A DNA stretch of 41,470 nucleotides from IMG/VR virus record IMGVR_UViG_3300010401_000022, positions 1 to 41,470 of that record; one strand, written 5' to 3'. Under the pieces are notes generated by a model. The model did not search any database. It saw only the letters and a program-made list of their open reading frames with translations, and was not told the origin of the DNA. Position 1 is the stretch's first letter. Each line of letters opens with the position of its first letter. Position numbers and translations under genes: made by a program. The DNA comes from a virus. This document shows, piece by piece, positions 1 to 41,470 of the stretch.

Positions 1-123
1 GCGAGCTCGTGCCGGGGAACAGCGTGACCGTCGCCCCGGTCAAGGGCAGCGCGTCCACATTCTGATACTGCGAGCCCGGCCCGATGATCGGCGGGTCGAT
101 CTGGACCGTCGCCGCCGAGCCCA
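1..123. repeat. Terminal direct repeat, left copy (circular overlap)
   Basis: Bases 1-123 are identical to 41348-41470. The repeat lies inside the coat protein gene, and joining the two copies gives one continuous reading frame. It is therefore best read as the overlap of a circular or circularly permuted assembly, not a packaging repeat. P22-type phages package by headful and have permuted ends, which fits. Confidence 0.93.
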
Positions 124-994
124 CGCCCACGGTGTCCTGCGTGATGCGGAACTGCTTGAACTGCGCCGTGGTCGTAACGCGGCGGGTTTCGGGGTTGACG
201 GCATAGACGCCCGTGGTGCCGGACCCAATCGCAATGACGTCGCCTGTTTTGAACGTATCCCCGGTCGTGCAGGTCAGAATCAAGCTCGAGCCCGACTGAT
301 TCGAGCCGTTCACCGTCACCGCACCCGCCCACGTGCCGGCCGTGTGCGAGTAGAGCGACATGGACTCATACCAATCGAGGCCGCTGTTGCGCCCGATCGA
401 GCCTTCCCGATACTGCTTCGAGATGTCCGAGGCGGGATTGAAATACTGGATGGCGGCGTTCACGAGCGAGGTGTTCACGCTCGGCGGAATGCAGCAGGTA
501 CGGTCCTTGGCCGTCGCCCAGCCGGCGAGCTCGACCAGCCGCTGACGGGCCTGGCCGAACGTCTGGAACGAGGTCGGGTCCGTGCCGAGCACGCCGACGA
601 TGTTGTTGGAGTTCTGATACGCCCAGAGCGCGGCGCGCGAGTCGATTTCCTGCGCGATCATCTTCATCGCCGGATCGATGTAAATCTCGGAGATGTTCTC
701 GCGCTCCATCCTGAGCACGGCGTCGATGTCGTCCACCTCGAAGTCGATACCGAAGGGCTGATCGATCGCGACGGTGGTATACGGCCGGCTCAGCGGCTGC
801 GGGCTGTAACCCATGCCGTTGCGGATCGTGTAGCGCTGGGGCAGCGGGACACGCACCGTATCCCCGACCGCCCACGGCTTCTTGTATTCCTTGTTGTAGC
901 TGGTGTTGAACCCCGACGCGACTTGCAAGCGATTCAGCAGGAGGCGCAAGCCTTCCATGCTGATCCAATCGACAACATTAAACGAATTGGCCAC
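1..994 (-). CDS. Major capsid (coat) protein, P22 gp5-like, N-terminal part
   Basis: This is the first 331 codons of the coat protein; the frame runs off base 1 and continues at 41470-41097. Joined length is 414 residues, close to the 430 of P22 coat protein. The chosen start is GTG at 994, with GGGGAG at 1002-1007 seven bases upstream; no ATG occurs in frame before codon 12. The text matches the P22_CoatProtein type: a hydrophobic N-terminal helix rich in Leu and Arg, then a segment with YTIRNGMGYSPQ, then FGIDFEVDDIDAVL and a segment of paired Asn residues. It follows the scaffold gene after a 26-base gap, in the standard portal-scaffold-coat order. Family assignment is from recognition of the sequence and neighbours, not from a search. 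Confidence 0.93.
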   Translation of the reverse strand, partial: MANSFNVVDWISMEGLRLLLNRLQVASGFNTSYNKEYKKPWAVGDTVRVPLPQRYTIRNGMGYSPQPLSRPYTTVAIDQPFGIDFEVDDIDAVLRMERENISEIYIDPAMKMIAQEIDSRAALWAYQNSNNIVGVLGTDPTSFQTFGQARQRLVELAGWATAKDRTCCIPPSVNTSLVNAAIQYFNPASDISKQYREGSIGRNSGLDWYESMSLYSHTAGTWAGAVTVNGSNQSGSSLILTCTTGDTFKTGDVIAIGSGTTGVYAVNPETRRVTTTAQFKQFRITQDTVGVGSAATVQIDPPIIGPGSQYQNVDALPLTGATVTLFPGTSS

Positions 995-1020
995 AGGGCC
1001 GCTCCCCGCGCGAGCCTAGC

Positions 1021-2061
1021 TCAAGCGCGTGCCGCAACACTCCGCGCGTTCGCCACGCGCCGGAACCGGCTAAAGTCTTCCGACTTCACGGCACTTTCCA
1101 GATCGTCCACTGGGGCAGTTGGTTTCGTGCCCACGGTCGGTGGCGGGGTGGGTGCCGAAGAAATCAGTTTCGGGGCAGGCGCCCCAGCCGTAGCAGCGAA
1201 GCCAGGATCAAGACGGGCTTCGAGTCGTCCAAGCGCGGCCACGGCAAAGCCGGGGGCCAGCGAAAGAATCCGGGTGAGTTCGTCCGGGGACTGCCCCAGG
1301 GCATAGGCCAACTGCGGACCAAACTCGGAATGTTTGACGTGCTGCAGGACCGAGGCCGCGGTGGGCGTGGCCGGCTGGCCGTTCACCATCGGGAACTCGA
1401 TCGCGTTGATCACGTCGTGAAAGTCGGGCGTGGTGGACGCGAAGGCTTGACAGCGCTCGGCATAGGTCTGTTCGACCTGTTGGGCGTATTGCTGGGCTTG
1501 CCACTGCTGCTGCTGGACGCCTCGGAAGCGATCCTCGCCGCGTCGGACCCACTGATTGCGCGCGTCCACGAAGTGCTCATACTGCTGAAAGCGCGCGACG
1601 TCTGGTTCGGGATCGGCGGGGTCAAGAATGACGTTCTGGAGATGCGAGGCTGGCGTGTTCTGTGCGTTCGGCTGTGCCTGAGGCTGGGGAGCCGTGCTGC
1701 CAGACCGTTGAGACTCATAGGCCCGCTGCTCCGCCCGAATCGCCTCAATCTCGCGCCGGGCCAGTTCCCGGTCGCGCACCAGCGCATCGATTTCCTGCTG
1801 GATCTGACTCTTGCGGGTATCGAGGCGCGTCGGCTTCTTGTTGGGATCGCCTTCAACCGGCGCGGGCGTCTCGGCGGGTTTCGTCTCAACCGGCGCTTCG
1901 GCCGTTTCGCCAGGAAGCTTGCCGGTCAACTGCCACGAGGATCGCTCGGCTGGACTCAGCCCTGACAGGGATGGCGGCGCGGCAGGTTCGGCGGCGACGG
2001 GCGTCGTCGGTTCAGGCGCGGCAACGGGCGACTGTTCCACTGGCCGATGATTGTGGGGCAT
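1021..2061 (-). CDS. Scaffolding protein (P22 gp8-like role)
   Basis: About 346 residues. The N-terminal third is Pro/Ala/Glu-rich and probably disordered. The middle is a charged, Gln/Arg/Glu-rich helical region (IQQEIDALVRDRELARREIE) likely to form a coiled coil, followed by Gln-rich stretches, and the C-terminus is basic. This composition and the position between portal and coat genes fit a capsid assembly scaffold, which guides coat polymerisation and then leaves the prohead. The ATG at 2061 is used here. A TTG at 2079 in frame has a better-spaced AAGGA upstream and would add six residues, so the start is uncertain. Sequence identity with any scaffold was not tested; the call rests on context and composition. 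Confidence 0.82.
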   Translation of the reverse strand: MPHNHRPVEQSPVAAPEPTTPVAAEPAAPPSLSGLSPAERSSWQLTGKLPGETAEAPVETKPAETPAPVEGDPNKKPTRLDTRKSQIQQEIDALVRDRELARREIEAIRAEQRAYESQRSGSTAPQPQAQPNAQNTPASHLQNVILDPADPEPDVARFQQYEHFVDARNQWVRRGEDRFRGVQQQQWQAQQYAQQVEQTYAERCQAFASTTPDFHDVINAIEFPMVNGQPATPTAASVLQHVKHSEFGPQLAYALGQSPDELTRILSLAPGFAVAALGRLEARLDPGFAATAGAPAPKLISSAPTPPPTVGTKPTAPVDDLESAVKSEDFSRFRRVANARSVAARA

Positions 2062-2082
2062 CGCCCCGGAAGTTGTCAAGTG

Positions 2083-2295
2083 TCAGCGTCCTTTTTTCGG
2101 GTGCAGATACTTCCCGAGGTTCTTGTGGGGATGCGCTTTGCCGACATGCACGGGCAGCGATTTCGTCCGGGTGGCGGCGAAGTCGTGCATCTGCTGGGGG
2201 GACAAGGCCGATCGGATCTTGCGCGCCATCGGAAATGTCGCGCCATGTTCGGCGGCGGCCATAAGATGCTGTTGGGCTTTCGATTTGCTCGGCAT
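2083..2295 (-). CDS. DUF3008-like small phage protein
   Basis: 70 residues beginning MPSKSKAQQHLMAAAEHG, the characteristic opening of the DUF3008 family (small basic proteins starting with M-P-x-K-S-x-x-Q). The C-terminus is Lys/His-rich and ends KKGR. The start codon overlaps the stop of the upstream gene (position 2295), which fixes the start; longer in-frame extensions would overlap that gene heavily. The gene sits between portal and scaffold. Function is unknown; the basic charge and morphogenesis context allow a minor virion or DNA-binding role, but this is speculation. Confidence 0.78.
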   Translation of the reverse strand: MPSKSKAQQHLMAAAEHGATFPMARKIRSALSPQQMHDFAATRTKSLPVHVGKAHPHKNLGKYLHPKKGR

Positions 2296-2534
2296 TAGAG
2301 GGTCCTTCCAGCACTGACAATCTCGACGTGGCGTCCAAAGCGATTCACGAGGCCGCGGCCCGTGAAGTAGGCCTTCGGCTGACGCGCCTCTTTCCCGCGA
2401 TACGTGCTGTCGATCGGCACGCTCACACGCACCGTCGCCCACCGCGACCACCGGCCCCGCGTCTTGAGCGCCCACACCTTGCCATCCTTCGCATGGTTCT
2501 CAAAGCAGAGGACGAAGGGGGCGGGGCGTCTCAC
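2295..2534 (-). CDS. Small hypothetical protein in head module
   Basis: 79 residues, start GTG at 2534 overlapping the portal stop (GTGA), stop abutting the next start at 2295. The pattern of overlaps on both sides supports a real gene. The protein is basic, with an aromatic and beta-strand-rich pattern (RWSRWATVRVSVPIDSTY) and no recognisable domain, signal peptide or membrane segment. It is translationally coupled to the portal gene, so a head-assembly role is plausible but not shown. Confidence 0.7.
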   Translation of the reverse strand: MRRPAPFVLCFENHAKDGKVWALKTRGRWSRWATVRVSVPIDSTYRGKEARQPKAYFTGRGLVNRFGRHVEIVSAGRTL

Positions 2535-4750
2535 TGCGGCGGTCCCTGCTGGGGCGGCGGCTGCAACGCCGCCTGTTGCACCGACTGCTGTGACTGAATC
2601 TGTGCGCCTTGCTGGGCTTGCTCGAGCGCGTGCTGGTGCTCAAGCCCGGCCATGCCCACGTCGTGCGCGTGGTCGGCATGGAGGGCGATGCGCTCCTCGA
2701 TGAGTTCGGCCTGCGCGTTACTCGCTTCCTTCGCGGCCGAGATGCGGGCCGCTTCGATCTTCGCCGCATTGTCCATTTGCTTGAGCATAATCGCCAGTTG
2801 ACTCTGGCCCTGCATCTTCATCTGCTCAATCTTGAACTGATTGTCGGCTTTGACCTGATCGGTCTGAATCACCTGGTGCTGCTGCTGGAGTGTCTGTTGC
2901 GCCTGCTGCATCTGGTGCTGCATGTCGGCCAACTGCTGTTGGAGCTTCTTCGGATCGGGCGCCTTCCCACTTTCTTGTTCACGGAGCGCGGGCGGCTGGA
3001 GGATCTCCAGCTTCTTCGCAATCGTGTCGCCAATCGGCCCGAGGTTCTTCAACCGCACGACATCAGACGCAATGAGCGGGAAGACTTGCGGATTCTGCAC
3101 GAGTTGATCGGCAAAATCGGACGCGGCCTCGCGCTCGCTGTCGTAGCTCGGCCCGGTCGACAGCGTGACGTCGTGATCTTCGGTCGGGTCCAACTGGGAA
3201 TCGGGATTCTGCGGGTCGTTCACTTTCACGACTTGCGTTTGATCGGTGTCGGTTCGCACCGTCACGTCCCGCTGCGTGTCGTAGTAGTGCGGAATCAGGT
3301 CATTCGCAACCGTCGCCAGGCGCGTGATGGCCATCTCGTAGTGATCCACGAAATGGTAATTCCCTCGCTGCGAGACGTCCGAAATATGCCGCAAGGCCAC
3401 CCCGGACTTTTCATTGCTCCGCTGTGCCTGACTCGGCAACGGCATGGAGCCCATCGCGCTTTGAATCGCTCGCCGTGCGCTCTCCGCGCCAATCTCTAAG
3501 GCTTGAATCGGCGGATCATAGGGTTGCCGTTCCGGGAGCGGCAAGAGTTGGCCGCCTGTGCGCTCCGTATAGGGCTCCGCCTCGAGATAGGGCGCCGGCT
3601 CATGGTTGATCTTTTGCCACTCGAGTTCCATGCCGCGGAACTGCCCCTTGTAGCCGATAAACGGCGTCTTGGGCGTCATCCCGACGATCTCGGCTTCCGT
3701 CGTCCGGTAATAGCAGTAGAGCATGTAAGGGTCGCGCGCCAGCCGCACGAGCGACAAGAGTTTGCGCTTGGAGCCTGAGCCCTCATCGACGTAGAGCACT
3801 TTCCCGAAACAGGCAATGAGCGGGATGAACCGGCCCGGCCAGGCCGTTGTCTTCAGGATCTCGACGCCGTTCGTAAAGTATTGAGTGATGCGCGGGACTT
3901 CGACGTCACGGGCTTGGAGGATCTTGCCCTTCACCTTGCCGTCGTCATACTCGGATTGCAGCACCTTGACCGGCTGCGGTGGCGGGGGCGGCGGCTGGCC
4001 CGGCATCAGACGCTGCTTCGGCGCGTTCGGCTGCACCAAGAGCAACTGATCCTCGGTCGTCTCGGTCGTCCAATACTCCCCGACATAGACCCGATGCTCA
4101 TCGAGCCAGTCGGGCACGCTGGCAATCATCTCAGCAGTGAAACTCGTGAACTGCGCCTTCGGCCACGCCCGCTTAAAGTCGTCGTGACTCCATGACTCCC
4201 GAATCACCGCCCACTTGATGTCGGAGGCGTCCGGCTGGATGAAGTCCGGATCGATCGTCACCATGTCAGGATTGACCAATGGCTCGATGATCAGTTCCTG
4301 ATCGAAACTCCGCTCACTGACATACTTCGGCTTGATCCGCAGGTAGCCGTAGCTCCGCTGGACGGCGTTCTCGAACATCGTCGTATACGCCTGCTGGGCG
4401 TTACTGCGGTATTCGATCTGGCGAAAGAGATTGGCGCGGAGTTCCGCGCGTTTGTCGTTGGCGCCGGCCCCGATCGGCGTCACTTTGACCGCGCGTTTGT
4501 TTTGGCGGATCTCGTTGATGAGCTGATTGACGTATTGGCCGAGTTCATCGAGGGACAGGACCGGCCGATTCGCATCTTCCCGCTGCTTGCGATCGTCGTC
4601 GTCCCACGGATCGCCCGCCACGCACCGCATGTCTTTCTGGCCTTCTTCGCGGGTGTCGCGCCATTCGTCGGTGCCGTAGGTAAACCGGCGATGCAGTTCG
4701 TCCAGGATGGCCTGGTCGGCTTTCGGGATCTTATCGGAGGGCTTCGCCAC
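2531..4750 (-). CDS. Portal protein, P22 gp1-like
   Basis: 739 residues, against 725 for P22 portal. The N-terminal core contains the family-typical segments around residues 50-110 (RPVLSLDELGQYVNQLINEIRQNK) and 120-190 (YGYLRIKPKYV, then a DPDFIQPDASD acidic loop). The last 130 residues are Gln-rich helix (about 610-720), matching the C-terminal helical barrel of P22-type portals. The dodecameric portal forms the DNA channel at one capsid vertex and docks the terminase. The start is GTG at 4750, three bases after the stop of the preceding small gene; no strong Shine-Dalgarno is seen, so translational coupling is likely. Confidence 0.93.
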   Translation of the reverse strand: MAKPSDKIPKADQAILDELHRRFTYGTDEWRDTREEGQKDMRCVAGDPWDDDDRKQREDANRPVLSLDELGQYVNQLINEIRQNKRAVKVTPIGAGANDKRAELRANLFRQIEYRSNAQQAYTTMFENAVQRSYGYLRIKPKYVSERSFDQELIIEPLVNPDMVTIDPDFIQPDASDIKWAVIRESWSHDDFKRAWPKAQFTSFTAEMIASVPDWLDEHRVYVGEYWTTETTEDQLLLVQPNAPKQRLMPGQPPPPPPQPVKVLQSEYDDGKVKGKILQARDVEVPRITQYFTNGVEILKTTAWPGRFIPLIACFGKVLYVDEGSGSKRKLLSLVRLARDPYMLYCYYRTTEAEIVGMTPKTPFIGYKGQFRGMELEWQKINHEPAPYLEAEPYTERTGGQLLPLPERQPYDPPIQALEIGAESARRAIQSAMGSMPLPSQAQRSNEKSGVALRHISDVSQRGNYHFVDHYEMAITRLATVANDLIPHYYDTQRDVTVRTDTDQTQVVKVNDPQNPDSQLDPTEDHDVTLSTGPSYDSEREAASDFADQLVQNPQVFPLIASDVVRLKNLGPIGDTIAKKLEILQPPALREQESGKAPDPKKLQQQLADMQHQMQQAQQTLQQQHQVIQTDQVKADNQFKIEQMKMQGQSQLAIMLKQMDNAAKIEAARISAAKEASNAQAELIEERIALHADHAHDVGMAGLEHQHALEQAQQGAQIQSQQSVQQAALQPPPQQGPPQ

Positions 4751-4753
4751 AGG

Positions 4754-5026
4754 CTAAGCGGCGTGCTGCCGCGGACACGCTGGGAGTAAACCATCGCCCT
4801 GCGCTTTGACTGGCCGGCTAGAAGGCTGGCTCACGGCGTGCGGAATCCACTTCAGTTCGATGAGTCGCGCCTCTTCGGCATGAACGGACTCGATCGAAGG
4901 CGTCTCGGTTACGGACACGATGCCCTTGCACTGCGGGCAGACGCCATACGTCCACCAGTGCGTCTCAGGAGCAGGGCGATCCGGCATAGGAAACTTGGCG
5001 TCAGAGTGTAGCACGGTCAGCCCCAC
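4754..5026 (-). CDS. Small zinc-ribbon-like hypothetical protein
   Basis: 90 residues with one CPQC pair near residue 31 and further Cys/His residues toward the C-terminus, between terminase and portal. GTG at 5026 gives a 10-base overlap with the terminase end; ATG at 4987 is an alternative start that keeps the CPQC motif. Neither start has a good ribosome site. Function unknown; a single CxxC is not enough to assign a zinc-finger family. Confidence 0.62.
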   Translation of the reverse strand: MGLTVLHSDAKFPMPDRPAPETHWWTYGVCPQCKGIVSVTETPSIESVHAEEARLIELKWIPHAVSQPSSRPVKAQGDGLLPACPRQHAA

Positions 5027-6414
5027 CGACTGGGCGGGCGATACTTTGGCCCCGCGCTGGCTGAGATGAGTTCTCGGGGCACACTCCCAAAGTTCAACTC
5101 CAGGTATTCCGCGCAGTTCTGCCCATGCTCATACCAGCCGTCTTTCTTGGGCTTGCGGACTTGTTTGTTCCCCACGCTGACCATGTGCTCATCCCAGACG
5201 TAGCCCGCTTCAAAGCCATCCGCGAGGAAGCGATCGACCAGCGTGGCCTCCGCACTGATGGTCAGCCAGCGGTCGGAGTTCGAGACGATGAAGGCTTCCT
5301 GTCGATCGGCCGCCCGTTTCCGCATGAGCGCGGCCAGGCGTTCGACGGCGGCCAGGCGCACGGCGGGCGAGTTGCTGTCCGGTTGACTGAGCGGATGCAG
5401 GCCTTTGACCGTCAGCGTTTGGACGGCTCCCTTCGTGCCGTGGGAGGTGTCGGCCGTGCCGGCGGGGTCGCAGCATTCGCGGATCTCGCAGGGGTTGGGG
5501 AACCACTCGGCCCGGTAACGCAACACGATATCGAGGAAATCGTCCAAGTAGAGCTGTTGGCCCAAGATGCCGCCCAGAAATCTGACCTGACCGAGACTGG
5601 AGGTTTGCCGGAAGACGACGCAGGGATGATGTTTGCCAAAGTCAAGCGCCATGTCGAGCGGGAGTCGGGGGTCATACTCAGCTTGTCCTTCGTGAATCGC
5701 CCGCGTGAAGGCGCCAGCATAGACCGGAATCCCGGTTACGTTCATGCCGCGCTTGCCCAAGATGACGCTGCGATACTTCGCGTGACTCTCAGGGAACGCG
5801 AGGAGCGCGGCGCTCAAGAGCTCAGGCGGCAAATTGTGCGCGTTGTCGTGAATGCTGATGCTGTAATACTTCCGTTGCGAATGCCGGTTGTCTTCAGGGA
5901 ACTGCTGCGCCAGCCAGTGCGTGCCGTTGGGCGGGTTCGGGCTGAAGATCAGCTGATGCCTGTAGCCTGGCTGCCGTAGTCGGAGCCTGAGCTCAAGGCT
6001 AAAGTCTTCTGGGAGTTCTTCCGTCTGGTCGTTGTAGATGCCCGAGACGCCGAGCCCGCGGAGCTTGCTGTAACGGCTGAGCGCGTCCGGACTCTTCAGG
6101 CCGTAACTGAAACACTTCGAGCCGTTGGCGAACTCGTAGGCCAGCTCCTTCGCGTTCCACGTCGGGATATCGCCGCCCAATTGACAGACGGCTTCAAAGG
6201 CCGGTCGCACTTTGGTTTGCGTCTCGCCGTCGCCATAACGGCCGATCCACCAATGGATGCCAGGATGGGCTTGGAGCGACGTCCACACTTTCCACAAGCA
6301 CGCGGTGGTCTTGCCGGAGCTTAACGCGCCTTCGAGGTCGATCTCTTCCGTCTCGTCCTGCATGAAGGCCGCAATGGGGCCTTTCCAGCGCATTTCGACG
6401 ACGCGCTCAGGCAT
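5017..6414 (-). CDS. terL: Terminase large subunit (ATPase/nuclease)
   Basis: 465 residues from ATG 6414 (P22 gp2 is 499). Motifs in order: a Walker A-type loop EGALSSGKTT near residues 28-37; a Walker B-like strand SGIYNDQTEEL near 124-134; the coupling segment FSPNPPNGTHW near 157-167; and a RuvC-type nuclease Asp in PLDMALDFGKHH near 252-263. It is the packaging motor that translocates and cuts DNA at the portal. Upstream ATG 6492 is possible and adds 26 residues, but would overlap the preceding small gene by 86 bases instead of 8. The residue after the Walker B Asp is Gln, where Glu is usual; acidic residues follow two positions later. Confidence 0.92.
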   Translation of the reverse strand: MPERVVEMRWKGPIAAFMQDETEEIDLEGALSSGKTTACLWKVWTSLQAHPGIHWWIGRYGDGETQTKVRPAFEAVCQLGGDIPTWNAKELAYEFANGSKCFSYGLKSPDALSRYSKLRGLGVSGIYNDQTEELPEDFSLELRLRLRQPGYRHQLIFSPNPPNGTHWLAQQFPEDNRHSQRKYYSISIHDNAHNLPPELLSAALLAFPESHAKYRSVILGKRGMNVTGIPVYAGAFTRAIHEGQAEYDPRLPLDMALDFGKHHPCVVFRQTSSLGQVRFLGGILGQQLYLDDFLDIVLRYRAEWFPNPCEIRECCDPAGTADTSHGTKGAVQTLTVKGLHPLSQPDSNSPAVRLAAVERLAALMRKRAADRQEAFIVSNSDRWLTISAEATLVDRFLADGFEAGYVWDEHMVSVGNKQVRKPKKDGWYEHGQNCAEYLELNFGSVPRELISASAGPKYRPPSRWG

Positions 6415-6610
6415 CGGCACCTGGCTTGAGTTCGGCCATGCCCCAGACGCTATCGGAGCGATGTAGCGTGTCGGGCTCGACGCTCCATCCATGAGTGATC
6501 AAGGTCCGCCCGGTGCTCCCAGGTAAGCGACCCTGGCGCACATCACGCTGAAAGGCGCGCGCTTGCTGTTTCCGCCGAAAGCGGGCCTTACTTGGACTGA
6601 GACGCTTCAT
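6407..6610 (-). CDS. Hypothetical protein between terminase subunits
   Basis: 67 residues, basic N-terminal half (RFRRKQQARAFQRDVRQGR) and acidic C-terminus. It starts inside the last codons of the small terminase-like gene (23-base overlap) and ends 8 bases into the terminase large subunit if that starts at 6414. If the terminase starts at 6492 instead, this frame could be a shadow. Third-position GC is similar in both frames, so base composition does not decide. No family recognised. Confidence 0.48.
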   Translation of the reverse strand: MKRLSPSKARFRRKQQARAFQRDVRQGRLPGSTGRTLITHGWSVEPDTLHRSDSVWGMAELKPGADA

Positions 6611-6824
6611 AGATGTGCTTGACCACGGTCGGCACGCGGGGATCGGCGCCGCCCTCTTTGACTTGTAAGGGGAGGACTTTGCCCACGAGCGCCAAGAAGT
6701 GGCCGGGGTTCTTTTTCGCTTGGGCGGTCAGGTAGGCTTGGCCGCCGGCATCCGCCAAGGCCCCGAGGATCATGTCCTTCAGCGCGGTCGTGAGCTTGTT
6801 CCGGCTGCCTTTAGGTCTGGCCAT
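6588..6824 (-). CDS. Putative terminase small subunit
   Basis: 78 residues starting MARPKGSRNKLTTALKD, a basic N-terminus with the GSRNK pattern seen in many short phage proteins placed just before TerL. It continues with a helix-rich body (ILGALADAGGQAYLTAQAKKNP) and a conserved-looking FLALVGKVLPLQV segment. Position directly upstream of the large terminase and the DNA-binding-like N-terminus suggest a small terminase subunit that recognises phage DNA. It is much shorter than P22 gp3 (162 residues), so the role is inferred from family pattern and context. Confidence 0.68.
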   Translation of the reverse strand: MARPKGSRNKLTTALKDMILGALADAGGQAYLTAQAKKNPGHFLALVGKVLPLQVKEGGADPRVPTVVKHIYEASQSK

Positions 6825-6848
6825 AGAAGTCGATTCTTTACTGTGCGC

Positions 6849-7064
6849 CTACCGCACACTCTTTGACGCCAAGAACTGCCATTGCTCCGCAGTTAAAGGG
6901 GGCAGACTTTCGTCGAGGCCATGCCAACTTCGGCGCTTTTCACACAAGGGCCACGGCTGATCGGCACAGTGGGGGTGCATGGGCACCTCATCAGGCAGCG
7001 TCTCAGGCTCGAACATCCAGACGACGATCCCGGTAATCGGCTGCTTGCAGGCCCAACAGTCCAT
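6849..7064 (-). CDS. Small CxxC protein, first gene of the minus-strand late arm
   Basis: 71 residues beginning MDCWACKQPITG, with a CxxC knuckle at the N-terminus and a second Cys/His cluster (MHPHCADQPWPLCEK) in the middle, so a four-ligand zinc site is possible. ATG 7064 is preceded by GGGAG at a good distance; the longer in-frame start at 7106 lacks one. It is the gene closest to the divergent promoter region and reads toward the terminase genes. Function unknown. Confidence 0.7.
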   Translation of the reverse strand: MDCWACKQPITGIVVWMFEPETLPDEVPMHPHCADQPWPLCEKRRSWHGLDESLPPLTAEQWQFLASKSVR

Positions 7065-7127
7065 GATGTCGCTCCCTACTCTAATCCGCTTGCGTGTCAC
7101 GCGCAACCTATTATATCGTCACGAGCA
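7065..7127. promoter_or_regulatory. Divergent promoter region with shared motif
   Basis: This gap separates the minus-strand packaging genes from the plus-strand arm. Reading the minus strand, 7115-7110 is a perfect TATAAT, giving a start near 7103 and a leader that includes the GGGAG site of the gene at 7064; the -35 is poor. On the plus strand, TATTAT at 7109-7114 overlaps it. Directly upstream of the minus -10 lies TTGCTCGTGACG (minus strand, 7128-7117), which also occurs on the plus strand at 7307-7318 inside the next promoter. Confidence 0.55.
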
Positions 7128-7292
7128 ATGACCAAGGACCTCAGACGCGCGCCAGGCGGCAAAGCCAGGTGGGCGCACACCTCGAAAGCGGAACGCCGGG
7201 CCTACATGAAGCGGCTGGCGGCTCGACGCACGGAACTGATGCAGGCCGGGAAGCGCATGATCGCGCTCGATGAGGCTGGTAAAAATAGTTGA
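7128..7292 (+). CDS. Small basic hypothetical protein
   Basis: 54 residues, strongly basic (many Arg/Lys; SKAERRAYMKRLAARRTEL), predicted helical. It starts at ATG 7128 immediately after the divergent promoter gap and ends 9 bases before the -35 of the next promoter. No Shine-Dalgarno is evident. Composition suggests a nucleic-acid-binding or small regulatory protein, but no family is recognised. Confidence 0.55.
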   Translation: MTKDLRRAPGGKARWAHTSKAERRAYMKRLAARRTELMQAGKRMIALDEAGKNS

Positions 7293-7301
7293 AAATACTT
7301 G

Positions 7302-7330
7302 TTGACTTGCTCGTGACGTGCATGTAGACT
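7302..7330 (+). promoter_or_regulatory. Sigma-70-type promoter abutting the LPD29 gene start
   Basis: TTGACT at 7302-7307, a 17-base spacer, and TAGACT at 7325-7330. The ATG at 7337 lies six bases after the -10, so transcription starting at the usual distance would begin at or next to the A of the ATG. No Shine-Dalgarno precedes the ATG. The spacer contains the 12-bp motif shared with the divergent promoter. Confidence 0.68.
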
Positions 7331-7336
7331 CTGCTC

Positions 7337-7666
7337 ATGCCAATCACACACGCTTACACCGACGGCCCGCGACTCTGCTACAGCACGAAGGAAACAGCCG
7401 CCGAGATTCGCGCGGCGCTGAAGAAGTCCTTCCCGTCCGTCAAGTTCTCCGTGCGCGTCAAGACGGCCTCCATGTATTCGGCCACCGAAGTCTTCTGGAC
7501 CGCTGGCCCGGCGCAAGCGGATGTGCACGCGGTCACGGACCAGTTTTCATCAAAGACATTCGACGCGATGGATGATTCCACCCACTATCACTCGCAGACC
7601 CCCAACGGCGTGCGCGTGCAGTATGCGGGCTGGATCAATCTGCATCGCTCCACACAGGCGAATTAG
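7337..7666 (+). CDS. LPD29-domain protein (large polyvalent protein-associated domain 29)
   Basis: 109 residues. The segment at about 18-50 (AAEIRAALKKSFPSVKFSV) followed by SATEVFWTAGPAQADV and a VTDQFSSKTFDAMDD region matches the LPD29 pattern (helix, F-P-x-V-K-F-S-V strand, W-x-G-P, then F-D-x-M-x-D). LPD domains were described in large polyvalent proteins of phages and mobile elements and are proposed to act early on entry; the biochemical role is unknown. Here it is a stand-alone protein and the first gene behind a strong start-abutting promoter. A defence-countering or host take-over role is inference. Confidence 0.78.
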   Translation: MPITHAYTDGPRLCYSTKETAAEIRAALKKSFPSVKFSVRVKTASMYSATEVFWTAGPAQADVHAVTDQFSSKTFDAMDDSTHYHSQTPNGVRVQYAGWINLHRSTQAN

Positions 7667-7668
7667 CC

Positions 7669-7776
7669 ATGTCAGACGCCTTGGACGTGTTCGTGTGGTC
7701 GTGTTGCTGGTTCGTCGTGCTCGGCGTGTTGGGCTGGCTGGCGGATCGGTGGGCACGACGACAGGGGAGGTATTGA
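7669..7776 (+). CDS. 35-residue single-span membrane protein
   Basis: ATG at 7669, stop TGA at 7774-7776, three bases after the LPD29 stop. The sequence has one hydrophobic span (about residues 7-24, with VFVWSCCWFVVLGVLGW) followed by a positively charged tail (DRWARRQGR), so a C-terminus-in orientation is expected. It overlaps nothing and is followed one base later by the next ATG. Function unknown; many phage early regions carry such peptides. Confidence 0.62.
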   Translation: MSDALDVFVWSCCWFVVLGVLGWLADRWARRQGRY

Positions 7777-7777
7777 G

Positions 7778-8179
7778 ATGAGCCGAGACAAGACTTACGA
7801 GACGACGCGACAGGAACAGCTTGCCGTTGAACAACAGGCGCTCGCGGCCTACGGCGTGGGGCTTAATGGCGCAGGCGGCTACAGCGGCCCCGAACCCCTC
7901 TCGCCCGCCCAAGAGCGCGCACTCCGGCTCGCCCACGTCACCGCCCGGCGCTGGCTGGAAGCGCACGCGCACGGGCCGCTAGCGGTCGCGGAATTTGAAG
8001 GCACGCGCGAAGCGGCCCTCGTGCGGCGCCTGCTCAAGAACTTCATTGACGATCTGCTCGTCGGCGTCGGCCCGAACCTCGTCACGGAGATTCTCGACAC
8101 CTACTTTCACGAGATGGGCATGGGCCGCCGTGGCTCGCCGCGCTCGGCCATGACGGATACGTTCGGAGGCTCGCGATGA
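7778..8179 (+). CDS. Hypothetical protein, early arm
   Basis: 133 residues, soluble, mostly helical, with a conserved-looking core (SPAQERALRLAHVTARRWLEA and LVRRLLKNFIDDLLVG). ATG 7778 follows GGGAGG at 7765-7770. It ends with a 4-base overlap into the next gene. No catalytic motif is visible and no family recognised; it lies in the recombination operon. Confidence 0.75.
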   Translation: MSRDKTYETTRQEQLAVEQQALAAYGVGLNGAGGYSGPEPLSPAQERALRLAHVTARRWLEAHAHGPLAVAEFEGTREAALVRRLLKNFIDDLLVGVGPNLVTEILDTYFHEMGMGRRGSPRSAMTDTFGGSR

Positions 8180-8619
8180 GCGATCAGCCTCAAGCCAAGT
8201 TCGAAGGATGGGCGGTCGTCGAAGTGATGGGGCATCAGTCCTTCGCCGGCTACGTCACGACCGAGGCGTTTGGCGCGGCCATTCTGTTTCGCATCGACGT
8301 GCCGGCACTTGAGGCGCGCGAGCGGGTCACGAAGGCGCCCGGCTACATCAACGACCAGTACGCGCCGGCCGGCACGACAGTGCAGGAAGGCGCCACGCCT
8401 GGCTACACGAAGTTGTTCGGCGCCGGCTCGATCTACTGCATCACGCCGTGCTCGGAAGACTTCGCGAAGAAGGCCGTGGAGCGCTCACAGCCCCGACCGC
8501 TCATCAGCCTGCAGTTGCCGACGGCCGGAGCGCTGCCGGCGCCGATCGAGCCAGACGATGAGGACGACGAGGACAACCTCGACGGCGATGACGCCGAGAC
8601 GTTTGGAGGCCCGCAATGA
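8176..8619 (+). CDS. Conserved phage hypothetical protein upstream of ERF
   Basis: 147 residues. The N-terminal 100 residues form a compact, beta-rich pattern (FEGWAVVEVMGHQSFAGYV, ILFRIDVP, GAGSIYCITPCSED); the last 25 are very acidic (EPDDEDDEDNLDGDDAE). Proteins opening with F-E-G-W-x-V-V-E-x-M-G-H recur next to phage recombination genes. The acidic tail resembles the tails used by single-strand-binding proteins to recruit partners, which would suit its place directly before the annealing protein, but no OB-fold motif can be claimed. Confidence 0.75.
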   Translation: MSDQPQAKFEGWAVVEVMGHQSFAGYVTTEAFGAAILFRIDVPALEARERVTKAPGYINDQYAPAGTTVQEGATPGYTKLFGAGSIYCITPCSEDFAKKAVERSQPRPLISLQLPTAGALPAPIEPDDEDDEDNLDGDDAETFGGPQ

Positions 8620-9380
8620 CGGCCGGCGTCAAGGAAATGGCGCTCGTGGAGCAACCGCTGCCGCCGACCGGGCTCGTCCAGGTGATCGAGCGCATGGCGA
8701 GCGATCCGTCCGTGGACATCGACAAGTTCGAGCGGTTCATGGCGATGCACGAGCGGATGGTCGCTCAGCAGGCGCGCGCCGAGTTTTTTGCGGCATTCTC
8801 CCGGCTGCAGGGTGACATCCCGCAAATCACGGTGCTCACCGGCAAGGTGACGTCAGGGCCGATGAACGGCCAGACCTACGCCACAAACGAGGATATTCAG
8901 CGCGTCGTGCGCCCGCTCCTGCAGCAGCACGGATTCGCCCTCACATTCCGCACGGAGTTCCCCACGCCAACGAGCGTGAAGATTATCGGGCTCCTCGCGC
9001 ACAAAGGCGGCCACGCGGAGTCCACCGAGTTCGTCAGCGCAGCCGACACGAGCGGATCAAAGAACGCGATCCAGGCGCTCGGCTCCACGATCGCCTACGG
9101 CATTCGCTACACAACGCGGGCGCTCCTGAACATCACGAGTGGGGAAGTGGACGACGACGGGCAGCAGTCAGGCAAGCCGGAACCGCCAGAGGACTATCAG
9201 GCGTCCCTCGATCTGTTGTCGAAGGCAGCCGCCAACGGACAGAAAGCCCTCCGTGCTGAGTGGGAATCCACCTACAAGGTGCGCCGCGACATCTGCGATT
9301 ACATCCTCAAGCACGACAAGGCCAAGCATGAGGCGATGAAGGCGGTCGCGCAGGGCGTAGACAAAAAGGCGGTGCGTTGA
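8616..9380 (+). CDS. erf: ERF-family single-strand annealing protein
   Basis: 254 residues. ERF family pattern: YATNEDIQRVVRPLLQQHGFALTF near residues 88-111, a beta strand SVKIIGLLAHKGGH, and KNAIQALGSTIAYGIRYTTRALLNI near 149-173 followed by acidic EVDDDG. P22 Erf-type proteins bind single-stranded DNA and anneal complementary strands during recombination and genome circularisation. It overlaps its neighbours by about four bases and is paired with a YqaJ-type exonuclease just downstream, the usual two-component recombination module. Confidence 0.9.
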   Translation: MTAGVKEMALVEQPLPPTGLVQVIERMASDPSVDIDKFERFMAMHERMVAQQARAEFFAAFSRLQGDIPQITVLTGKVTSGPMNGQTYATNEDIQRVVRPLLQQHGFALTFRTEFPTPTSVKIIGLLAHKGGHAESTEFVSAADTSGSKNAIQALGSTIAYGIRYTTRALLNITSGEVDDDGQQSGKPEPPEDYQASLDLLSKAAANGQKALRAEWESTYKVRRDICDYILKHDKAKHEAMKAVAQGVDKKAVR

Positions 9381-10039
9381 TGGCCTTCACCGTCATTGAC
9401 GCCCCGCAACGTTCGCCTGAGTGGTTCGCTGCGCGCGCTGGCCGACTAACAGGATCGTGCGCTGGCGCGATGCTCTCTGAGCCGCCGAAGGGCAAGACGG
9501 AAACCGTGGGACGGCGCGATCTGCGGTTGAAACTGGCCTTGGAGCGCATCTGCGGCCGGTCCCTGGAGCGCGACCAGTTCACCAGCAAGGCGATGCAGGA
9601 TGGCCTCGATCGAGAGGATGACGCCCGCGCCGCCTACGAACTCGCGACGGGCAATGTCGTCTACACGACGGGCTTTCTGGCGCATGACACGCTCCAGGCC
9701 GGCGCAAGTCTTGATGGGCACCTTGGCGAGTTCGACGAACTCGTCTCGATCAAGTGCCGGCAGTGGGCCGCGCACTGGGACTGCGTGCAGGACGGCAAGA
9801 TCCCGAAGGCGGCCCTTGACCAGATGCGCCATGAACTTTGGCTGACAGGTGCGACCGCACATCATTACGTGTCGTGGAATCCGGACTTTCCGCCCGAGTT
9901 GCAGTTGCGGGTCAAGACATTAAAAGCGAGCGATCTTGAGTTGTCCGCCTACTCCCTCGCGGCGAAGTTGTTCCTGAACGAAGTAGAGGCGCAGGTGGTC
10001 GCCATGAACGCGCTGCGTGGCGAGGCGGTGCCGGCGTGA
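9380..10039 (+). CDS. YqaJ/lambda-Exo-type recombination nuclease
   Basis: 219 residues from ATG 9380, which overlaps the ERF stop (TGATG). N-terminal SPEWFAARAGRLTGSCAGAML is the signature opening of the YqaJ viral recombinase family; DREDDARAAYE and ASLDGHLGEFDELVSIKC follow. In lambda Exo the PD-(D/E)XK site is an Asp then Glu-x-Lys; here the Asp is in SLDG but the Glu-x-Lys position reads Ser-Ile-Lys. C-terminal AAHWDCVQDGKIPKAALDQMRHEL is typical. It would resect duplex DNA 5' to 3' for the ERF partner, if the altered site is active. Confidence 0.87.
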   Translation: MAFTVIDAPQRSPEWFAARAGRLTGSCAGAMLSEPPKGKTETVGRRDLRLKLALERICGRSLERDQFTSKAMQDGLDREDDARAAYELATGNVVYTTGFLAHDTLQAGASLDGHLGEFDELVSIKCRQWAAHWDCVQDGKIPKAALDQMRHELWLTGATAHHYVSWNPDFPPELQLRVKTLKASDLELSAYSLAAKLFLNEVEAQVVAMNALRGEAVPA

Positions 10040-10476
10040 AAGCCGACTCGCGCGACTTTCTAGCCTTCGTGGACGATGACGGCCGGTTAGGGGTGTCTGA
10101 CCGCACGGGCTTTCGCGCCTATCTGCGGCAGTTCGCCGGGAAGAACGTCATCGTGTCTGTGAATGAGCCGTCGAAGAAGCGCAGCCTCGCGCAGAATCGT
10201 TGGCTATGGGGTCAGGCGTTGCCGCTCATCGCGGAGCATTGCGGATATGACCGGCATGAGCATGAACGGCTGCACTATGACCTGTTGTCCGTCCGATTCG
10301 GCACAACCGCCGTAGCGCCATTGATTACCGGCGCTCCCCCTCGTATCGTGCCGACGCGGACGAGTTCAGAGCTTACCACGGCGGAGTTTTCAGACTACAT
10401 GGACTGGCTGACACGCTACGCTGCCGAGACGTTTGACGTGATCTTGCCGCTGCCTGATGAATCGAGAGTTGCATGA
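10036..10476 (+). CDS. NinB-like recombination mediator
   Basis: 146 residues, the same length as lambda NinB (Orf). GTG start at 10036 overlaps the preceding stop (GTGA). Signature parts: KKRSLAQNRWLWGQALPLIAE near residues 46-66 (the conserved R-S-L-x-Q-N), then HERLHYDLLSVRFG, and LTTAEFSDYMDWLTRYAAE toward the C-terminus. Lambda Orf binds single-stranded DNA and helps load the annealing protein in place of RecFOR. The gene order ERF, nuclease, NinB supports this role. Confidence 0.84.
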   Translation: MKADSRDFLAFVDDDGRLGVSDRTGFRAYLRQFAGKNVIVSVNEPSKKRSLAQNRWLWGQALPLIAEHCGYDRHEHERLHYDLLSVRFGTTAVAPLITGAPPRIVPTRTSSELTTAEFSDYMDWLTRYAAETFDVILPLPDESRVA

Positions 10477-10730
10477 CGCGCCTGATTGCTGCCCTAGATC
10501 AAACCGTCCAGATCGGCCCGCACGTCCTCACGATCGAATGGGACGTGGACGGCCCGACGATCCTCTTGCCCGCCGTGCCCACCGAGGAACCGCGCTGTGT
10601 CTGCGGCGCCGAGCTCGACACGATCGGCCGGATCGTGCATGGCCTGTCCGTGCGCTTTGTCGGGCCGGAGCGGTATGAGGTGGTGACGGACTGTTGCGAG
10701 TTGGCGCTGCCTGTGCAGGAGGCGCGCTAA
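10473..10730 (+). CDS. Small CxC-containing hypothetical protein
   Basis: 85 residues, beta-strand-rich, with a CVCG motif near residue 42 and a CC pair near residue 73. It overlaps the NinB gene by 4 bases and is followed by TAATG coupling. The four cysteines could bind zinc. No family recognised. Confidence 0.7.
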   Translation: MTRLIAALDQTVQIGPHVLTIEWDVDGPTILLPAVPTEEPRCVCGAELDTIGRIVHGLSVRFVGPERYEVVTDCCELALPVQEAR

Positions 10731-10972
10731 TGGCGAACGATCCGCGCTTGCATGTCGATGCTCGCTGGGCGCCCATCGCCCACGACTGGTTAAGCGATGC
10801 CGGGCTGCCCGACAAGATCGCGATGCGCTACACGTCTCGGCTCGCGCAGATCCTGCACGACCAGGCCGAGCAGTTCGTCGAAAGCGATCTGCCCGATCTG
10901 GAACGCGACCGCGACGAAGCGGCACGCGATGCCCATATCCATCGGCAAATCGACGAGGCGAGAGGCAAGTGA
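10730..10972 (+). CDS. Small helical hypothetical protein
   Basis: 80 residues, start ATG 10730 sharing an A with the upstream stop (TAATG). Mostly helical and acidic, with DLERDRDEAARDAHIHRQ near the C-terminus. An upstream in-frame start at 10694 would overlap the previous gene by 37 bases and is unlikely. Function unknown. Confidence 0.68.
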   Translation: MANDPRLHVDARWAPIAHDWLSDAGLPDKIAMRYTSRLAQILHDQAEQFVESDLPDLERDRDEAARDAHIHRQIDEARGK

Positions 10973-11016
10973 TGGACGCCCTGATCCGCAACGCCAGCCA
11001 GGAAGAGGGGCGCTAA
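10972..11016 (+). CDS. 14-residue mini-ORF bridging two genes
   Basis: ATG at 10972 shares its A with the preceding stop and the TAA at 11014-11016 shares an A with the next ATG. The peptide is 14 residues (ends SQEEGR). Its 3' end resembles the end of the gene at 10473-10730 (both end with a GGA-rich site then GCGCTAATGG). It may exist only to couple translation across the gap, or be a remnant; it is listed because both junctions are exact. Confidence 0.28.
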   Translation: MDALIRNASQEEGR

Positions 11017-11195
11017 TGGACTGCCCTAGATGCGAAGGCAACACCTACGTCGAATGCGAGTGCACCGAGTGTGGACATTGCCACACCCGCCAGTGTCCTC
11101 GGTGTGAAGGGACAGGCGAAGTGGACGCATTGACGCCTGACGATGTGGAGGACGCCGAAGCGGCCTCCTTGGTTGACGACGACATTCCATACTGA
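11016..11195 (+). CDS. Small DnaJ-type zinc-ribbon protein
   Basis: 59 residues with CPRCEGNTYVECECTECGHC and then CPRCEGTGEV: two CxxCxGxG-like knuckles of the DnaJ cysteine-rich type, followed by an acidic tail (DDVEDAEAASLVDDD). Start ATG 11016 shares a base with the mini-ORF stop. Such mini zinc proteins are common in phage recombination and nin-like regions; the partner is unknown. Confidence 0.78.
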   Translation: MDCPRCEGNTYVECECTECGHCHTRQCPRCEGTGEVDALTPDDVEDAEAASLVDDDIPY

Positions 11196-11196
11196 C

Positions 11197-11613
11197 ATGG
11201 CCCACATCACCTACCCTAAGCCGCTCAAGGGCGAATACCGCCTCGAACAGAAGAAGAACGCCCGGCATCGCAAGGCCATCGAAGAGAAGGTGATGGCCGA
11301 GGCGAAGCGGCGGGATCGTGGCCTATGCCGGTGGACTGGCTGCGAGTTTAAGGATCTGCGCGTTGAGGCCGCTCACCTGGAACATCGCGGCATGGGCGGG
11401 AACCCGGCGCTCGATCGCACGGAGCGGCACAAGTTGATCGCGCTTTGCGTGCGGCATCACCAACTGTTCGACCACACCAAGATCGACGTCGTTCCCATCG
11501 AGCCGCGTGGCGCAGACGGCCCCTGCGAGTTCTACACGCGGATGGACACGGGCGGGTGGGCGCTGGTGGGACGCGAGCGATCGATTCATGTGCCAGAAAC
11601 GCGAGGAGCGTAA
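11197..11613 (+). CDS. HNH endonuclease-like protein
   Basis: 138 residues. A basic helical N-terminus (LEQKKNARHRKAIEEKVMAEA) precedes CRWTGC near residue 45 and VEAAHLEHRGMGGNP near residues 57-71, then HKLIALCVRHHQLFDH near 80-95, the His-Asn-His-like core with flanking Cys/His. Start ATG 11197 lies one base after the previous stop. HNH proteins of this size in phage recombination regions resemble NinG/Rap-type or packaging nucleases; the exact substrate cannot be told. Confidence 0.8.
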   Translation: MAHITYPKPLKGEYRLEQKKNARHRKAIEEKVMAEAKRRDRGLCRWTGCEFKDLRVEAAHLEHRGMGGNPALDRTERHKLIALCVRHHQLFDHTKIDVVPIEPRGADGPCEFYTRMDTGGWALVGRERSIHVPETRGA

Positions 11614-12324
11614 ATGACCCGACAGATTCTCAATCGTTGGACCAACGCCGTGATATGGAGCGGCGAAGCCGAAACCGTCCGAGACGCCATTCTGGCGGCC
11701 TATGCCAGTGGCGCGAACCTCCGTGGCGCGAACCTCCGTGGCGCGGACCTCGGTGGCGCGGACCTCGGTGGCGCGGACCTCCGTGGCGCGAACCTCCGTG
11801 GCGCGAACCTCTGTGGCGCGGACCTCGGTGGCGCGAACCTCGGTGGCGCGGACCTCCGTGGCGCGGACCTCCGTGGCGCGAACCTCTGTGGCGCGGACCT
11901 CGGTGGCGCGAACCTCGGTGGCGCGGACCTCCGTGGCGCGGACCTCCGTGGCGCGGACCTCCGTGGCGCGAACCTCCAGCCCATTCGCGACGACCTGTGG
12001 GCCGTGCTATCGAGTGCGCCGGCCGAAGTCCCGGCGCTGTTGGAGGCGCTGCGCTCGGGGCGCGTGAACGGCTCGACCTATGAAGGCGAATGCGCGTGTC
12101 TCGTGGGAACGATCGCGAACGCCCACGGATGCGCCTACGACGCACTGCCCACGCTCAAGCCGAACGCCGGCCGACCGGCCGAACGATTTTTCCTTGGCAT
12201 CAACACGGGCGATACGCCCGCGACGAATCAGTTCTCTAAGCTCGCGGAGGAATGGATCATGGCCTGGCACACGCGGATGGTCGCGGCCTACGGGCAGAAG
12301 GCGCCAGAGGCGGCGAGCCTGTGA
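11614..12324 (+). CDS. Pentapeptide-repeat protein
   Basis: 236 residues. Residues 1-32 are an ordinary N-terminus ([15 protein letters not shown]); residues 33-122 are 18 consecutive pentapeptides of the A-(N/D)-L-x-G type, predicted to fold as a right-handed quadrilateral beta-helix; the C-terminal 114 residues form a separate domain including a short conserved-looking stretch ([19 protein letters not shown]) and a [11 protein letters not shown] helix. Pentapeptide helices can mimic the charge of duplex DNA, as in MfpA and Qnr, which act on gyrase; that this one does so is inference. It starts directly at the HNH stop. Confidence 0.88.
11710..11979 (+). repeat. Eighteen 15-bp tandem repeats coding pentapeptides
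   Basis: 18 units of GGCGCG(A/G)ACCTC(C/G/T)GT or its last-unit variant. Only two positions vary: the first base of the Asn/Asp codon and the first base of the final codon (Arg, Gly or Cys). 11800-11874 and 11875-11949 are identical 75-bp blocks, so the array grew by duplication of five units at a time. The repeat opens all frames, giving artefactual Val-Ala-Arg-Thr-Ser readings. Confidence 0.95.
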
Positions 12325-12449
12325 TGAGCCCCTACCAGCGCGACACCTATCAGTGCTGGGCCACCTTGGCGGCTATTGGGCTCGCCAGTCTGGCCTTTTA
12401 CGTGAGCGTGCTTGTGGGCCTTGTGCATCTGGTGGCGAGGTGGCGATGA
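12324..12449 (+). CDS. 41-residue single-span membrane protein
   Basis: ATG 12324 shares a base with the pentapeptide gene stop (TGATG). One long hydrophobic span (CWATLAAIGLASLAFYVSVL, about residues 11-30, extended to residue 37) and a basic end (ARWR). It overlaps the next gene by four bases. Function unknown. Confidence 0.62.
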   Translation: MSPYQRDTYQCWATLAAIGLASLAFYVSVLVGLVHLVARWR

Positions 12450-12721
12450 ACGCCTATCGCACGAGCCGCGATGACGAACGGAGCGCCGCCGTGATCGCCC
12501 TGTTGAAGCTGGTGGACCCGCCCGACTTGTGCCGCGGCTATCGCTACGTCCAGGCGCGCGATCCGAAACGGAACCCCGACGAGATCAAGCGGCAGCTCGG
12601 CACGGCCTACGTCGAACGGCGCCGGCAGGCCCACGCGGATCTCTCGACTATCGTCTCGTTGCGACGATCGGCCAAGTTGCGGCTCGTGGCGGCTGAACAG
12701 GGAAGGCGGCAGGCGCGATGA
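12446..12721 (+). CDS. Small basic hypothetical protein
   Basis: 91 residues, Arg-rich and helical. A central GYRYVQARDPKRNPDEIKRQ stretch and a basic C-terminus (LRRSAKLRLVAAEQGRRQ) suggest nucleic-acid contact, but there is no recognised fold. Both ends overlap the neighbours by four bases (ATGA), supporting the start choice. Confidence 0.7.
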   Translation: MNAYRTSRDDERSAAVIALLKLVDPPDLCRGYRYVQARDPKRNPDEIKRQLGTAYVERRRQAHADLSTIVSLRRSAKLRLVAAEQGRRQAR

Positions 12722-12936
12722 CCGACTTGGAATTACAGCAAGCGAAATGGCTACGCGAGCAGATTGACGACTGGCTCAGAAATAGCGAGCAGTTTGGTAT
12801 CATCGAAATTCTTCATGGAGACGACGATTCGTTTCCTGGGTATCACCAGAAGCACAAGGGCTTTGCGATTACGCGGATTCTTGATGCCTTCATTCAATCA
12901 GGCGTCACGCCGCCGACGGGAAAGGCGGGGCAGTGA
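12718..12936 (+). CDS. Small hypothetical protein
   Basis: 72 residues, mixed charge, with aromatic residues and a loop GDDDSFPGYHQKHKG. Its codons are noticeably more AT-rich than those of its neighbours (for example GGTATCATCGAAATTCTT), hinting at a different recent origin. ATGA overlap with the upstream gene. No family recognised. Confidence 0.66.
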   Translation: MTDLELQQAKWLREQIDDWLRNSEQFGIIEILHGDDDSFPGYHQKHKGFAITRILDAFIQSGVTPPTGKAGQ

Positions 12937-13253
12937 ACCCGCAACCCGACCTCTTCACCCCACCCGCCGTGCAATCGACTAGTGCGGAGAGCTTGGAGAA
13001 GTCCAAGCCGCACATGAAAGCGCAACACGACATGGTGTGGACCGAATTGCGTGAGGCGAATACCGGCATGTTCCCAGTGCAGTATCTGCTGGCCTATACC
13101 AGCATGGAGCTCGCCAGGCGCTGCGACCTGGACCGGATGCTCTGCTCCCGCGCCTTGCACTATCTCGAGCGGGCCGGGCGTGTGCGGGTTGTGACTACGC
13201 GGCCCTGTCGGATCACGGGACGCCGGGCGAAGGCGTTTGTGGCGGTGAAATAA
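12933..13253 (+). CDS. Putative winged-helix-like small protein
   Basis: 106 residues, GTG start at 12933 in a GTGA overlap. The C-terminal half (VWTELREANTGMF, LARRCDLDRMLCSRALHYLE, then RAGRVRVVTTRP) has the helix-helix-helix-strand order of a winged helix used to bind DNA, and ends with a basic strand pair. A regulatory or replication-accessory role is possible, but the assignment is from pattern only. Confidence 0.62.
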   Translation: MNPQPDLFTPPAVQSTSAESLEKSKPHMKAQHDMVWTELREANTGMFPVQYLLAYTSMELARRCDLDRMLCSRALHYLERAGRVRVVTTRPCRITGRRAKAFVAVK

Positions 13254-13471
13254 TGCCCATTAAAGGCGCAGAGACCCGCACCACCGGCCAGCATCGCGCC
13301 CCGCGCGACCTGAAAGTCTCGCTTGAGCCCAAACCGCCGATGGGCGCCAGCGGCTCCTGGTGGCTTGTGAAGCCCGAGGAGTTCGCAGAGACCGCAGCCA
13401 AGCAGCAAGAGCGCCTGAGCGGCACAAGCTCGACTTACAAATGGTTGCCAGCCGAGGGCGGCGAGGTGTAA
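13253..13471 (+). CDS. Small hypothetical protein, last gene of the first early block
   Basis: 72 residues, start ATG 13253 sharing an A with the preceding stop. A GSWWLVKPEEFAETAAKQQE segment is the most distinctive part. It ends the unbroken chain of overlapping genes that starts at 7337; the 525 bases after it have little or no coding. A promoter-like sequence lies in its last codons. Function unknown. Confidence 0.66.
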   Translation: MPIKGAETRTTGQHRAPRDLKVSLEPKPPMGASGSWWLVKPEEFAETAAKQQERLSGTSSTYKWLPAEGGEV

Positions 13472-13474
13472 ACT
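13445..13474 (+). promoter_or_regulatory. Candidate promoter for the structured noncoding region
   Basis: TTGCCA at 13445-13450, an 18-base spacer, and TAAACT at 13469-13474, with the -10 overlapping the stop codon of the preceding gene. A transcript from it would begin near 13481, ten bases before the hairpin at 13491-13524. Matches to consensus are moderate (4 of 6 each), so this could be chance. Confidence 0.4.
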
Positions 13475-13490
13475 CTCGACCAGAAAGAAC

Positions 13491-13524
13491 GAAGGCCACG
13501 AGGCGGCGAGTCCTCATGGCCTTC
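13491..13524 (+). other. Stem-loop, 13-bp stem with one mismatch
   Basis: GAAGGCCACGAGG (13491-13503) pairs with CCTCATGGCCTTC (13512-13524) except for one C-A pair, with an 8-base loop. No T-run follows, so it is not a typical intrinsic terminator. It is the first structure that a transcript from the candidate promoter at 13445 would make. Confidence 0.6.
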
Positions 13525-13685
13525 AGCGACCCGTTGTAGCGGGAACGCCGGTTGCGAACCTTCCGGCATTTTACCTCCCTCCGCCTCGGACACGCAAGCC
13601 TTTCACTAAAGCGCAAGCTCGCCCGGATAGTTGGGACGGGACAACCACACTAGCAACTATCTGTTGGCACGGCCGCTACTAGGGG

Positions 13686-13844
13686 ATGCACAAGCGGCAC
13701 GGGTGGCGCGTGAGAGCCCGAAGCGGGCGCGGTATGACCGCGGAAGAGTCTGACGCCATGATCGCCTGGTCATATTCGGGCGGTCTGCCTCGAAAGGGCG
13801 GCTCCATGCGGCTGAACTCTTTCACGGGGCGGCGGATTCCCTAG
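13686..13844 (+). CDS. Possible 52-residue protein inside the structured region
   Basis: ATG 13686 to TAG 13842-13844; basic N-terminus (HKRHGWRVRARSGRG) then TAEESDAMIAWSYSGGLP. AGGGG lies immediately before the ATG with no normal spacing; a second ATG at 13734 would give 36 residues. Neither start is convincing, and the frame overlaps hairpin sequence, so it may be chance. Confidence 0.25.
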   Translation: MHKRHGWRVRARSGRGMTAEESDAMIAWSYSGGLPRKGGSMRLNSFTGRRIP

Positions 13845-13934
13845 GGGGGAGTGCGTCTGCCCCGTGGGCTCACCATCGGCTGATCTTAAGATCTTAGGGC
13901 GAGTAGACGCTGATTCAAGATACCTAGGTCCCAA

Positions 13935-13974
13935 GGGTTGGCGGCTGAATGGCTCTGTATTCAGCCGCCAACCC
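13935..13974 (+). other. Perfect 16-bp stem-loop upstream of a small gene
   Basis: Arms 13935-13950 and 13959-13974 are perfectly complementary, with an 8-base loop (GGCTCTGT). It lies seven bases before the GGAGAGG ribosome site of the gene at 13997, so in RNA it would sit just upstream of that site. It could act as an RNA-stability or translational element, a transcription terminator without T-run, or a binding site for a dimeric protein. Confidence 0.75.
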
Positions 13975-13996
13975 GCCACACGGAGAGGATTGTTTC

Positions 13997-14188
13997 ATGG
14001 AGAAGCCAGCACGCCGCACGAAGCAGGAGACAACTGGGCGAAAACCATCCGGCGCGCGACAAATGTTCACGCGCGGCGCGACAGCGCTCGAGGTAACGCT
14101 CTCCCTGGAGTCGAACGCGCCGAGTGAGAAACGCGCCTGGTGGGTCGGAATGGCGCGAAAGGCTATTGACAGCCGTAACGCGGATTGA
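13997..14188 (+). CDS. Small basic hypothetical protein, possibly HTH-regulator partner
   Basis: 63 residues. ATG 13997 has an excellent GGAGAGG site at 13982-13988, preceded by the 16-bp hairpin. The N-terminal half is basic (KPARRTKQETTGRKPSGAR), with a hydrophobic strand (GATALEVTLSLES) after it. It ends 14 bases before the HTH gene and its last codons contain that gene's promoter. Function unknown. Confidence 0.66.
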   Translation: MEKPARRTKQETTGRKPSGARQMFTRGATALEVTLSLESNAPSEKRAWWVGMARKAIDSRNAD

Positions 14189-14194
14189 TACAGT
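14166..14194 (+). promoter_or_regulatory. Sigma-70-type promoter abutting the HTH gene
   Basis: Consensus TTGACA at 14166-14171, exactly 17 bases, then TACAGT at 14189-14194. The ATG of the HTH gene is at 14202, seven bases after the -10, so the transcript should start at about the ATG. The geometry copies that of the promoter at 7302-7330. Confidence 0.78.
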
Positions 14195-14201
14195 AGGCGG
14201 C

Positions 14202-14387
14202 ATGAAAGAAGTCGATCCCCTCCTCGCCTTGCGCGCATTCGTGCAGCGCACGGGCACGCAGCGGGACGCCGCGCTCGTCTTGGGCGTGAGTCAGCAGTTC
14301 TTAAATGACATGCTCCATGACAAGCGGGGCATCAGCGACAAGATTCTGACGCAGTTAGGCTTAAAGCGCGTGACGGTGAAGGCATGA
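14202..14387 (+). CDS. Cro/C1-type HTH protein
   Basis: 61 residues. The helix-turn-helix is TQRDAALVLGVSQQFLNDML near residues 18-37, with the usual A-x-x-L-G-V-S-x-x-F-L-N spacing; the rest is a short DNA-binding domain with no dimerisation domain. The size is that of lambda Cro (66). It has its own consensus promoter at 14166-14194. No opposing repressor gene is seen, so it probably controls phage transcription or a host gene rather than a lysis-lysogeny switch. Confidence 0.84.
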   Translation: MKEVDPLLALRAFVQRTGTQRDAALVLGVSQQFLNDMLHDKRGISDKILTQLGLKRVTVKA

Positions 14388-14677
14388 GCCGAGGCCGCGT
14401 CGATACGAATCACGGCGAGATCGTGCGGCAGTTGCGCGTGGTGCCTGGGGTCAGCGTGTTCGACCTCTCGCAGATGGGCCATGGCTGTTCAGACATCGTA
14501 GTCGGCTGGCGCGAGAAGAATTGGCTGTTCGAGATCAAACGGCCCAAGGCGCGCAAGAAGTTGTCACCCGCGCAACGCCGGTTTCGGGATAGTTGGACGG
14601 GGCAATACGGCGTAATCGAAAAGGCGGCCGAGGCGCTGCTGGTAATGGGCTTGCTTCGAGAAAAGGACGCGCGATGA
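14384..14677 (+). CDS. VRR-NUC/Holliday-resolvase-like nuclease
   Basis: 97 residues, PD-(D/E)XK superfamily: GCSDIVVGWREKNWLFEIKRP near residues 34-54 supplies the catalytic Asp and Glu-x-Lys, followed by KLSPAQRRFRDSW and a GQYGVIEKAAEALLV helix. Small VRR-NUC-type nucleases of this form are common in phage nin-like regions and may resolve branched recombination intermediates. ATGA overlap with the HTH gene. The GC-rich codon usage matches the neighbours. Confidence 0.83.
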   Translation: MSRGRVDTNHGEIVRQLRVVPGVSVFDLSQMGHGCSDIVVGWREKNWLFEIKRPKARKKLSPAQRRFRDSWTGQYGVIEKAAEALLVMGLLREKDAR

Positions 14678-14997
14678 CCCTCACGCCTGACCAGCGACAA
14701 CTGCTCGACGCAATGACTGGATGGATGCATTCGTTCACCGCAGACGAACGTGATGCCCTTCGTGCCGCCCTAGCCGACGCCGATCGCCTGGCGGAGATGG
14801 GGACGCAGACGACATGGCAGCCGATTGCGACGGCCCCGAAGGACGGGACCAAGATTCTCGTTCACAGAATCGGCTGGCATGCGCCCGAAATCGCGCAATG
14901 GTCGAGTTACTCGCATGCGTGGGTGTTATTTGAGGGCTCGGTTGAGCCGACGCACTGGATGCCATTGCCCAACCCACCCGCAGGAGAGACGACGTGA
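14674..14997 (+). CDS. DUF551-domain protein
   Basis: 107 residues. The C-terminal half carries WQPIATAPKDGTKILV and ends THWMPLPNPPAGE, the start and end of the DUF551 domain (W-x-P-I-x-x-A-P-x-D-G ... H-W-x-P-L-P), widespread in phages and of unknown function. The N-terminal part is helical (LTPDQRQLLDAMTGWM). Its last 25 bases and the next start recur at 15475-15501. Confidence 0.82.
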   Translation: MTLTPDQRQLLDAMTGWMHSFTADERDALRAALADADRLAEMGTQTTWQPIATAPKDGTKILVHRIGWHAPEIAQWSSYSHAWVLFEGSVEPTHWMPLPNPPAGETT

Positions 14998-14999
14998 CC
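14973..14999 (+). repeat. 27-bp direct repeat, copy 1
   Basis: Covers the last codons of the DUF551 gene, the AGGAGAG ribosome site and the GTG of the next gene. Identical to 15475-15501. Confidence 0.93.
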
Positions 15000-15158
15000 A
15001 TCGACTACGACGAGATCGACCCAGGTATTCGTGACGTCGTGCGCCGTCTGCGCGAAGCCGGATACAACACAACGGATAGTGGCGATGGCGTGACGAAGTT
15101 CGCGGAGGGCGGCGAGGCGATGGACTGTGCGCTGCCTTACGCCCATGTCTTGGATTGA
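14994..15158 (+). CDS. Short conserved-type phage protein, possibly C-terminally truncated
   Basis: 54 residues, GTG start at 14994 with AGGAGAG upstream. It begins TIDYDEIDPGIRDVVRRLREAGYNTTDSGDG, a pattern seen in longer phage proteins (an acidic helix then a T-T-D-S-G-D-G motif), but stops soon after PYAHVLD, where family members appear to continue. A frameshift or deletion may have shortened it. Function unknown. Confidence 0.6.
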   Translation: MTIDYDEIDPGIRDVVRRLREAGYNTTDSGDGVTKFAEGGEAMDCALPYAHVLD

Positions 15159-15197
15159 TCTTGGCCGAAGGCGTATCTGTTTGATCGCAAGGACAAC

Positions 15198-15464
15198 ATG
15201 ACACGACGATCATTCTTCGCGAGGCTGAGCGGCGCTGTGGCGGTCGGCGCCACGCAGACGCCACAGAAGCAGAAATACTACGTCACCGGCGGACGGCTGA
15301 CGACGGACGGCACGCCGAGAGACGACTGCAAAGTTCCGGCGTTGATCTGCGAGGGCCACAGTCGGCTGGATGCGCTGACCAGTTCCGGCATCACGGTCTG
15401 GACGGCGCAGGAGTACTACGAGGGCCGCGACGGCGTGCAGGCGAGGTGCGGACAGAAGCGATGA
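15198..15464 (+). CDS. Small protein with twin-arginine-like signal
   Basis: 88 residues. N-terminus MTRRSFFARLSGAVAVGAT resembles a Tat signal (T-R-R-x-F-F, then a mildly hydrophobic stretch ending before a TQ/TP turn). The mature part has three Cys residues and GITVWTAQEYYEG. It has an AAGGA site six bases before its ATG. Tat export of a folded phage product in an early operon would be unusual; the motif alone is not proof. Confidence 0.6.
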   Translation: MTRRSFFARLSGAVAVGATQTPQKQKYYVTGGRLTTDGTPRDDCKVPALICEGHSRLDALTSSGITVWTAQEYYEGRDGVQARCGQKR

Positions 15465-15499
15465 CCCTCGGCACCCCACCCGCAGGAGAGACGACGTGA
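15461..15499 (+). pseudogene. Remnant of a DUF551 gene (first and last codons only)
   Basis: A 13-codon frame from ATG 15461 to TGA 15497-15499. It keeps the first three codons (ATGACCCTC, as at 14674) and the last codons (ending PPAGETT) of the DUF551 gene at 14674-14997, with the middle absent. Upstream, CGATGACCCTC is also shared. This looks like the collapsed second copy of that gene, left by duplication and deletion around the cassette 14994-15464. Confidence 0.55.
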
Positions 15500-15501
15500 C
15501 C
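15475..15501 (+). repeat. 27-bp direct repeat, copy 2
   Basis: Identical to 14973-14999. It supplies the ribosome site and GTG start of the gene at 15496. Confidence 0.93.
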
Positions 15502-15630
15502 CTAACGCAGTGCTGGCTTCGCGTGGTGTGCTGGCGGCGCGGGCACGATTGGTCTGGCTGGTGGAGTCATCGCGAGCGCACCTACGAGACGCGAACGTGT
15601 TGGACCTGTGGCAAGACAGAACGTCGTTGA
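15496..15630 (+). CDS. 44-residue Trp/Cys-rich protein
   Basis: GTG 15496 in the second 27-bp repeat, stop TGA 15628-15630. A first Cys-x-x-Trp and RRGHDWSGWW stretch is followed by CWTCGK near the C-terminus, so a zinc knuckle is likely. Too short to assign; similar short proteins with C-W-x-x-G-H-D-W and C-x-x-C are frequent in phages. Confidence 0.58.
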   Translation: MTLTQCWLRVVCWRRGHDWSGWWSHRERTYETRTCWTCGKTERR

Positions 15631-15652
15631 GAGAGGCAGAGGAGCCGACCCC

Positions 15653-15922
15653 ATGAGCACGCAAGCCGATCAAAACCTCGCGCGCGTGCTTCTCGCGGCA
15701 ATGAGTGCGGAAGTCCAATCCTTACAGGACGAGGCCGATGTCGCCAGCGTGGAAATCAAAACGGCGGCTGAGTATCACCGTGGTCGCGCGAGCGCATTCG
15801 CACAGACGCGAAGGATCGTTCGAAGATTCGACATCGCGGTTCGTCGCTATGGCGATGCGGCGATCGGGCCAATGAAATACCACACTAGCCAAAAACTGGC
15901 GAAGCGTCGGAGGCCCCGATGA
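15653..15922 (+). CDS. Small hypothetical protein
   Basis: 89 residues. The first two thirds are helical (ADQNLARVLLAAMSAEVQSL), followed by a basic end (KLAKRRRPR). GAGGAG lies upstream of ATG 15653. It overlaps the nucleotidyltransferase gene by four bases. Family unknown. Confidence 0.68.
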   Translation: MSTQADQNLARVLLAAMSAEVQSLQDEADVASVEIKTAAEYHRGRASAFAQTRRIVRRFDIAVRRYGDAAIGPMKYHTSQKLAKRRRPR

Positions 15923-16821
15923 CCGCCCCCAAGGCTGAGCCGAACGTCCTGACGGATTCTCGGCAGGGCACGGACGCCGCGGCGCCGAACGACCGCACGT
16001 GGGTCGAGAGCGCGACGATCCTGCGCTGCGAAGTCGGAAGCAGCCTGCACGGCATCGCGGACGGCACGCCGAGCGATCGAGACGAGATGGGCGTGTGCCT
16101 GGAGCCGTATCAGGCGTGCGTCGGCCTTCGCTGGCAATTCGAGCAGCACGTTCACCGGACAGCAGCGGCGCGCGAGGGTCGTCATGACGCGCCGAGTCAG
16201 CCGGGCGATCTCGACCTAACGATCTACAGCTTGCGGAAATGGGCACGGCTGGCCCTCGACGGGAATCCGTCCGTGCTCCTGCTGCTGTTCGCGCCCGACT
16301 CGCACACCGTCAAGTGCGATACACGCGGGCAGGCGTTGCGCGACCTGGCGCCCGCATTCGCATCCAGACAGGCCGGGCGGCGGTTTCTTGGCTATTTGCA
16401 GGCCCAGCGTCAGCGGTTGCTTGGCGAACGGGGACAGAAGAATGTCAACCGCCAAGACTTAGTGGACCGTCACGGATTCGACACGAAGTATGCCGGGCAC
16501 ATGATGCGCCTCGGCGTGCAGGGTATCGAGTTCTTGGAAACTGGCCGACTGACGCTGCCAATGGCCGACCAGTGGCGGCTGCGCGTGCTCGCGGTGCGGC
16601 AAGGTCAGGTCGCGCTCAATGACGTGCTGACACAATGCGGCGAAGTCGAGCAGCGGCTGAAGGACTTGATCACGACGTCGCCGCTTCCAGACGAACCGGA
16701 TTACGCGACCGTCGAGCAATGGGTGCTCGAAACGTACTGGCAGCACTGGCAGGCAACCTACGGGCACGCACTCGTGCTCGAAACCAATCGAAAATGGGCC
16801 GATAGGAGAGCGAATGGCTAA
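15919..16821 (+). CDS. RlaP-type nucleotidyltransferase (PF10127-like)
   Basis: 300 residues. GSSLHG near residues 40-45 and SDRDEMGVC near 52-60 form the GSxxxG...SDxDxxG signature of the polymerase-beta-fold nucleotidyltransferases, with the two Asp as metal ligands. Downstream DLDLTIYSLRKWARLAL and KYAGHMMRLGVQGIEFLETG match the RlaP family, found with RNA ligases or in phages. It would transfer nucleotides to RNA or another acceptor; substrate unknown. No RNA ligase or kinase is visible nearby. Confidence 0.84.
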   Translation: MTAPKAEPNVLTDSRQGTDAAAPNDRTWVESATILRCEVGSSLHGIADGTPSDRDEMGVCLEPYQACVGLRWQFEQHVHRTAAAREGRHDAPSQPGDLDLTIYSLRKWARLALDGNPSVLLLLFAPDSHTVKCDTRGQALRDLAPAFASRQAGRRFLGYLQAQRQRLLGERGQKNVNRQDLVDRHGFDTKYAGHMMRLGVQGIEFLETGRLTLPMADQWRLRVLAVRQGQVALNDVLTQCGEVEQRLKDLITTSPLPDEPDYATVEQWVLETYWQHWQATYGHALVLETNRKWADRRANG

Positions 16822-17926
16822 CCCCCCGCCCGAGACGCCGAGACACCCCAGTCACGATTGGCAGGCGATTGATTTCAGCGGGCGCACCGATGCCGCTCAG
16901 TGCCAACACTGCATGATCATCACGGGAGAGAACGGCGCAGACTCGCGGTGTCCGCTGGCCGACGAGATGCCGAGCCGCCTGACCCTCGACCAAGACCTGG
17001 CCCTCACGCGCCAGCGATTCGGCACGACGCCACGCGAGGTGATGCCAGAGACGCCGCCGCTGACGCCGTTGACGATGACGGCCGAACGCTGGAATGTAAT
17101 AAACGAAACGGTCATCCCGTTTACCTATGCCTACCTGGCAGACGAACTGATCAGAGAAATCCATGCCCAAGCCGCCCGCGCCGACGCGGAGGCCGCCGCC
17201 CGCGTGAAGGAACGGGACGACGCGCGGCACGAACTCGAACTCCAGACGACGCGCGCGACCGAAGCCGTATGCGCTCGCGTGAAGGCGGAACAGGAGCGTG
17301 ACGAGGTGCTGACGGACCTTGAAGCTGCGCATCAGTATCTCGACGGCCGAACGAGCGGCTTGGGCGCTGGCTTCAAGATTGCCCAACGCGTCCAAGAGGA
17401 AATTGAGCAGTCCGAGCGCCAAGCCAAGGCGCTTCGGCAGGAACTGGACAAGCTGAAAGCTCGACGATTCCCCGGTCTGGCAGGTTCTCCGTCCGTGCCT
17501 TGGTCCATCATCGCGCCGTGGGAATCAACGGCTCAGCGTAACCACAGCCAGTCGCTTGAACGGCTCGCCGAGCGCGGCGGTCTCTGCGCGACAGAAATGC
17601 TGCACGTGCTGAATGGCGTGCGGTGGGGCTACGGAGAGGCTGAGTCGCAAAAGATTCAGAAACTGACGCCAGCCGAGGCAAATGCCGCGGTCACGGCAAT
17701 CGTGAAAGAGCGGGACGCAGACGCCGAACTCCTCACCCTGCGCCAGCGGGTGCAGGCGCTGGTGCGGCAATGGCGTCAAATGACTGCGAATGCGAACGCC
17801 GACGGCCCAATAGCCGGGGATGAAATCGGACACCCGTCGCGTTGGACGGCCGTAGAGATGTGCGCCGACGAACTTGACCGCATGCTCGCGACCCCGCCGA
17901 GCGGCGCGACGGAGGAGGACAAGTAA
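16814..17926 (+). CDS. Coiled-coil protein with conserved phage segment
   Basis: 370 residues. N-terminus has a CQHC pair near residue 30; residues about 110-235 are a long charged coiled coil (AARVKERDDARHELELQ and repeats). A segment near 238-272 (PWSIIAPWESTAQRNHSQSL then AERGGLCATEMLHVLNG) recurs in phage proteins as W-x-I-x-A-P-x-E-x-x-x-R-N-H. The C-terminus is helical. ATG 16814 overlaps the upstream gene by 8 bases with AGGAGAG before it. Function unknown. Confidence 0.76.
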   Translation: MANPPPETPRHPSHDWQAIDFSGRTDAAQCQHCMIITGENGADSRCPLADEMPSRLTLDQDLALTRQRFGTTPREVMPETPPLTPLTMTAERWNVINETVIPFTYAYLADELIREIHAQAARADAEAAARVKERDDARHELELQTTRATEAVCARVKAEQERDEVLTDLEAAHQYLDGRTSGLGAGFKIAQRVQEEIEQSERQAKALRQELDKLKARRFPGLAGSPSVPWSIIAPWESTAQRNHSQSLERLAERGGLCATEMLHVLNGVRWGYGEAESQKIQKLTPAEANAAVTAIVKERDADAELLTLRQRVQALVRQWRQMTANANADGPIAGDEIGHPSRWTAVEMCADELDRMLATPPSGATEEDK

Positions 17927-18831
17927 TGCCACGCTTACTGAACGGCCGCAGCTGTATGGGGGTAGGGTCCACGGGAGTCTCGGTAGACGATGCCCTCGTG
18001 ATTCCAGGCGCCGGATCGCCTGGCTGGGTGTCCCCGACACAGTTGGTCTGTAATGGCGCTGATGCGGGCAATGCCGTGCTCGAGCTCCCACCCGAAGGCC
18101 CACCGACCACCCTCTGGACACCAGGCGCGGATCTCGTGAAAGCGGGCGCCGGCACGATCGCGGCCGGCTTAACGAACGTCGGGACACGGTTGCGGAACGA
18201 CGCCACGCCCCAGCCCTACACTGAGATTGCCACGCTCTTGCCGCTGGACGTCGATCGCGTGACCGGCACGGCCTTGCTCTATAACCAACAACTCGGCACG
18301 GGGTTCGGCCTCTGCTACCCGACAAATCCCGGCACGGAGCCCTTTCCCTGGATCGATACCGGCCCGCTGTATTCCGCGCGGATCATCGGCGGGATCGTCT
18401 GTTGGGCGCAAGGGACGGCGGCGGGCATCAGCGCGGCTGGGTTCAATCTGAATATTGGGGAACCCGTCCCGATTGAAACCTGGGTGACGAACATTCAAGA
18501 TCCGCTGTTGCTCCCGAACGTGCGATCCTCCGGCGACACTTGGATCGTCTACTGTGACCGGGAGACAGGCACGCTCTACGCGCATCCGGCCAGCGACAAG
18601 AATTGGGGCTTCTCCCTGCCCGCGGGCTTGTATTTCGGACTGGATGCGGAAGTCGGCGCTGGGCTGCTCGTGGCCTCCTGCGTGAATCAGGGCGAAAGCG
18701 CCGGCAGCCTCCGCACGGATCTCTTTGATCTGCAACGCCTGCAATTACTGAGGGCGCCCGTGGTCGCGCCGACGTTGCCGAAGATGCAACATGCCGTTTC
18801 GACAGGTGTGTTTTTCCCGTCGCGCGAGTAG
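17926..18831 (+). CDS. Large hypothetical protein, possible beta-propeller or surface module
   Basis: 301 residues, start ATG 17926 sharing an A with the previous stop. It is Gly/Pro/Thr-rich and beta-strand-rich, with repeated short strand-turn patterns (GSPGWVSPTQLVCNG, SGDTWIVYCDRETG, NWGFSLPAGLYFG). There is no signal peptide. A beta-propeller or receptor-binding fold is an inference from the pattern. It opens a block of three large genes (17926-21090) that do not look like replication genes. Confidence 0.68.
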   Translation: MPRLLNGRSCMGVGSTGVSVDDALVIPGAGSPGWVSPTQLVCNGADAGNAVLELPPEGPPTTLWTPGADLVKAGAGTIAAGLTNVGTRLRNDATPQPYTEIATLLPLDVDRVTGTALLYNQQLGTGFGLCYPTNPGTEPFPWIDTGPLYSARIIGGIVCWAQGTAAGISAAGFNLNIGEPVPIETWVTNIQDPLLLPNVRSSGDTWIVYCDRETGTLYAHPASDKNWGFSLPAGLYFGLDAEVGAGLLVASCVNQGESAGSLRTDLFDLQRLQLLRAPVVAPTLPKMQHAVSTGVFFPSRE

Positions 18832-18908
18832 AATAAGCGGAGCCAGAGCATGTGTCATGCACGCCCTGACTCCTGTCCACGCACCGCGCCTTGGGAGGGC
18901 GCCGCGTC
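18832..18908 (+). other. Short gap between large proteins
   Basis: 77 bases with a small stem-loop (GCATG-TGT-CATGC near 18848) and the GGGAGGG ribosome site of the next gene. No convincing promoter was found; TAGAAT at 18829-18834 lacks a -35. Confidence 0.3.
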
Positions 18909-19058
18909 ATGGCTGAGAAAAAGTCTAGTCCAAACGTCGGCCTTTTTTGCCTGTTTATGCTCCTTCTCACGACTGGCATGTATTGGCTATCTGAGATGAC
19001 CGGCCTGAGTCCGGTTCGTCTCCTCGCCGTGACGACCGCGCTAGGAATGATCGAGTGA
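18909..19058 (+). CDS. 49-residue membrane protein
   Basis: ATG 18909, GGGAGGG upstream. One clear span (VGLFCLFMLLLTTGMYWL, about residues 10-27) after a short basic N-terminus, and a second weakly hydrophobic stretch (VRLLAVTTALGMI). It overlaps the next gene's GTG by four bases. Function unknown. Confidence 0.62.
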   Translation: MAEKKSSPNVGLFCLFMLLLTTGMYWLSEMTGLSPVRLLAVTTALGMIE

Positions 19059-20035
19059 CCTCTTCGCCTGGCGCTTTTTGCGTCGTCGCAAACGCCACCG
19101 ATTGGAGCACCGTGACGCCTGACGTCTGCCGCGTCATTCTGGACTTGTCGTCGCTCTCTGTCGCACAACCGCCGACGGATCGCTTGGAGGGCATTTACGC
19201 CTCCATGAGCCCTGACAATCTCGATTTTCAGGATGAGGCGTTCCACGCCGAACGATTAGGCGTCCGTCTCTACGTCGCGTGGGACAACTGGAATACGTTT
19301 CCGCTTGGTGCGCTTAAAGAGATGCCCGCGTCGGCGGTGCCCTTACTGGAGCTCTACCAAGCGCCGCGGCAAGATCCGACCGAATCCTTGAGCGCGGCGA
19401 TTGCGAGATGGACCCGCAACGCGACGGTGTTGGAGGCGATGTGGTCCTGGTATTGGGGCGTGATTCCCCAAGACTACTTGGGCGGCACAACCCTCGATCG
19501 CGTGCTGGCCGCGCAAGTGCCGAGCGTGGATCTGATCAACGCCCATCCACGCTGTAAAGTGTCGCTGAGCTTCGCGTGGGACCGTTCCAACGGCGGGCAG
19601 ATTCCCGTGCTCGCGCAATGTCAAGTCAACCTGTGTGCCGCCAGTCCTGGGCCGGCGACCCTACTCCCCGTCACGTCGGCGGGGCTGCCGCAAGCGCATC
19701 TCTACGGAGGACCGATGAACGTCTACATGAAGCTCGGGAGTAAATACATCGGCGTGGACCCGGCGAAGCCCACCGTCGTCTATGCCGACCGCGACGTCGC
19801 CAACGGCTGGGAAGCCATCACGCTGACCCAGCTACCGGATAAACGATTTTCTGCCAAGTTCGATGCGGCGGGCGTCTATCTGAGCATCACGGATCTGAAC
19901 GAGCTCGAGACGCGCACGGCGGTCGGGCCGTGGGAATCGCACTGCGCCATCAACCCTCCCGTCGAATACAGCACGACACCGAGCGAACTCTACCAGCCGA
20001 CGCATGGCGTGATTCTCCAAGTGGAGCAGCAGTGA
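19055..20035 (+). CDS. Putative glycan-active or receptor-related protein
   Basis: 326 residues, GTG 19055. The N-terminal 200 residues have the alternating strand-helix order of a TIM-barrel-like domain, with LYVAWDNWNTFP, LLELYQAPRQDP and VLEAMWSWYWGV as candidate active-site loops. The C-terminal 110 residues (KYIGVDPAKPTVVYADR, WEAITLTQLPDKRFSAKF, GVYLSITDLNE) look like a beta-trefoil/fascin-like sugar-binding domain. A carbohydrate-related role is inferred from fold pattern, not from a match to a named glycosidase family. Confidence 0.6.
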   Translation: MTSSPGAFCVVANATDWSTVTPDVCRVILDLSSLSVAQPPTDRLEGIYASMSPDNLDFQDEAFHAERLGVRLYVAWDNWNTFPLGALKEMPASAVPLLELYQAPRQDPTESLSAAIARWTRNATVLEAMWSWYWGVIPQDYLGGTTLDRVLAAQVPSVDLINAHPRCKVSLSFAWDRSNGGQIPVLAQCQVNLCAASPGPATLLPVTSAGLPQAHLYGGPMNVYMKLGSKYIGVDPAKPTVVYADRDVANGWEAITLTQLPDKRFSAKFDAAGVYLSITDLNELETRTAVGPWESHCAINPPVEYSTTPSELYQPTHGVILQVEQQ

Positions 20036-21090
20036 TTCCCGGTCTACCCACCGCCCGCGTTTACGGGTCATCTGTGCTGCCGGTCGCGCCGTCTCGAGAC
20101 GCGCTCTGCGGCGGGCAATGCACGTTCCAGGGCCTAACCTGTCAGACGCAGCAGTATGGGGCGCTCCCGATGTTCGATCCAGCCGTGCTCTGGCTGGACG
20201 ACCAGGCCGACCGCCTCGCGTGCTATGCCGTGAAGCGCGCGGCCGGCGACACGATCGCGAATTTCACGCTGAGCGGCCAGTATCGCGAACAGGGCCAAGC
20301 CTACCAGGACATTCCCGGTAAAGACTTCTCCTCCGACGCCGGCCTGGAACAGCTGCGAGCACTCATCATTGAAGCCTTGACCCTCGGCGGCATGTCGGGC
20401 ATCTGGCTCATGCTGGCCGGCGACGGGGAATCCGTGAAGGTGGACGGCCATTATGTCTATAACGACCCGCAGGGCATGACCTGGGGGAAACAGTGGCTGA
20501 TGGACAACTTCGCGCGCATCTGGGCAGCCCTCACAGGCGGAGACGTGGATCTGACGCCCTACCTTGTGCTCGTGCCTGGCTATGACGGCGTGGTGCCCGC
20601 CTGGCAGCCGCCATCGAGTGTGGGGGACTATCTCCTGCATGCGCGGGCGATCGTCGGGTCTGGGGGCTACCTGGGGCTGGAACTGAGCGCCGGCTACAGT
20701 TCCTGGGGCGACGGAGGCGACAACTGGACCTCGGACGCCGGGAAAGCCGTCGATCTGATCCTGCAAGAGTTCCCCGAGCCGATCGGGCCGCCGATCCCGG
20801 CGCCGCCGAACATCTGCGATCTGCCGAACGACCAGAAGGCGCCCTACTACCAGGTCTGGCAGATTCTGGCGCGGATGCTTGGTCCGGCGTATCGCTGGCC
20901 GGCCGATGAGCCGAATTGCGCCGACAACCGAAACCCGCCGTGGTATCTGTCAGGCGGGACGCCGCGGGGGCCGTTCTTCTACAATGGATTTGAGTTTGAT
21001 GCCTATTTCTGGGTGCGCGGCTATCCTCCTGCCATGGTCGAAGCTCATCGGCAAGCCTTGCGCGCCCTCGGGTGCGCCCACGTCGGATAA
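20032..21090 (+). CDS. Putative TIM-barrel-like carbohydrate-related protein
   Basis: 352 residues from GTG 20032, which overlaps the upstream stop (GTGA). A beta-alpha pattern with IWLMLAGDGESV, YLVLVPGYDGVVP and LGLELSAGYSSWGDGGDNW suggests a TIM-barrel-type fold with acidic residues at strand ends; a Pro-rich linker follows, and then about 90 residues rich in Tyr/Trp/Phe. It is paired with the preceding gene, and both are plus-strand. Neither has an export signal. Possible roles are tail-associated depolymerase or a capsule-interacting protein; unproven. Confidence 0.58.
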   Translation: MIPGLPTARVYGSSVLPVAPSRDALCGGQCTFQGLTCQTQQYGALPMFDPAVLWLDDQADRLACYAVKRAAGDTIANFTLSGQYREQGQAYQDIPGKDFSSDAGLEQLRALIIEALTLGGMSGIWLMLAGDGESVKVDGHYVYNDPQGMTWGKQWLMDNFARIWAALTGGDVDLTPYLVLVPGYDGVVPAWQPPSSVGDYLLHARAIVGSGGYLGLELSAGYSSWGDGGDNWTSDAGKAVDLILQEFPEPIGPPIPAPPNICDLPNDQKAPYYQVWQILARMLGPAYRWPADEPNCADNRNPPWYLSGGTPRGPFFYNGFEFDAYFWVRGYPPAMVEAHRQALRALGCAHVG

Positions 21091-21099
21091 GGAGCCTCT

Positions 21100-21294
21100 A
21101 TGCCTCTCCTCCAAGTGATGATCGTGCTCATTGTGGCCGGCGTGCTCTTGTGGCTCGCCAAGGCCTACATTCCGATGGACCCCGCCGTCTCGCGCGTCTT
21201 GACGATTGTCGTCGTCTGCGTGCTGGTCTTGTGGGTCTTGTCGCTCTTTGGGGCGCTGGACTATTTCAGTGCGATTAAGGTGGGGAGACGATGA
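21100..21294 (+). CDS. Thivi_2564-like small two-span membrane protein
   Basis: 64 residues. Two hydrophobic spans (LLQVMIVLIVAGVLLWLA, about 3-20, and VLTIVVVCVLVLWVLSLF, about 33-50) joined by a short KAYIPMDPAVSR loop. This loop with Y-I-P-M-D matches the Thivi_2564 family of small membrane proteins. GGAG lies six bases before ATG 21100. Function unknown; hairpin two-span proteins can be holins, but it is outside the lysis cassette. Confidence 0.76.
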   Translation: MPLLQVMIVLIVAGVLLWLAKAYIPMDPAVSRVLTIVVVCVLVLWVLSLFGALDYFSAIKVGRR

Positions 21295-21515
21295 CAACTA
21301 TTCTGCATATCATGGCTGGCATTGTCGCTGGGTTGGCGTTACTGGCGATTGTGCCGCTTCTAAAAAGGGCGAAGCGCGCAATGCGCCCGCGCCAGTCAGC
21401 CGCCGAGCAAGAGACGCAATTTCTCGCGATGCGAGATGCCTCACGCGCCTATTTTGCACACTGCACTCAGCAGATCGAAACGCAGAAATATCAATACGAG
21501 CAGGTGAATCGATAA
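21291..21515 (+). CDS. Small membrane-anchored protein
   Basis: 74 residues: an N-terminal span (ILHIMAGIVAGLALLAIVPL, about 4-23) then a basic stretch (KRAKRAMRPR) and a helical cytoplasmic tail. It overlaps the previous gene by four bases and the next by one base (TAATG). Function unknown. Confidence 0.65.
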   Translation: MTTILHIMAGIVAGLALLAIVPLLKRAKRAMRPRQSAAEQETQFLAMRDASRAYFAHCTQQIETQKYQYEQVNR

Positions 21516-21784
21516 TGGTGTTCTGTGAACGATGTCTTTGTGCCCACACATGTCGCCAGTGCATCCATCCGGACGAAAAAGGGATGCATATGGCAGATTG
21601 TCCTAACAGCACTGACGTCCAGTTCAAGGCGCAACTCGCGTTGCTAGAAGCGGAGCGTGCCGAGATTATCCGGAAGTCCTCTCCGCGGCTGTTCGAATCA
21701 CATGCCCAATGCAACTGCCACGAATGCACGCACCTTCGGGCCTATGGGCCTCAGTGGCGTTCGATCGCTGGGCGTCAGACATGA
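21515..21784 (+). CDS. Cys-rich small protein
   Basis: 89 residues with CERCLCAHTCRQC at residues 4-16, and CNCHEC near 69, so eight or more Cys/His ligands for one or two zinc sites, separated by a helix (AQLALLEAERAEIIRK). ATG 21515 shares its A with the previous stop. Family unknown. Confidence 0.66.
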   Translation: MVFCERCLCAHTCRQCIHPDEKGMHMADCPNSTDVQFKAQLALLEAERAEIIRKSSPRLFESHAQCNCHECTHLRAYGPQWRSIAGRQT

Positions 21785-21870
21785 AGCCGCTCGAAAAGCT
21801 CGTGCTGATCCTGGCCGGGTTCGGCATTATGGCCGTGTTGTTCGTGTGGGCGCTGGTGAAGTGGGGCTAA
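21781..21870 (+). CDS. 29-residue membrane peptide
   Basis: ATG 21781 overlaps the preceding stop. One span (LVLILAGFGIMAVLFVWALV) between a basic N-terminus (MKPLEK) and WALVKWG. Its last codons are inside the 19-bp repeat at 21847-21865. A second 3' end (WALVKWV then stop) occurs at 22153. Confidence 0.58.
   Translation: MKPLEKLVLILAGFGIMAVLFVWALVKWG
21847..21865 (+). repeat. 19-bp direct repeat, copy 1
   Basis: Identical to 22153-22171; contains the last sense codons of the 29-residue membrane peptide gene. Confidence 0.9.
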
Positions 21871-22133
21871 AGCACCTTACTATTCACTTCCTGCCTTCTC
21901 ATGAACAGAAGGCGTGGAATGAGTTCATGAAGGTCATTGGGAAGCGGCGCGTAGTGAGTGGCTTGGACCATCCGACCGATCCGGGTCTCGTCGTCGAATG
22001 GCGGCGCGCCGATACCCAGCGTCTTCGAGAGGCGCCAGCCGTGCGCCTTATCTTTAGCATCGCGCAGAGGTCAGACGATCCCACCGATCTCGAACGCGTC
22101 GGGCGCTATGATGCGCTCGTCGAAGACTATTAG
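21861..22133 (+). CDS. 90-residue hypothetical protein, end of plus arm
   Basis: GTG 21861 lies inside the end of the previous gene (10-base overlap). Sequence includes LTIHFLPSHEQKAWNEFMKV and a strand-rich C-terminus with VRLIFSIAQRSDDPTDL. GC3 is somewhat lower than that of its neighbours. It is enclosed between the two copies of the 19-bp repeat. Function unknown. Confidence 0.6.
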   Translation: MGLKHLTIHFLPSHEQKAWNEFMKVIGKRRVVSGLDHPTDPGLVVEWRRADTQRLREAPAVRLIFSIAQRSDDPTDLERVGRYDALVEDY

Positions 22134-22152
22134 CCCGCAGCGGGCGGCGCTT

Positions 22153-22171
22153 CTGGGCGCTGGTGAAGTGG
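22153..22171 (+). repeat. 19-bp direct repeat, copy 2
   Basis: Identical to 21847-21865. Reads WALVKW(V)-stop in the same frame as the 29-residue peptide gene end, but with no gene in front of it, so it looks like a leftover 3' end. Confidence 0.9.
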
Positions 22172-22242
22172 GTCTGATAGACTAGTCACGGCCGAAACTG
22201 ACCAATCCATCGAGGGAGTAAGCCTAGCCGTGCTCAGGCGAT

Positions 22243-22272
22243 GGCGGGGAGTCGGCCTCGTAACTCCCCGCC
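22243..22272. terminator. Hairpin between convergent gene blocks
   Basis: GGCGGGGAGT (22243-22252) pairs perfectly with ACTCCCCGCC (22263-22272); 10-base loop. It sits in the only convergent gap, after the plus-strand gene ending at 22133 and the minus-strand gene ending at 22279. No T-run follows on either strand, so a strong factor-independent terminator is not certain. A weaker GCCCG-CAG-CGGGC hairpin is at about 22135. Confidence 0.6.
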
Positions 22273-22278
22273 TCCAAT

Positions 22279-22494
22279 CTATGCTGTCGGCGCTTCCCCT
22301 GACGCCGAGCGTGCGAACGCCAGCCGCACGGCATCATCGGCCAAGATCGCATCGCACAGCGCCGTCCGGTCGGCCGGCGTCATGTCCGGATGGACCGCGG
22401 CGATCATCGCACCAATCTTCCCGGCGACGTCCACGCCAATGCCGATGAGCACCTGGGCAATCTGAATCCAGGCTTGCGCGCGTGATAGGTCCAT
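22279..22494 (-). CDS. Small hypothetical protein, last gene of lysis block
   Basis: 71 residues. An amphipathic N-terminus (RAQAWIQIAQVLIGIGVDVA) followed by soluble helix (PADRTALCDAILADDAVRL). ATG 22494 shares its A with the preceding stop (TAATG), so it is coupled to the membrane protein gene. Function unknown. Confidence 0.68.
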   Translation of the reverse strand: MDLSRAQAWIQIAQVLIGIGVDVAGKIGAMIAAVHPDMTPADRTALCDAILADDAVRLAFARSASGEAPTA

Positions 22495-23267
22495 TACTGG
22501 CCTCCCAACTTGAGCCGGGCTCCCGTGACTTGGGCGCTCAACTGTGCGGCGGTGCGATCGTTCAGGTCGAGTTCCAAGACGAGCGATTGCAAGATCGCCA
22601 CGGCATTCAAGAGCAAGGACAGGTCCGGCTTGCCGCCCGCTTTGACGAGTTCCGTTGCGGCCGTGTCTAACGTGAACGCCACGACGAATTGCCGCTGGAT
22701 CGCCTGATGTCTGGCATCGGTCAGTTTCGCGACCGCCGCCAAGGGCGCCGTGCAGTGGGTGTGATCGGCCGGAGCCTTCGTGATATCTGCCACGCCCCAA
22801 CAGAGTTGCGCTTCCAAGTCTTGGGCGACGGCGAGGGAACCGTGGGTGTATTGGATCACGCGGATCGGGCCATTGGCGCTACAGCCCGGCAGCAGGAGCG
22901 ATGCGGCGAGCAGAATCCCCACACTGCCCGACGCCAAGGGGAATTTCTTCTCGAGCCCGCTAAAGATCGTCGCGAAGTCTTTCACTGAGCCGGCCGCCGC
23001 GCCCGCTGCCGCGATGATGACTTGGGTTTTCAGGTCGCCATAGTGCAGAAAGATGTTCGCCGTGATCGCGCCGGAAAGCGTCGTCAGAAACGCATACATG
23101 AACCGGACAAACACAGCCACGAGCGGCGACACGACTTGAATCACCACATTCGGCACACCCGAAGGGGTAATGCCGGTGGTGCCTTGCACAATCGCCCCAT
23201 TGCCCGTCCCGCCAATCACGGTCACGGGCACAGGTAGCATCGGCTCAGTCTTGATCTCATCGGCCAT
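22494..23267 (-). CDS. Membrane protein with an internal lipobox
   Basis: 257 residues from ATG 23267 (GGAG upstream; GTG 23270 is an alternative). Hydrophobic spans at about 43-68 and 82-98, then LASGSVGILLAASLLLPGCSAN at about 112-133, which has the form of a lipoprotein signal with an L-L-P-G-C lipobox although it is in the middle of the protein. The C-terminal 125 residues are soluble and helical. Near the endolysin and small membrane proteins, so a holin-like or spanin-like role is possible. Confidence 0.64.
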   Translation of the reverse strand: MADEIKTEPMLPVPVTVIGGTGNGAIVQGTTGITPSGVPNVVIQVVSPLVAVFVRFMYAFLTTLSGAITANIFLHYGDLKTQVIIAAAGAAAGSVKDFATIFSGLEKKFPLASGSVGILLAASLLLPGCSANGPIRVIQYTHGSLAVAQDLEAQLCWGVADITKAPADHTHCTAPLAAVAKLTDARHQAIQRQFVVAFTLDTAATELVKAGGKPDLSLLLNAVAILQSLVLELDLNDRTAAQLSAQVTGARLKLGGQ

Positions 23268-23279
23268 CACGGCACTCCC

Positions 23280-23741
23280 TTATGCAAACTTGAAAAACGT
23301 CTGATGCCCCAAGGTGCAAAGCGGCGTCTGCCCCTGCAGCATCTTGACCGTGCCCGAGAGCCACAGCGCCGTCGTGACATAGTGATTCGCGCCGCCCGTC
23401 GGGTCTACCCCGACCCCGCCGCGCACCTGATCGACCAGGGCGAGGAGTTCTGTCCTGTGGCTTTCTTCGGCCCCCTGGGGTGGCTCGGTGAGGAGCCGTT
23501 CCGCAAACGCATACGTCTCATCCGTGTTTGGACTGCGTTCCCACCAGCAGGAGAACTGCCAGGGCGTCAGACAGACGCTCCGCCAACTGGTGCCCCACCA
23601 GGCCGGATGCATCACCCGGTTCCGGATGACCCACAAGACGCCCAATTGCCCCGCTAAGGGTTCCCCGCGGGCCTCGCCATAGAGCGTGCCGCAGGCCGCC
23701 GTGCGGTCACTGAGCCGGCTGCGGATGTCTTCGGATGTCAT
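23280..23741 (-). CDS. SleB-type cell-wall hydrolase (endolysin)
   Basis: 153 residues. TLYGEARGEPLAGQLGVLWV followed by IRNRV and a CLTPWQFSCW motif are the signature of the Hydrolase_2/SleB family: the Glu of Y-G-E-A-R-G-E is the catalytic acid. The protein cleaves peptidoglycan (SleB-type enzymes are lytic transglycosylase-like or amidase-type). No signal peptide is seen, so release needs a holin; the small membrane genes upstream are candidates. ATG 23741 shares bases with the previous stop. Confidence 0.88.
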   Translation of the reverse strand: MTSEDIRSRLSDRTAACGTLYGEARGEPLAGQLGVLWVIRNRVMHPAWWGTSWRSVCLTPWQFSCWWERSPNTDETYAFAERLLTEPPQGAEESHRTELLALVDQVRGGVGVDPTGGANHYVTTALWLSGTVKMLQGQTPLCTLGHQTFFKFA

Positions 23742-23896
23742 GCGTGCCCATTGCCGTTCTGCACTTCTTTCGTGAGCGCGCGAAATTGCTCTTGCTGCCA
23801 GCGGTGCCGGCGTCCTTCCCGCAACCATTGAAAGAGAAAGCCCACCACCGTGGTGGCGAAAATGAACAGGTGGCCCCACAGGGTTGGATGATCCAT
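23738..23896 (-). CDS. 52-residue membrane protein before the endolysin
   Basis: ATG 23896 (sharing its A with the previous stop, TGATG); stop overlaps the endolysin ATG by four bases. One span (LWGHLFIFATTVVGFLFQWL, about 6-25), then a basic helical tail (REGRRHRWQQEQFRALTKE). Size, single span and position make it a holin or holin-partner candidate. Confidence 0.62.
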   Translation of the reverse strand: MDHPTLWGHLFIFATTVVGFLFQWLREGRRHRWQQEQFRALTKEVQNGNGHA

Positions 23897-24153
23897 CAGA
23901 ACCGGCGTTTCGTCGTCATCTCATGCGCTAAGGTTTGGAATTTCGCTTCCATCATGTCCATCCGCTCAAACAGGGTGGCGCCGCCGTTGCTCCCGATGAG
24001 CTTTTCAATGCTGAGGATCACCCGTTCAATCCGCTTGAGCCAGCGATAGAACCAGACGAGGCCCCGCCAGGCGATCCCCACAAAGAGCCCCATCCCCGTG
24101 AGCGCGGCCACGACTTGCCCCGAGGTAGTGATCAGCCCCAACAGAGCAGGCAT
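23896..24153 (-). CDS. Holin-like small membrane protein
   Basis: 85 residues. One long span (SGQVVAALTGMGLFVGIAWR to about residue 38), a basic cytosolic helix (RWLKRIERVILSIEKLI) and an acidic end with ERMDMMEAKFQTLAHEMTT. It overlaps the metalloprotease gene by 22 bases. This is the best candidate for the class-III-like holin that releases the endolysin; unproven. Confidence 0.6.
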   Translation of the reverse strand: MPALLGLITTSGQVVAALTGMGLFVGIAWRGLVWFYRWLKRIERVILSIEKLIGSNGGATLFERMDMMEAKFQTLAHEMTTKRRF

Positions 24154-24830
24154 ACCAGCCCCAGTCCGACCGCGTGTGGTTGCCGCACCCGCCATACTTC
24201 CCTGGGCGCCCAATATAACCGGCCCCCATCCGCGGGCGGAATCGGGATCAAGCTCATGGTCGTGAGCGCCCAGCCGACCCACCCCGCCACCATGAGCGGG
24301 TGCCACGCCCGCCCCTGCGTCAGCAACCGCACGATGCCCGGTTGCCAGAACTGCCCCATGACATGCGCGCCCGCGAGCGGCACCGACCACCACGCGCCCA
24401 CGACCGTGCAGATAGCCGTGACGGCAAAACCGGCCATCAGGCCCGACCAGGCCACATCCCATCGCGCTAAGGGCGACGGATACGGCCCGCGCACACGCAG
24501 GACGGCGCCAGCCAAGCCCAAGGCCGGCAACCAGAGCCAATGCACGGCGTGCGCGAGACTGATCGGCACGGGCAAGAGCCACGGGCCACGCGTCGGAATC
24601 TGGTAGCGTCGGCAGGCCCACCAATGGCCGCCTTCATGGGCGAGGATAATCGCAAAGACGGGCACGGTATACCAGAGGGAGAGGCGGAGATTCGCGCCGC
24701 CCCACGCGACGGGCCGCACGCCGTGGGCCATCGTGAACATCGCGGCGTAAATGACGCCCGCGCGCCCAATGGTCAGGACGCCTGTGCCCCACAAGACCGC
24801 GAGGATGAGGCGTCTACCCGCCGTCACCAT
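24132..24830 (-). CDS. M50/site-2-protease-like intramembrane metalloprotease
   Basis: 232 residues with about six membrane segments. ILAHEGGHWWACRRYQ near residues 62-77 contains the zinc-binding HEGGH (H65-E66-x-x-H69); WDVAWSGLMAGF near 124-135 is the conserved second-core segment; and HPLMVAGWVGWALTTMS, then LIPIPPADGGRLYW near 194-207 supplies the third ligand Asp in a P-x-x-x-x-D-G motif (Ser where Asn is common). Together these are the full S2P active-site set. It lies between a zinc-like small gene and holin-like genes. S2P proteases cut membrane proteins, for example anti-sigma factors; the target here is unknown. Confidence 0.87.
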   Translation of the reverse strand: MVTAGRRLILAVLWGTGVLTIGRAGVIYAAMFTMAHGVRPVAWGGANLRLSLWYTVPVFAIILAHEGGHWWACRRYQIPTRGPWLLPVPISLAHAVHWLWLPALGLAGAVLRVRGPYPSPLARWDVAWSGLMAGFAVTAICTVVGAWWSVPLAGAHVMGQFWQPGIVRLLTQGRAWHPLMVAGWVGWALTTMSLIPIPPADGGRLYWAPREVWRVRQPHAVGLGLVCLLCWG

Positions 24831-25044
24831 GTTTGTCGCCAAAGCCGTCGCACTTGATCCCTTGCGGGCCACAGGCCGCCTGCCGTTCGTCTTCCGTGAA
24901 GCCGTTGTCCGCCCACCACTGGGCATCGTTACAGAGGTCACAGGTAATGCCGCCCGGATCGGCGTGAGGGCCACCATGATGCCGGTAAAGGGCTTCGGCC
25001 AAACGCTGCTGCAGATCGTGATCAGGACGATCAATCGGGGACAT
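24814..25044 (-). CDS. Small CxxC protein upstream of the metalloprotease
   Basis: 76 residues, AGGAG upstream of ATG 25044. CDLCNDAQWWADNGF with a first HHGGPH cluster and C-terminal CGPQGIKCDGF gives a possible zinc site. It overlaps the metalloprotease start by 17 bases, indicating coupled translation. Function unknown. Confidence 0.65.
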   Translation of the reverse strand: MSPIDRPDHDLQQRLAEALYRHHGGPHADPGGITCDLCNDAQWWADNGFTEDERQAACGPQGIKCDGFGDKHGDGG

Positions 25045-25053
25045 GGGTCGCTC

Positions 25054-25386
25054 CTATCCGCCCTTCTTCGGGGTGGCCGTCAAGCTGCCCGTGGCGGGGT
25101 CAAACGTGAAGCCGGGGTGATTGCCTTCAATGAAGGCTTTCGTGGCGTCGATTTCCTGCCGGATGGTTTTCTCGTTCGCGGCTTGCTCGAGCGGTCCCAA
25201 GGCCGTCTGACACTCGCGATTTTTGCGGATCGTGTCGATCAGTTGCGTCTTGAGGGCATAGTTCTCGACGCGGAGCCGTTCCAAGTCGCTCAGCGCGGGA
25301 GGTTCGTCGGCGCGGACCATCGTAAACGCCGCCATCAGCAGCAGAATGATCAGGAGAAATCCGAGGGCTTGCAGCGCCGCCTTCAC
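25054..25386 (-). CDS. Membrane-anchored coiled-coil protein (i-spanin-like)
   Basis: 110 residues, GTG 25386 overlapping the tail-fibre stop (GTGA). N-terminal signal-anchor (ALGFLLIILLLMAAFTMV, about 7-24) followed by LSDLERLRVENYALKTQLI, a heptad-like periplasmic coiled coil, then a Cys near residue 60. The topology is that of an inner-membrane spanin (lambda Rz), which with an outer-membrane lipoprotein fuses the membranes. It lies at the head of the lysis block. The matching o-spanin is not obvious. Confidence 0.6.
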   Translation of the reverse strand: MKAALQALGFLLIILLLMAAFTMVRADEPPALSDLERLRVENYALKTQLIDTIRKNRECQTALGPLEQAANEKTIRQEIDATKAFIEGNHPGFTFDPATGSLTATPKKGG

Positions 25387-26624
25387 TGTTTGTCCTCCAA
25401 CTTCCGAATGCGCGCCTCTTGGTCCTGCACGACTTTCAACAGCGCAGCTGTCACGCCGTCGTAATGGATGCCGTTCAGTTCGCCGCGGTAGAACGTCGAG
25501 AAGGCATTGCGGTTGTCGCCCAAGCCGGCCGCCGCGGCATAGACGTCATCCGCAATCAGGCCGGCGTGGAGTTCTCGGCTCGTCTTGTCGAGGAACGTCA
25601 CGGGCTGGAACTGGAGCACCGTGCGCGCCGTGTCGAGGCTCATGGGCGTAATGGCGTCCTTCAACCGACGCAATGAGGAACAGGTCGTGAGCGTATCTAA
25701 TCCGCTAATCGTCGTCGTGTCGTAACAGAGCGTATTGGAGGTGGCCGAAGCGAGCGTCTTGACGCCATAATGCCCGCTCGTGTCCCATGTCGCCTGCGCC
25801 ACGCTGGCATTGAGCAAGGAGAAGACGGTCGATCCGGACGGCAATTGGATCTGCCAGGTAGACGTTGTGCCGCCCGTGCGTTGGAAGTTCACGAGGAGAT
25901 GGCTGGTGCCGCTCTGCTCGAAGTAGGCCAAGACCGACGTCGCCGCGTTGTAACTCGCGACAAAGGTCGCATCGATCGTCCCGGTCACGCGCATCGTGCC
26001 AATCACGTCCAGCGTTTTGCCAGGGGCGGTCGTGCCAATCCCGACCGCCCCTGTAAATGCGGCGGCATAGTTGTTACTGGCGCCGGAGGGGGCCTCGATC
26101 GTTATGCCATAGCCGTTCGTAACCGTGCCGCCCAGCACGATCGTCGGCATCCGCAACCCGATCGCATTCGTAATCGTCGCGTTGGTCCCGGCCGAGGGGG
26201 CACCGGCAATGTTCAGCGTGGCCGCCGTCGTCAGGATGGACGCCCCGGCAAAGGCATAGGTCGGAGAGGTGATGCGATAGGCCCGCTGTAAGGCTAAGGC
26301 GCCGGTCGAGAACTGCACGACGCGACTAATGTTGAACAAGACATCCGTAGCCTCTGTGCCCGCGGCGAGTGTCGTATCCGCGGGGCCGGTGAGCGAGAAC
26401 AGCGACGGCGATCCAGAGGTCGATCCGGCCGGCGTCAAGACGACTGGCCCAGCGGCAATCCCCCCCGTGCATCCCGTAGTCGTGCCCACCGCACAGCCAA
26501 TTAAGGCACTCGCCGCGGTCGTGTCCGTCGTCGTGAGGGTCGAGACGGCGAGCGGCCGCGCAGCCACTTGGGCCAGCGCCGCGGCGGGCCAGAGGAGCAA
26601 GGCGAGGAGGATCAATCGCTTCAT
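25383..26624 (-). CDS. Tail fibre/spike with Sec signal and S74 chaperone
   Basis: 413 residues. Starts with a clear signal peptide (MKRLILLALLLWPAAALAQ). The middle is Thr/Ser/Ala/Gly-rich beta-structure, typical of fibre shafts. The C-terminal 100 residues (SSLRRLKDAITPMSLDTA, VTFLDK, HAGLIADDVYAAAA, HYDGVTAALLKVVQDQE) are the endosialidase-type S74 intramolecular chaperone, which cleaves itself after trimerisation. It is probably the receptor-binding fibre or spike. A Sec signal on such a protein is unexpected. Confidence 0.85.
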   Translation of the reverse strand: MKRLILLALLLWPAAALAQVAARPLAVSTLTTTDTTAASALIGCAVGTTTGCTGGIAAGPVVLTPAGSTSGSPSLFSLTGPADTTLAAGTEATDVLFNISRVVQFSTGALALQRAYRITSPTYAFAGASILTTAATLNIAGAPSAGTNATITNAIGLRMPTIVLGGTVTNGYGITIEAPSGASNNYAAAFTGAVGIGTTAPGKTLDVIGTMRVTGTIDATFVASYNAATSVLAYFEQSGTSHLLVNFQRTGGTTSTWQIQLPSGSTVFSLLNASVAQATWDTSGHYGVKTLASATSNTLCYDTTTISGLDTLTTCSSLRRLKDAITPMSLDTARTVLQFQPVTFLDKTSRELHAGLIADDVYAAAAGLGDNRNAFSTFYRGELNGIHYDGVTAALLKVVQDQEARIRKLEDKQ

Positions 26625-27367
26625 GACAACCGTTTCAGGCCAAGGCCCCAGGCATACCCAGCCCCGCCGCCCGTGACCTTCAGCTTCACGCAGTAGCTTT
26701 TCGGCGTGCCCGCCGCGGCAAAGGTGATCGTGCTGGAGGTGACGAGGGCGCCCACCGAGCTCGAACTTGAGATCGTGACCAGCGCCGTATCCGGCGAGCC
26801 ATCGCTGAGATTCACGAGCGCCGCCGAAGTCGTGCCGCCGCCCGTCGCGCCCAGCATCCCCTGCAAGGCATAGGTGCCCAGCAGATTCGCGCTATCGATC
26901 GTGACAATCGACGAGCCAGCGTGGCACTTGTCGAACGTCGCGCCACTCGGGTAACTCGATGAAACGACGTAGGCATCAGCCGTGCCAAAGAACGGTTGGG
27001 CCGTGACGCCGATCAGGATGTTCGCCAGCGCGACGGACGAAATGTTGTCCTGCGACCAGACGGTGACGCCAGCCGACGTCTTCAAGATAAACAAGTAACT
27101 GGCCGCTTGGAGGTAGACGACCGCGCGCCCGGCTGAATCCAAGACGATCGGATTCGCGTTCTGATGCCCCGGCGCCAGATCGACGTTGTTGTAAGTCGCC
27201 AGGGGCGTCGTGGTGCCCGCGACGTAGGTGTAGAGGAAGCCGCCGGCCAGCGGCACGCCCGTGTTGCTGAAGAACTGGACCACCGGAATTGGCATGACCG
27301 TGCCCTGGCCGTGGGCCGGGCCGATCGCCAGTGCGGCGAGCAGAAGGGCGAGGAGCAGGCGCTTCAT
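26621..27367 (-). CDS. Virion-type protein with Sec signal peptide
   Basis: 248 residues. Signal peptide MKRLLLALLLAALAIGPAHGQ, then PVVQFFSNTGVPLAGGFLY near 27-45, a motif common in phage tail-fibre and spike N-termini (F-x-D-x-x-G-x-P-L-A-G-G). The rest is beta-rich (SAALVNLSDGSPDTALVTIS). Its ATG overlaps the stop of the preceding gene. Likely a tail-fibre or head-binding component. Only its export signal is unusual. Confidence 0.74.
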   Translation of the reverse strand: MKRLLLALLLAALAIGPAHGQGTVMPIPVVQFFSNTGVPLAGGFLYTYVAGTTTPLATYNNVDLAPGHQNANPIVLDSAGRAVVYLQAASYLFILKTSAGVTVWSQDNISSVALANILIGVTAQPFFGTADAYVVSSSYPSGATFDKCHAGSSIVTIDSANLLGTYALQGMLGATGGGTTSAALVNLSDGSPDTALVTISSSSSVGALVTSSTITFAAAGTPKSYCVKLKVTGGGAGYAWGLGLKRLS

Positions 27368-28653
27368 TGTCCGCCTCCGCTCACGAGCGCATTCATGGCC
27401 GCTTGCAGGACTTCTGGCGCCACGCCGCTCACTTGCGAGGCCATCTGATACATGCCGCGGGCCAAGAGGGATTTCACCATCGGACTCCGATCGACGAGCG
27501 CCGAGAGAAACGTCAGCGGCTTGTGCGTGACCCAAGCAAACCCCACGGGATCGCGATTGCCAGCCACGGGCACGCGCCGGCTGGCGGCATCGGTCGCGGC
27601 CATGAGCGCCGAGTCTTGGGCGTTCAGGGCGCTCACTTCTGGCACCTGAATGGCGATTTCTTCCTTGAGGCCACGCGCGAGCGCCTTTTGCGCCTCTTTC
27701 GAGGCGGAACTCATCTCGCCGTAGCTGTTCTTGAGGGCCTGATACGTGCCCGTCTTCATGGCCTGCGCCTCTTGGACCGGTATCATGCCACGACTCGCGC
27801 TGCCGCCTAGCTGCAAAAAGTCCGATACGCTGTTCCCGACCGCTTCGAGTGGCGCCGTGGGATTGACCTGTTGGGCTTGCCGGGCCGCGACGGGGAGCAC
27901 GCGTGCCGCGACGAGTTTCGGGTCAATCTCGGCGCTGGAGGACCGAATCGCATCCCGAATCTGCCCGTTTGTGGCATCCAAGAGTGATTGGAGCTTCGAC
28001 AGCCCGCTTTCGGTCACATTGATGCCGTTATCAAGGAACGTCTTGACCAGATCCGGCGCCGTCGTGCGGTATTGGTCGAGTAATGCTTTCGAGGGCTTCA
28101 CGGCGCTCTGCATCAGCCGCTGACTCGCCGCGGAGGCGAGCGCATTCACGCCGCGCCCGACTCCTTCGCCGGACGCGGACGCTAACCCTTGCTCCCCGAT
28201 TTGTTTCGCGGACTCCATTGGCGTCGGAATGTTCCCTGGCGTGTCGGCGTTCGCCACGTCATGCGCCAAGAGGCCCGCGCTGGCCCCACCCGCGCCCATC
28301 AGCCCGGCGAATCCAATGGCGGGCGCGGCCGACATGCCGCCCGTCAACGGCGCCGTCGCGAGTCCCGCGGCAATCGCGCCCGCCGCGGCCGGATGATCCA
28401 GAATCGTCTGCGCCAGCTTGGTATCGAGGCCAGTCTTTTGGAGGAGCCCGCCCAACCCTGGAATCGAACGAATCGCGCTCTCGACTACTGCGCGGGTATT
28501 ACTCTGCGGATCGGGCTGCGAGGGTTTCGGCGCCTCAGATTTGACGTCCAGCCCAGACGTCCAATCTGTTTTGACGTCTAGGCCGCTCGTCCAATCGGAT
28601 TGCGTGGGGGCCTGCACCTGACCGATGGATTGGATGACGGGATTGAACGGCAT
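27364..28653 (-). CDS. Putative internal/ejection protein
   Basis: 429 residues, no signal. N-terminus contains a tandem repeat of DWTSGLDVK. A glycine/alanine-rich, weakly hydrophobic region (GAIAAGLATAPLTGGMSAAP) at about 90-125 may insert into membranes, and the rest is long helix (LLDQYRTTAPDLVKTFLDN, EAQAMKTGTYQALKNS). This resembles the ejection proteins of P22-type phages (gp7/gp16/gp20), which enter the cell envelope with the DNA. The similarity is by composition and position. Confidence 0.66.
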   Translation of the reverse strand: MPFNPVIQSIGQVQAPTQSDWTSGLDVKTDWTSGLDVKSEAPKPSQPDPQSNTRAVVESAIRSIPGLGGLLQKTGLDTKLAQTILDHPAAAGAIAAGLATAPLTGGMSAAPAIGFAGLMGAGGASAGLLAHDVANADTPGNIPTPMESAKQIGEQGLASASGEGVGRGVNALASAASQRLMQSAVKPSKALLDQYRTTAPDLVKTFLDNGINVTESGLSKLQSLLDATNGQIRDAIRSSSAEIDPKLVAARVLPVAARQAQQVNPTAPLEAVGNSVSDFLQLGGSASRGMIPVQEAQAMKTGTYQALKNSYGEMSSASKEAQKALARGLKEEIAIQVPEVSALNAQDSALMAATDAASRRVPVAGNRDPVGFAWVTHKPLTFLSALVDRSPMVKSLLARGMYQMASQVSGVAPEVLQAAMNALVSGGGQ

Positions 28654-30173
28654 TAGCGCACCACGACCGCCCCGCGCGCCTTCGCCTTCTCGACGTCGCT
28701 ATTCGCAATCGCCACGACACGACCATCCGGCCCACGCATCATTGTGTAGCCGGTCGGCGCCGTGCTGACGGCTGGCGCCGTCGTCGGGGCGGCCGGTGTC
28801 GGGGTCGAAGGCTGCACACCTTCGGGGATGCGCGATTCAATCGCCTTCTTCTGATCGGCCAGCGAGCTATGCACGTTCGCCATGTCTGTCTTGAGCACTT
28901 GGGCAACGGCTTTCGCTTGCCCGAAGGTGAAATCCTTCGCGTTGAAGCTGGACACTTGCGCGCGAGCGGCGTCCGTCAATTGGCCCGAGAGTTTCGGATC
29001 GTTCGTGACGCGCGCAATCTCGCGGTTGGCGACGTCGCGCGCCGCATTGACCGCGGCCATGTTCGCGCTCCCGACCATCTTTTCGTCCAGCATCCGCACG
29101 GGAATGTTCAGCCAGGGCACGCCCGTATCGGGAATCTTCGAGGCCAGCGACAGGAACTGATCGAGGTTCTTGTTCGCCGTGCTTTCGAAGGCCGAGAGGG
29201 TGTCAAGCGTGCTCGTGACCTTGTTGAGCGAATCCTTATTCGCCTTGTAGATGGCGGCATTCGAGGCCAGCGTCACATTCGGAAACAATTCCGAGGCGCG
29301 GTTGATGATCTGGCGCCGGTCGTTCGCCGCGGCCTGCCCCATGCCGAGCGGCGGCAACTGGCCCGTCGTCGCAAACATCTCCGCGACCTTATCGAGCGAT
29401 TTCGGCGTGAGGCTGGAGCCTTCTTCGGCGCCGGTCGCAATCGGCTTATTCGTCTGGCCGCTGAAGCGTTGATTCCCGAGCGTGTAATCCGCGGGCGCCG
29501 GTTCTGGTTTCGGATTGTTCGCGATCTGCTTCCCGCTCGCGTCGAAGCGGGTCTGGCCCTCTCCGAGCGTAAACGGCGCGCTCGGCTGCTCAGGGCTCGT
29601 GAGTTTTTGGGCGAACTTCTTAAAGCCCTCGGGATCTTGCTGCCACAATTGCTGAAATGGCGCCACGTCCTGCTCATGGCTTTTCGCGACTTCAAAGAGC
29701 CCATTGACGATCATGGGGTTGAAATCGGCCGCAATCGCGTGGCCCGCCAGCGTGCGCGCATAGCCCAGTTGGGCCTGCTGATACGCTGTCTCCGCTTCCT
29801 TGAGCTTGAGATGAGAAGTGTTGGCCTCATCCAAGCCCTTCATCAGATCAGGCACAGCGGCGCCCAAACCCATCTTGACCAGATTTTCACTCAGTTTGCT
29901 CTGATCGACTTGCTTCTTCTCTGGATCCCAACTGGCGCGATAGGCATCGGCCAGCATGGTGCTTTGCTGCTGTTTCTGTTGCGCTTCGACCACCTTCTGG
30001 CGGCGTTCGTCTTCCAGGGCCTGCTGCTGCTTCAACTGCTGCTGGCGATATTCCTGCTCCTGCTGCGCCGTGGCGCGCGACTGCTGGAATTGCTGCGCCT
30101 GCTGCAGCACCGCCCACGGGTTCTGCGCGGGTTGCGGCTGAAAGACCGAAAGTGGGATCTGTGGGTCGATCAT
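28653..30173 (-). CDS. Putative internal/ejection protein, Gln-rich N-terminus
   Basis: 506 residues. Residues 20-75 are extremely Gln-rich coiled coil (QQAQQFQQSRATAQQEQEY and QQKQQQ). The central and C-terminal parts are helical and soluble, and the last 45 residues are Pro/Ala/Thr-rich before a short GYTMMRGPDGRVVAIAN domain. Located between the 1118-residue protein and the gene at 27364, in the P22-like ejection-protein position. Confidence 0.66.
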   Translation of the reverse strand: MIDPQIPLSVFQPQPAQNPWAVLQQAQQFQQSRATAQQEQEYRQQQLKQQQALEDERRQKVVEAQQKQQQSTMLADAYRASWDPEKKQVDQSKLSENLVKMGLGAAVPDLMKGLDEANTSHLKLKEAETAYQQAQLGYARTLAGHAIAADFNPMIVNGLFEVAKSHEQDVAPFQQLWQQDPEGFKKFAQKLTSPEQPSAPFTLGEGQTRFDASGKQIANNPKPEPAPADYTLGNQRFSGQTNKPIATGAEEGSSLTPKSLDKVAEMFATTGQLPPLGMGQAAANDRRQIINRASELFPNVTLASNAAIYKANKDSLNKVTSTLDTLSAFESTANKNLDQFLSLASKIPDTGVPWLNIPVRMLDEKMVGSANMAAVNAARDVANREIARVTNDPKLSGQLTDAARAQVSSFNAKDFTFGQAKAVAQVLKTDMANVHSSLADQKKAIESRIPEGVQPSTPTPAAPTTAPAVSTAPTGYTMMRGPDGRVVAIANSDVEKAKARGAVVVR

Positions 30174-33100
30174 CTAGGCATACCAGCCCGGCGACACCGG
30201 GGGCGGATTCGAGTAGCGAATGAACGGATTACTCGGCTGAGCGGCCGGCGCTTGCGGCACGCCGCGGAGCCCATAGTAGGCGCCAATCCCACCCGCGACG
30301 GTGCTCGGAATGCCGCCCGCGTAGTTGATCCAGGGGTTCGCGGCGCCCACTTGGCCCGAGGCGTTGATGTTGCCGATCCCCGTGTAGAGATTGCCCACGT
30401 TGCTGCCGTAACTCCCGAGGCCCGCGTTAATCCCATTGACCGCGCCCGCGCCCAAGCCGGCTAGTGCGAGGTTGTTATTGAACGGCTGCTGATACTGGGC
30501 GTTGTAGTTGATCCCGTAAGTGTTCGCCGCCTGATTGTAGGCTTGATTCTGCGCGCCCAAGCCGAACTGCGACCAGGCGAGGCCATTGTTCGCCGCAAAC
30601 TGGGCCTGCTGCACTTGGCTCTGATAGGCGTTCCAGGCCTGATCGTAGTTGAACTGCGCGCCGAACTGATTGGCGTTCTGGTTGAGGGACGCGGCATTGT
30701 AGTCGGCCTGCGAGTTCGCCTGAAATGCGCCGAGATTCGCGGCCGAGTTCGCCTGATAGGCCCCCAGTTGGCTGTTCCAGTTCTGCTGCCAGGTGTTCGC
30801 CGCCTGCCCATAGCCCTGCCCCTGGTAGGCGAGTTGGGTATTCGCGTTCAGCCCGTAGGTGCTGGCGGCGTTCTGATACTGCTGTTGGGCCAACTGCGCG
30901 GCGTTGCCGTAGTTGGTCTGATAGGCGGCGAGGCCCTGATTGAACCCCTGCTGATTGCCGGCCAGTTGGTTCTGATAGGCGTTCGAGCGGAAGCCTTCAT
31001 TCGCCTGCGTCGTCGCGAGCTGATTGCCGAAGTTCGCCTGATTCGCGGAGAGCGCCTGTCCGAACTGCTGGTTGTTGTAGGCCAGCCCGGTTTGCGCGTT
31101 GGTGTCGTAGGCGTTCAGCCGGTTCTGCGCGTCATACTGCCCCGCCCCGAGCGCCTCGGAGAAGTTCTGCGCGTTGTAGAGCCGCTGGGTATCGGCATTG
31201 GTCTGATAGGCCGCCAGTCCTTCGGAGGCATTCGTCTGATGCGCGCCCAAGGCTTCCTGATAGCCGGCCGTGTCGTAGGCCAACCCCGTCTGGGCGTTCG
31301 TCTGATAGGCGTTCAGCCGGTTGCCTTCATTGAACTGTGCGGCGTTCAGCGCCTGTCCATACTGCTGCGCTTGGGCGTTCTGCTGCGTGGTCGTGTTCAG
31401 GCCGTAGGCATTCGCCGCTTGGCCGTATTGCGTGCCCTGCACGGCTTGCCGGGTCGCTTCGTTCGTCTGAAATGCGCCGAGGTTGGTCGCGTTCTGTGTC
31501 TGGTTCTGCGTGAGCGCCCGATTCCAGAGGTTTTGGAACTCGTTCGAGGCGTAGTCCTGCCCGTAGCCCTGGATGGCTTTGGCAGTGTCCCCGGTGAGCA
31601 GATTCCCCCGCGCGGCGGCACTGGCTTGGAGGGCTTTTTCGCCCTGCTGCAGTCGGAATTGGTAGCCGGGATCGTTCTGTTCCGTCGCGCCGGTGGGCGC
31701 CTGGAACTCGGTCGGCGTGAACGTCTTCGCGTCCGCCAACGTGTTGTAGTTGAACGTCCCCGGCGTCTGGAGGCCGCTATAGGTGAACTGATTCGCGCCC
31801 TGATACGCCCCCGGCTTCTGCAACGCCTGATACGTGAAGTCCTGTGGCTTCTGGTAGTTCTGGATGTTCCCCAGGGCCTGATAGTCCAGCGGCGCTTGCG
31901 CCTGAAAGGGGTCGGGCGTCTTGAGCGCCTGATAGGTGAACGGATTCGGGTCGTTCAGGTGGGCGGCCGGACCGTAATCCCCAGGCGCGGCGGCGCCCGT
32001 GGCGTTCCCGCTCGAGGCATCGGGCGCGGCGCCCTGCGACTGCGGATTCCAGTCCGAGCCAAACGCTGGCCCTTGCGGCTGGGGGACGCCAGGCAAGGGG
32101 CCTTCGGGGTTGGCCGGCTTCGCCTGTGAGGGCGCGGGGGTATCCCAGACCCAATCGCCTGTAGACGGGTCCGTATGCGCGCCTGGGGGCGGGGCGCCGT
32201 GATGGTTCGGATAGTTCGCATCGCGCGGGTCCGGGCCGGCGTCGGCGGGCTGTCCGTTCGTCGTGTCTGTGCCAGGGGCGCCAGCCGGCGCGGCAGTGAG
32301 CGTGGCGCCTTGGCTCCCGTTCCCAGGTTGATTGTAGGTCGGCCGATTGAGTTGGGAGAGATCGCCGCTACTCGTGCCTTGGCCGGCGAAGTTGTAGCCG
32401 CCGCTCGTCGGATTGGCGTTGTAGGTCGGTTGGTTCAGTTGGGACAGATCGCCGCTGCTGGTGCCTTGGCCCGTAAAATTGTAGTTGCTATTTTGAGGCA
32501 CGCCCCACGGCTGCCCGTTCACGGTCATGCCGCCAGGGCCATTCCCGCCGGCCATGAGGGCGCCCGACTGGGGACCGAGTGCCATGCCGGTCTGACCGCC
32601 GAGCGTGTTGGGGCCTTGCGGAATGGGGCCGAGATTCGGATTGCCGTTACCGGGATTTTGTCCCGAGAAGTTGTAATTCCCGCCCTGACTTGACCAAGGA
32701 TTCCCTTGTGCCGACTGCGGCACTTGGGGAGGCGGACGCATCGCCCCGTTCTGCGGCGTCGTCGGACTCGCCCCGAGCGCCGGGCCCCCGTTGTAACTGA
32801 ACGGCGCCGCGGGTCGAAAGCCGGGCGGCGGCTGGAACGTCTGCGGCTGCTGCAGTGGCGCGTAGGAAAACGGCGTCGGCGCGTTCAGCGTGCCCGGCCC
32901 GGCATACTGTTGCGGCTTGTATTGGGACGGGCTGTAGCTCTGGCCCTGGAACGGCGCCAACGGCGTGAAGTTGCCCGAGCCGCCATAACTCCCCCCGCCG
33001 CCACCGCTCCCGCCCCCACCAGGGCCGCCGAGAATCCGCCCCGTCAGATAGCCGGTATCGCCCCCCGCGCCTTGCAAGGCTTCATTCTGCCAATACTGCC

Positions 33101-33530
33101 AGTCGCCCGTGCCCGAGCCACGACCGCCCGGCGTAATCCCTCCCTGGACGAACGCTTGCGCGACCCACGGCTGCATGCCGGGATTCGCGGCGATCATGCG
33201 CTGGACGGCATCGGAGTTCGGCTGGGGCGCCCCTTGCGAGGGCGATCCGCCCCCATTCGGATTGAAGGCGGGCGGCGTGCCGCCTTGGCCGCCCCCGCCG
33301 CCAATGAGTCCACTCAAGCTCGTGCCGGGCGCGGGCGTGGGGATATTGAACAACTGCACCCGCTGGGCGGGCGTCAGCGTGGCGTATTCGGCCTGCTGTT
33401 CCGGCGTGAGAGCGGCCCAGTTAAAGGCCCCTTGGAGCCCGGAACTGCCGCCCTGGGTGTTGTAGGTGCCGACACCCCCGCCGCCCATGTAGCCGGTGAA
33501 CTGGCCGGCGTTGTAGGTAGGCGCGGGCAC
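30174..33530 (-). CDS. Giant Q/N-rich putative DNA-transfer protein
   Basis: 1118 residues from GTG 33530, which overlaps the preceding stop (TAGTG) and has GGAGG eight bases upstream. The first 450 residues are Gly/Pro/Gln/Asn-rich and low complexity. Near residue 630-685, NDPGYQFRLQQGEKALQASA followed by ARGNLLTGDTAKAIQGYGQD is a hallmark of phage DNA-transfer/injection proteins. Residues about 686-1026 show an 11-residue period over some 31 units (AYQTNAQTGLA type), predicting a very long helix bundle. Probably ejected to form part of a trans-envelope conduit; inference from family and structure pattern. Confidence 0.78.
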   Translation of the reverse strand: MPAPTYNAGQFTGYMGGGGVGTYNTQGGSSGLQGAFNWAALTPEQQAEYATLTPAQRVQLFNIPTPAPGTSLSGLIGGGGGQGGTPPAFNPNGGGSPSQGAPQPNSDAVQRMIAANPGMQPWVAQAFVQGGITPGGRGSGTGDWQYWQNEALQGAGGDTGYLTGRILGGPGGGGSGGGGGSYGGSGNFTPLAPFQGQSYSPSQYKPQQYAGPGTLNAPTPFSYAPLQQPQTFQPPPGFRPAAPFSYNGGPALGASPTTPQNGAMRPPPQVPQSAQGNPWSSQGGNYNFSGQNPGNGNPNLGPIPQGPNTLGGQTGMALGPQSGALMAGGNGPGGMTVNGQPWGVPQNSNYNFTGQGTSSGDLSQLNQPTYNANPTSGGYNFAGQGTSSGDLSQLNRPTYNQPGNGSQGATLTAAPAGAPGTDTTNGQPADAGPDPRDANYPNHHGAPPPGAHTDPSTGDWVWDTPAPSQAKPANPEGPLPGVPQPQGPAFGSDWNPQSQGAAPDASSGNATGAAAPGDYGPAAHLNDPNPFTYQALKTPDPFQAQAPLDYQALGNIQNYQKPQDFTYQALQKPGAYQGANQFTYSGLQTPGTFNYNTLADAKTFTPTEFQAPTGATEQNDPGYQFRLQQGEKALQASAAARGNLLTGDTAKAIQGYGQDYASNEFQNLWNRALTQNQTQNATNLGAFQTNEATRQAVQGTQYGQAANAYGLNTTTQQNAQAQQYGQALNAAQFNEGNRLNAYQTNAQTGLAYDTAGYQEALGAHQTNASEGLAAYQTNADTQRLYNAQNFSEALGAGQYDAQNRLNAYDTNAQTGLAYNNQQFGQALSANQANFGNQLATTQANEGFRSNAYQNQLAGNQQGFNQGLAAYQTNYGNAAQLAQQQYQNAASTYGLNANTQLAYQGQGYGQAANTWQQNWNSQLGAYQANSAANLGAFQANSQADYNAASLNQNANQFGAQFNYDQAWNAYQSQVQQAQFAANNGLAWSQFGLGAQNQAYNQAANTYGINYNAQYQQPFNNNLALAGLGAGAVNGINAGLGSYGSNVGNLYTGIGNINASGQVGAANPWINYAGGIPSTVAGGIGAYYGLRGVPQAPAAQPSNPFIRYSNPPPVSPGWYA
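30453..31475 (-). repeat. Hendecad (11-residue) coding repeat block
   Basis: About 31 consecutive 11-codon units inside the 1118-residue protein. Units 1-15 share a (A)Y/F-Q-T-N-A-x-x-G-L-A type frame; from about unit 17 the same pattern continues shifted by about four residues (…LGAYQA-N…). Degenerate at DNA level, so it is an old protein repeat, not a recent tandem array. Confidence 0.7.
32332..32484 (-). repeat. Two 66-bp imperfect repeats in the low-complexity region
   Basis: 32332-32397 and 32419-32484 are near-identical (87-base offset) and code for YNF(T/A)GQGTSSGDLSQLN-type units. Confidence 0.7.
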
Positions 33531-33973
33531 TAACTCGCCCTCCAGGGATTCGGCGGTGCCGTCTGATAGGGGTTGCGCGGCGCAAACGGGTTCGGCGCCG
33601 GCTGCCCGGTCCACGGCTGGATGTTCGGCGGCGGCAGATAGGGCTGCGTCGGGCCACCAGGCGGCGTCATCTGCGGCGCCATCGCCGGGCCATTGAACAC
33701 CGGATTCCCGCCGTTCGGATTGAACGCGGGCGGGCGCTGTCCGGCCATTTGCCCCAACGCAGTTAGCCCCTGCTGCCCCAACTGCTGATAGGGCGCGGCG
33801 TTCTGCTGCTGCTGCGCTATGATCTGACGTTGCAAGGCGATGGCCTGGTTACTCGCGTCTCGCTGCGAGTTGGCCGCCCCTTGGGCCGTCTCGGAGGCTT
33901 TGTGGGCGGCATAGGCCCCCACCCCGGCCTGCACGCCCGAGATGATTAGCGGGATGGCGACAGCGGCGGGCAT
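33530..33973 (-). CDS. Small companion of the DNA-transfer protein
   Basis: 147 residues. A short hydrophobic N-terminus (AVAIPLIISGVQAGVGAYAA) is followed by a Gln-rich helix (ALQRQIIAQQQQNAAPYQQL, LGQQGLTALGQMAGQ), then Pro/Asn-rich text. In many phages this N-terminal type (alanine-rich helix then A-P-Y-Q-x-L-G) is part of the same protein as the downstream DPGYQFRL segment; here it is a separate gene. GGAGGAG precedes the ATG. The phrase PPAFNPNGG occurs in both proteins. Confidence 0.7.
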   Translation of the reverse strand: MPAAVAIPLIISGVQAGVGAYAAHKASETAQGAANSQRDASNQAIALQRQIIAQQQQNAAPYQQLGQQGLTALGQMAGQRPPAFNPNGGNPVFNGPAMAPQMTPPGGPTQPYLPPPNIQPWTGQPAPNPFAPRNPYQTAPPNPWRAS

Positions 33974-34338
33974 GGCTCCTCCTGAATCGGCATGACGAAA
34001 TGGGCCGGCAAACGCACGGCGCCGACCTTCTCGAGTAACGTGCGAATGGGCTCCCCGATGCAGGCCGTGAGCACGGCGCGATAGCCTGACGCTCGAGCCT
34101 GCTGGCGCATGGCCCGAAGCAACCGCCGGCCGACGCTCGGCCGCTGCCGGAAGGCCGGCGCAATCCACAACCCTTCGGCATGGAGCGCCGTCAAGAGCGC
34201 CCAACAGCCGACGATCGCCCCGTCCTCTTCCACGACCATGACCGTCGTGTGCGTGGGCGGCAAGAGCGGCCACACCGTCTCGAGCTCGGTGCCGGCGAGC
34301 CGATGCCACTCCTCGGGCGGCAAGATCCGCGTGGTCAC
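33946..34338 (-). CDS. GNAT-type acetyltransferase-like protein
   Basis: 130 residues, GTG 34338 (GGAGG just upstream). Strand MVVEEDGAIVGCWALLTALH, then LWIAPAFRQRPSVGRRLLRAMR, the acetyl-CoA-binding helix region of the GNAT fold (x-x-P-x-x-R-x-x-x-V-G-R-x-L-L), and GYRAVLTACIGEP. Overlaps the next gene by 28 bases. Similar GNAT-like proteins occur in phage tail modules, with no settled function. Confidence 0.74.
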   Translation of the reverse strand: MTTRILPPEEWHRLAGTELETVWPLLPPTHTTVMVVEEDGAIVGCWALLTALHAEGLWIAPAFRQRPSVGRRLLRAMRQQARASGYRAVLTACIGEPIRTLLEKVGAVRLPAHFVMPIQEEPCPPLSPSR

Positions 34339-34808
34339 AGCGCCTCCAAGACGACACCCAAGGCATACTGCATCGTCGTCACGCCCGTGGAGGCGTAGGT
34401 CGTGGCATACGTGACGTTCGTGCTCGCATCCACTAGCATCGTCACGCTTTGGCCCTCGTGCGTCGTCGTCAGGTTCGTCGTGAGGTTCGTGCCGCTAAAC
34501 GACTGCGCGACCCCGCCCGACGTCCACGCCAAGAGCACCTGAATCCCGCTCGTGGCGGATGAGGCGCGCGTCACTTGGACCGCGTAACTGGCCCGATAGA
34601 GGCCCGCGGCCAACGTGCCTGGATTGAGCGCCGTCGCCGCGATCGACGCGGCTTGCGCGGTGAGCGCGGCATCGCCCACGATGCCCACGGCGGCATTCAC
34701 CATCTGTCGGAGCCGGTTCAGCCACTGATACCAGACCTGTTGCAGCTGCCAGAGCTTCGACTCGGCGGCATTGATTGGCGTCGTGTTCGGGACGGGATCG
34801 AGCGCCAT
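34335..34808 (-). CDS. Tail-module structural-type protein
   Basis: 157 residues, ATG 34808 sharing an A with the gp10-like stop (TAATG). N-terminal helix (WQLQQVWYQWLNRLRQMVNA) then a beta-rich Thr/Ser region (YAVQVTRASSATSGIQVLLAW; NLTTNLTTTHEGQSVTML). It looks like a small structural protein, possibly stabilising the tail hub. Function inferred from position only. Confidence 0.68.
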   Translation of the reverse strand: MALDPVPNTTPINAAESKLWQLQQVWYQWLNRLRQMVNAAVGIVGDAALTAQAASIAATALNPGTLAAGLYRASYAVQVTRASSATSGIQVLLAWTSGGVAQSFSGTNLTTNLTTTHEGQSVTMLVDASTNVTYATTYASTGVTTMQYALGVVLEAL

Positions 34809-36277
34809 TAGCTCACCGCCCGATAGGCGCCCGGCAGATCGGCGCCCAGAATGCTCCACGGCACGGGATCAGAGACAAACGCCTCAAACACGCGCCGTCC
34901 GCCTCGCGCCGCCCCGGTGGGGGTCCAAAACACGCGGGCATTGTATTGGCCCTGCTTGCCCATCGGCGTCAGGATCGGCCCGACAAACGTGTGTCCCGCG
35001 TCGTTGGAGTAGCGCATCGCGACCATCGGATCGCTGCCCTGCCCGGTTTCGATGCCCACGCCCGTCTCTTGCGTGATCTGGAACGTCGGGAAGAAGGTGT
35101 AGCGGTCGAACCGGCCGCCGTCCTCCCCCGTCAACACTTGCGCCCGCCGCAACCGGCGAATCCCGGTGCCATCCACGTCGGTGTAGAGGGTCGTCGATGC
35201 CTCGTAGGTGTTCCCCGTGGAACGATCCAGCACGAGGTGCTTGTTGAAGGCGTAGGCATGGAACATCGGCCGATAGGCGTCAAAGCGATTCTGGGGGCCA
35301 TTCCAGAAGCCGCGCTGATGCCACAACTGCTCGGTCGCATCAAAACACCACGTCACATTGGCGGACGGGAAGGTGACGAGGTAGAACTGATGGCCCTGAT
35401 CCTGATAGCTCCAGCCCACGGCATCCGTCACCGTCGCATAACCTTGCAAGGCGAAGTCGATCGCGTCGGTGCTAATCTTCTCCAACGCCACGCTGCCCTC
35501 TGGCGAGCGCACGACCATACGCGAACCTTGGGCGTTCTCTTCCACCCACACGAGCGAGCCGCCCACGTTCGTGACCGAAAACGGCGCCGATGTGCCATGA
35601 CTGAGGAATCCGCCCGCAATGGGCGCAAACGGCACGCCTGATCCCGCGCTTGGGTCCGGTGTCCAGACTTCGGACGTCTGAGAACCAATGAGATAAATCA
35701 GGCCGCCCACTTGGTTGACCGAGAGTGCCACCCAGCGGTCCGACCCTTGTAATCGCTGCGCGACATTGGCGGGATTAAAACTGGTCCCATCGAGCAAGTC
35801 GGAGACGCGCAAGGTGGACGTGGCGGCATCCAAGACGAGAAAATAGCCCCCGATATAGGCCACGACGGTCGCACCAGAGGTCAGGGACGTCGTGAGCACA
35901 TTCGAGCCCAAGTCGAGAATGTGGAGTTGATCCCCGCTGCAAATCGCAAGTTGGCCCCCAGCATCGCCATTACTCGCAAACGTCGCTGGGTTCGCATCGC
36001 TGCCGACCGTGCCGCGATCAGTCAAGGAGCCGTCCGACATGAGTTCGTAGAGAATGGCGCCGACGACTTCGAAGCAACGACCGTTCTGCGCCCAAATGTT
36101 TCGGCCGGGCGATTCCGTCGCAGAGGCAAAGGTGCGGAAGCCTGGACAGGAATACAACTGTGCCGGGCTGTTGGCCGCCGATCCCATCCGCTCGAGATAG
36201 AGATTGATGCACGCTTCGCAGTTCGCATTGAGCGAGCGCGTCCGATAGGCCGGGCCGACGAAGTTAGCGAACTGCAT
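34808..36277 (-). CDS. Packaged-DNA stabilisation protein, P22 gp10-like
   Basis: 489 residues from ATG 36277 (P22 gp10: 472). N-terminal FVGPAYRTRSLNANCEACIN then LYLE is the characteristic start of the family (G-x-x-Y-x-x-R-S-x-x-x-x-x-x-x-x-x-N-L-Y-x-E), and repeated beta-strand blades (VGGLIYLIGSQTSEVW; SLVWVEENAQGSRMVV; YATVTDAVGWSYQDQGHQFY) follow. In P22 gp10 bridges the gp4 ring and the tail needle. An upstream GTG at 36307 would add 10 residues; the chosen start gives the usual family N-terminus. Confidence 0.87.
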   Translation of the reverse strand: MQFANFVGPAYRTRSLNANCEACINLYLERMGSAANSPAQLYSCPGFRTFASATESPGRNIWAQNGRCFEVVGAILYELMSDGSLTDRGTVGSDANPATFASNGDAGGQLAICSGDQLHILDLGSNVLTTSLTSGATVVAYIGGYFLVLDAATSTLRVSDLLDGTSFNPANVAQRLQGSDRWVALSVNQVGGLIYLIGSQTSEVWTPDPSAGSGVPFAPIAGGFLSHGTSAPFSVTNVGGSLVWVEENAQGSRMVVRSPEGSVALEKISTDAIDFALQGYATVTDAVGWSYQDQGHQFYLVTFPSANVTWCFDATEQLWHQRGFWNGPQNRFDAYRPMFHAYAFNKHLVLDRSTGNTYEASTTLYTDVDGTGIRRLRRAQVLTGEDGGRFDRYTFFPTFQITQETGVGIETGQGSDPMVAMRYSNDAGHTFVGPILTPMGKQGQYNARVFWTPTGAARGGRRVFEAFVSDPVPWSILGADLPGAYRAVS

Positions 36278-36653
36278 GGACGTTGTGGGCGGCGAGCGCC
36301 GCCCCACTCCCGGCCACGGCGAGACTCAAGCCGATGGCCCACTTCGGATGCGTGTCGCGCAAACGCCAGATCAAGGGAATGGCCGCGGCCGTGAATACGG
36401 CCTTCGCGCCCAAGACGAGCGTCGGCCGATTCCCAAAGACGGGATTGGCTTCATAGCCGCCATGACGCACGCCCCAGACGGTGGTCGCGGCATCGGCGGA
36501 TTGTCCTGCCACCGAGGCGATGAGCATCCCCGTCAGCACGCGATGCGACACGGGACGCGATTGGCCGAACGCCCGATCGACAACGACGCCGGCCACAAAC
36601 GCGAGGACCAGCGCGAGGATCAAGAGCGAGCGGCGAAAGAGTTTGTAGGACAT
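36264..36653 (-). CDS. Small multi-span membrane protein in tail module
   Basis: 129 residues with a signal-anchor (LLILALVLAFVAGVVVDRAF), then GQSADAATTVWGVRHGGYEANP with a further two or three hydrophobic helices (VLGAKAVFTAAAIPLIWRL, WAIGLSLAVAGSGAAL). The D-A-x-T-T-x-x-x-x-R-G-G-x-E-A-N-P pattern resembles small DUF5658-type membrane proteins. It is encoded between structural genes, yet is unlikely to be a virion component. Shares one base with the upstream stop (TAATG). Confidence 0.66.
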   Translation of the reverse strand: MSYKLFRRSLLILALVLAFVAGVVVDRAFGQSRPVSHRVLTGMLIASVAGQSADAATTVWGVRHGGYEANPVFGNRPTLVLGAKAVFTAAAIPLIWRLRDTHPKWAIGLSLAVAGSGAALAAHNVHAVR

Positions 36654-38065
36654 TACTGAATCCCGATGCAGTGATAGGCGTAGATGTCGCCTGTGGCTGG
36701 AGCGGTGCCGTTCGTCACCACCGTGATCGCCGTCGTGCTCGTGACCGAGGTGAGCACGGTCTTACCCACCGCCATGCCGGCTTTGTTCATCCACACGGTG
36801 CAGGCGGGGGCGGCGGCCCACGTGGAAGCAAAGGTGATCTGAAAACCAGACGCAGGCGTCGTGCCAAGCGTGACTGAGCCGGCCGTGTCACTTGATCCCG
36901 TCGAGAACGTGCCGTTCCCCGTGCCGCAACTGTTCGCGGCGGTGCAAGTTGGGGTGCCCGTCATCTGGAACTTGACGAGCGAGGAGTTCGCGTTGTTAGC
37001 AACCGCCAAGACACCATCGGTATTCAGATTCATCTGCGTCTTATTGGCGGCAGCCCCTCCTCCGACAATGACGTTGCCGACTAGGATGTTGCTTGTCGAT
37101 TGGATATTCGCCGCCTGCAACGTGACCGCGACTGCCAAGCCGCCCTTCTGCACATAAAACTCATCCGTCGCGCCGCCCGCGCCGCCGAGGATTTGGAAGT
37201 AGCGACTGCTCGAGGCGCTGGCGGTTTCGGTGAAGGCGTAGGAATTGCCGATGAACGAGACGCCGCCTGCGTTCCACGTCTGGGTGCCGCTGATAAGGGG
37301 GTTCGATGTCGTGACCGTGCCGCCTGTCGCGGTATAGAGTGGCGACACCACCGACGTGCCGAAGTAGCCGGTGCGGAAGGCTGTGCCGGACGCGCCGAGA
37401 TCCCCAGCGTTATTCGACGCCGCCGACAGGCTCGTCACAGTCGGTGTGGCGGTGCAGGTGGGAGGGGCACCGCCCGCCAATACGGTGCCCGCCGTGCCGC
37501 AGACGACGGTCGTCGGCGTGCCCGTCGTCGTCGTGTTGTAGACCAAGCCCGTCGCCAGCGCCCCGAGGACTTTGGCATTCGGCAACCGGACATCGGCCGT
37601 CGCAATCCAGTAGGTGGCCGAGAGATCCGGATGGCTCACGCCACTCGGGGAGAGGCTTTTCCCGGCCGTCGCGCTGAGCGTGGCTGTTCCGCTCGTATAG
37701 GATGTCATCCGCACACGCAGACCAGTGATGCCGCTATTGGCGATCGAGAACTGGCCGCCCGCGGTCGTCGTGCTGCCGGCCGTCCAATCAGCCAAGTTGA
37801 TGACGGACGTGGACACCCAGGTCGAAGAGGTCGCCCCCTGCGTCTCAAACGTCAGTGTGCCGCTGAACGTCCCAGTGATCTGAACCGTGATGCTGGAATA
37901 CTGCGTCACGTCCCACACGGCACAGTCGGTGTTCTGAATGCAGGCCGAGCCTGAGGCTGCCGCGCCGGCCGTCTGCGGACTGGGCGCGATCTGATTGGGA
38001 TTCTGCGCTGCGGCCAGCGCGGGCCAGAGCGCCACGAGCAGATAGAGAATCAAGCGTCGTCGCAC
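36653..38065 (-). CDS. Virion-type beta-rich protein with Sec signal
   Basis: 470 residues, GTG 38065 with AAGGAG nine bases upstream. Signal peptide (RRRLILYLLVALWPALAAAQ), then VWDVTQYSSITVQITGTFSG and many Ala/Thr/Gly beta strands, with a C-terminal domain (FQITFASTWAAAPACTVWMN; TSVTSTTAITVVTNG) of a type found in phage fibres and in bacterial surface proteins. Expected to be a fibre, head or tail appendage. Third protein in this genome with an export signal next to structural genes. Confidence 0.72.
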   Translation of the reverse strand: MRRRLILYLLVALWPALAAAQNPNQIAPSPQTAGAAASGSACIQNTDCAVWDVTQYSSITVQITGTFSGTLTFETQGATSSTWVSTSVINLADWTAGSTTTAGGQFSIANSGITGLRVRMTSYTSGTATLSATAGKSLSPSGVSHPDLSATYWIATADVRLPNAKVLGALATGLVYNTTTTGTPTTVVCGTAGTVLAGGAPPTCTATPTVTSLSAASNNAGDLGASGTAFRTGYFGTSVVSPLYTATGGTVTTSNPLISGTQTWNAGGVSFIGNSYAFTETASASSSRYFQILGGAGGATDEFYVQKGGLAVAVTLQAANIQSTSNILVGNVIVGGGAAANKTQMNLNTDGVLAVANNANSSLVKFQMTGTPTCTAANSCGTGNGTFSTGSSDTAGSVTLGTTPASGFQITFASTWAAAPACTVWMNKAGMAVGKTVLTSVTSTTAITVVTNGTAPATGDIYAYHCIGIQ

Positions 38066-38076
38066 GGTGAGGCTCC

Positions 38077-38826
38077 TTAGAAGCGCCGAGGCACGGTCAG
38101 CCCCGTGCGGTAATTGAAACTTGGCCGACTGCGCGCATGCGCCGTCATCCCGCTATCGCGCGTGGCAAAGAGCGGCACGCGGTCATTGTCGCCAAAGATG
38201 ATCGCACGGGCTTGCCGCGCATCCCAGTCCAACTTGGGCGGAATGGCCGCCCCATACGCCCCCGCCAACCCTTCGGCTAAGGTGAGCGTGAGGGCTTCCT
38301 GCCAACCAGGCGGCACGTCCAGCGTATCGCTAATCGTGAGCGTATCCGACAGCACGTTCGCCACGACCAATTCAAGGCCATAGGCGATCGTCGGCAGCGG
38401 CCAGAGATAGATCGAGCCATTCGGCCAGTCCGGCGAGTAATAGAGGTCGGTCGGGAACGTCGTCGTCACTGCCTGCACGCTCTGGAGTTGCCACCATTGC
38501 CAATCGCGCAGCGTGAGGGGTGTGCGAATGACCGGCGAGACGTTGTTCAGAATGACGTTCGCGCCGTAGAGCTTCACGGGCCGTTGGGCGACCGTGAACG
38601 TCGCGCCACTCGGCCCGATCGTGCTGGGATTCAGATTCGGGACGATCGTTTCTTCAAGAAACGTGAGCGCCCAGACGGTTTGGCTATCGGCGTTCCAGAG
38701 ATTCAGCAGCCGCTGGAGCTTACGAACCGCCCAATCAGACGTGTCTGCATCCGGCGTCTGACCGACGCCGAACACCTGGATTTCCCGATAGGCGTCGGTG
38801 ACGAGGGTATCGACGGCAACACTCAT
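38077..38826 (-). CDS. Head-to-tail adaptor, P22 gp4-like
   Basis: 249 residues (P22 gp4 is 166; longer C-terminus here). N-terminus VDTLVTDAYREIQVFGVGQT then AVRKLQRLLNLWNADSQTVW is a typical gp4/tail accessory factor opening of a helical bundle; PTDLYYSPDWPNGSIYLWP and QEALTLTLAEGLAGAYGAAI follow. It closes the portal channel after packaging and docks gp10. Start ATG 38826. Confidence 0.84.
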   Translation of the reverse strand: MSVAVDTLVTDAYREIQVFGVGQTPDADTSDWAVRKLQRLLNLWNADSQTVWALTFLEETIVPNLNPSTIGPSGATFTVAQRPVKLYGANVILNNVSPVIRTPLTLRDWQWWQLQSVQAVTTTFPTDLYYSPDWPNGSIYLWPLPTIAYGLELVVANVLSDTLTISDTLDVPPGWQEALTLTLAEGLAGAYGAAIPPKLDWDARQARAIIFGDNDRVPLFATRDSGMTAHARSRPSFNYRTGLTVPRRF

Positions 38827-38838
38827 GCGCGCGCACGC

Positions 38839-39561
38839 TTACCGCTCCCAATAGCCGACTTCGCAATCGTAGGAGTCCGCGCCGTTCTGCGTGACGCCCC
38901 ACTTCACGAAGAGGAAGTTCCCGCCCGGCGCGATCACGATCGGCGCCATTGGCACGACCGCGACCAACTGATTGGTGCCCGTGGTCGGCAACGCGGCATT
39001 GGGCGTCTGGACCGCCTGCCCGAAGGTGAAGATGTATTGGTCCTCCACCACGGCAATGACAGATCGCACGCGCGAATGGCCGCAACGCTTCGCGTTCACG
39101 GCGGTCCCGGTCACGACGGCGCCGAAGTAAACCACGCCGCTGGAACTCGAGCCGTAGAAGTCCGACCGGCAATTGACCGGCGTCATCGCCGTGCCGCCCG
39201 AACTGTAGCGGGTCGCGCCCGCCTGGTCATACCACGAGTCGAAGTCGGTCGTGGACGCCGAGGCGCCGATCGCCGTCATGCGGACCTTGATGAAATCGAG
39301 CGTGATGTTCTTCGCCCCGCCGTTGTAAATCAAGATCATCGGCTTCGTGGACAGATCCGCCGCCACGGGGGCCACATGGCCCGCCACGCCGGTCCCAGGC
39401 GTGGTCGTGTTGACGAGGTAATAGGAGCCCTCATCGGCGTAAAACGTCTGCTTCGAGCCCATCGGCAGCGTGTAGGCTTCGCCATACGTGCCGGTGCGGG
39501 ACGGGGTGGCAATCGCTGTGCTGTCGGCTGAGCCAGTCGGAAGAGAACGGGCAATCGCCAT
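38839..39561 (-). CDS. Structural protein, possible capsid decoration
   Basis: 240 residues, AGGAG upstream of ATG 39561. Beta-rich, with LPMGSKQTFYADEGSYYLVN, NITLDFIKVRMTAIGAS and FLFVKWGVTQNGAD. No signal peptide. It lies between coat and gp4-like genes with two other small proteins, a position used for decoration or head-completion proteins. Family not recognised. Confidence 0.68.
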   Translation of the reverse strand: MAIARSLPTGSADSTAIATPSRTGTYGEAYTLPMGSKQTFYADEGSYYLVNTTTPGTGVAGHVAPVAADLSTKPMILIYNGGAKNITLDFIKVRMTAIGASASTTDFDSWYDQAGATRYSSGGTAMTPVNCRSDFYGSSSSGVVYFGAVVTGTAVNAKRCGHSRVRSVIAVVEDQYIFTFGQAVQTPNAALPTTGTNQLVAVVPMAPIVIAPGGNFLFVKWGVTQNGADSYDCEVGYWER

Positions 39562-39573
39562 GCGACACTCCTG

Positions 39574-40029
39574 TTAAGACGAGGCGGTCGGCGCGGGCGT
39601 CAACGTCGGGACGGGCCGCACCCCCAACGAGGCGATCGTTGGCGTCGAAGTCTGCGGTTGCCACACGCGATCGCCCGCGTTCGGCCCAACCTGATCACCC
39701 ACGGCAAACCAGATCGCGCCTGTCGTCAGATTGATCCACGGATTGGCGGGCGGGTCACTCACCGGCACGCCCCGCGGATTCACGGTGTAAAACTGCGTCG
39801 GATTGCCGCTGTAGACCGTCGCGCCGTTCGTATGCGTGACGGCCTGCGTGCCCTGCTGCCCGCGCAACACATAGACTGTGGAGGTTTTCGGCGTCACGCG
39901 CACGCGCATGGCTTCCCCATCAATCACGAGCAACTGATCGACGAGAATGCCGGTCGTGCTCGCCAACTGGACCTGACGGTCCATCGCGGTCAACGGCATG
40001 GCGAGGGTCGTGCTGGCGAGGTTAGGCAT
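39574..40029 (-). CDS. Small structural-type protein with E-A-M motif domain
   Basis: 151 residues. A compact N-terminal domain: LVIDGEAMRVRVTPKT, then YVLRGQQGTQAVTHTNGATVY, the recurring phage pattern of strand, G-E-x-M-x-V, and V-x-R-G-x-x-G-T-x-x-x-x-H-x-x-G-A-x-V. A shorter, Pro-rich C-terminus. It shares this domain with the gene at 40337. Confidence 0.7.
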   Translation of the reverse strand: MPNLASTTLAMPLTAMDRQVQLASTTGILVDQLLVIDGEAMRVRVTPKTSTVYVLRGQQGTQAVTHTNGATVYSGNPTQFYTVNPRGVPVSDPPANPWINLTTGAIWFAVGDQVGPNAGDRVWQPQTSTPTIASLGVRPVPTLTPAPTASS

Positions 40030-40306
40030 TCGTCTCTTTCTTCGGACGGCCCGGCCCGCGTTTGCCGGGCGCTTCCATTGGCGTCAACTGCGCCTCAGGC
40101 AGCGCCAAGAGATCGACCGAGGCCGGTGCCTGCACGGCGGCGGCTGTTGAGGGCTCTGTGGATACCACAGGGATCAACAGCCAACCCGCCTTCAGCGCCG
40201 CATCCTTTTCCGCCGTGTCGTAGACGATGCACGTCTGTCCATCCGGCGCATGCAGGATGCGCGGAAATTCCTGGTAGACATATGGCGTCGTCGGCAGTCC
40301 CTGCAT
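40022..40306 (-). CDS. Small head-module protein
   Basis: 94 residues from ATG 40306, which has GAGGGAG eight bases upstream; the earlier in-frame ATG at 40327 has no ribosome site. N-terminus YVYQEFPRILHAPDGQTCIV then Y-D-T-A-E-K-D-A-A-L-K-A-G-W, a pattern common in short phage head proteins, followed by a Pro/Ala/Thr-rich linker and a basic end (KRGPGRPKKE). Overlaps the next gene by 8 bases. Confidence 0.74.
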   Translation of the reverse strand: MQGLPTTPYVYQEFPRILHAPDGQTCIVYDTAEKDAALKAGWLLIPVVSTEPSTAAAVQAPASVDLLALPEAQLTPMEAPGKRGPGRPKKETNA

Positions 40307-40336
40307 ACGGAAGTCTCCCTCGCTCATCTGACGATT

Positions 40337-41083
40337 CTACCCAAACGTCACGTTCCGGGTGCTCTGCACCCACCACGTGCCGGCGTTCGCCCAGAGGACC
40401 ATGTTGTCGCCAATGGCCCCGCCGTAGGTCGCGACGTCGCGGGCGGTCGTGCCGCCGTTGAAGCCGGCCGTATACGTCACGGTGTGCGCGGAGGCATTGA
40501 CGGCATAGATCGTCATGATCATCCCGTCCTGCGCCCGCGTCGGGTCAATGATCGTCATCGCCAGCGTCGTGCCGTTGATGCCGACAAACCCCGGCTGAGT
40601 CGCAATCGCGCCGAGCGAGGTGTAGATCGTCGGGCCGCTCGCCGGATCGCCCAGGATGCTATCGGTATTCGCCTGATAGCCGTTCTGCGACAACATCTGC
40701 CAGCGTTCCGTCGTGGACGATGCGCCGTTCACGTCGAAGATCGTGATGCCGCTGTCGTCAATGACGATGCGCGGCAGCGCCAACTGGGACGCCGACGTCG
40801 TGACGTGCGCGGCCGGCTTGACGCCCGAGAGGTTGACCGGGGCGGCGAAGTAGACCAAGGCGCCGGAGGCATGGAAGGTCGCCCGCGTGCCCAAGGCGCC
40901 CCGTGTCACCTGGACGTATTTCGTCGTGGTGTTCACTGAGCGCACCCACATGGCTTCGCCTTCGCAGATGGCATAGGTGCCCGCCAAGGCGTCCGTGGTC
41001 GCGGTGACTTTGATTGAGAGCGCCGCGGCATCCGTGACCGCGGCGCTGAGGGTGGTCGGCGTAAGAGTCGTGGCAGCAGCCAT
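40337..41083 (-). CDS. Structural-type protein with E-A-M motif domain
   Basis: 248 residues, GGGAG upstream of ATG 41083. Residues about 35-80 repeat the motif of the gene at 39574 (AICEGEAMWVRSVNT, then VTRGALGTRATFHASGALVY). The remaining part is beta-rich (LPRIVIDDSGITIFDVN; MTIIDPTRAQDGMIMTI; TARDVATYGGAIGDNMVLW). It is encoded directly after the coat gene, suggesting a head or decoration protein. Confidence 0.74.
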   Translation of the reverse strand: MAAATTLTPTTLSAAVTDAAALSIKVTATTDALAGTYAICEGEAMWVRSVNTTTKYVQVTRGALGTRATFHASGALVYFAAPVNLSGVKPAAHVTTSASQLALPRIVIDDSGITIFDVNGASSTTERWQMLSQNGYQANTDSILGDPASGPTIYTSLGAIATQPGFVGINGTTLAMTIIDPTRAQDGMIMTIYAVNASAHTVTYTAGFNGGTTARDVATYGGAIGDNMVLWANAGTWWVQSTRNVTFG

Positions 41084-41096
41084 GTCTGTTCTCCCG

Positions 41097-41470
41097 TTAG
41101 GCGCAGAGGACGCGCACGCTGCAGTTGTCGTTGTAGAGGTTGCCGAAGCCGATCACCGTATCGAAACGGTTGATCATCTTCGCCGTGATCGGATCCCACG
41201 CGCGCACGAACCGAACCCCGAGGCCCGTCTCCGGGTCGCGCATGATCGACGCCATCTCGACCGCCTTGGGCTTGTCGAGCGTCACGCCGACGAGCGCAAA
41301 GGCATCCGTCGTGAAAATCAGCCCCTGCTTACCCTGCTTGCCGTTCGGCGAGCTCGTGCCGGGGAACAGCGTGACCGTCGCCCCGGTCAAGGGCAGCGCG
41401 TCCACATTCTGATACTGCGAGCCCGGCCCGATGATCGGCGGGTCGATCTGGACCGTCGCCGCCGAGCCCA
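41097..41470 (-). CDS. Major capsid protein, P22 gp5-like, C-terminal part
   Basis: The remaining 3' part of the coat gene; the ATG at 41405 is internal. GKQGLIFTTDAFALVGVTL, MRDPETGLGVRFVRAWDPIT and DTVIGFGNLYNDNCSVRVLCA are typical of the C-terminus of P22-type coat proteins. The frame joins the segment at 1-994. Confidence 0.93.
   Translation of the reverse strand, partial: GSAATVQIDPPIIGPGSQYQNVDALPLTGATVTLFPGTSSPNGKQGKQGLIFTTDAFALVGVTLDKPKAVEMASIMRDPETGLGVRFVRAWDPITAKMINRFDTVIGFGNLYNDNCSVRVLCA
41348..41470. repeat. Terminal direct repeat, right copy (circular overlap)
   Basis: Identical to bases 1-123; see the left copy. Confidence 0.93.

Follow-up and report, generated by a model that had tools for sequence, protein, structure and literature searches.

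A small podovirus carries a gene which is almost certainly a site-2 protease (S2P) by descent, and next to it the gene for a short Cys-containing protein (Cys protein) that accompanies the S2P gene in a second, distant virus as well. The window, i.e. the whole stretch of 41,470 nucleotides that was analysed, is the complete genome of this podovirus.

The S2P gene and the genome that carries it

The minus-strand frame from 24830 to 24132 is free of stop codons and encodes a protein of 232 residues (window S2P). It contains HEGGH at residues 65–69, WDVAWSGLMAGF, and SLIPIPPADGG at residues 193–203. The first-pass annotation had described three S2P/M50 elements in this order, and the open frame bears this out. 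Its assignment to family M50 was confirmed by a Pfam search, in which residues 56–207 matched Peptidase_M50 (PF02163) with E = 4.8e-14 and 52.7 bits, the curated cut-off being 27.2 bits. All zinc ligands (H65, H69 and D201) and the catalytic E66 are kept. The ligands are invariant in 40 of 40 aligned homologues, and D201-G202-G203, containing the third zinc ligand Asp of the [N]xxPxxxxDG pattern, aligns with all 40. Invariant positions across the 41-sequence alignment are H65, E66, H69, P83, P87, D125, G130, H177-P178, P196 and D201-G202-G203. When the profile of the first S2P alignment was compared with the PDB, it matched mjS2P (8e-8), SpoIVFB (4e-5) and RseP (2e-3). The GC content by codon position (0.66/0.58/0.83) is coding-like and resembles that of the portal, terminase and Hc3 genes.

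Neither the PHROGs nor 50,697 phage records (tblastn) gave a match to the window S2P at E up to 1. With the single sequence, phmmer found chance matches only among solved structures, and a scan of viral contigs found none; a plasmid search gave one weak haloarchaeal match. The observation of an S2P goes far beyond what chance would give, since a homologue occupies the corresponding place in the genome of an independent virus (E 2e-21; see below). Profile, motif and homologue support the claim of an S2P-like metalloprotease encoded by a phage, as does the fold weakly, and the record is a complete phage.

An AlphaFold model calculated from 41 sequences is of moderate quality (mean pLDDT 76.0, pTM 0.74). 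It contains five long helices (residues 4–35, 45–75, 120–148, 178–192 and 209–231) and a low-confidence stretch around residues 86–105. The ‘about six spans’ of the first-pass annotation agree with the six peaks of the hydropathy plot but not with the five helices of the model, so the count is uncertain. HEGGH lies inside helix 45–75, in a block with pLDDT above 90, while the DGG block has a pLDDT of about 58. The top Foldseek match of this moderate model was mjS2P, a weak match (E 0.42, probability 0.80, TM 0.36–0.38). The other PDB matches listed with raised probability were E. coli RseP and A. aeolicus RseP, and a Megaviridae peptidase M50 came second in a BFVD search; none of these is significant. 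A first model from 16 sequences was poor, and the fold search with it yielded nothing significant. The predicted fold agrees with the sequence evidence and does not alone show the zinc site.

Bases 1–123 and 41348–41470 are identical. This exact 123-nt terminal direct repeat marks the record as the complete genome of a podovirus, with terminal redundancy, and not as host sequence. Host contamination as the source of the S2P gene was rejected on the basis of the repeat and the surrounding phage genes. The coat gene appears to span the record ends. The genome encodes a P22-like portal, terminase, Hc3 head closure, an ejection protein and tail proteins. Its late genes are on the minus strand and run across the record ends, the S2P gene being located between a fibre gene and an endolysin gene (Table 1). 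Searches of Pfam and PHROG revealed no significant match for the product of 23896..24153, and no family for those of 25054..25386 and 22494..23267.

Table 1. Genes of the late region around the S2P gene.
Feature	Position	Strand	Evidence
Lysis-end membrane protein, 257 aa, lipobox-like LLLPGC; candidate substrate	22494..23267	-	Sequence; three hydrophobic segments
Endolysin-like SleB/Hydrolase_2 cell-wall hydrolase	23280..23828 (start 23828 ATG or elsewhere)	-	PF07486 3.2e-11; phrog_938 endolysin 2.4e-10
Single-span holin-like protein, 52 aa; candidate substrate	23738..23896	-	Sequence only
Small holin-like membrane protein, 85 aa, with a hydrophobic N-terminal stretch and a charged tail; candidate substrate	23896..24153	-	Sequence
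S2P-like intramembrane zinc metalloprotease, 232 aa, EGY-type core	24132..24830	-	PF02163; alignment with 40 homologues; L034 homologue
Cys protein, 76 aa, GITCxLC...WWxxN...CGPxGxxC; conserved partner gene	24814..25044	-	Homologue L034:9203-9463
Inner-spanin-like protein, 110 aa, N-terminal hydrophobic helix and likely coiled-coil; candidate substrate	25054..25386	-	Sequence; signal-like N-terminus
Tail-fibre-like protein, S74-like chaperone end, Sec-type signal sequence	25383..26624	-	PF13884 8e-4, just under cut-off; phrog_1330 tail
Tail protein, upstream border of module	26621..27367	-	61% to G013 and 45% to G014 proteins (best-segment identity)

Sec-type signal starts were seen on several late virion-like proteins of the minus strand (25054–25386, 25383–26624, 26621–27367 and 36653–38065). 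In the related genome G014, five proteins have such signals; in G013, the homologue of the 26621 protein starts without one. For a podovirus, the export of tail-like proteins is unusual. On the plus strand, the window encodes a pentapeptide-repeat protein, which may be a DNA mimic (11614–12324; PF00805, 8e-35; its gene consists of about 18 nearly identical units of 15 nt), and RlaP, an RNA-repair protein of the polymerase-beta family (15919–16821; PF10127, 5.8e-27), here in a phage. A recombination set is located at 8616–10476 (+), consisting of an ERF superfamily protein, a YqaJ exonuclease and a NinB-like protein, the latter below cut-off. No tRNA was found in the window.

A conserved partner gene and its distribution in viruses

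The Cys gene is located directly upstream of the S2P gene. We scanned 2.9 million viral contigs (IMG/VR) with the S2P alignment and found one other locus, L034, on a contig of 41,190 bp (IMGVR_UViG_3300027533_000012; genome G056). Two more S2P scans with other patterns led to this contig and no other, and it was again the only one when the Cys protein was used in an independent scan. The L034 S2P has 279 residues, keeps the canonical NLLPYGSFDGG and scores 57 bits in Pfam. The homologue of the Cys protein was found with E 4e-8 and a z of 10.7 versus shuffled sequence. A 127-nt terminal repeat in this record indicates a complete podovirus, whose homologues of the window portal (28%), Hc3 (36%) and large virion protein are distant.

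In both phages, the end of the late operon carries the S2P and Cys genes, located after a tail protein gene; a protein similar to the 26621..27367 product has the corresponding position in G056. The window S2P gene has overlaps at both ends, one of 17 nt between its start and the Cys gene and one of 22 nt between its stop and the start of the holin-like gene (23896..24153). At L034, two small genes are inserted between the Cys and S2P genes, and the S2P start overlaps the preceding gene by 4 nt. These overlaps suggest coupled translation. Conservation between the two phages is clear for the Cys gene alone and not for the membrane genes in the neighbourhood. Next to the S2P gene at L034, no endolysin could be recognised. 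Placement ‘in the lysis cassette’, as the gene had been described, holds for the window, where an endolysin gene follows at a short distance; at L034, the S2P gene is linked with the Cys protein and the late-operon end, and not with any recognised lysis genes. Neither the conserved partnership with the Cys protein nor the active-site Asn-to-Ser change treated below was part of the first-pass annotation.

A match to M50 was absent from 16 viral records related through the large virion protein or Hc3 and from 15 related through the coat protein; many of these are fragments, while G001, G013, G014 and G309 measure 41–45 kb. The Cys profile had no match in 20 of the relatives, in a search that held no positive control. 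In a scan of five full records, the Cys motif was present only in the two with S2P. As the other relatives searched are without both genes, the pair behaves as linked cargo; on two cases, it is sporadic and travels together. The gene had been called uncommon for a tailed phage, which fits the lack of a PHROG family or of any match among the phage records and the single other locus in IMG/VR. The viral scans use short degenerate patterns, and rarity is therefore a statement on what these patterns can see.

A phage-borne S2P is not unprecedented. S2P genes of other types occur in a few large, unannotated phage records, LR756511 (595 kb), LR745206 (635 kb) and MT835496 (159 kb), which likewise contain M50 in a viral record; two of these three were placed in the tree and, unlike the window S2P, fall together with the CBS type. 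Peptidase M50 is also listed among viral genes in a river-water study (PMC12993620). Many RseP-like matches in the phage collection were not counted, since they look like bacterial contigs (Listeria, Acinetobacter, Salmonella). A literature search retrieved no paper joining ‘phage-encoded’ with ‘intramembrane protease’.

Lost invariant residues and possible functions

At three positions, the window S2P departs from a residue that all 40 homologues share, the phage copy of L034 among them: N193S, P131L and G198P. The first of these affects the conserved Asn of NxxPxxxxDG, an auxiliary active-site residue and not a ligand. By motif, it corresponds to Asn394 of RseP, which is found in the active site together with His22, Glu23, His26 and Asp402 (PMC10024687). 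Loss of the Asn lowers the claim of activity, not that of descent. In a tree with poor taxon sampling, the two phage copies group together with a support of 0.97; the branch of the window S2P is 1.93 long, compared with 0.97 for the L034 copy. The window copy evolves fast. Intact zinc ligands and Glu make activity likely, and the loss of three invariant residues, among them the active-site Asn, makes it less than certain. Judged from its sequence, the window S2P is probably an active protease. The missing Asn, the two other lost residues, the long branch and a short C-terminus would also fit a pseudo-protease, able to bind membrane helices but not to cut them, or a decaying gene. We consider this quite unlikely in view of the fully retained zinc ligands and catalytic Glu, the open frame with its tight overlaps and the coding-like codon composition.

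The best explanation, which we put forward tentatively and with rather less than even confidence, is a late S2P that times lysis by acting on a substrate from the lysis region, with the Cys protein as its regulator or adaptor. The enzyme would be made late in infection, insert in the host inner membrane and cut single-span membrane segments using zinc and E66. Its main substrate may be a small single-span membrane protein of the late or lysis region, such as a holin-like or spanin-like neighbour, the removal or trimming of which would set the time of lysis; the Cys protein would regulate the S2P or serve as its adaptor. Such a substrate is suggested by the late location of the gene, by the membrane topology of its product and by the overlap with genes for small membrane proteins. 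It is our best guess because host RseP has been reported to block phage lysis: multicopy E. coli rseP prevents lysis by the lysis protein of phage PP7, and the authors suggest that RseP degrades the PP7 protein (PMC10229422). Taken by itself, the location of the substrate in the lysis region is doubtful. It is possible, with similar reserve, that an EGY-type protease and a dedicated zinc-ribbon-like partner form a two-gene phage module not described before, which would control the timing of lysis, or remodel the inner membrane of the host, via regulated proteolysis of a single-span protein.

All other readings were ranked below the lysis-region substrate, as was the pseudo-protease. Cellular S2Ps act on host regulators, RseP on RseA for example, and late activation or shutdown of an envelope-stress or phage-defence response by cleavage of an anti-sigma factor or other single-span stress regulator would match both this known role and the sporadic occurrence of the pair, as expected for a host-directed gene. 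It is unlikely given that the gene is in the late operon and not in the early region, and that its relatives are of the EGY and not the RseP type; the protein has no PDZ domain, and the NCBIfam RseP model matches it only at E 0.18. S2Ps which clear remnant signal peptides are known as well (RseP, RasP), and signal-like N-termini at 25386, 26624 and 38065, and by eye at 27367, could point to clearance or processing of the signal sequences of phage proteins exported late. This is improbable, as such signals are still more numerous in G014, which lacks an S2P, and as the L034 protein that corresponds in position to the 26621–27367 product is without a signal. Least probable is superinfection exclusion or counter-defence, in which the S2P would cut a membrane receptor, the ejection protein of an incoming phage or a membrane-anchored defence protein: sporadic two-gene cargo at an operon end resembles competition genes, but no known exclusion or defence system of such make-up was found in the searches made.

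Intramembrane proteolysis is a basic chemistry of cellular signalling. A small podovirus with its own S2P, to which a partner gene is linked in two viruses distant from each other, would imply that phages use this chemistry to control events at membranes. The list of adjoining membrane-protein genes is short, which makes the substrate question directly approachable.

Comparison with known site-2 proteases

By sequence, the core of the window S2P appears closest to the EGY type among the S2Ps sampled, not to the RseP or CBS types; the cellular sample consisted of cyanobacteria only. The sole cellular match of a genome scan was a Spirulina EGY-type S2P gene, and a search of cyanobacterial genomes gave many more S2P matches, the best with 37% over residues 51–208. 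With this sampling, a closer cellular relative may exist outside the cyanobacteria, and the EGY likeness does not name the host. EGY-type S2Ps (plant EGY1; cyanobacterial L018 and L021) have a core in common with the window S2P at about 26–31% identity, including HExxH, GxxGA, the FDxAx[AS]GPxAG region, HP and PxxxxDGG. In contrast to them, the window S2P is without the N-terminal soluble region, which in L018 carries a GNLR motif: just 64 residues precede HExxH, and GNLR is absent. Further differences are the shorter C-terminus, an insert of about 12 residues after LLPVP, and the three replacements N193S, P131L and G198P. Since the GNLR region is missing, we describe the protein as having an EGY-like core and do not class it as an EGY protein.

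M. jannaschii S2P (3B4R), SpoIVFB and RseP have the M50 zinc chemistry in common with the window S2P. The RseP-like and CBS-type members tested are 20–24% identical to it, and the phage copies are far from both types in the tree; unlike these, the window S2P contains neither a CBS nor a PDZ domain. E. coli RseP, which suppresses phage lysis when overproduced (PMC10229422), is likewise an S2P, but it is a host enzyme acting on the lysis protein of an ssRNA phage, whereas the window S2P is encoded by the phage. The enzyme family is known; its carrier and partner are unusual, and the conserved Cys partner was previously unrecognised.

Follow-up and report, generated by a model that had tools for sequence, protein, structure and literature searches.

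Predicted Sec signal peptides on the tailspike-type and fibre proteins of a P22-like podovirus suggest that its virions are partly completed outside the cytoplasm

Assembly of tailed phages is taught as being wholly cytoplasmic until lysis. Virion proteins with Sec signals are familiar from inoviruses such as M13, whose coat and adsorption proteins are matured outside the cytoplasm and whose filamentous particles are extruded without lysis, whereas the virus described here is tailed, has dsDNA and lysis genes, and forms its head in the cytoplasm. A tailspike-type fold is combined with an export signal in Pantoea WceF, but this protein is bacterial, Tat-exported and encoded outside any phage structural operon (PMC7949094), whereas the present genes belong to a virus record with a P22-like structural module. 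The closest described proteins are the tailspikes of P22, Sf6, Pam1 and Pan3, which share with one protein of our virus, TSN, the head-binding domain (by profile and fold), a locus after the ejection genes, and P22-like portal and gp10-type genes. TSN differs from them in its predicted cleavable Sec signal and in being short, with a C-terminal domain that is weakly Pgp3-like, and its exported relatives differ in having extra, even-numbered cysteines. In the open-access literature, we found no prior report of signal peptides on tail fibres, nor of appendages exported in this way by tailed phages.

The window, i.e. the whole stretch of DNA analysed here, corresponds to a 41,470-base virus record of IMG/VR and belongs to a P22-like podovirus (Table 1). 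Its structural genes lie on the minus strand in the order large terminase, portal, scaffold-like, coat, head proteins, gp4-like adaptor and the fibre protein F3, followed by a DUF5658 membrane protein, gp10-like head closure, small proteins, three ejection-type proteins, TSN, the S74-like fibre and the lysis genes. This order and the homologues are those of P22-like podoviruses such as Xanthomonas phage PBR31, Rhodoferax phage P26218 and phage DSL-LC05. The DUF5658 gene is inserted between those of F3 and gp10, a pentapeptide-repeat-like protein is encoded in the early region, and the coat gene seems to be split over the two ends of the record, which suggests a circular or circularly permuted genome. 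The probable lysis region encodes cell-wall-hydrolase-like and spanin-like proteins and an M50 protease with intact motifs; a lipobox-like LLPGC is present within 22494-23270. The protease itself is real, but the link between it and the signal peptides that the sequence-only reading had hinted at did not hold up, because a motif search found no M50-like motif pair in other signal-bearing phages.

Table 1. Positions of the features discussed (window numbering)
Feature	Position	Strand	Basis or remark
Pentapeptide-repeat-like protein, early region	11614-12324		GADLRGANL repeats
Probable lysis region	22494-25386		
Peptidase M50	24132..25034	-	HEGGH and PPADGGR motifs; PF02163, E 1e-13
Probable inner-membrane spanin	25054..25386	-	sequence inspection: N-terminal hydrophobic helix, coiled-coil-like tail; inference
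S74-type fibre protein	25383..26624	-	domain searches; borderline C-terminal Peptidase_S74 chaperone domain, signal peptide, 4 mature Cys
Signal peptide of S74-type fibre	26571..26624	-	MKRLILLALLLWPAAALA, predicted cut before QV; heuristic and residue shuffles
TSN, tailspike-type protein	26621..27367	-	248 aa with signal peptide; only head-binding domain in the genome
Head-binding domain of TSN	27023..27307	-	mature residues 1-95; profile match, Foldseek, alignment
Signal peptide of TSN	27308..27367	-	MKRLLLALLLAALAIGPAHG, predicted cut before QG; heuristic and shuffles; GGAGG 6 nt upstream
Three ejection/internal-type proteins	27364..33614 (27364-28653, 28653-30173, 30174-33614)	-	position and homologues; without signal
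P22 gp10-like head closure protein	34808..36307	-	phrog_578, E 3e-77; without signal
DUF5658 membrane protein	36264-36653		
Fibre protein F3	36653..38065	-	470 aa, GTG start, signal peptide, 8 mature Cys; between gp4-like and gp10-like genes
N-terminal module of F3	37655..38002	-	alignment; C-x5-C near its start; common to signal-less marine phage proteins
Signal peptide of F3	38006..38065	-	VRRRLILYLLVALWPALAAA, predicted cut before QN; heuristic and shuffles; AAGGAG upstream
P22 gp4-like adaptor	38077..38826	-	phrog_12985, weak phrog_637; without signal
Coat gene, seemingly split	1-1000 and 41097-41470		C-terminal piece lies at the right end

The reading of the bare sequence had placed signal peptides on three virion-type proteins, and strong Sec/signal peptidase I signals were predicted at the start of all three, whose genes are on the minus strand. 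In each, an n-region rich in K/R leads into a long hydrophobic core, which ends in an A-x-A or A-x-G site with Q as the next residue. The predictor was a home-made heuristic used in place of SignalP; when checked on 44 E. coli proteins it called gspD, chiA and the pseudopilin gspG at scores of at least 8, missed fkpA and made one false call with a score below 7.5, and at a stricter cut it was positive for 8 of 447 ORFs neighbouring signal-less loci, some of which may be real. Among 20,000 residue shuffles for each protein, the observed score was reached by none for the S74-type fibre, 85 for TSN and none for F3. Sec translocation and efficient cleavage of the window proteins are predictions. 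Wrong start codons as a source of the signals were ruled out by the ribosome-binding sites and the domain register, and lipoproteins by inspection by eye, which showed no lipobox at the cut in the three window proteins; the S74 protein of another contig (L004) has an LAAC motif ahead of an ASA/Q site and could be a lipoprotein. Recent duplication of one signal among the three genes was also rejected, because the signal DNAs are only moderately alike. The start of the S74-like gene overlaps the upstream stop (ATGA), by which it is probably translationally coupled, and these genes overlap the late structural operon.

TSN sits in the tailspike position, 3′ of the ejection genes. A profile built from the N-terminal 100 residues of mature TSN and their homologues matched head-binding domains solved for the tailspikes of cyanophages Pam1 and Pan3 (7eeq, E 5e-16; 9vyg/9vyh, E about 1e-11 to 6e-13). 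Foldseek with the TSN model returned 1lkt, 7eeq, 9vyg and 7sg7 (TMt 0.68 for 7eeq and 0.65 for 1lkt), and the modelled fold matches the head-binding domains of P22, Sf6, Pam1 and Pan3; the model is of modest confidence, with a pLDDT of 62 overall and mostly 63–84 in the head-binding domain, with one block at 52. The C-terminal half of the model is weakly similar to the C-terminal domain of Chlamydia Pgp3. In PBR31 the N-terminal part of the homologous tailspike is apparently a virion-binding domain (PMC10975493). TSN itself would be bound to the tail in the virion. A single head-binding domain per genome was also found in five further genomes (G002, G004, G007, G008 and G009).

Signal-less relatives of TSN start exactly where its signal would be cut, with MATGTVMPVP or MASGTVMPVP in marine-type contigs (L018/L016) against AHG/QGTVMPIP in the window, and judged by this alignment the predicted signal is an add-on ahead of the head-binding domain. 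In the first set of 134 head-binding ORFs, seven were signal-positive by the heuristic, and one more (L114, cut after MMA) by eye. Comparison of the exported head-binding domain between two Acidobacteriaceae prophages, G002 and G831, gave a dN of 0.15 and a dS of 1.06, i.e. purifying selection, and thus the binding function of the exported domain appears to be kept. F3 follows the same add-on pattern: its N-terminal module has neither a signal nor a cysteine within the module in other phages, whereas the signal-positive versions (window, G002, G004 and G009) have C-x4/5-C near the domain start in 4/4 cases and the signal-less homologues in none. For the third protein, also a fibre protein, the S74 label given to it earlier is borderline: the PF13884 cut-off is 22 bits, and the protein scored 20.1 bits by hmmscan and 24.1 bits in the genome search. 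In Acetobacter phage phiAX1 (L200:26418-29312), two signal-bearing proteins with 4 and 6 cysteines are encoded between the coat and gp10 genes, which is the slot of F3, outside Acidobacteriota; one of them is annotated as a cycloisomaltooligosaccharide glucanotransferase.

Exported proteins favour even cysteine numbers (PMC7678975, citing earlier work). We counted cysteines in proteins that had been picked by signal beforehand, leaving out one G007 protein with 10 cysteines that runs off the fetched stretch. The mature cysteine count was even in 30/31 signal-bearing virion-type proteins (29/30 of those with any cysteine), compared with 33/72 signal-less spikes with cysteines and 14/24 core virion proteins of the same phages (Fisher p=3e-7 for signal-bearing proteins versus signal-less spikes, an exact value weakened by partial non-independence of the proteins). 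Odd counts were found in L116 and in Tunturi_1 gp16, and cysteine content was 1.85% in signal-bearing proteins versus 0.65% in signal-less spikes. The portal, scaffold, coat, adaptor, gp10 and ejection proteins of signal-positive phages had no signals, except for one of 35 core proteins, the product of the G009 coat gene, which probably has an overlong start. Most signal-positive phages have about three to four large signal-bearing proteins in spike, fibre or head-protein positions; G831 has only one by the heuristic. Among neighbouring ORFs within ±4 kb, signal frequency did not differ significantly between signal-positive and signal-less loci (2/41 versus 8/447), and the whole-genome counts of 24/151 versus 8/312 are descriptive only, because signal-positive genomes were chosen for carrying such genes. 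Two independent lines, the even-cysteine bias and the absence of signals from core proteins, argue for export of the fibre and spike proteins, which is probably real and well supported.

Among named genomes, signal-positive head-binding domains were found in 4/4 Acidobacteriota loci versus 0/30 others. Phylum scans added two signal-positive and one signal-less Acidobacteriota genome, and Pseudomonadota additions that were all signal-less, for totals of 6/7 Acidobacteriota loci versus 0/35 others (p = 1e-6); a portal-based scan added the Acidobacteriaceae prophage G831, whose spike is signal-positive. The Acidicapsa dinghuensis prophage (G002) lies on a 1.16 Mb contig of an isolate genome, so that misbinning is no issue there, and two other Acidobacteriota loci, as well as some of the loci outside that phylum, are on MAG contigs, short ones in the two Acidobacteriota cases. 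The host of the window phage is presumably a member of the diderm Acidobacteriota; the probable spanin and the cell-wall-hydrolase-like protein would fit a diderm host. A tree of the 100-residue domain, limited by few columns and by recombination, required five state changes, rejected a single signal-positive clade (AU p = 0.002) and placed the window sequence with signal-less sequences. Within these limits, repeated origin of the signal-positive head-binding domains is well supported. The claim that virion-type proteins carry genuine export signals is strengthened by the register of the homologues, the parity of the cysteines, the association with hosts and the repeated origin. A strictly Acidobacteriota trait was ruled out by signal-positive fibre-like proteins in phiAX1, in Xanthomonas phage PBR31 (orf035) and in a Sphingobium prophage. 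The Sphingobium chungbukense prophage (L123:4293-5660) encodes a 455-aa signal-bearing protein with 14 cysteines adjoining a signal-less tailspike, and contigs L003–L006 keep a signal-less TSN alongside a signal-positive S74 protein.

The window phage and unrelated soil Acidobacteriota viruses apparently export spikes through the host Sec system. Virus particles are normally built in the cytoplasm, and this export suggests that the virions are in part completed outside it. We propose that the exterior appendages (TSN, the S74-type fibre and F3) would be made as Sec precursors, cross the inner membrane, be cut by signal peptidase I and fold with disulfide bonds in the periplasm, while the cytoplasm would yield DNA-filled heads with gp4/gp10-type tails and no spikes. 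At lysis the holin would open the inner membrane, the heads would meet the waiting mature spikes, and the regenerated N-terminal head-binding domain would dock on the tail and complete the virion. Holes made by holins in the inner membrane are large. P22 heads and tail parts reportedly join in vitro (Israel, 1967, among the references of PMC3741392); a point against the model is that mature spikes might be diluted at lysis. The sequence-level elements of this scheme, namely the signals, domain identity, cut register, cysteine parity, exterior-only restriction, repeated origin and retained head-binding domain, are well supported; efficient cleavage, presence in virions, the timing of attachment, and docking once holin lesions open the inner membrane are inferred. 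We hold the model as a whole, from export, cleavage and periplasmic oxidation to joining at lysis, to have slightly better than an even chance of being right. The wider proposal that tailed phages of Acidobacteriota, and some others, build heads in the cytoplasm, while receptor-binding appendages are exported, oxidised, stored in the periplasm and joined at lysis, an arrangement that arose more than once by signal fusion exactly ahead of virion-attachment domains, could equally well prove right or wrong.

The main alternative, though an unlikely one, is that these proteins are exported and never enter virions, serving instead as secreted or periplasmic polysaccharide enzymes, or as receptor blockers or decoys late in infection. 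The export signature itself fits this, as do Pantoea WceF (PMC7949094), an enzyme of tailspike-like fold that a bacterium exports by the Tat route and thus an existing example of such a function, and the lone signal-positive tailspike-like gene of G001 amid hopanoid genes; but the exported versions retain a head-binding domain under purifying selection, a phage exporting the sole head-binding domain of its genome would have no recognisable tailspike, and the genes overlap the late structural operon, which argues against a role at the lysogen stage. Of the fates first suggested for the three proteins, addition to virions after lysis fits best, because the sole head-binding domain is on an exported protein and purifying selection is seen in exported homologues, and release or decoy functions fit less well. 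A distinctly improbable explanation is dual localisation, in which a minority would stay in the cytoplasm to be assembled normally while most would serve another purpose after export. It would account for both the conserved head-binding domains and the export, and is otherwise conjecture; cysteine parity and the cysteine pairs inside the domains point instead to an oxidised functional form. Finally, it is very improbable that the N-termini are not used for export, with ordinary assembly and a leader that is retained, skipped by an internal start or cleaved off in the cytoplasm, because, although a host protease removes the N-terminal leader of P22 gp7 according to its record and some genes have an ATG a few codons into the mature part, the A-x-A sites are textbook, many signal starts have good ribosome-binding sites, no conserved internal start lies at the mature N-terminus, and the even-cysteine bias is confined to signal-bearing proteins.

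If periplasmic completion is true, Sec-routed appendages would be a new assembly pathway in which lysis, a late event, becomes an assembly step, and disulfide-stabilised receptor-binding proteins would become possible. Signal-bearing spikes are also a sequence mark that may help to predict phages of Acidobacteriota, a phylum from which hardly any viruses are known. A cultured phage on which the model could be tested is Tunturi_1, a podovirus that was isolated on Tunturiibacter (PMC11924767). Like the window phage, it has Sec signals and even cysteine numbers in several large proteins of the tail region; its genome, of 63 kb, sets it apart. At least four large tail-region proteins of Tunturi_1 are signal-positive by prediction: gp12, gp13, gp14 (‘tail spike’) and gp17 (‘virion structural protein’), with 20, 10, 20 and 32 mature cysteines, respectively. 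Its gp16 (149 aa) has a signal and one cysteine, and its terminase, portal, coat, scaffold and first tail protein have no signals; the main text of its publication does not mention signal peptides (PMC11924767). In the first 50 kb each of Tunturi_3, Tunturi_4 and Tunturi_5, the annotated fibre proteins had no signals, and thus the trait is not required in Acidobacteriota phages. In Acidobacteriales 59-55 (L161:16628-18358), a lone signal-bearing tailspike-like gene is surrounded by hopanoid genes; phage genes were not detected in its vicinity, and it may have been domesticated. Another such gene (L165:12889-17640) lies ∼3 kb from an Sf6-type small terminase, probably in a prophage remnant, and has a close homologue in a second Acidobacteriota genome (L167).
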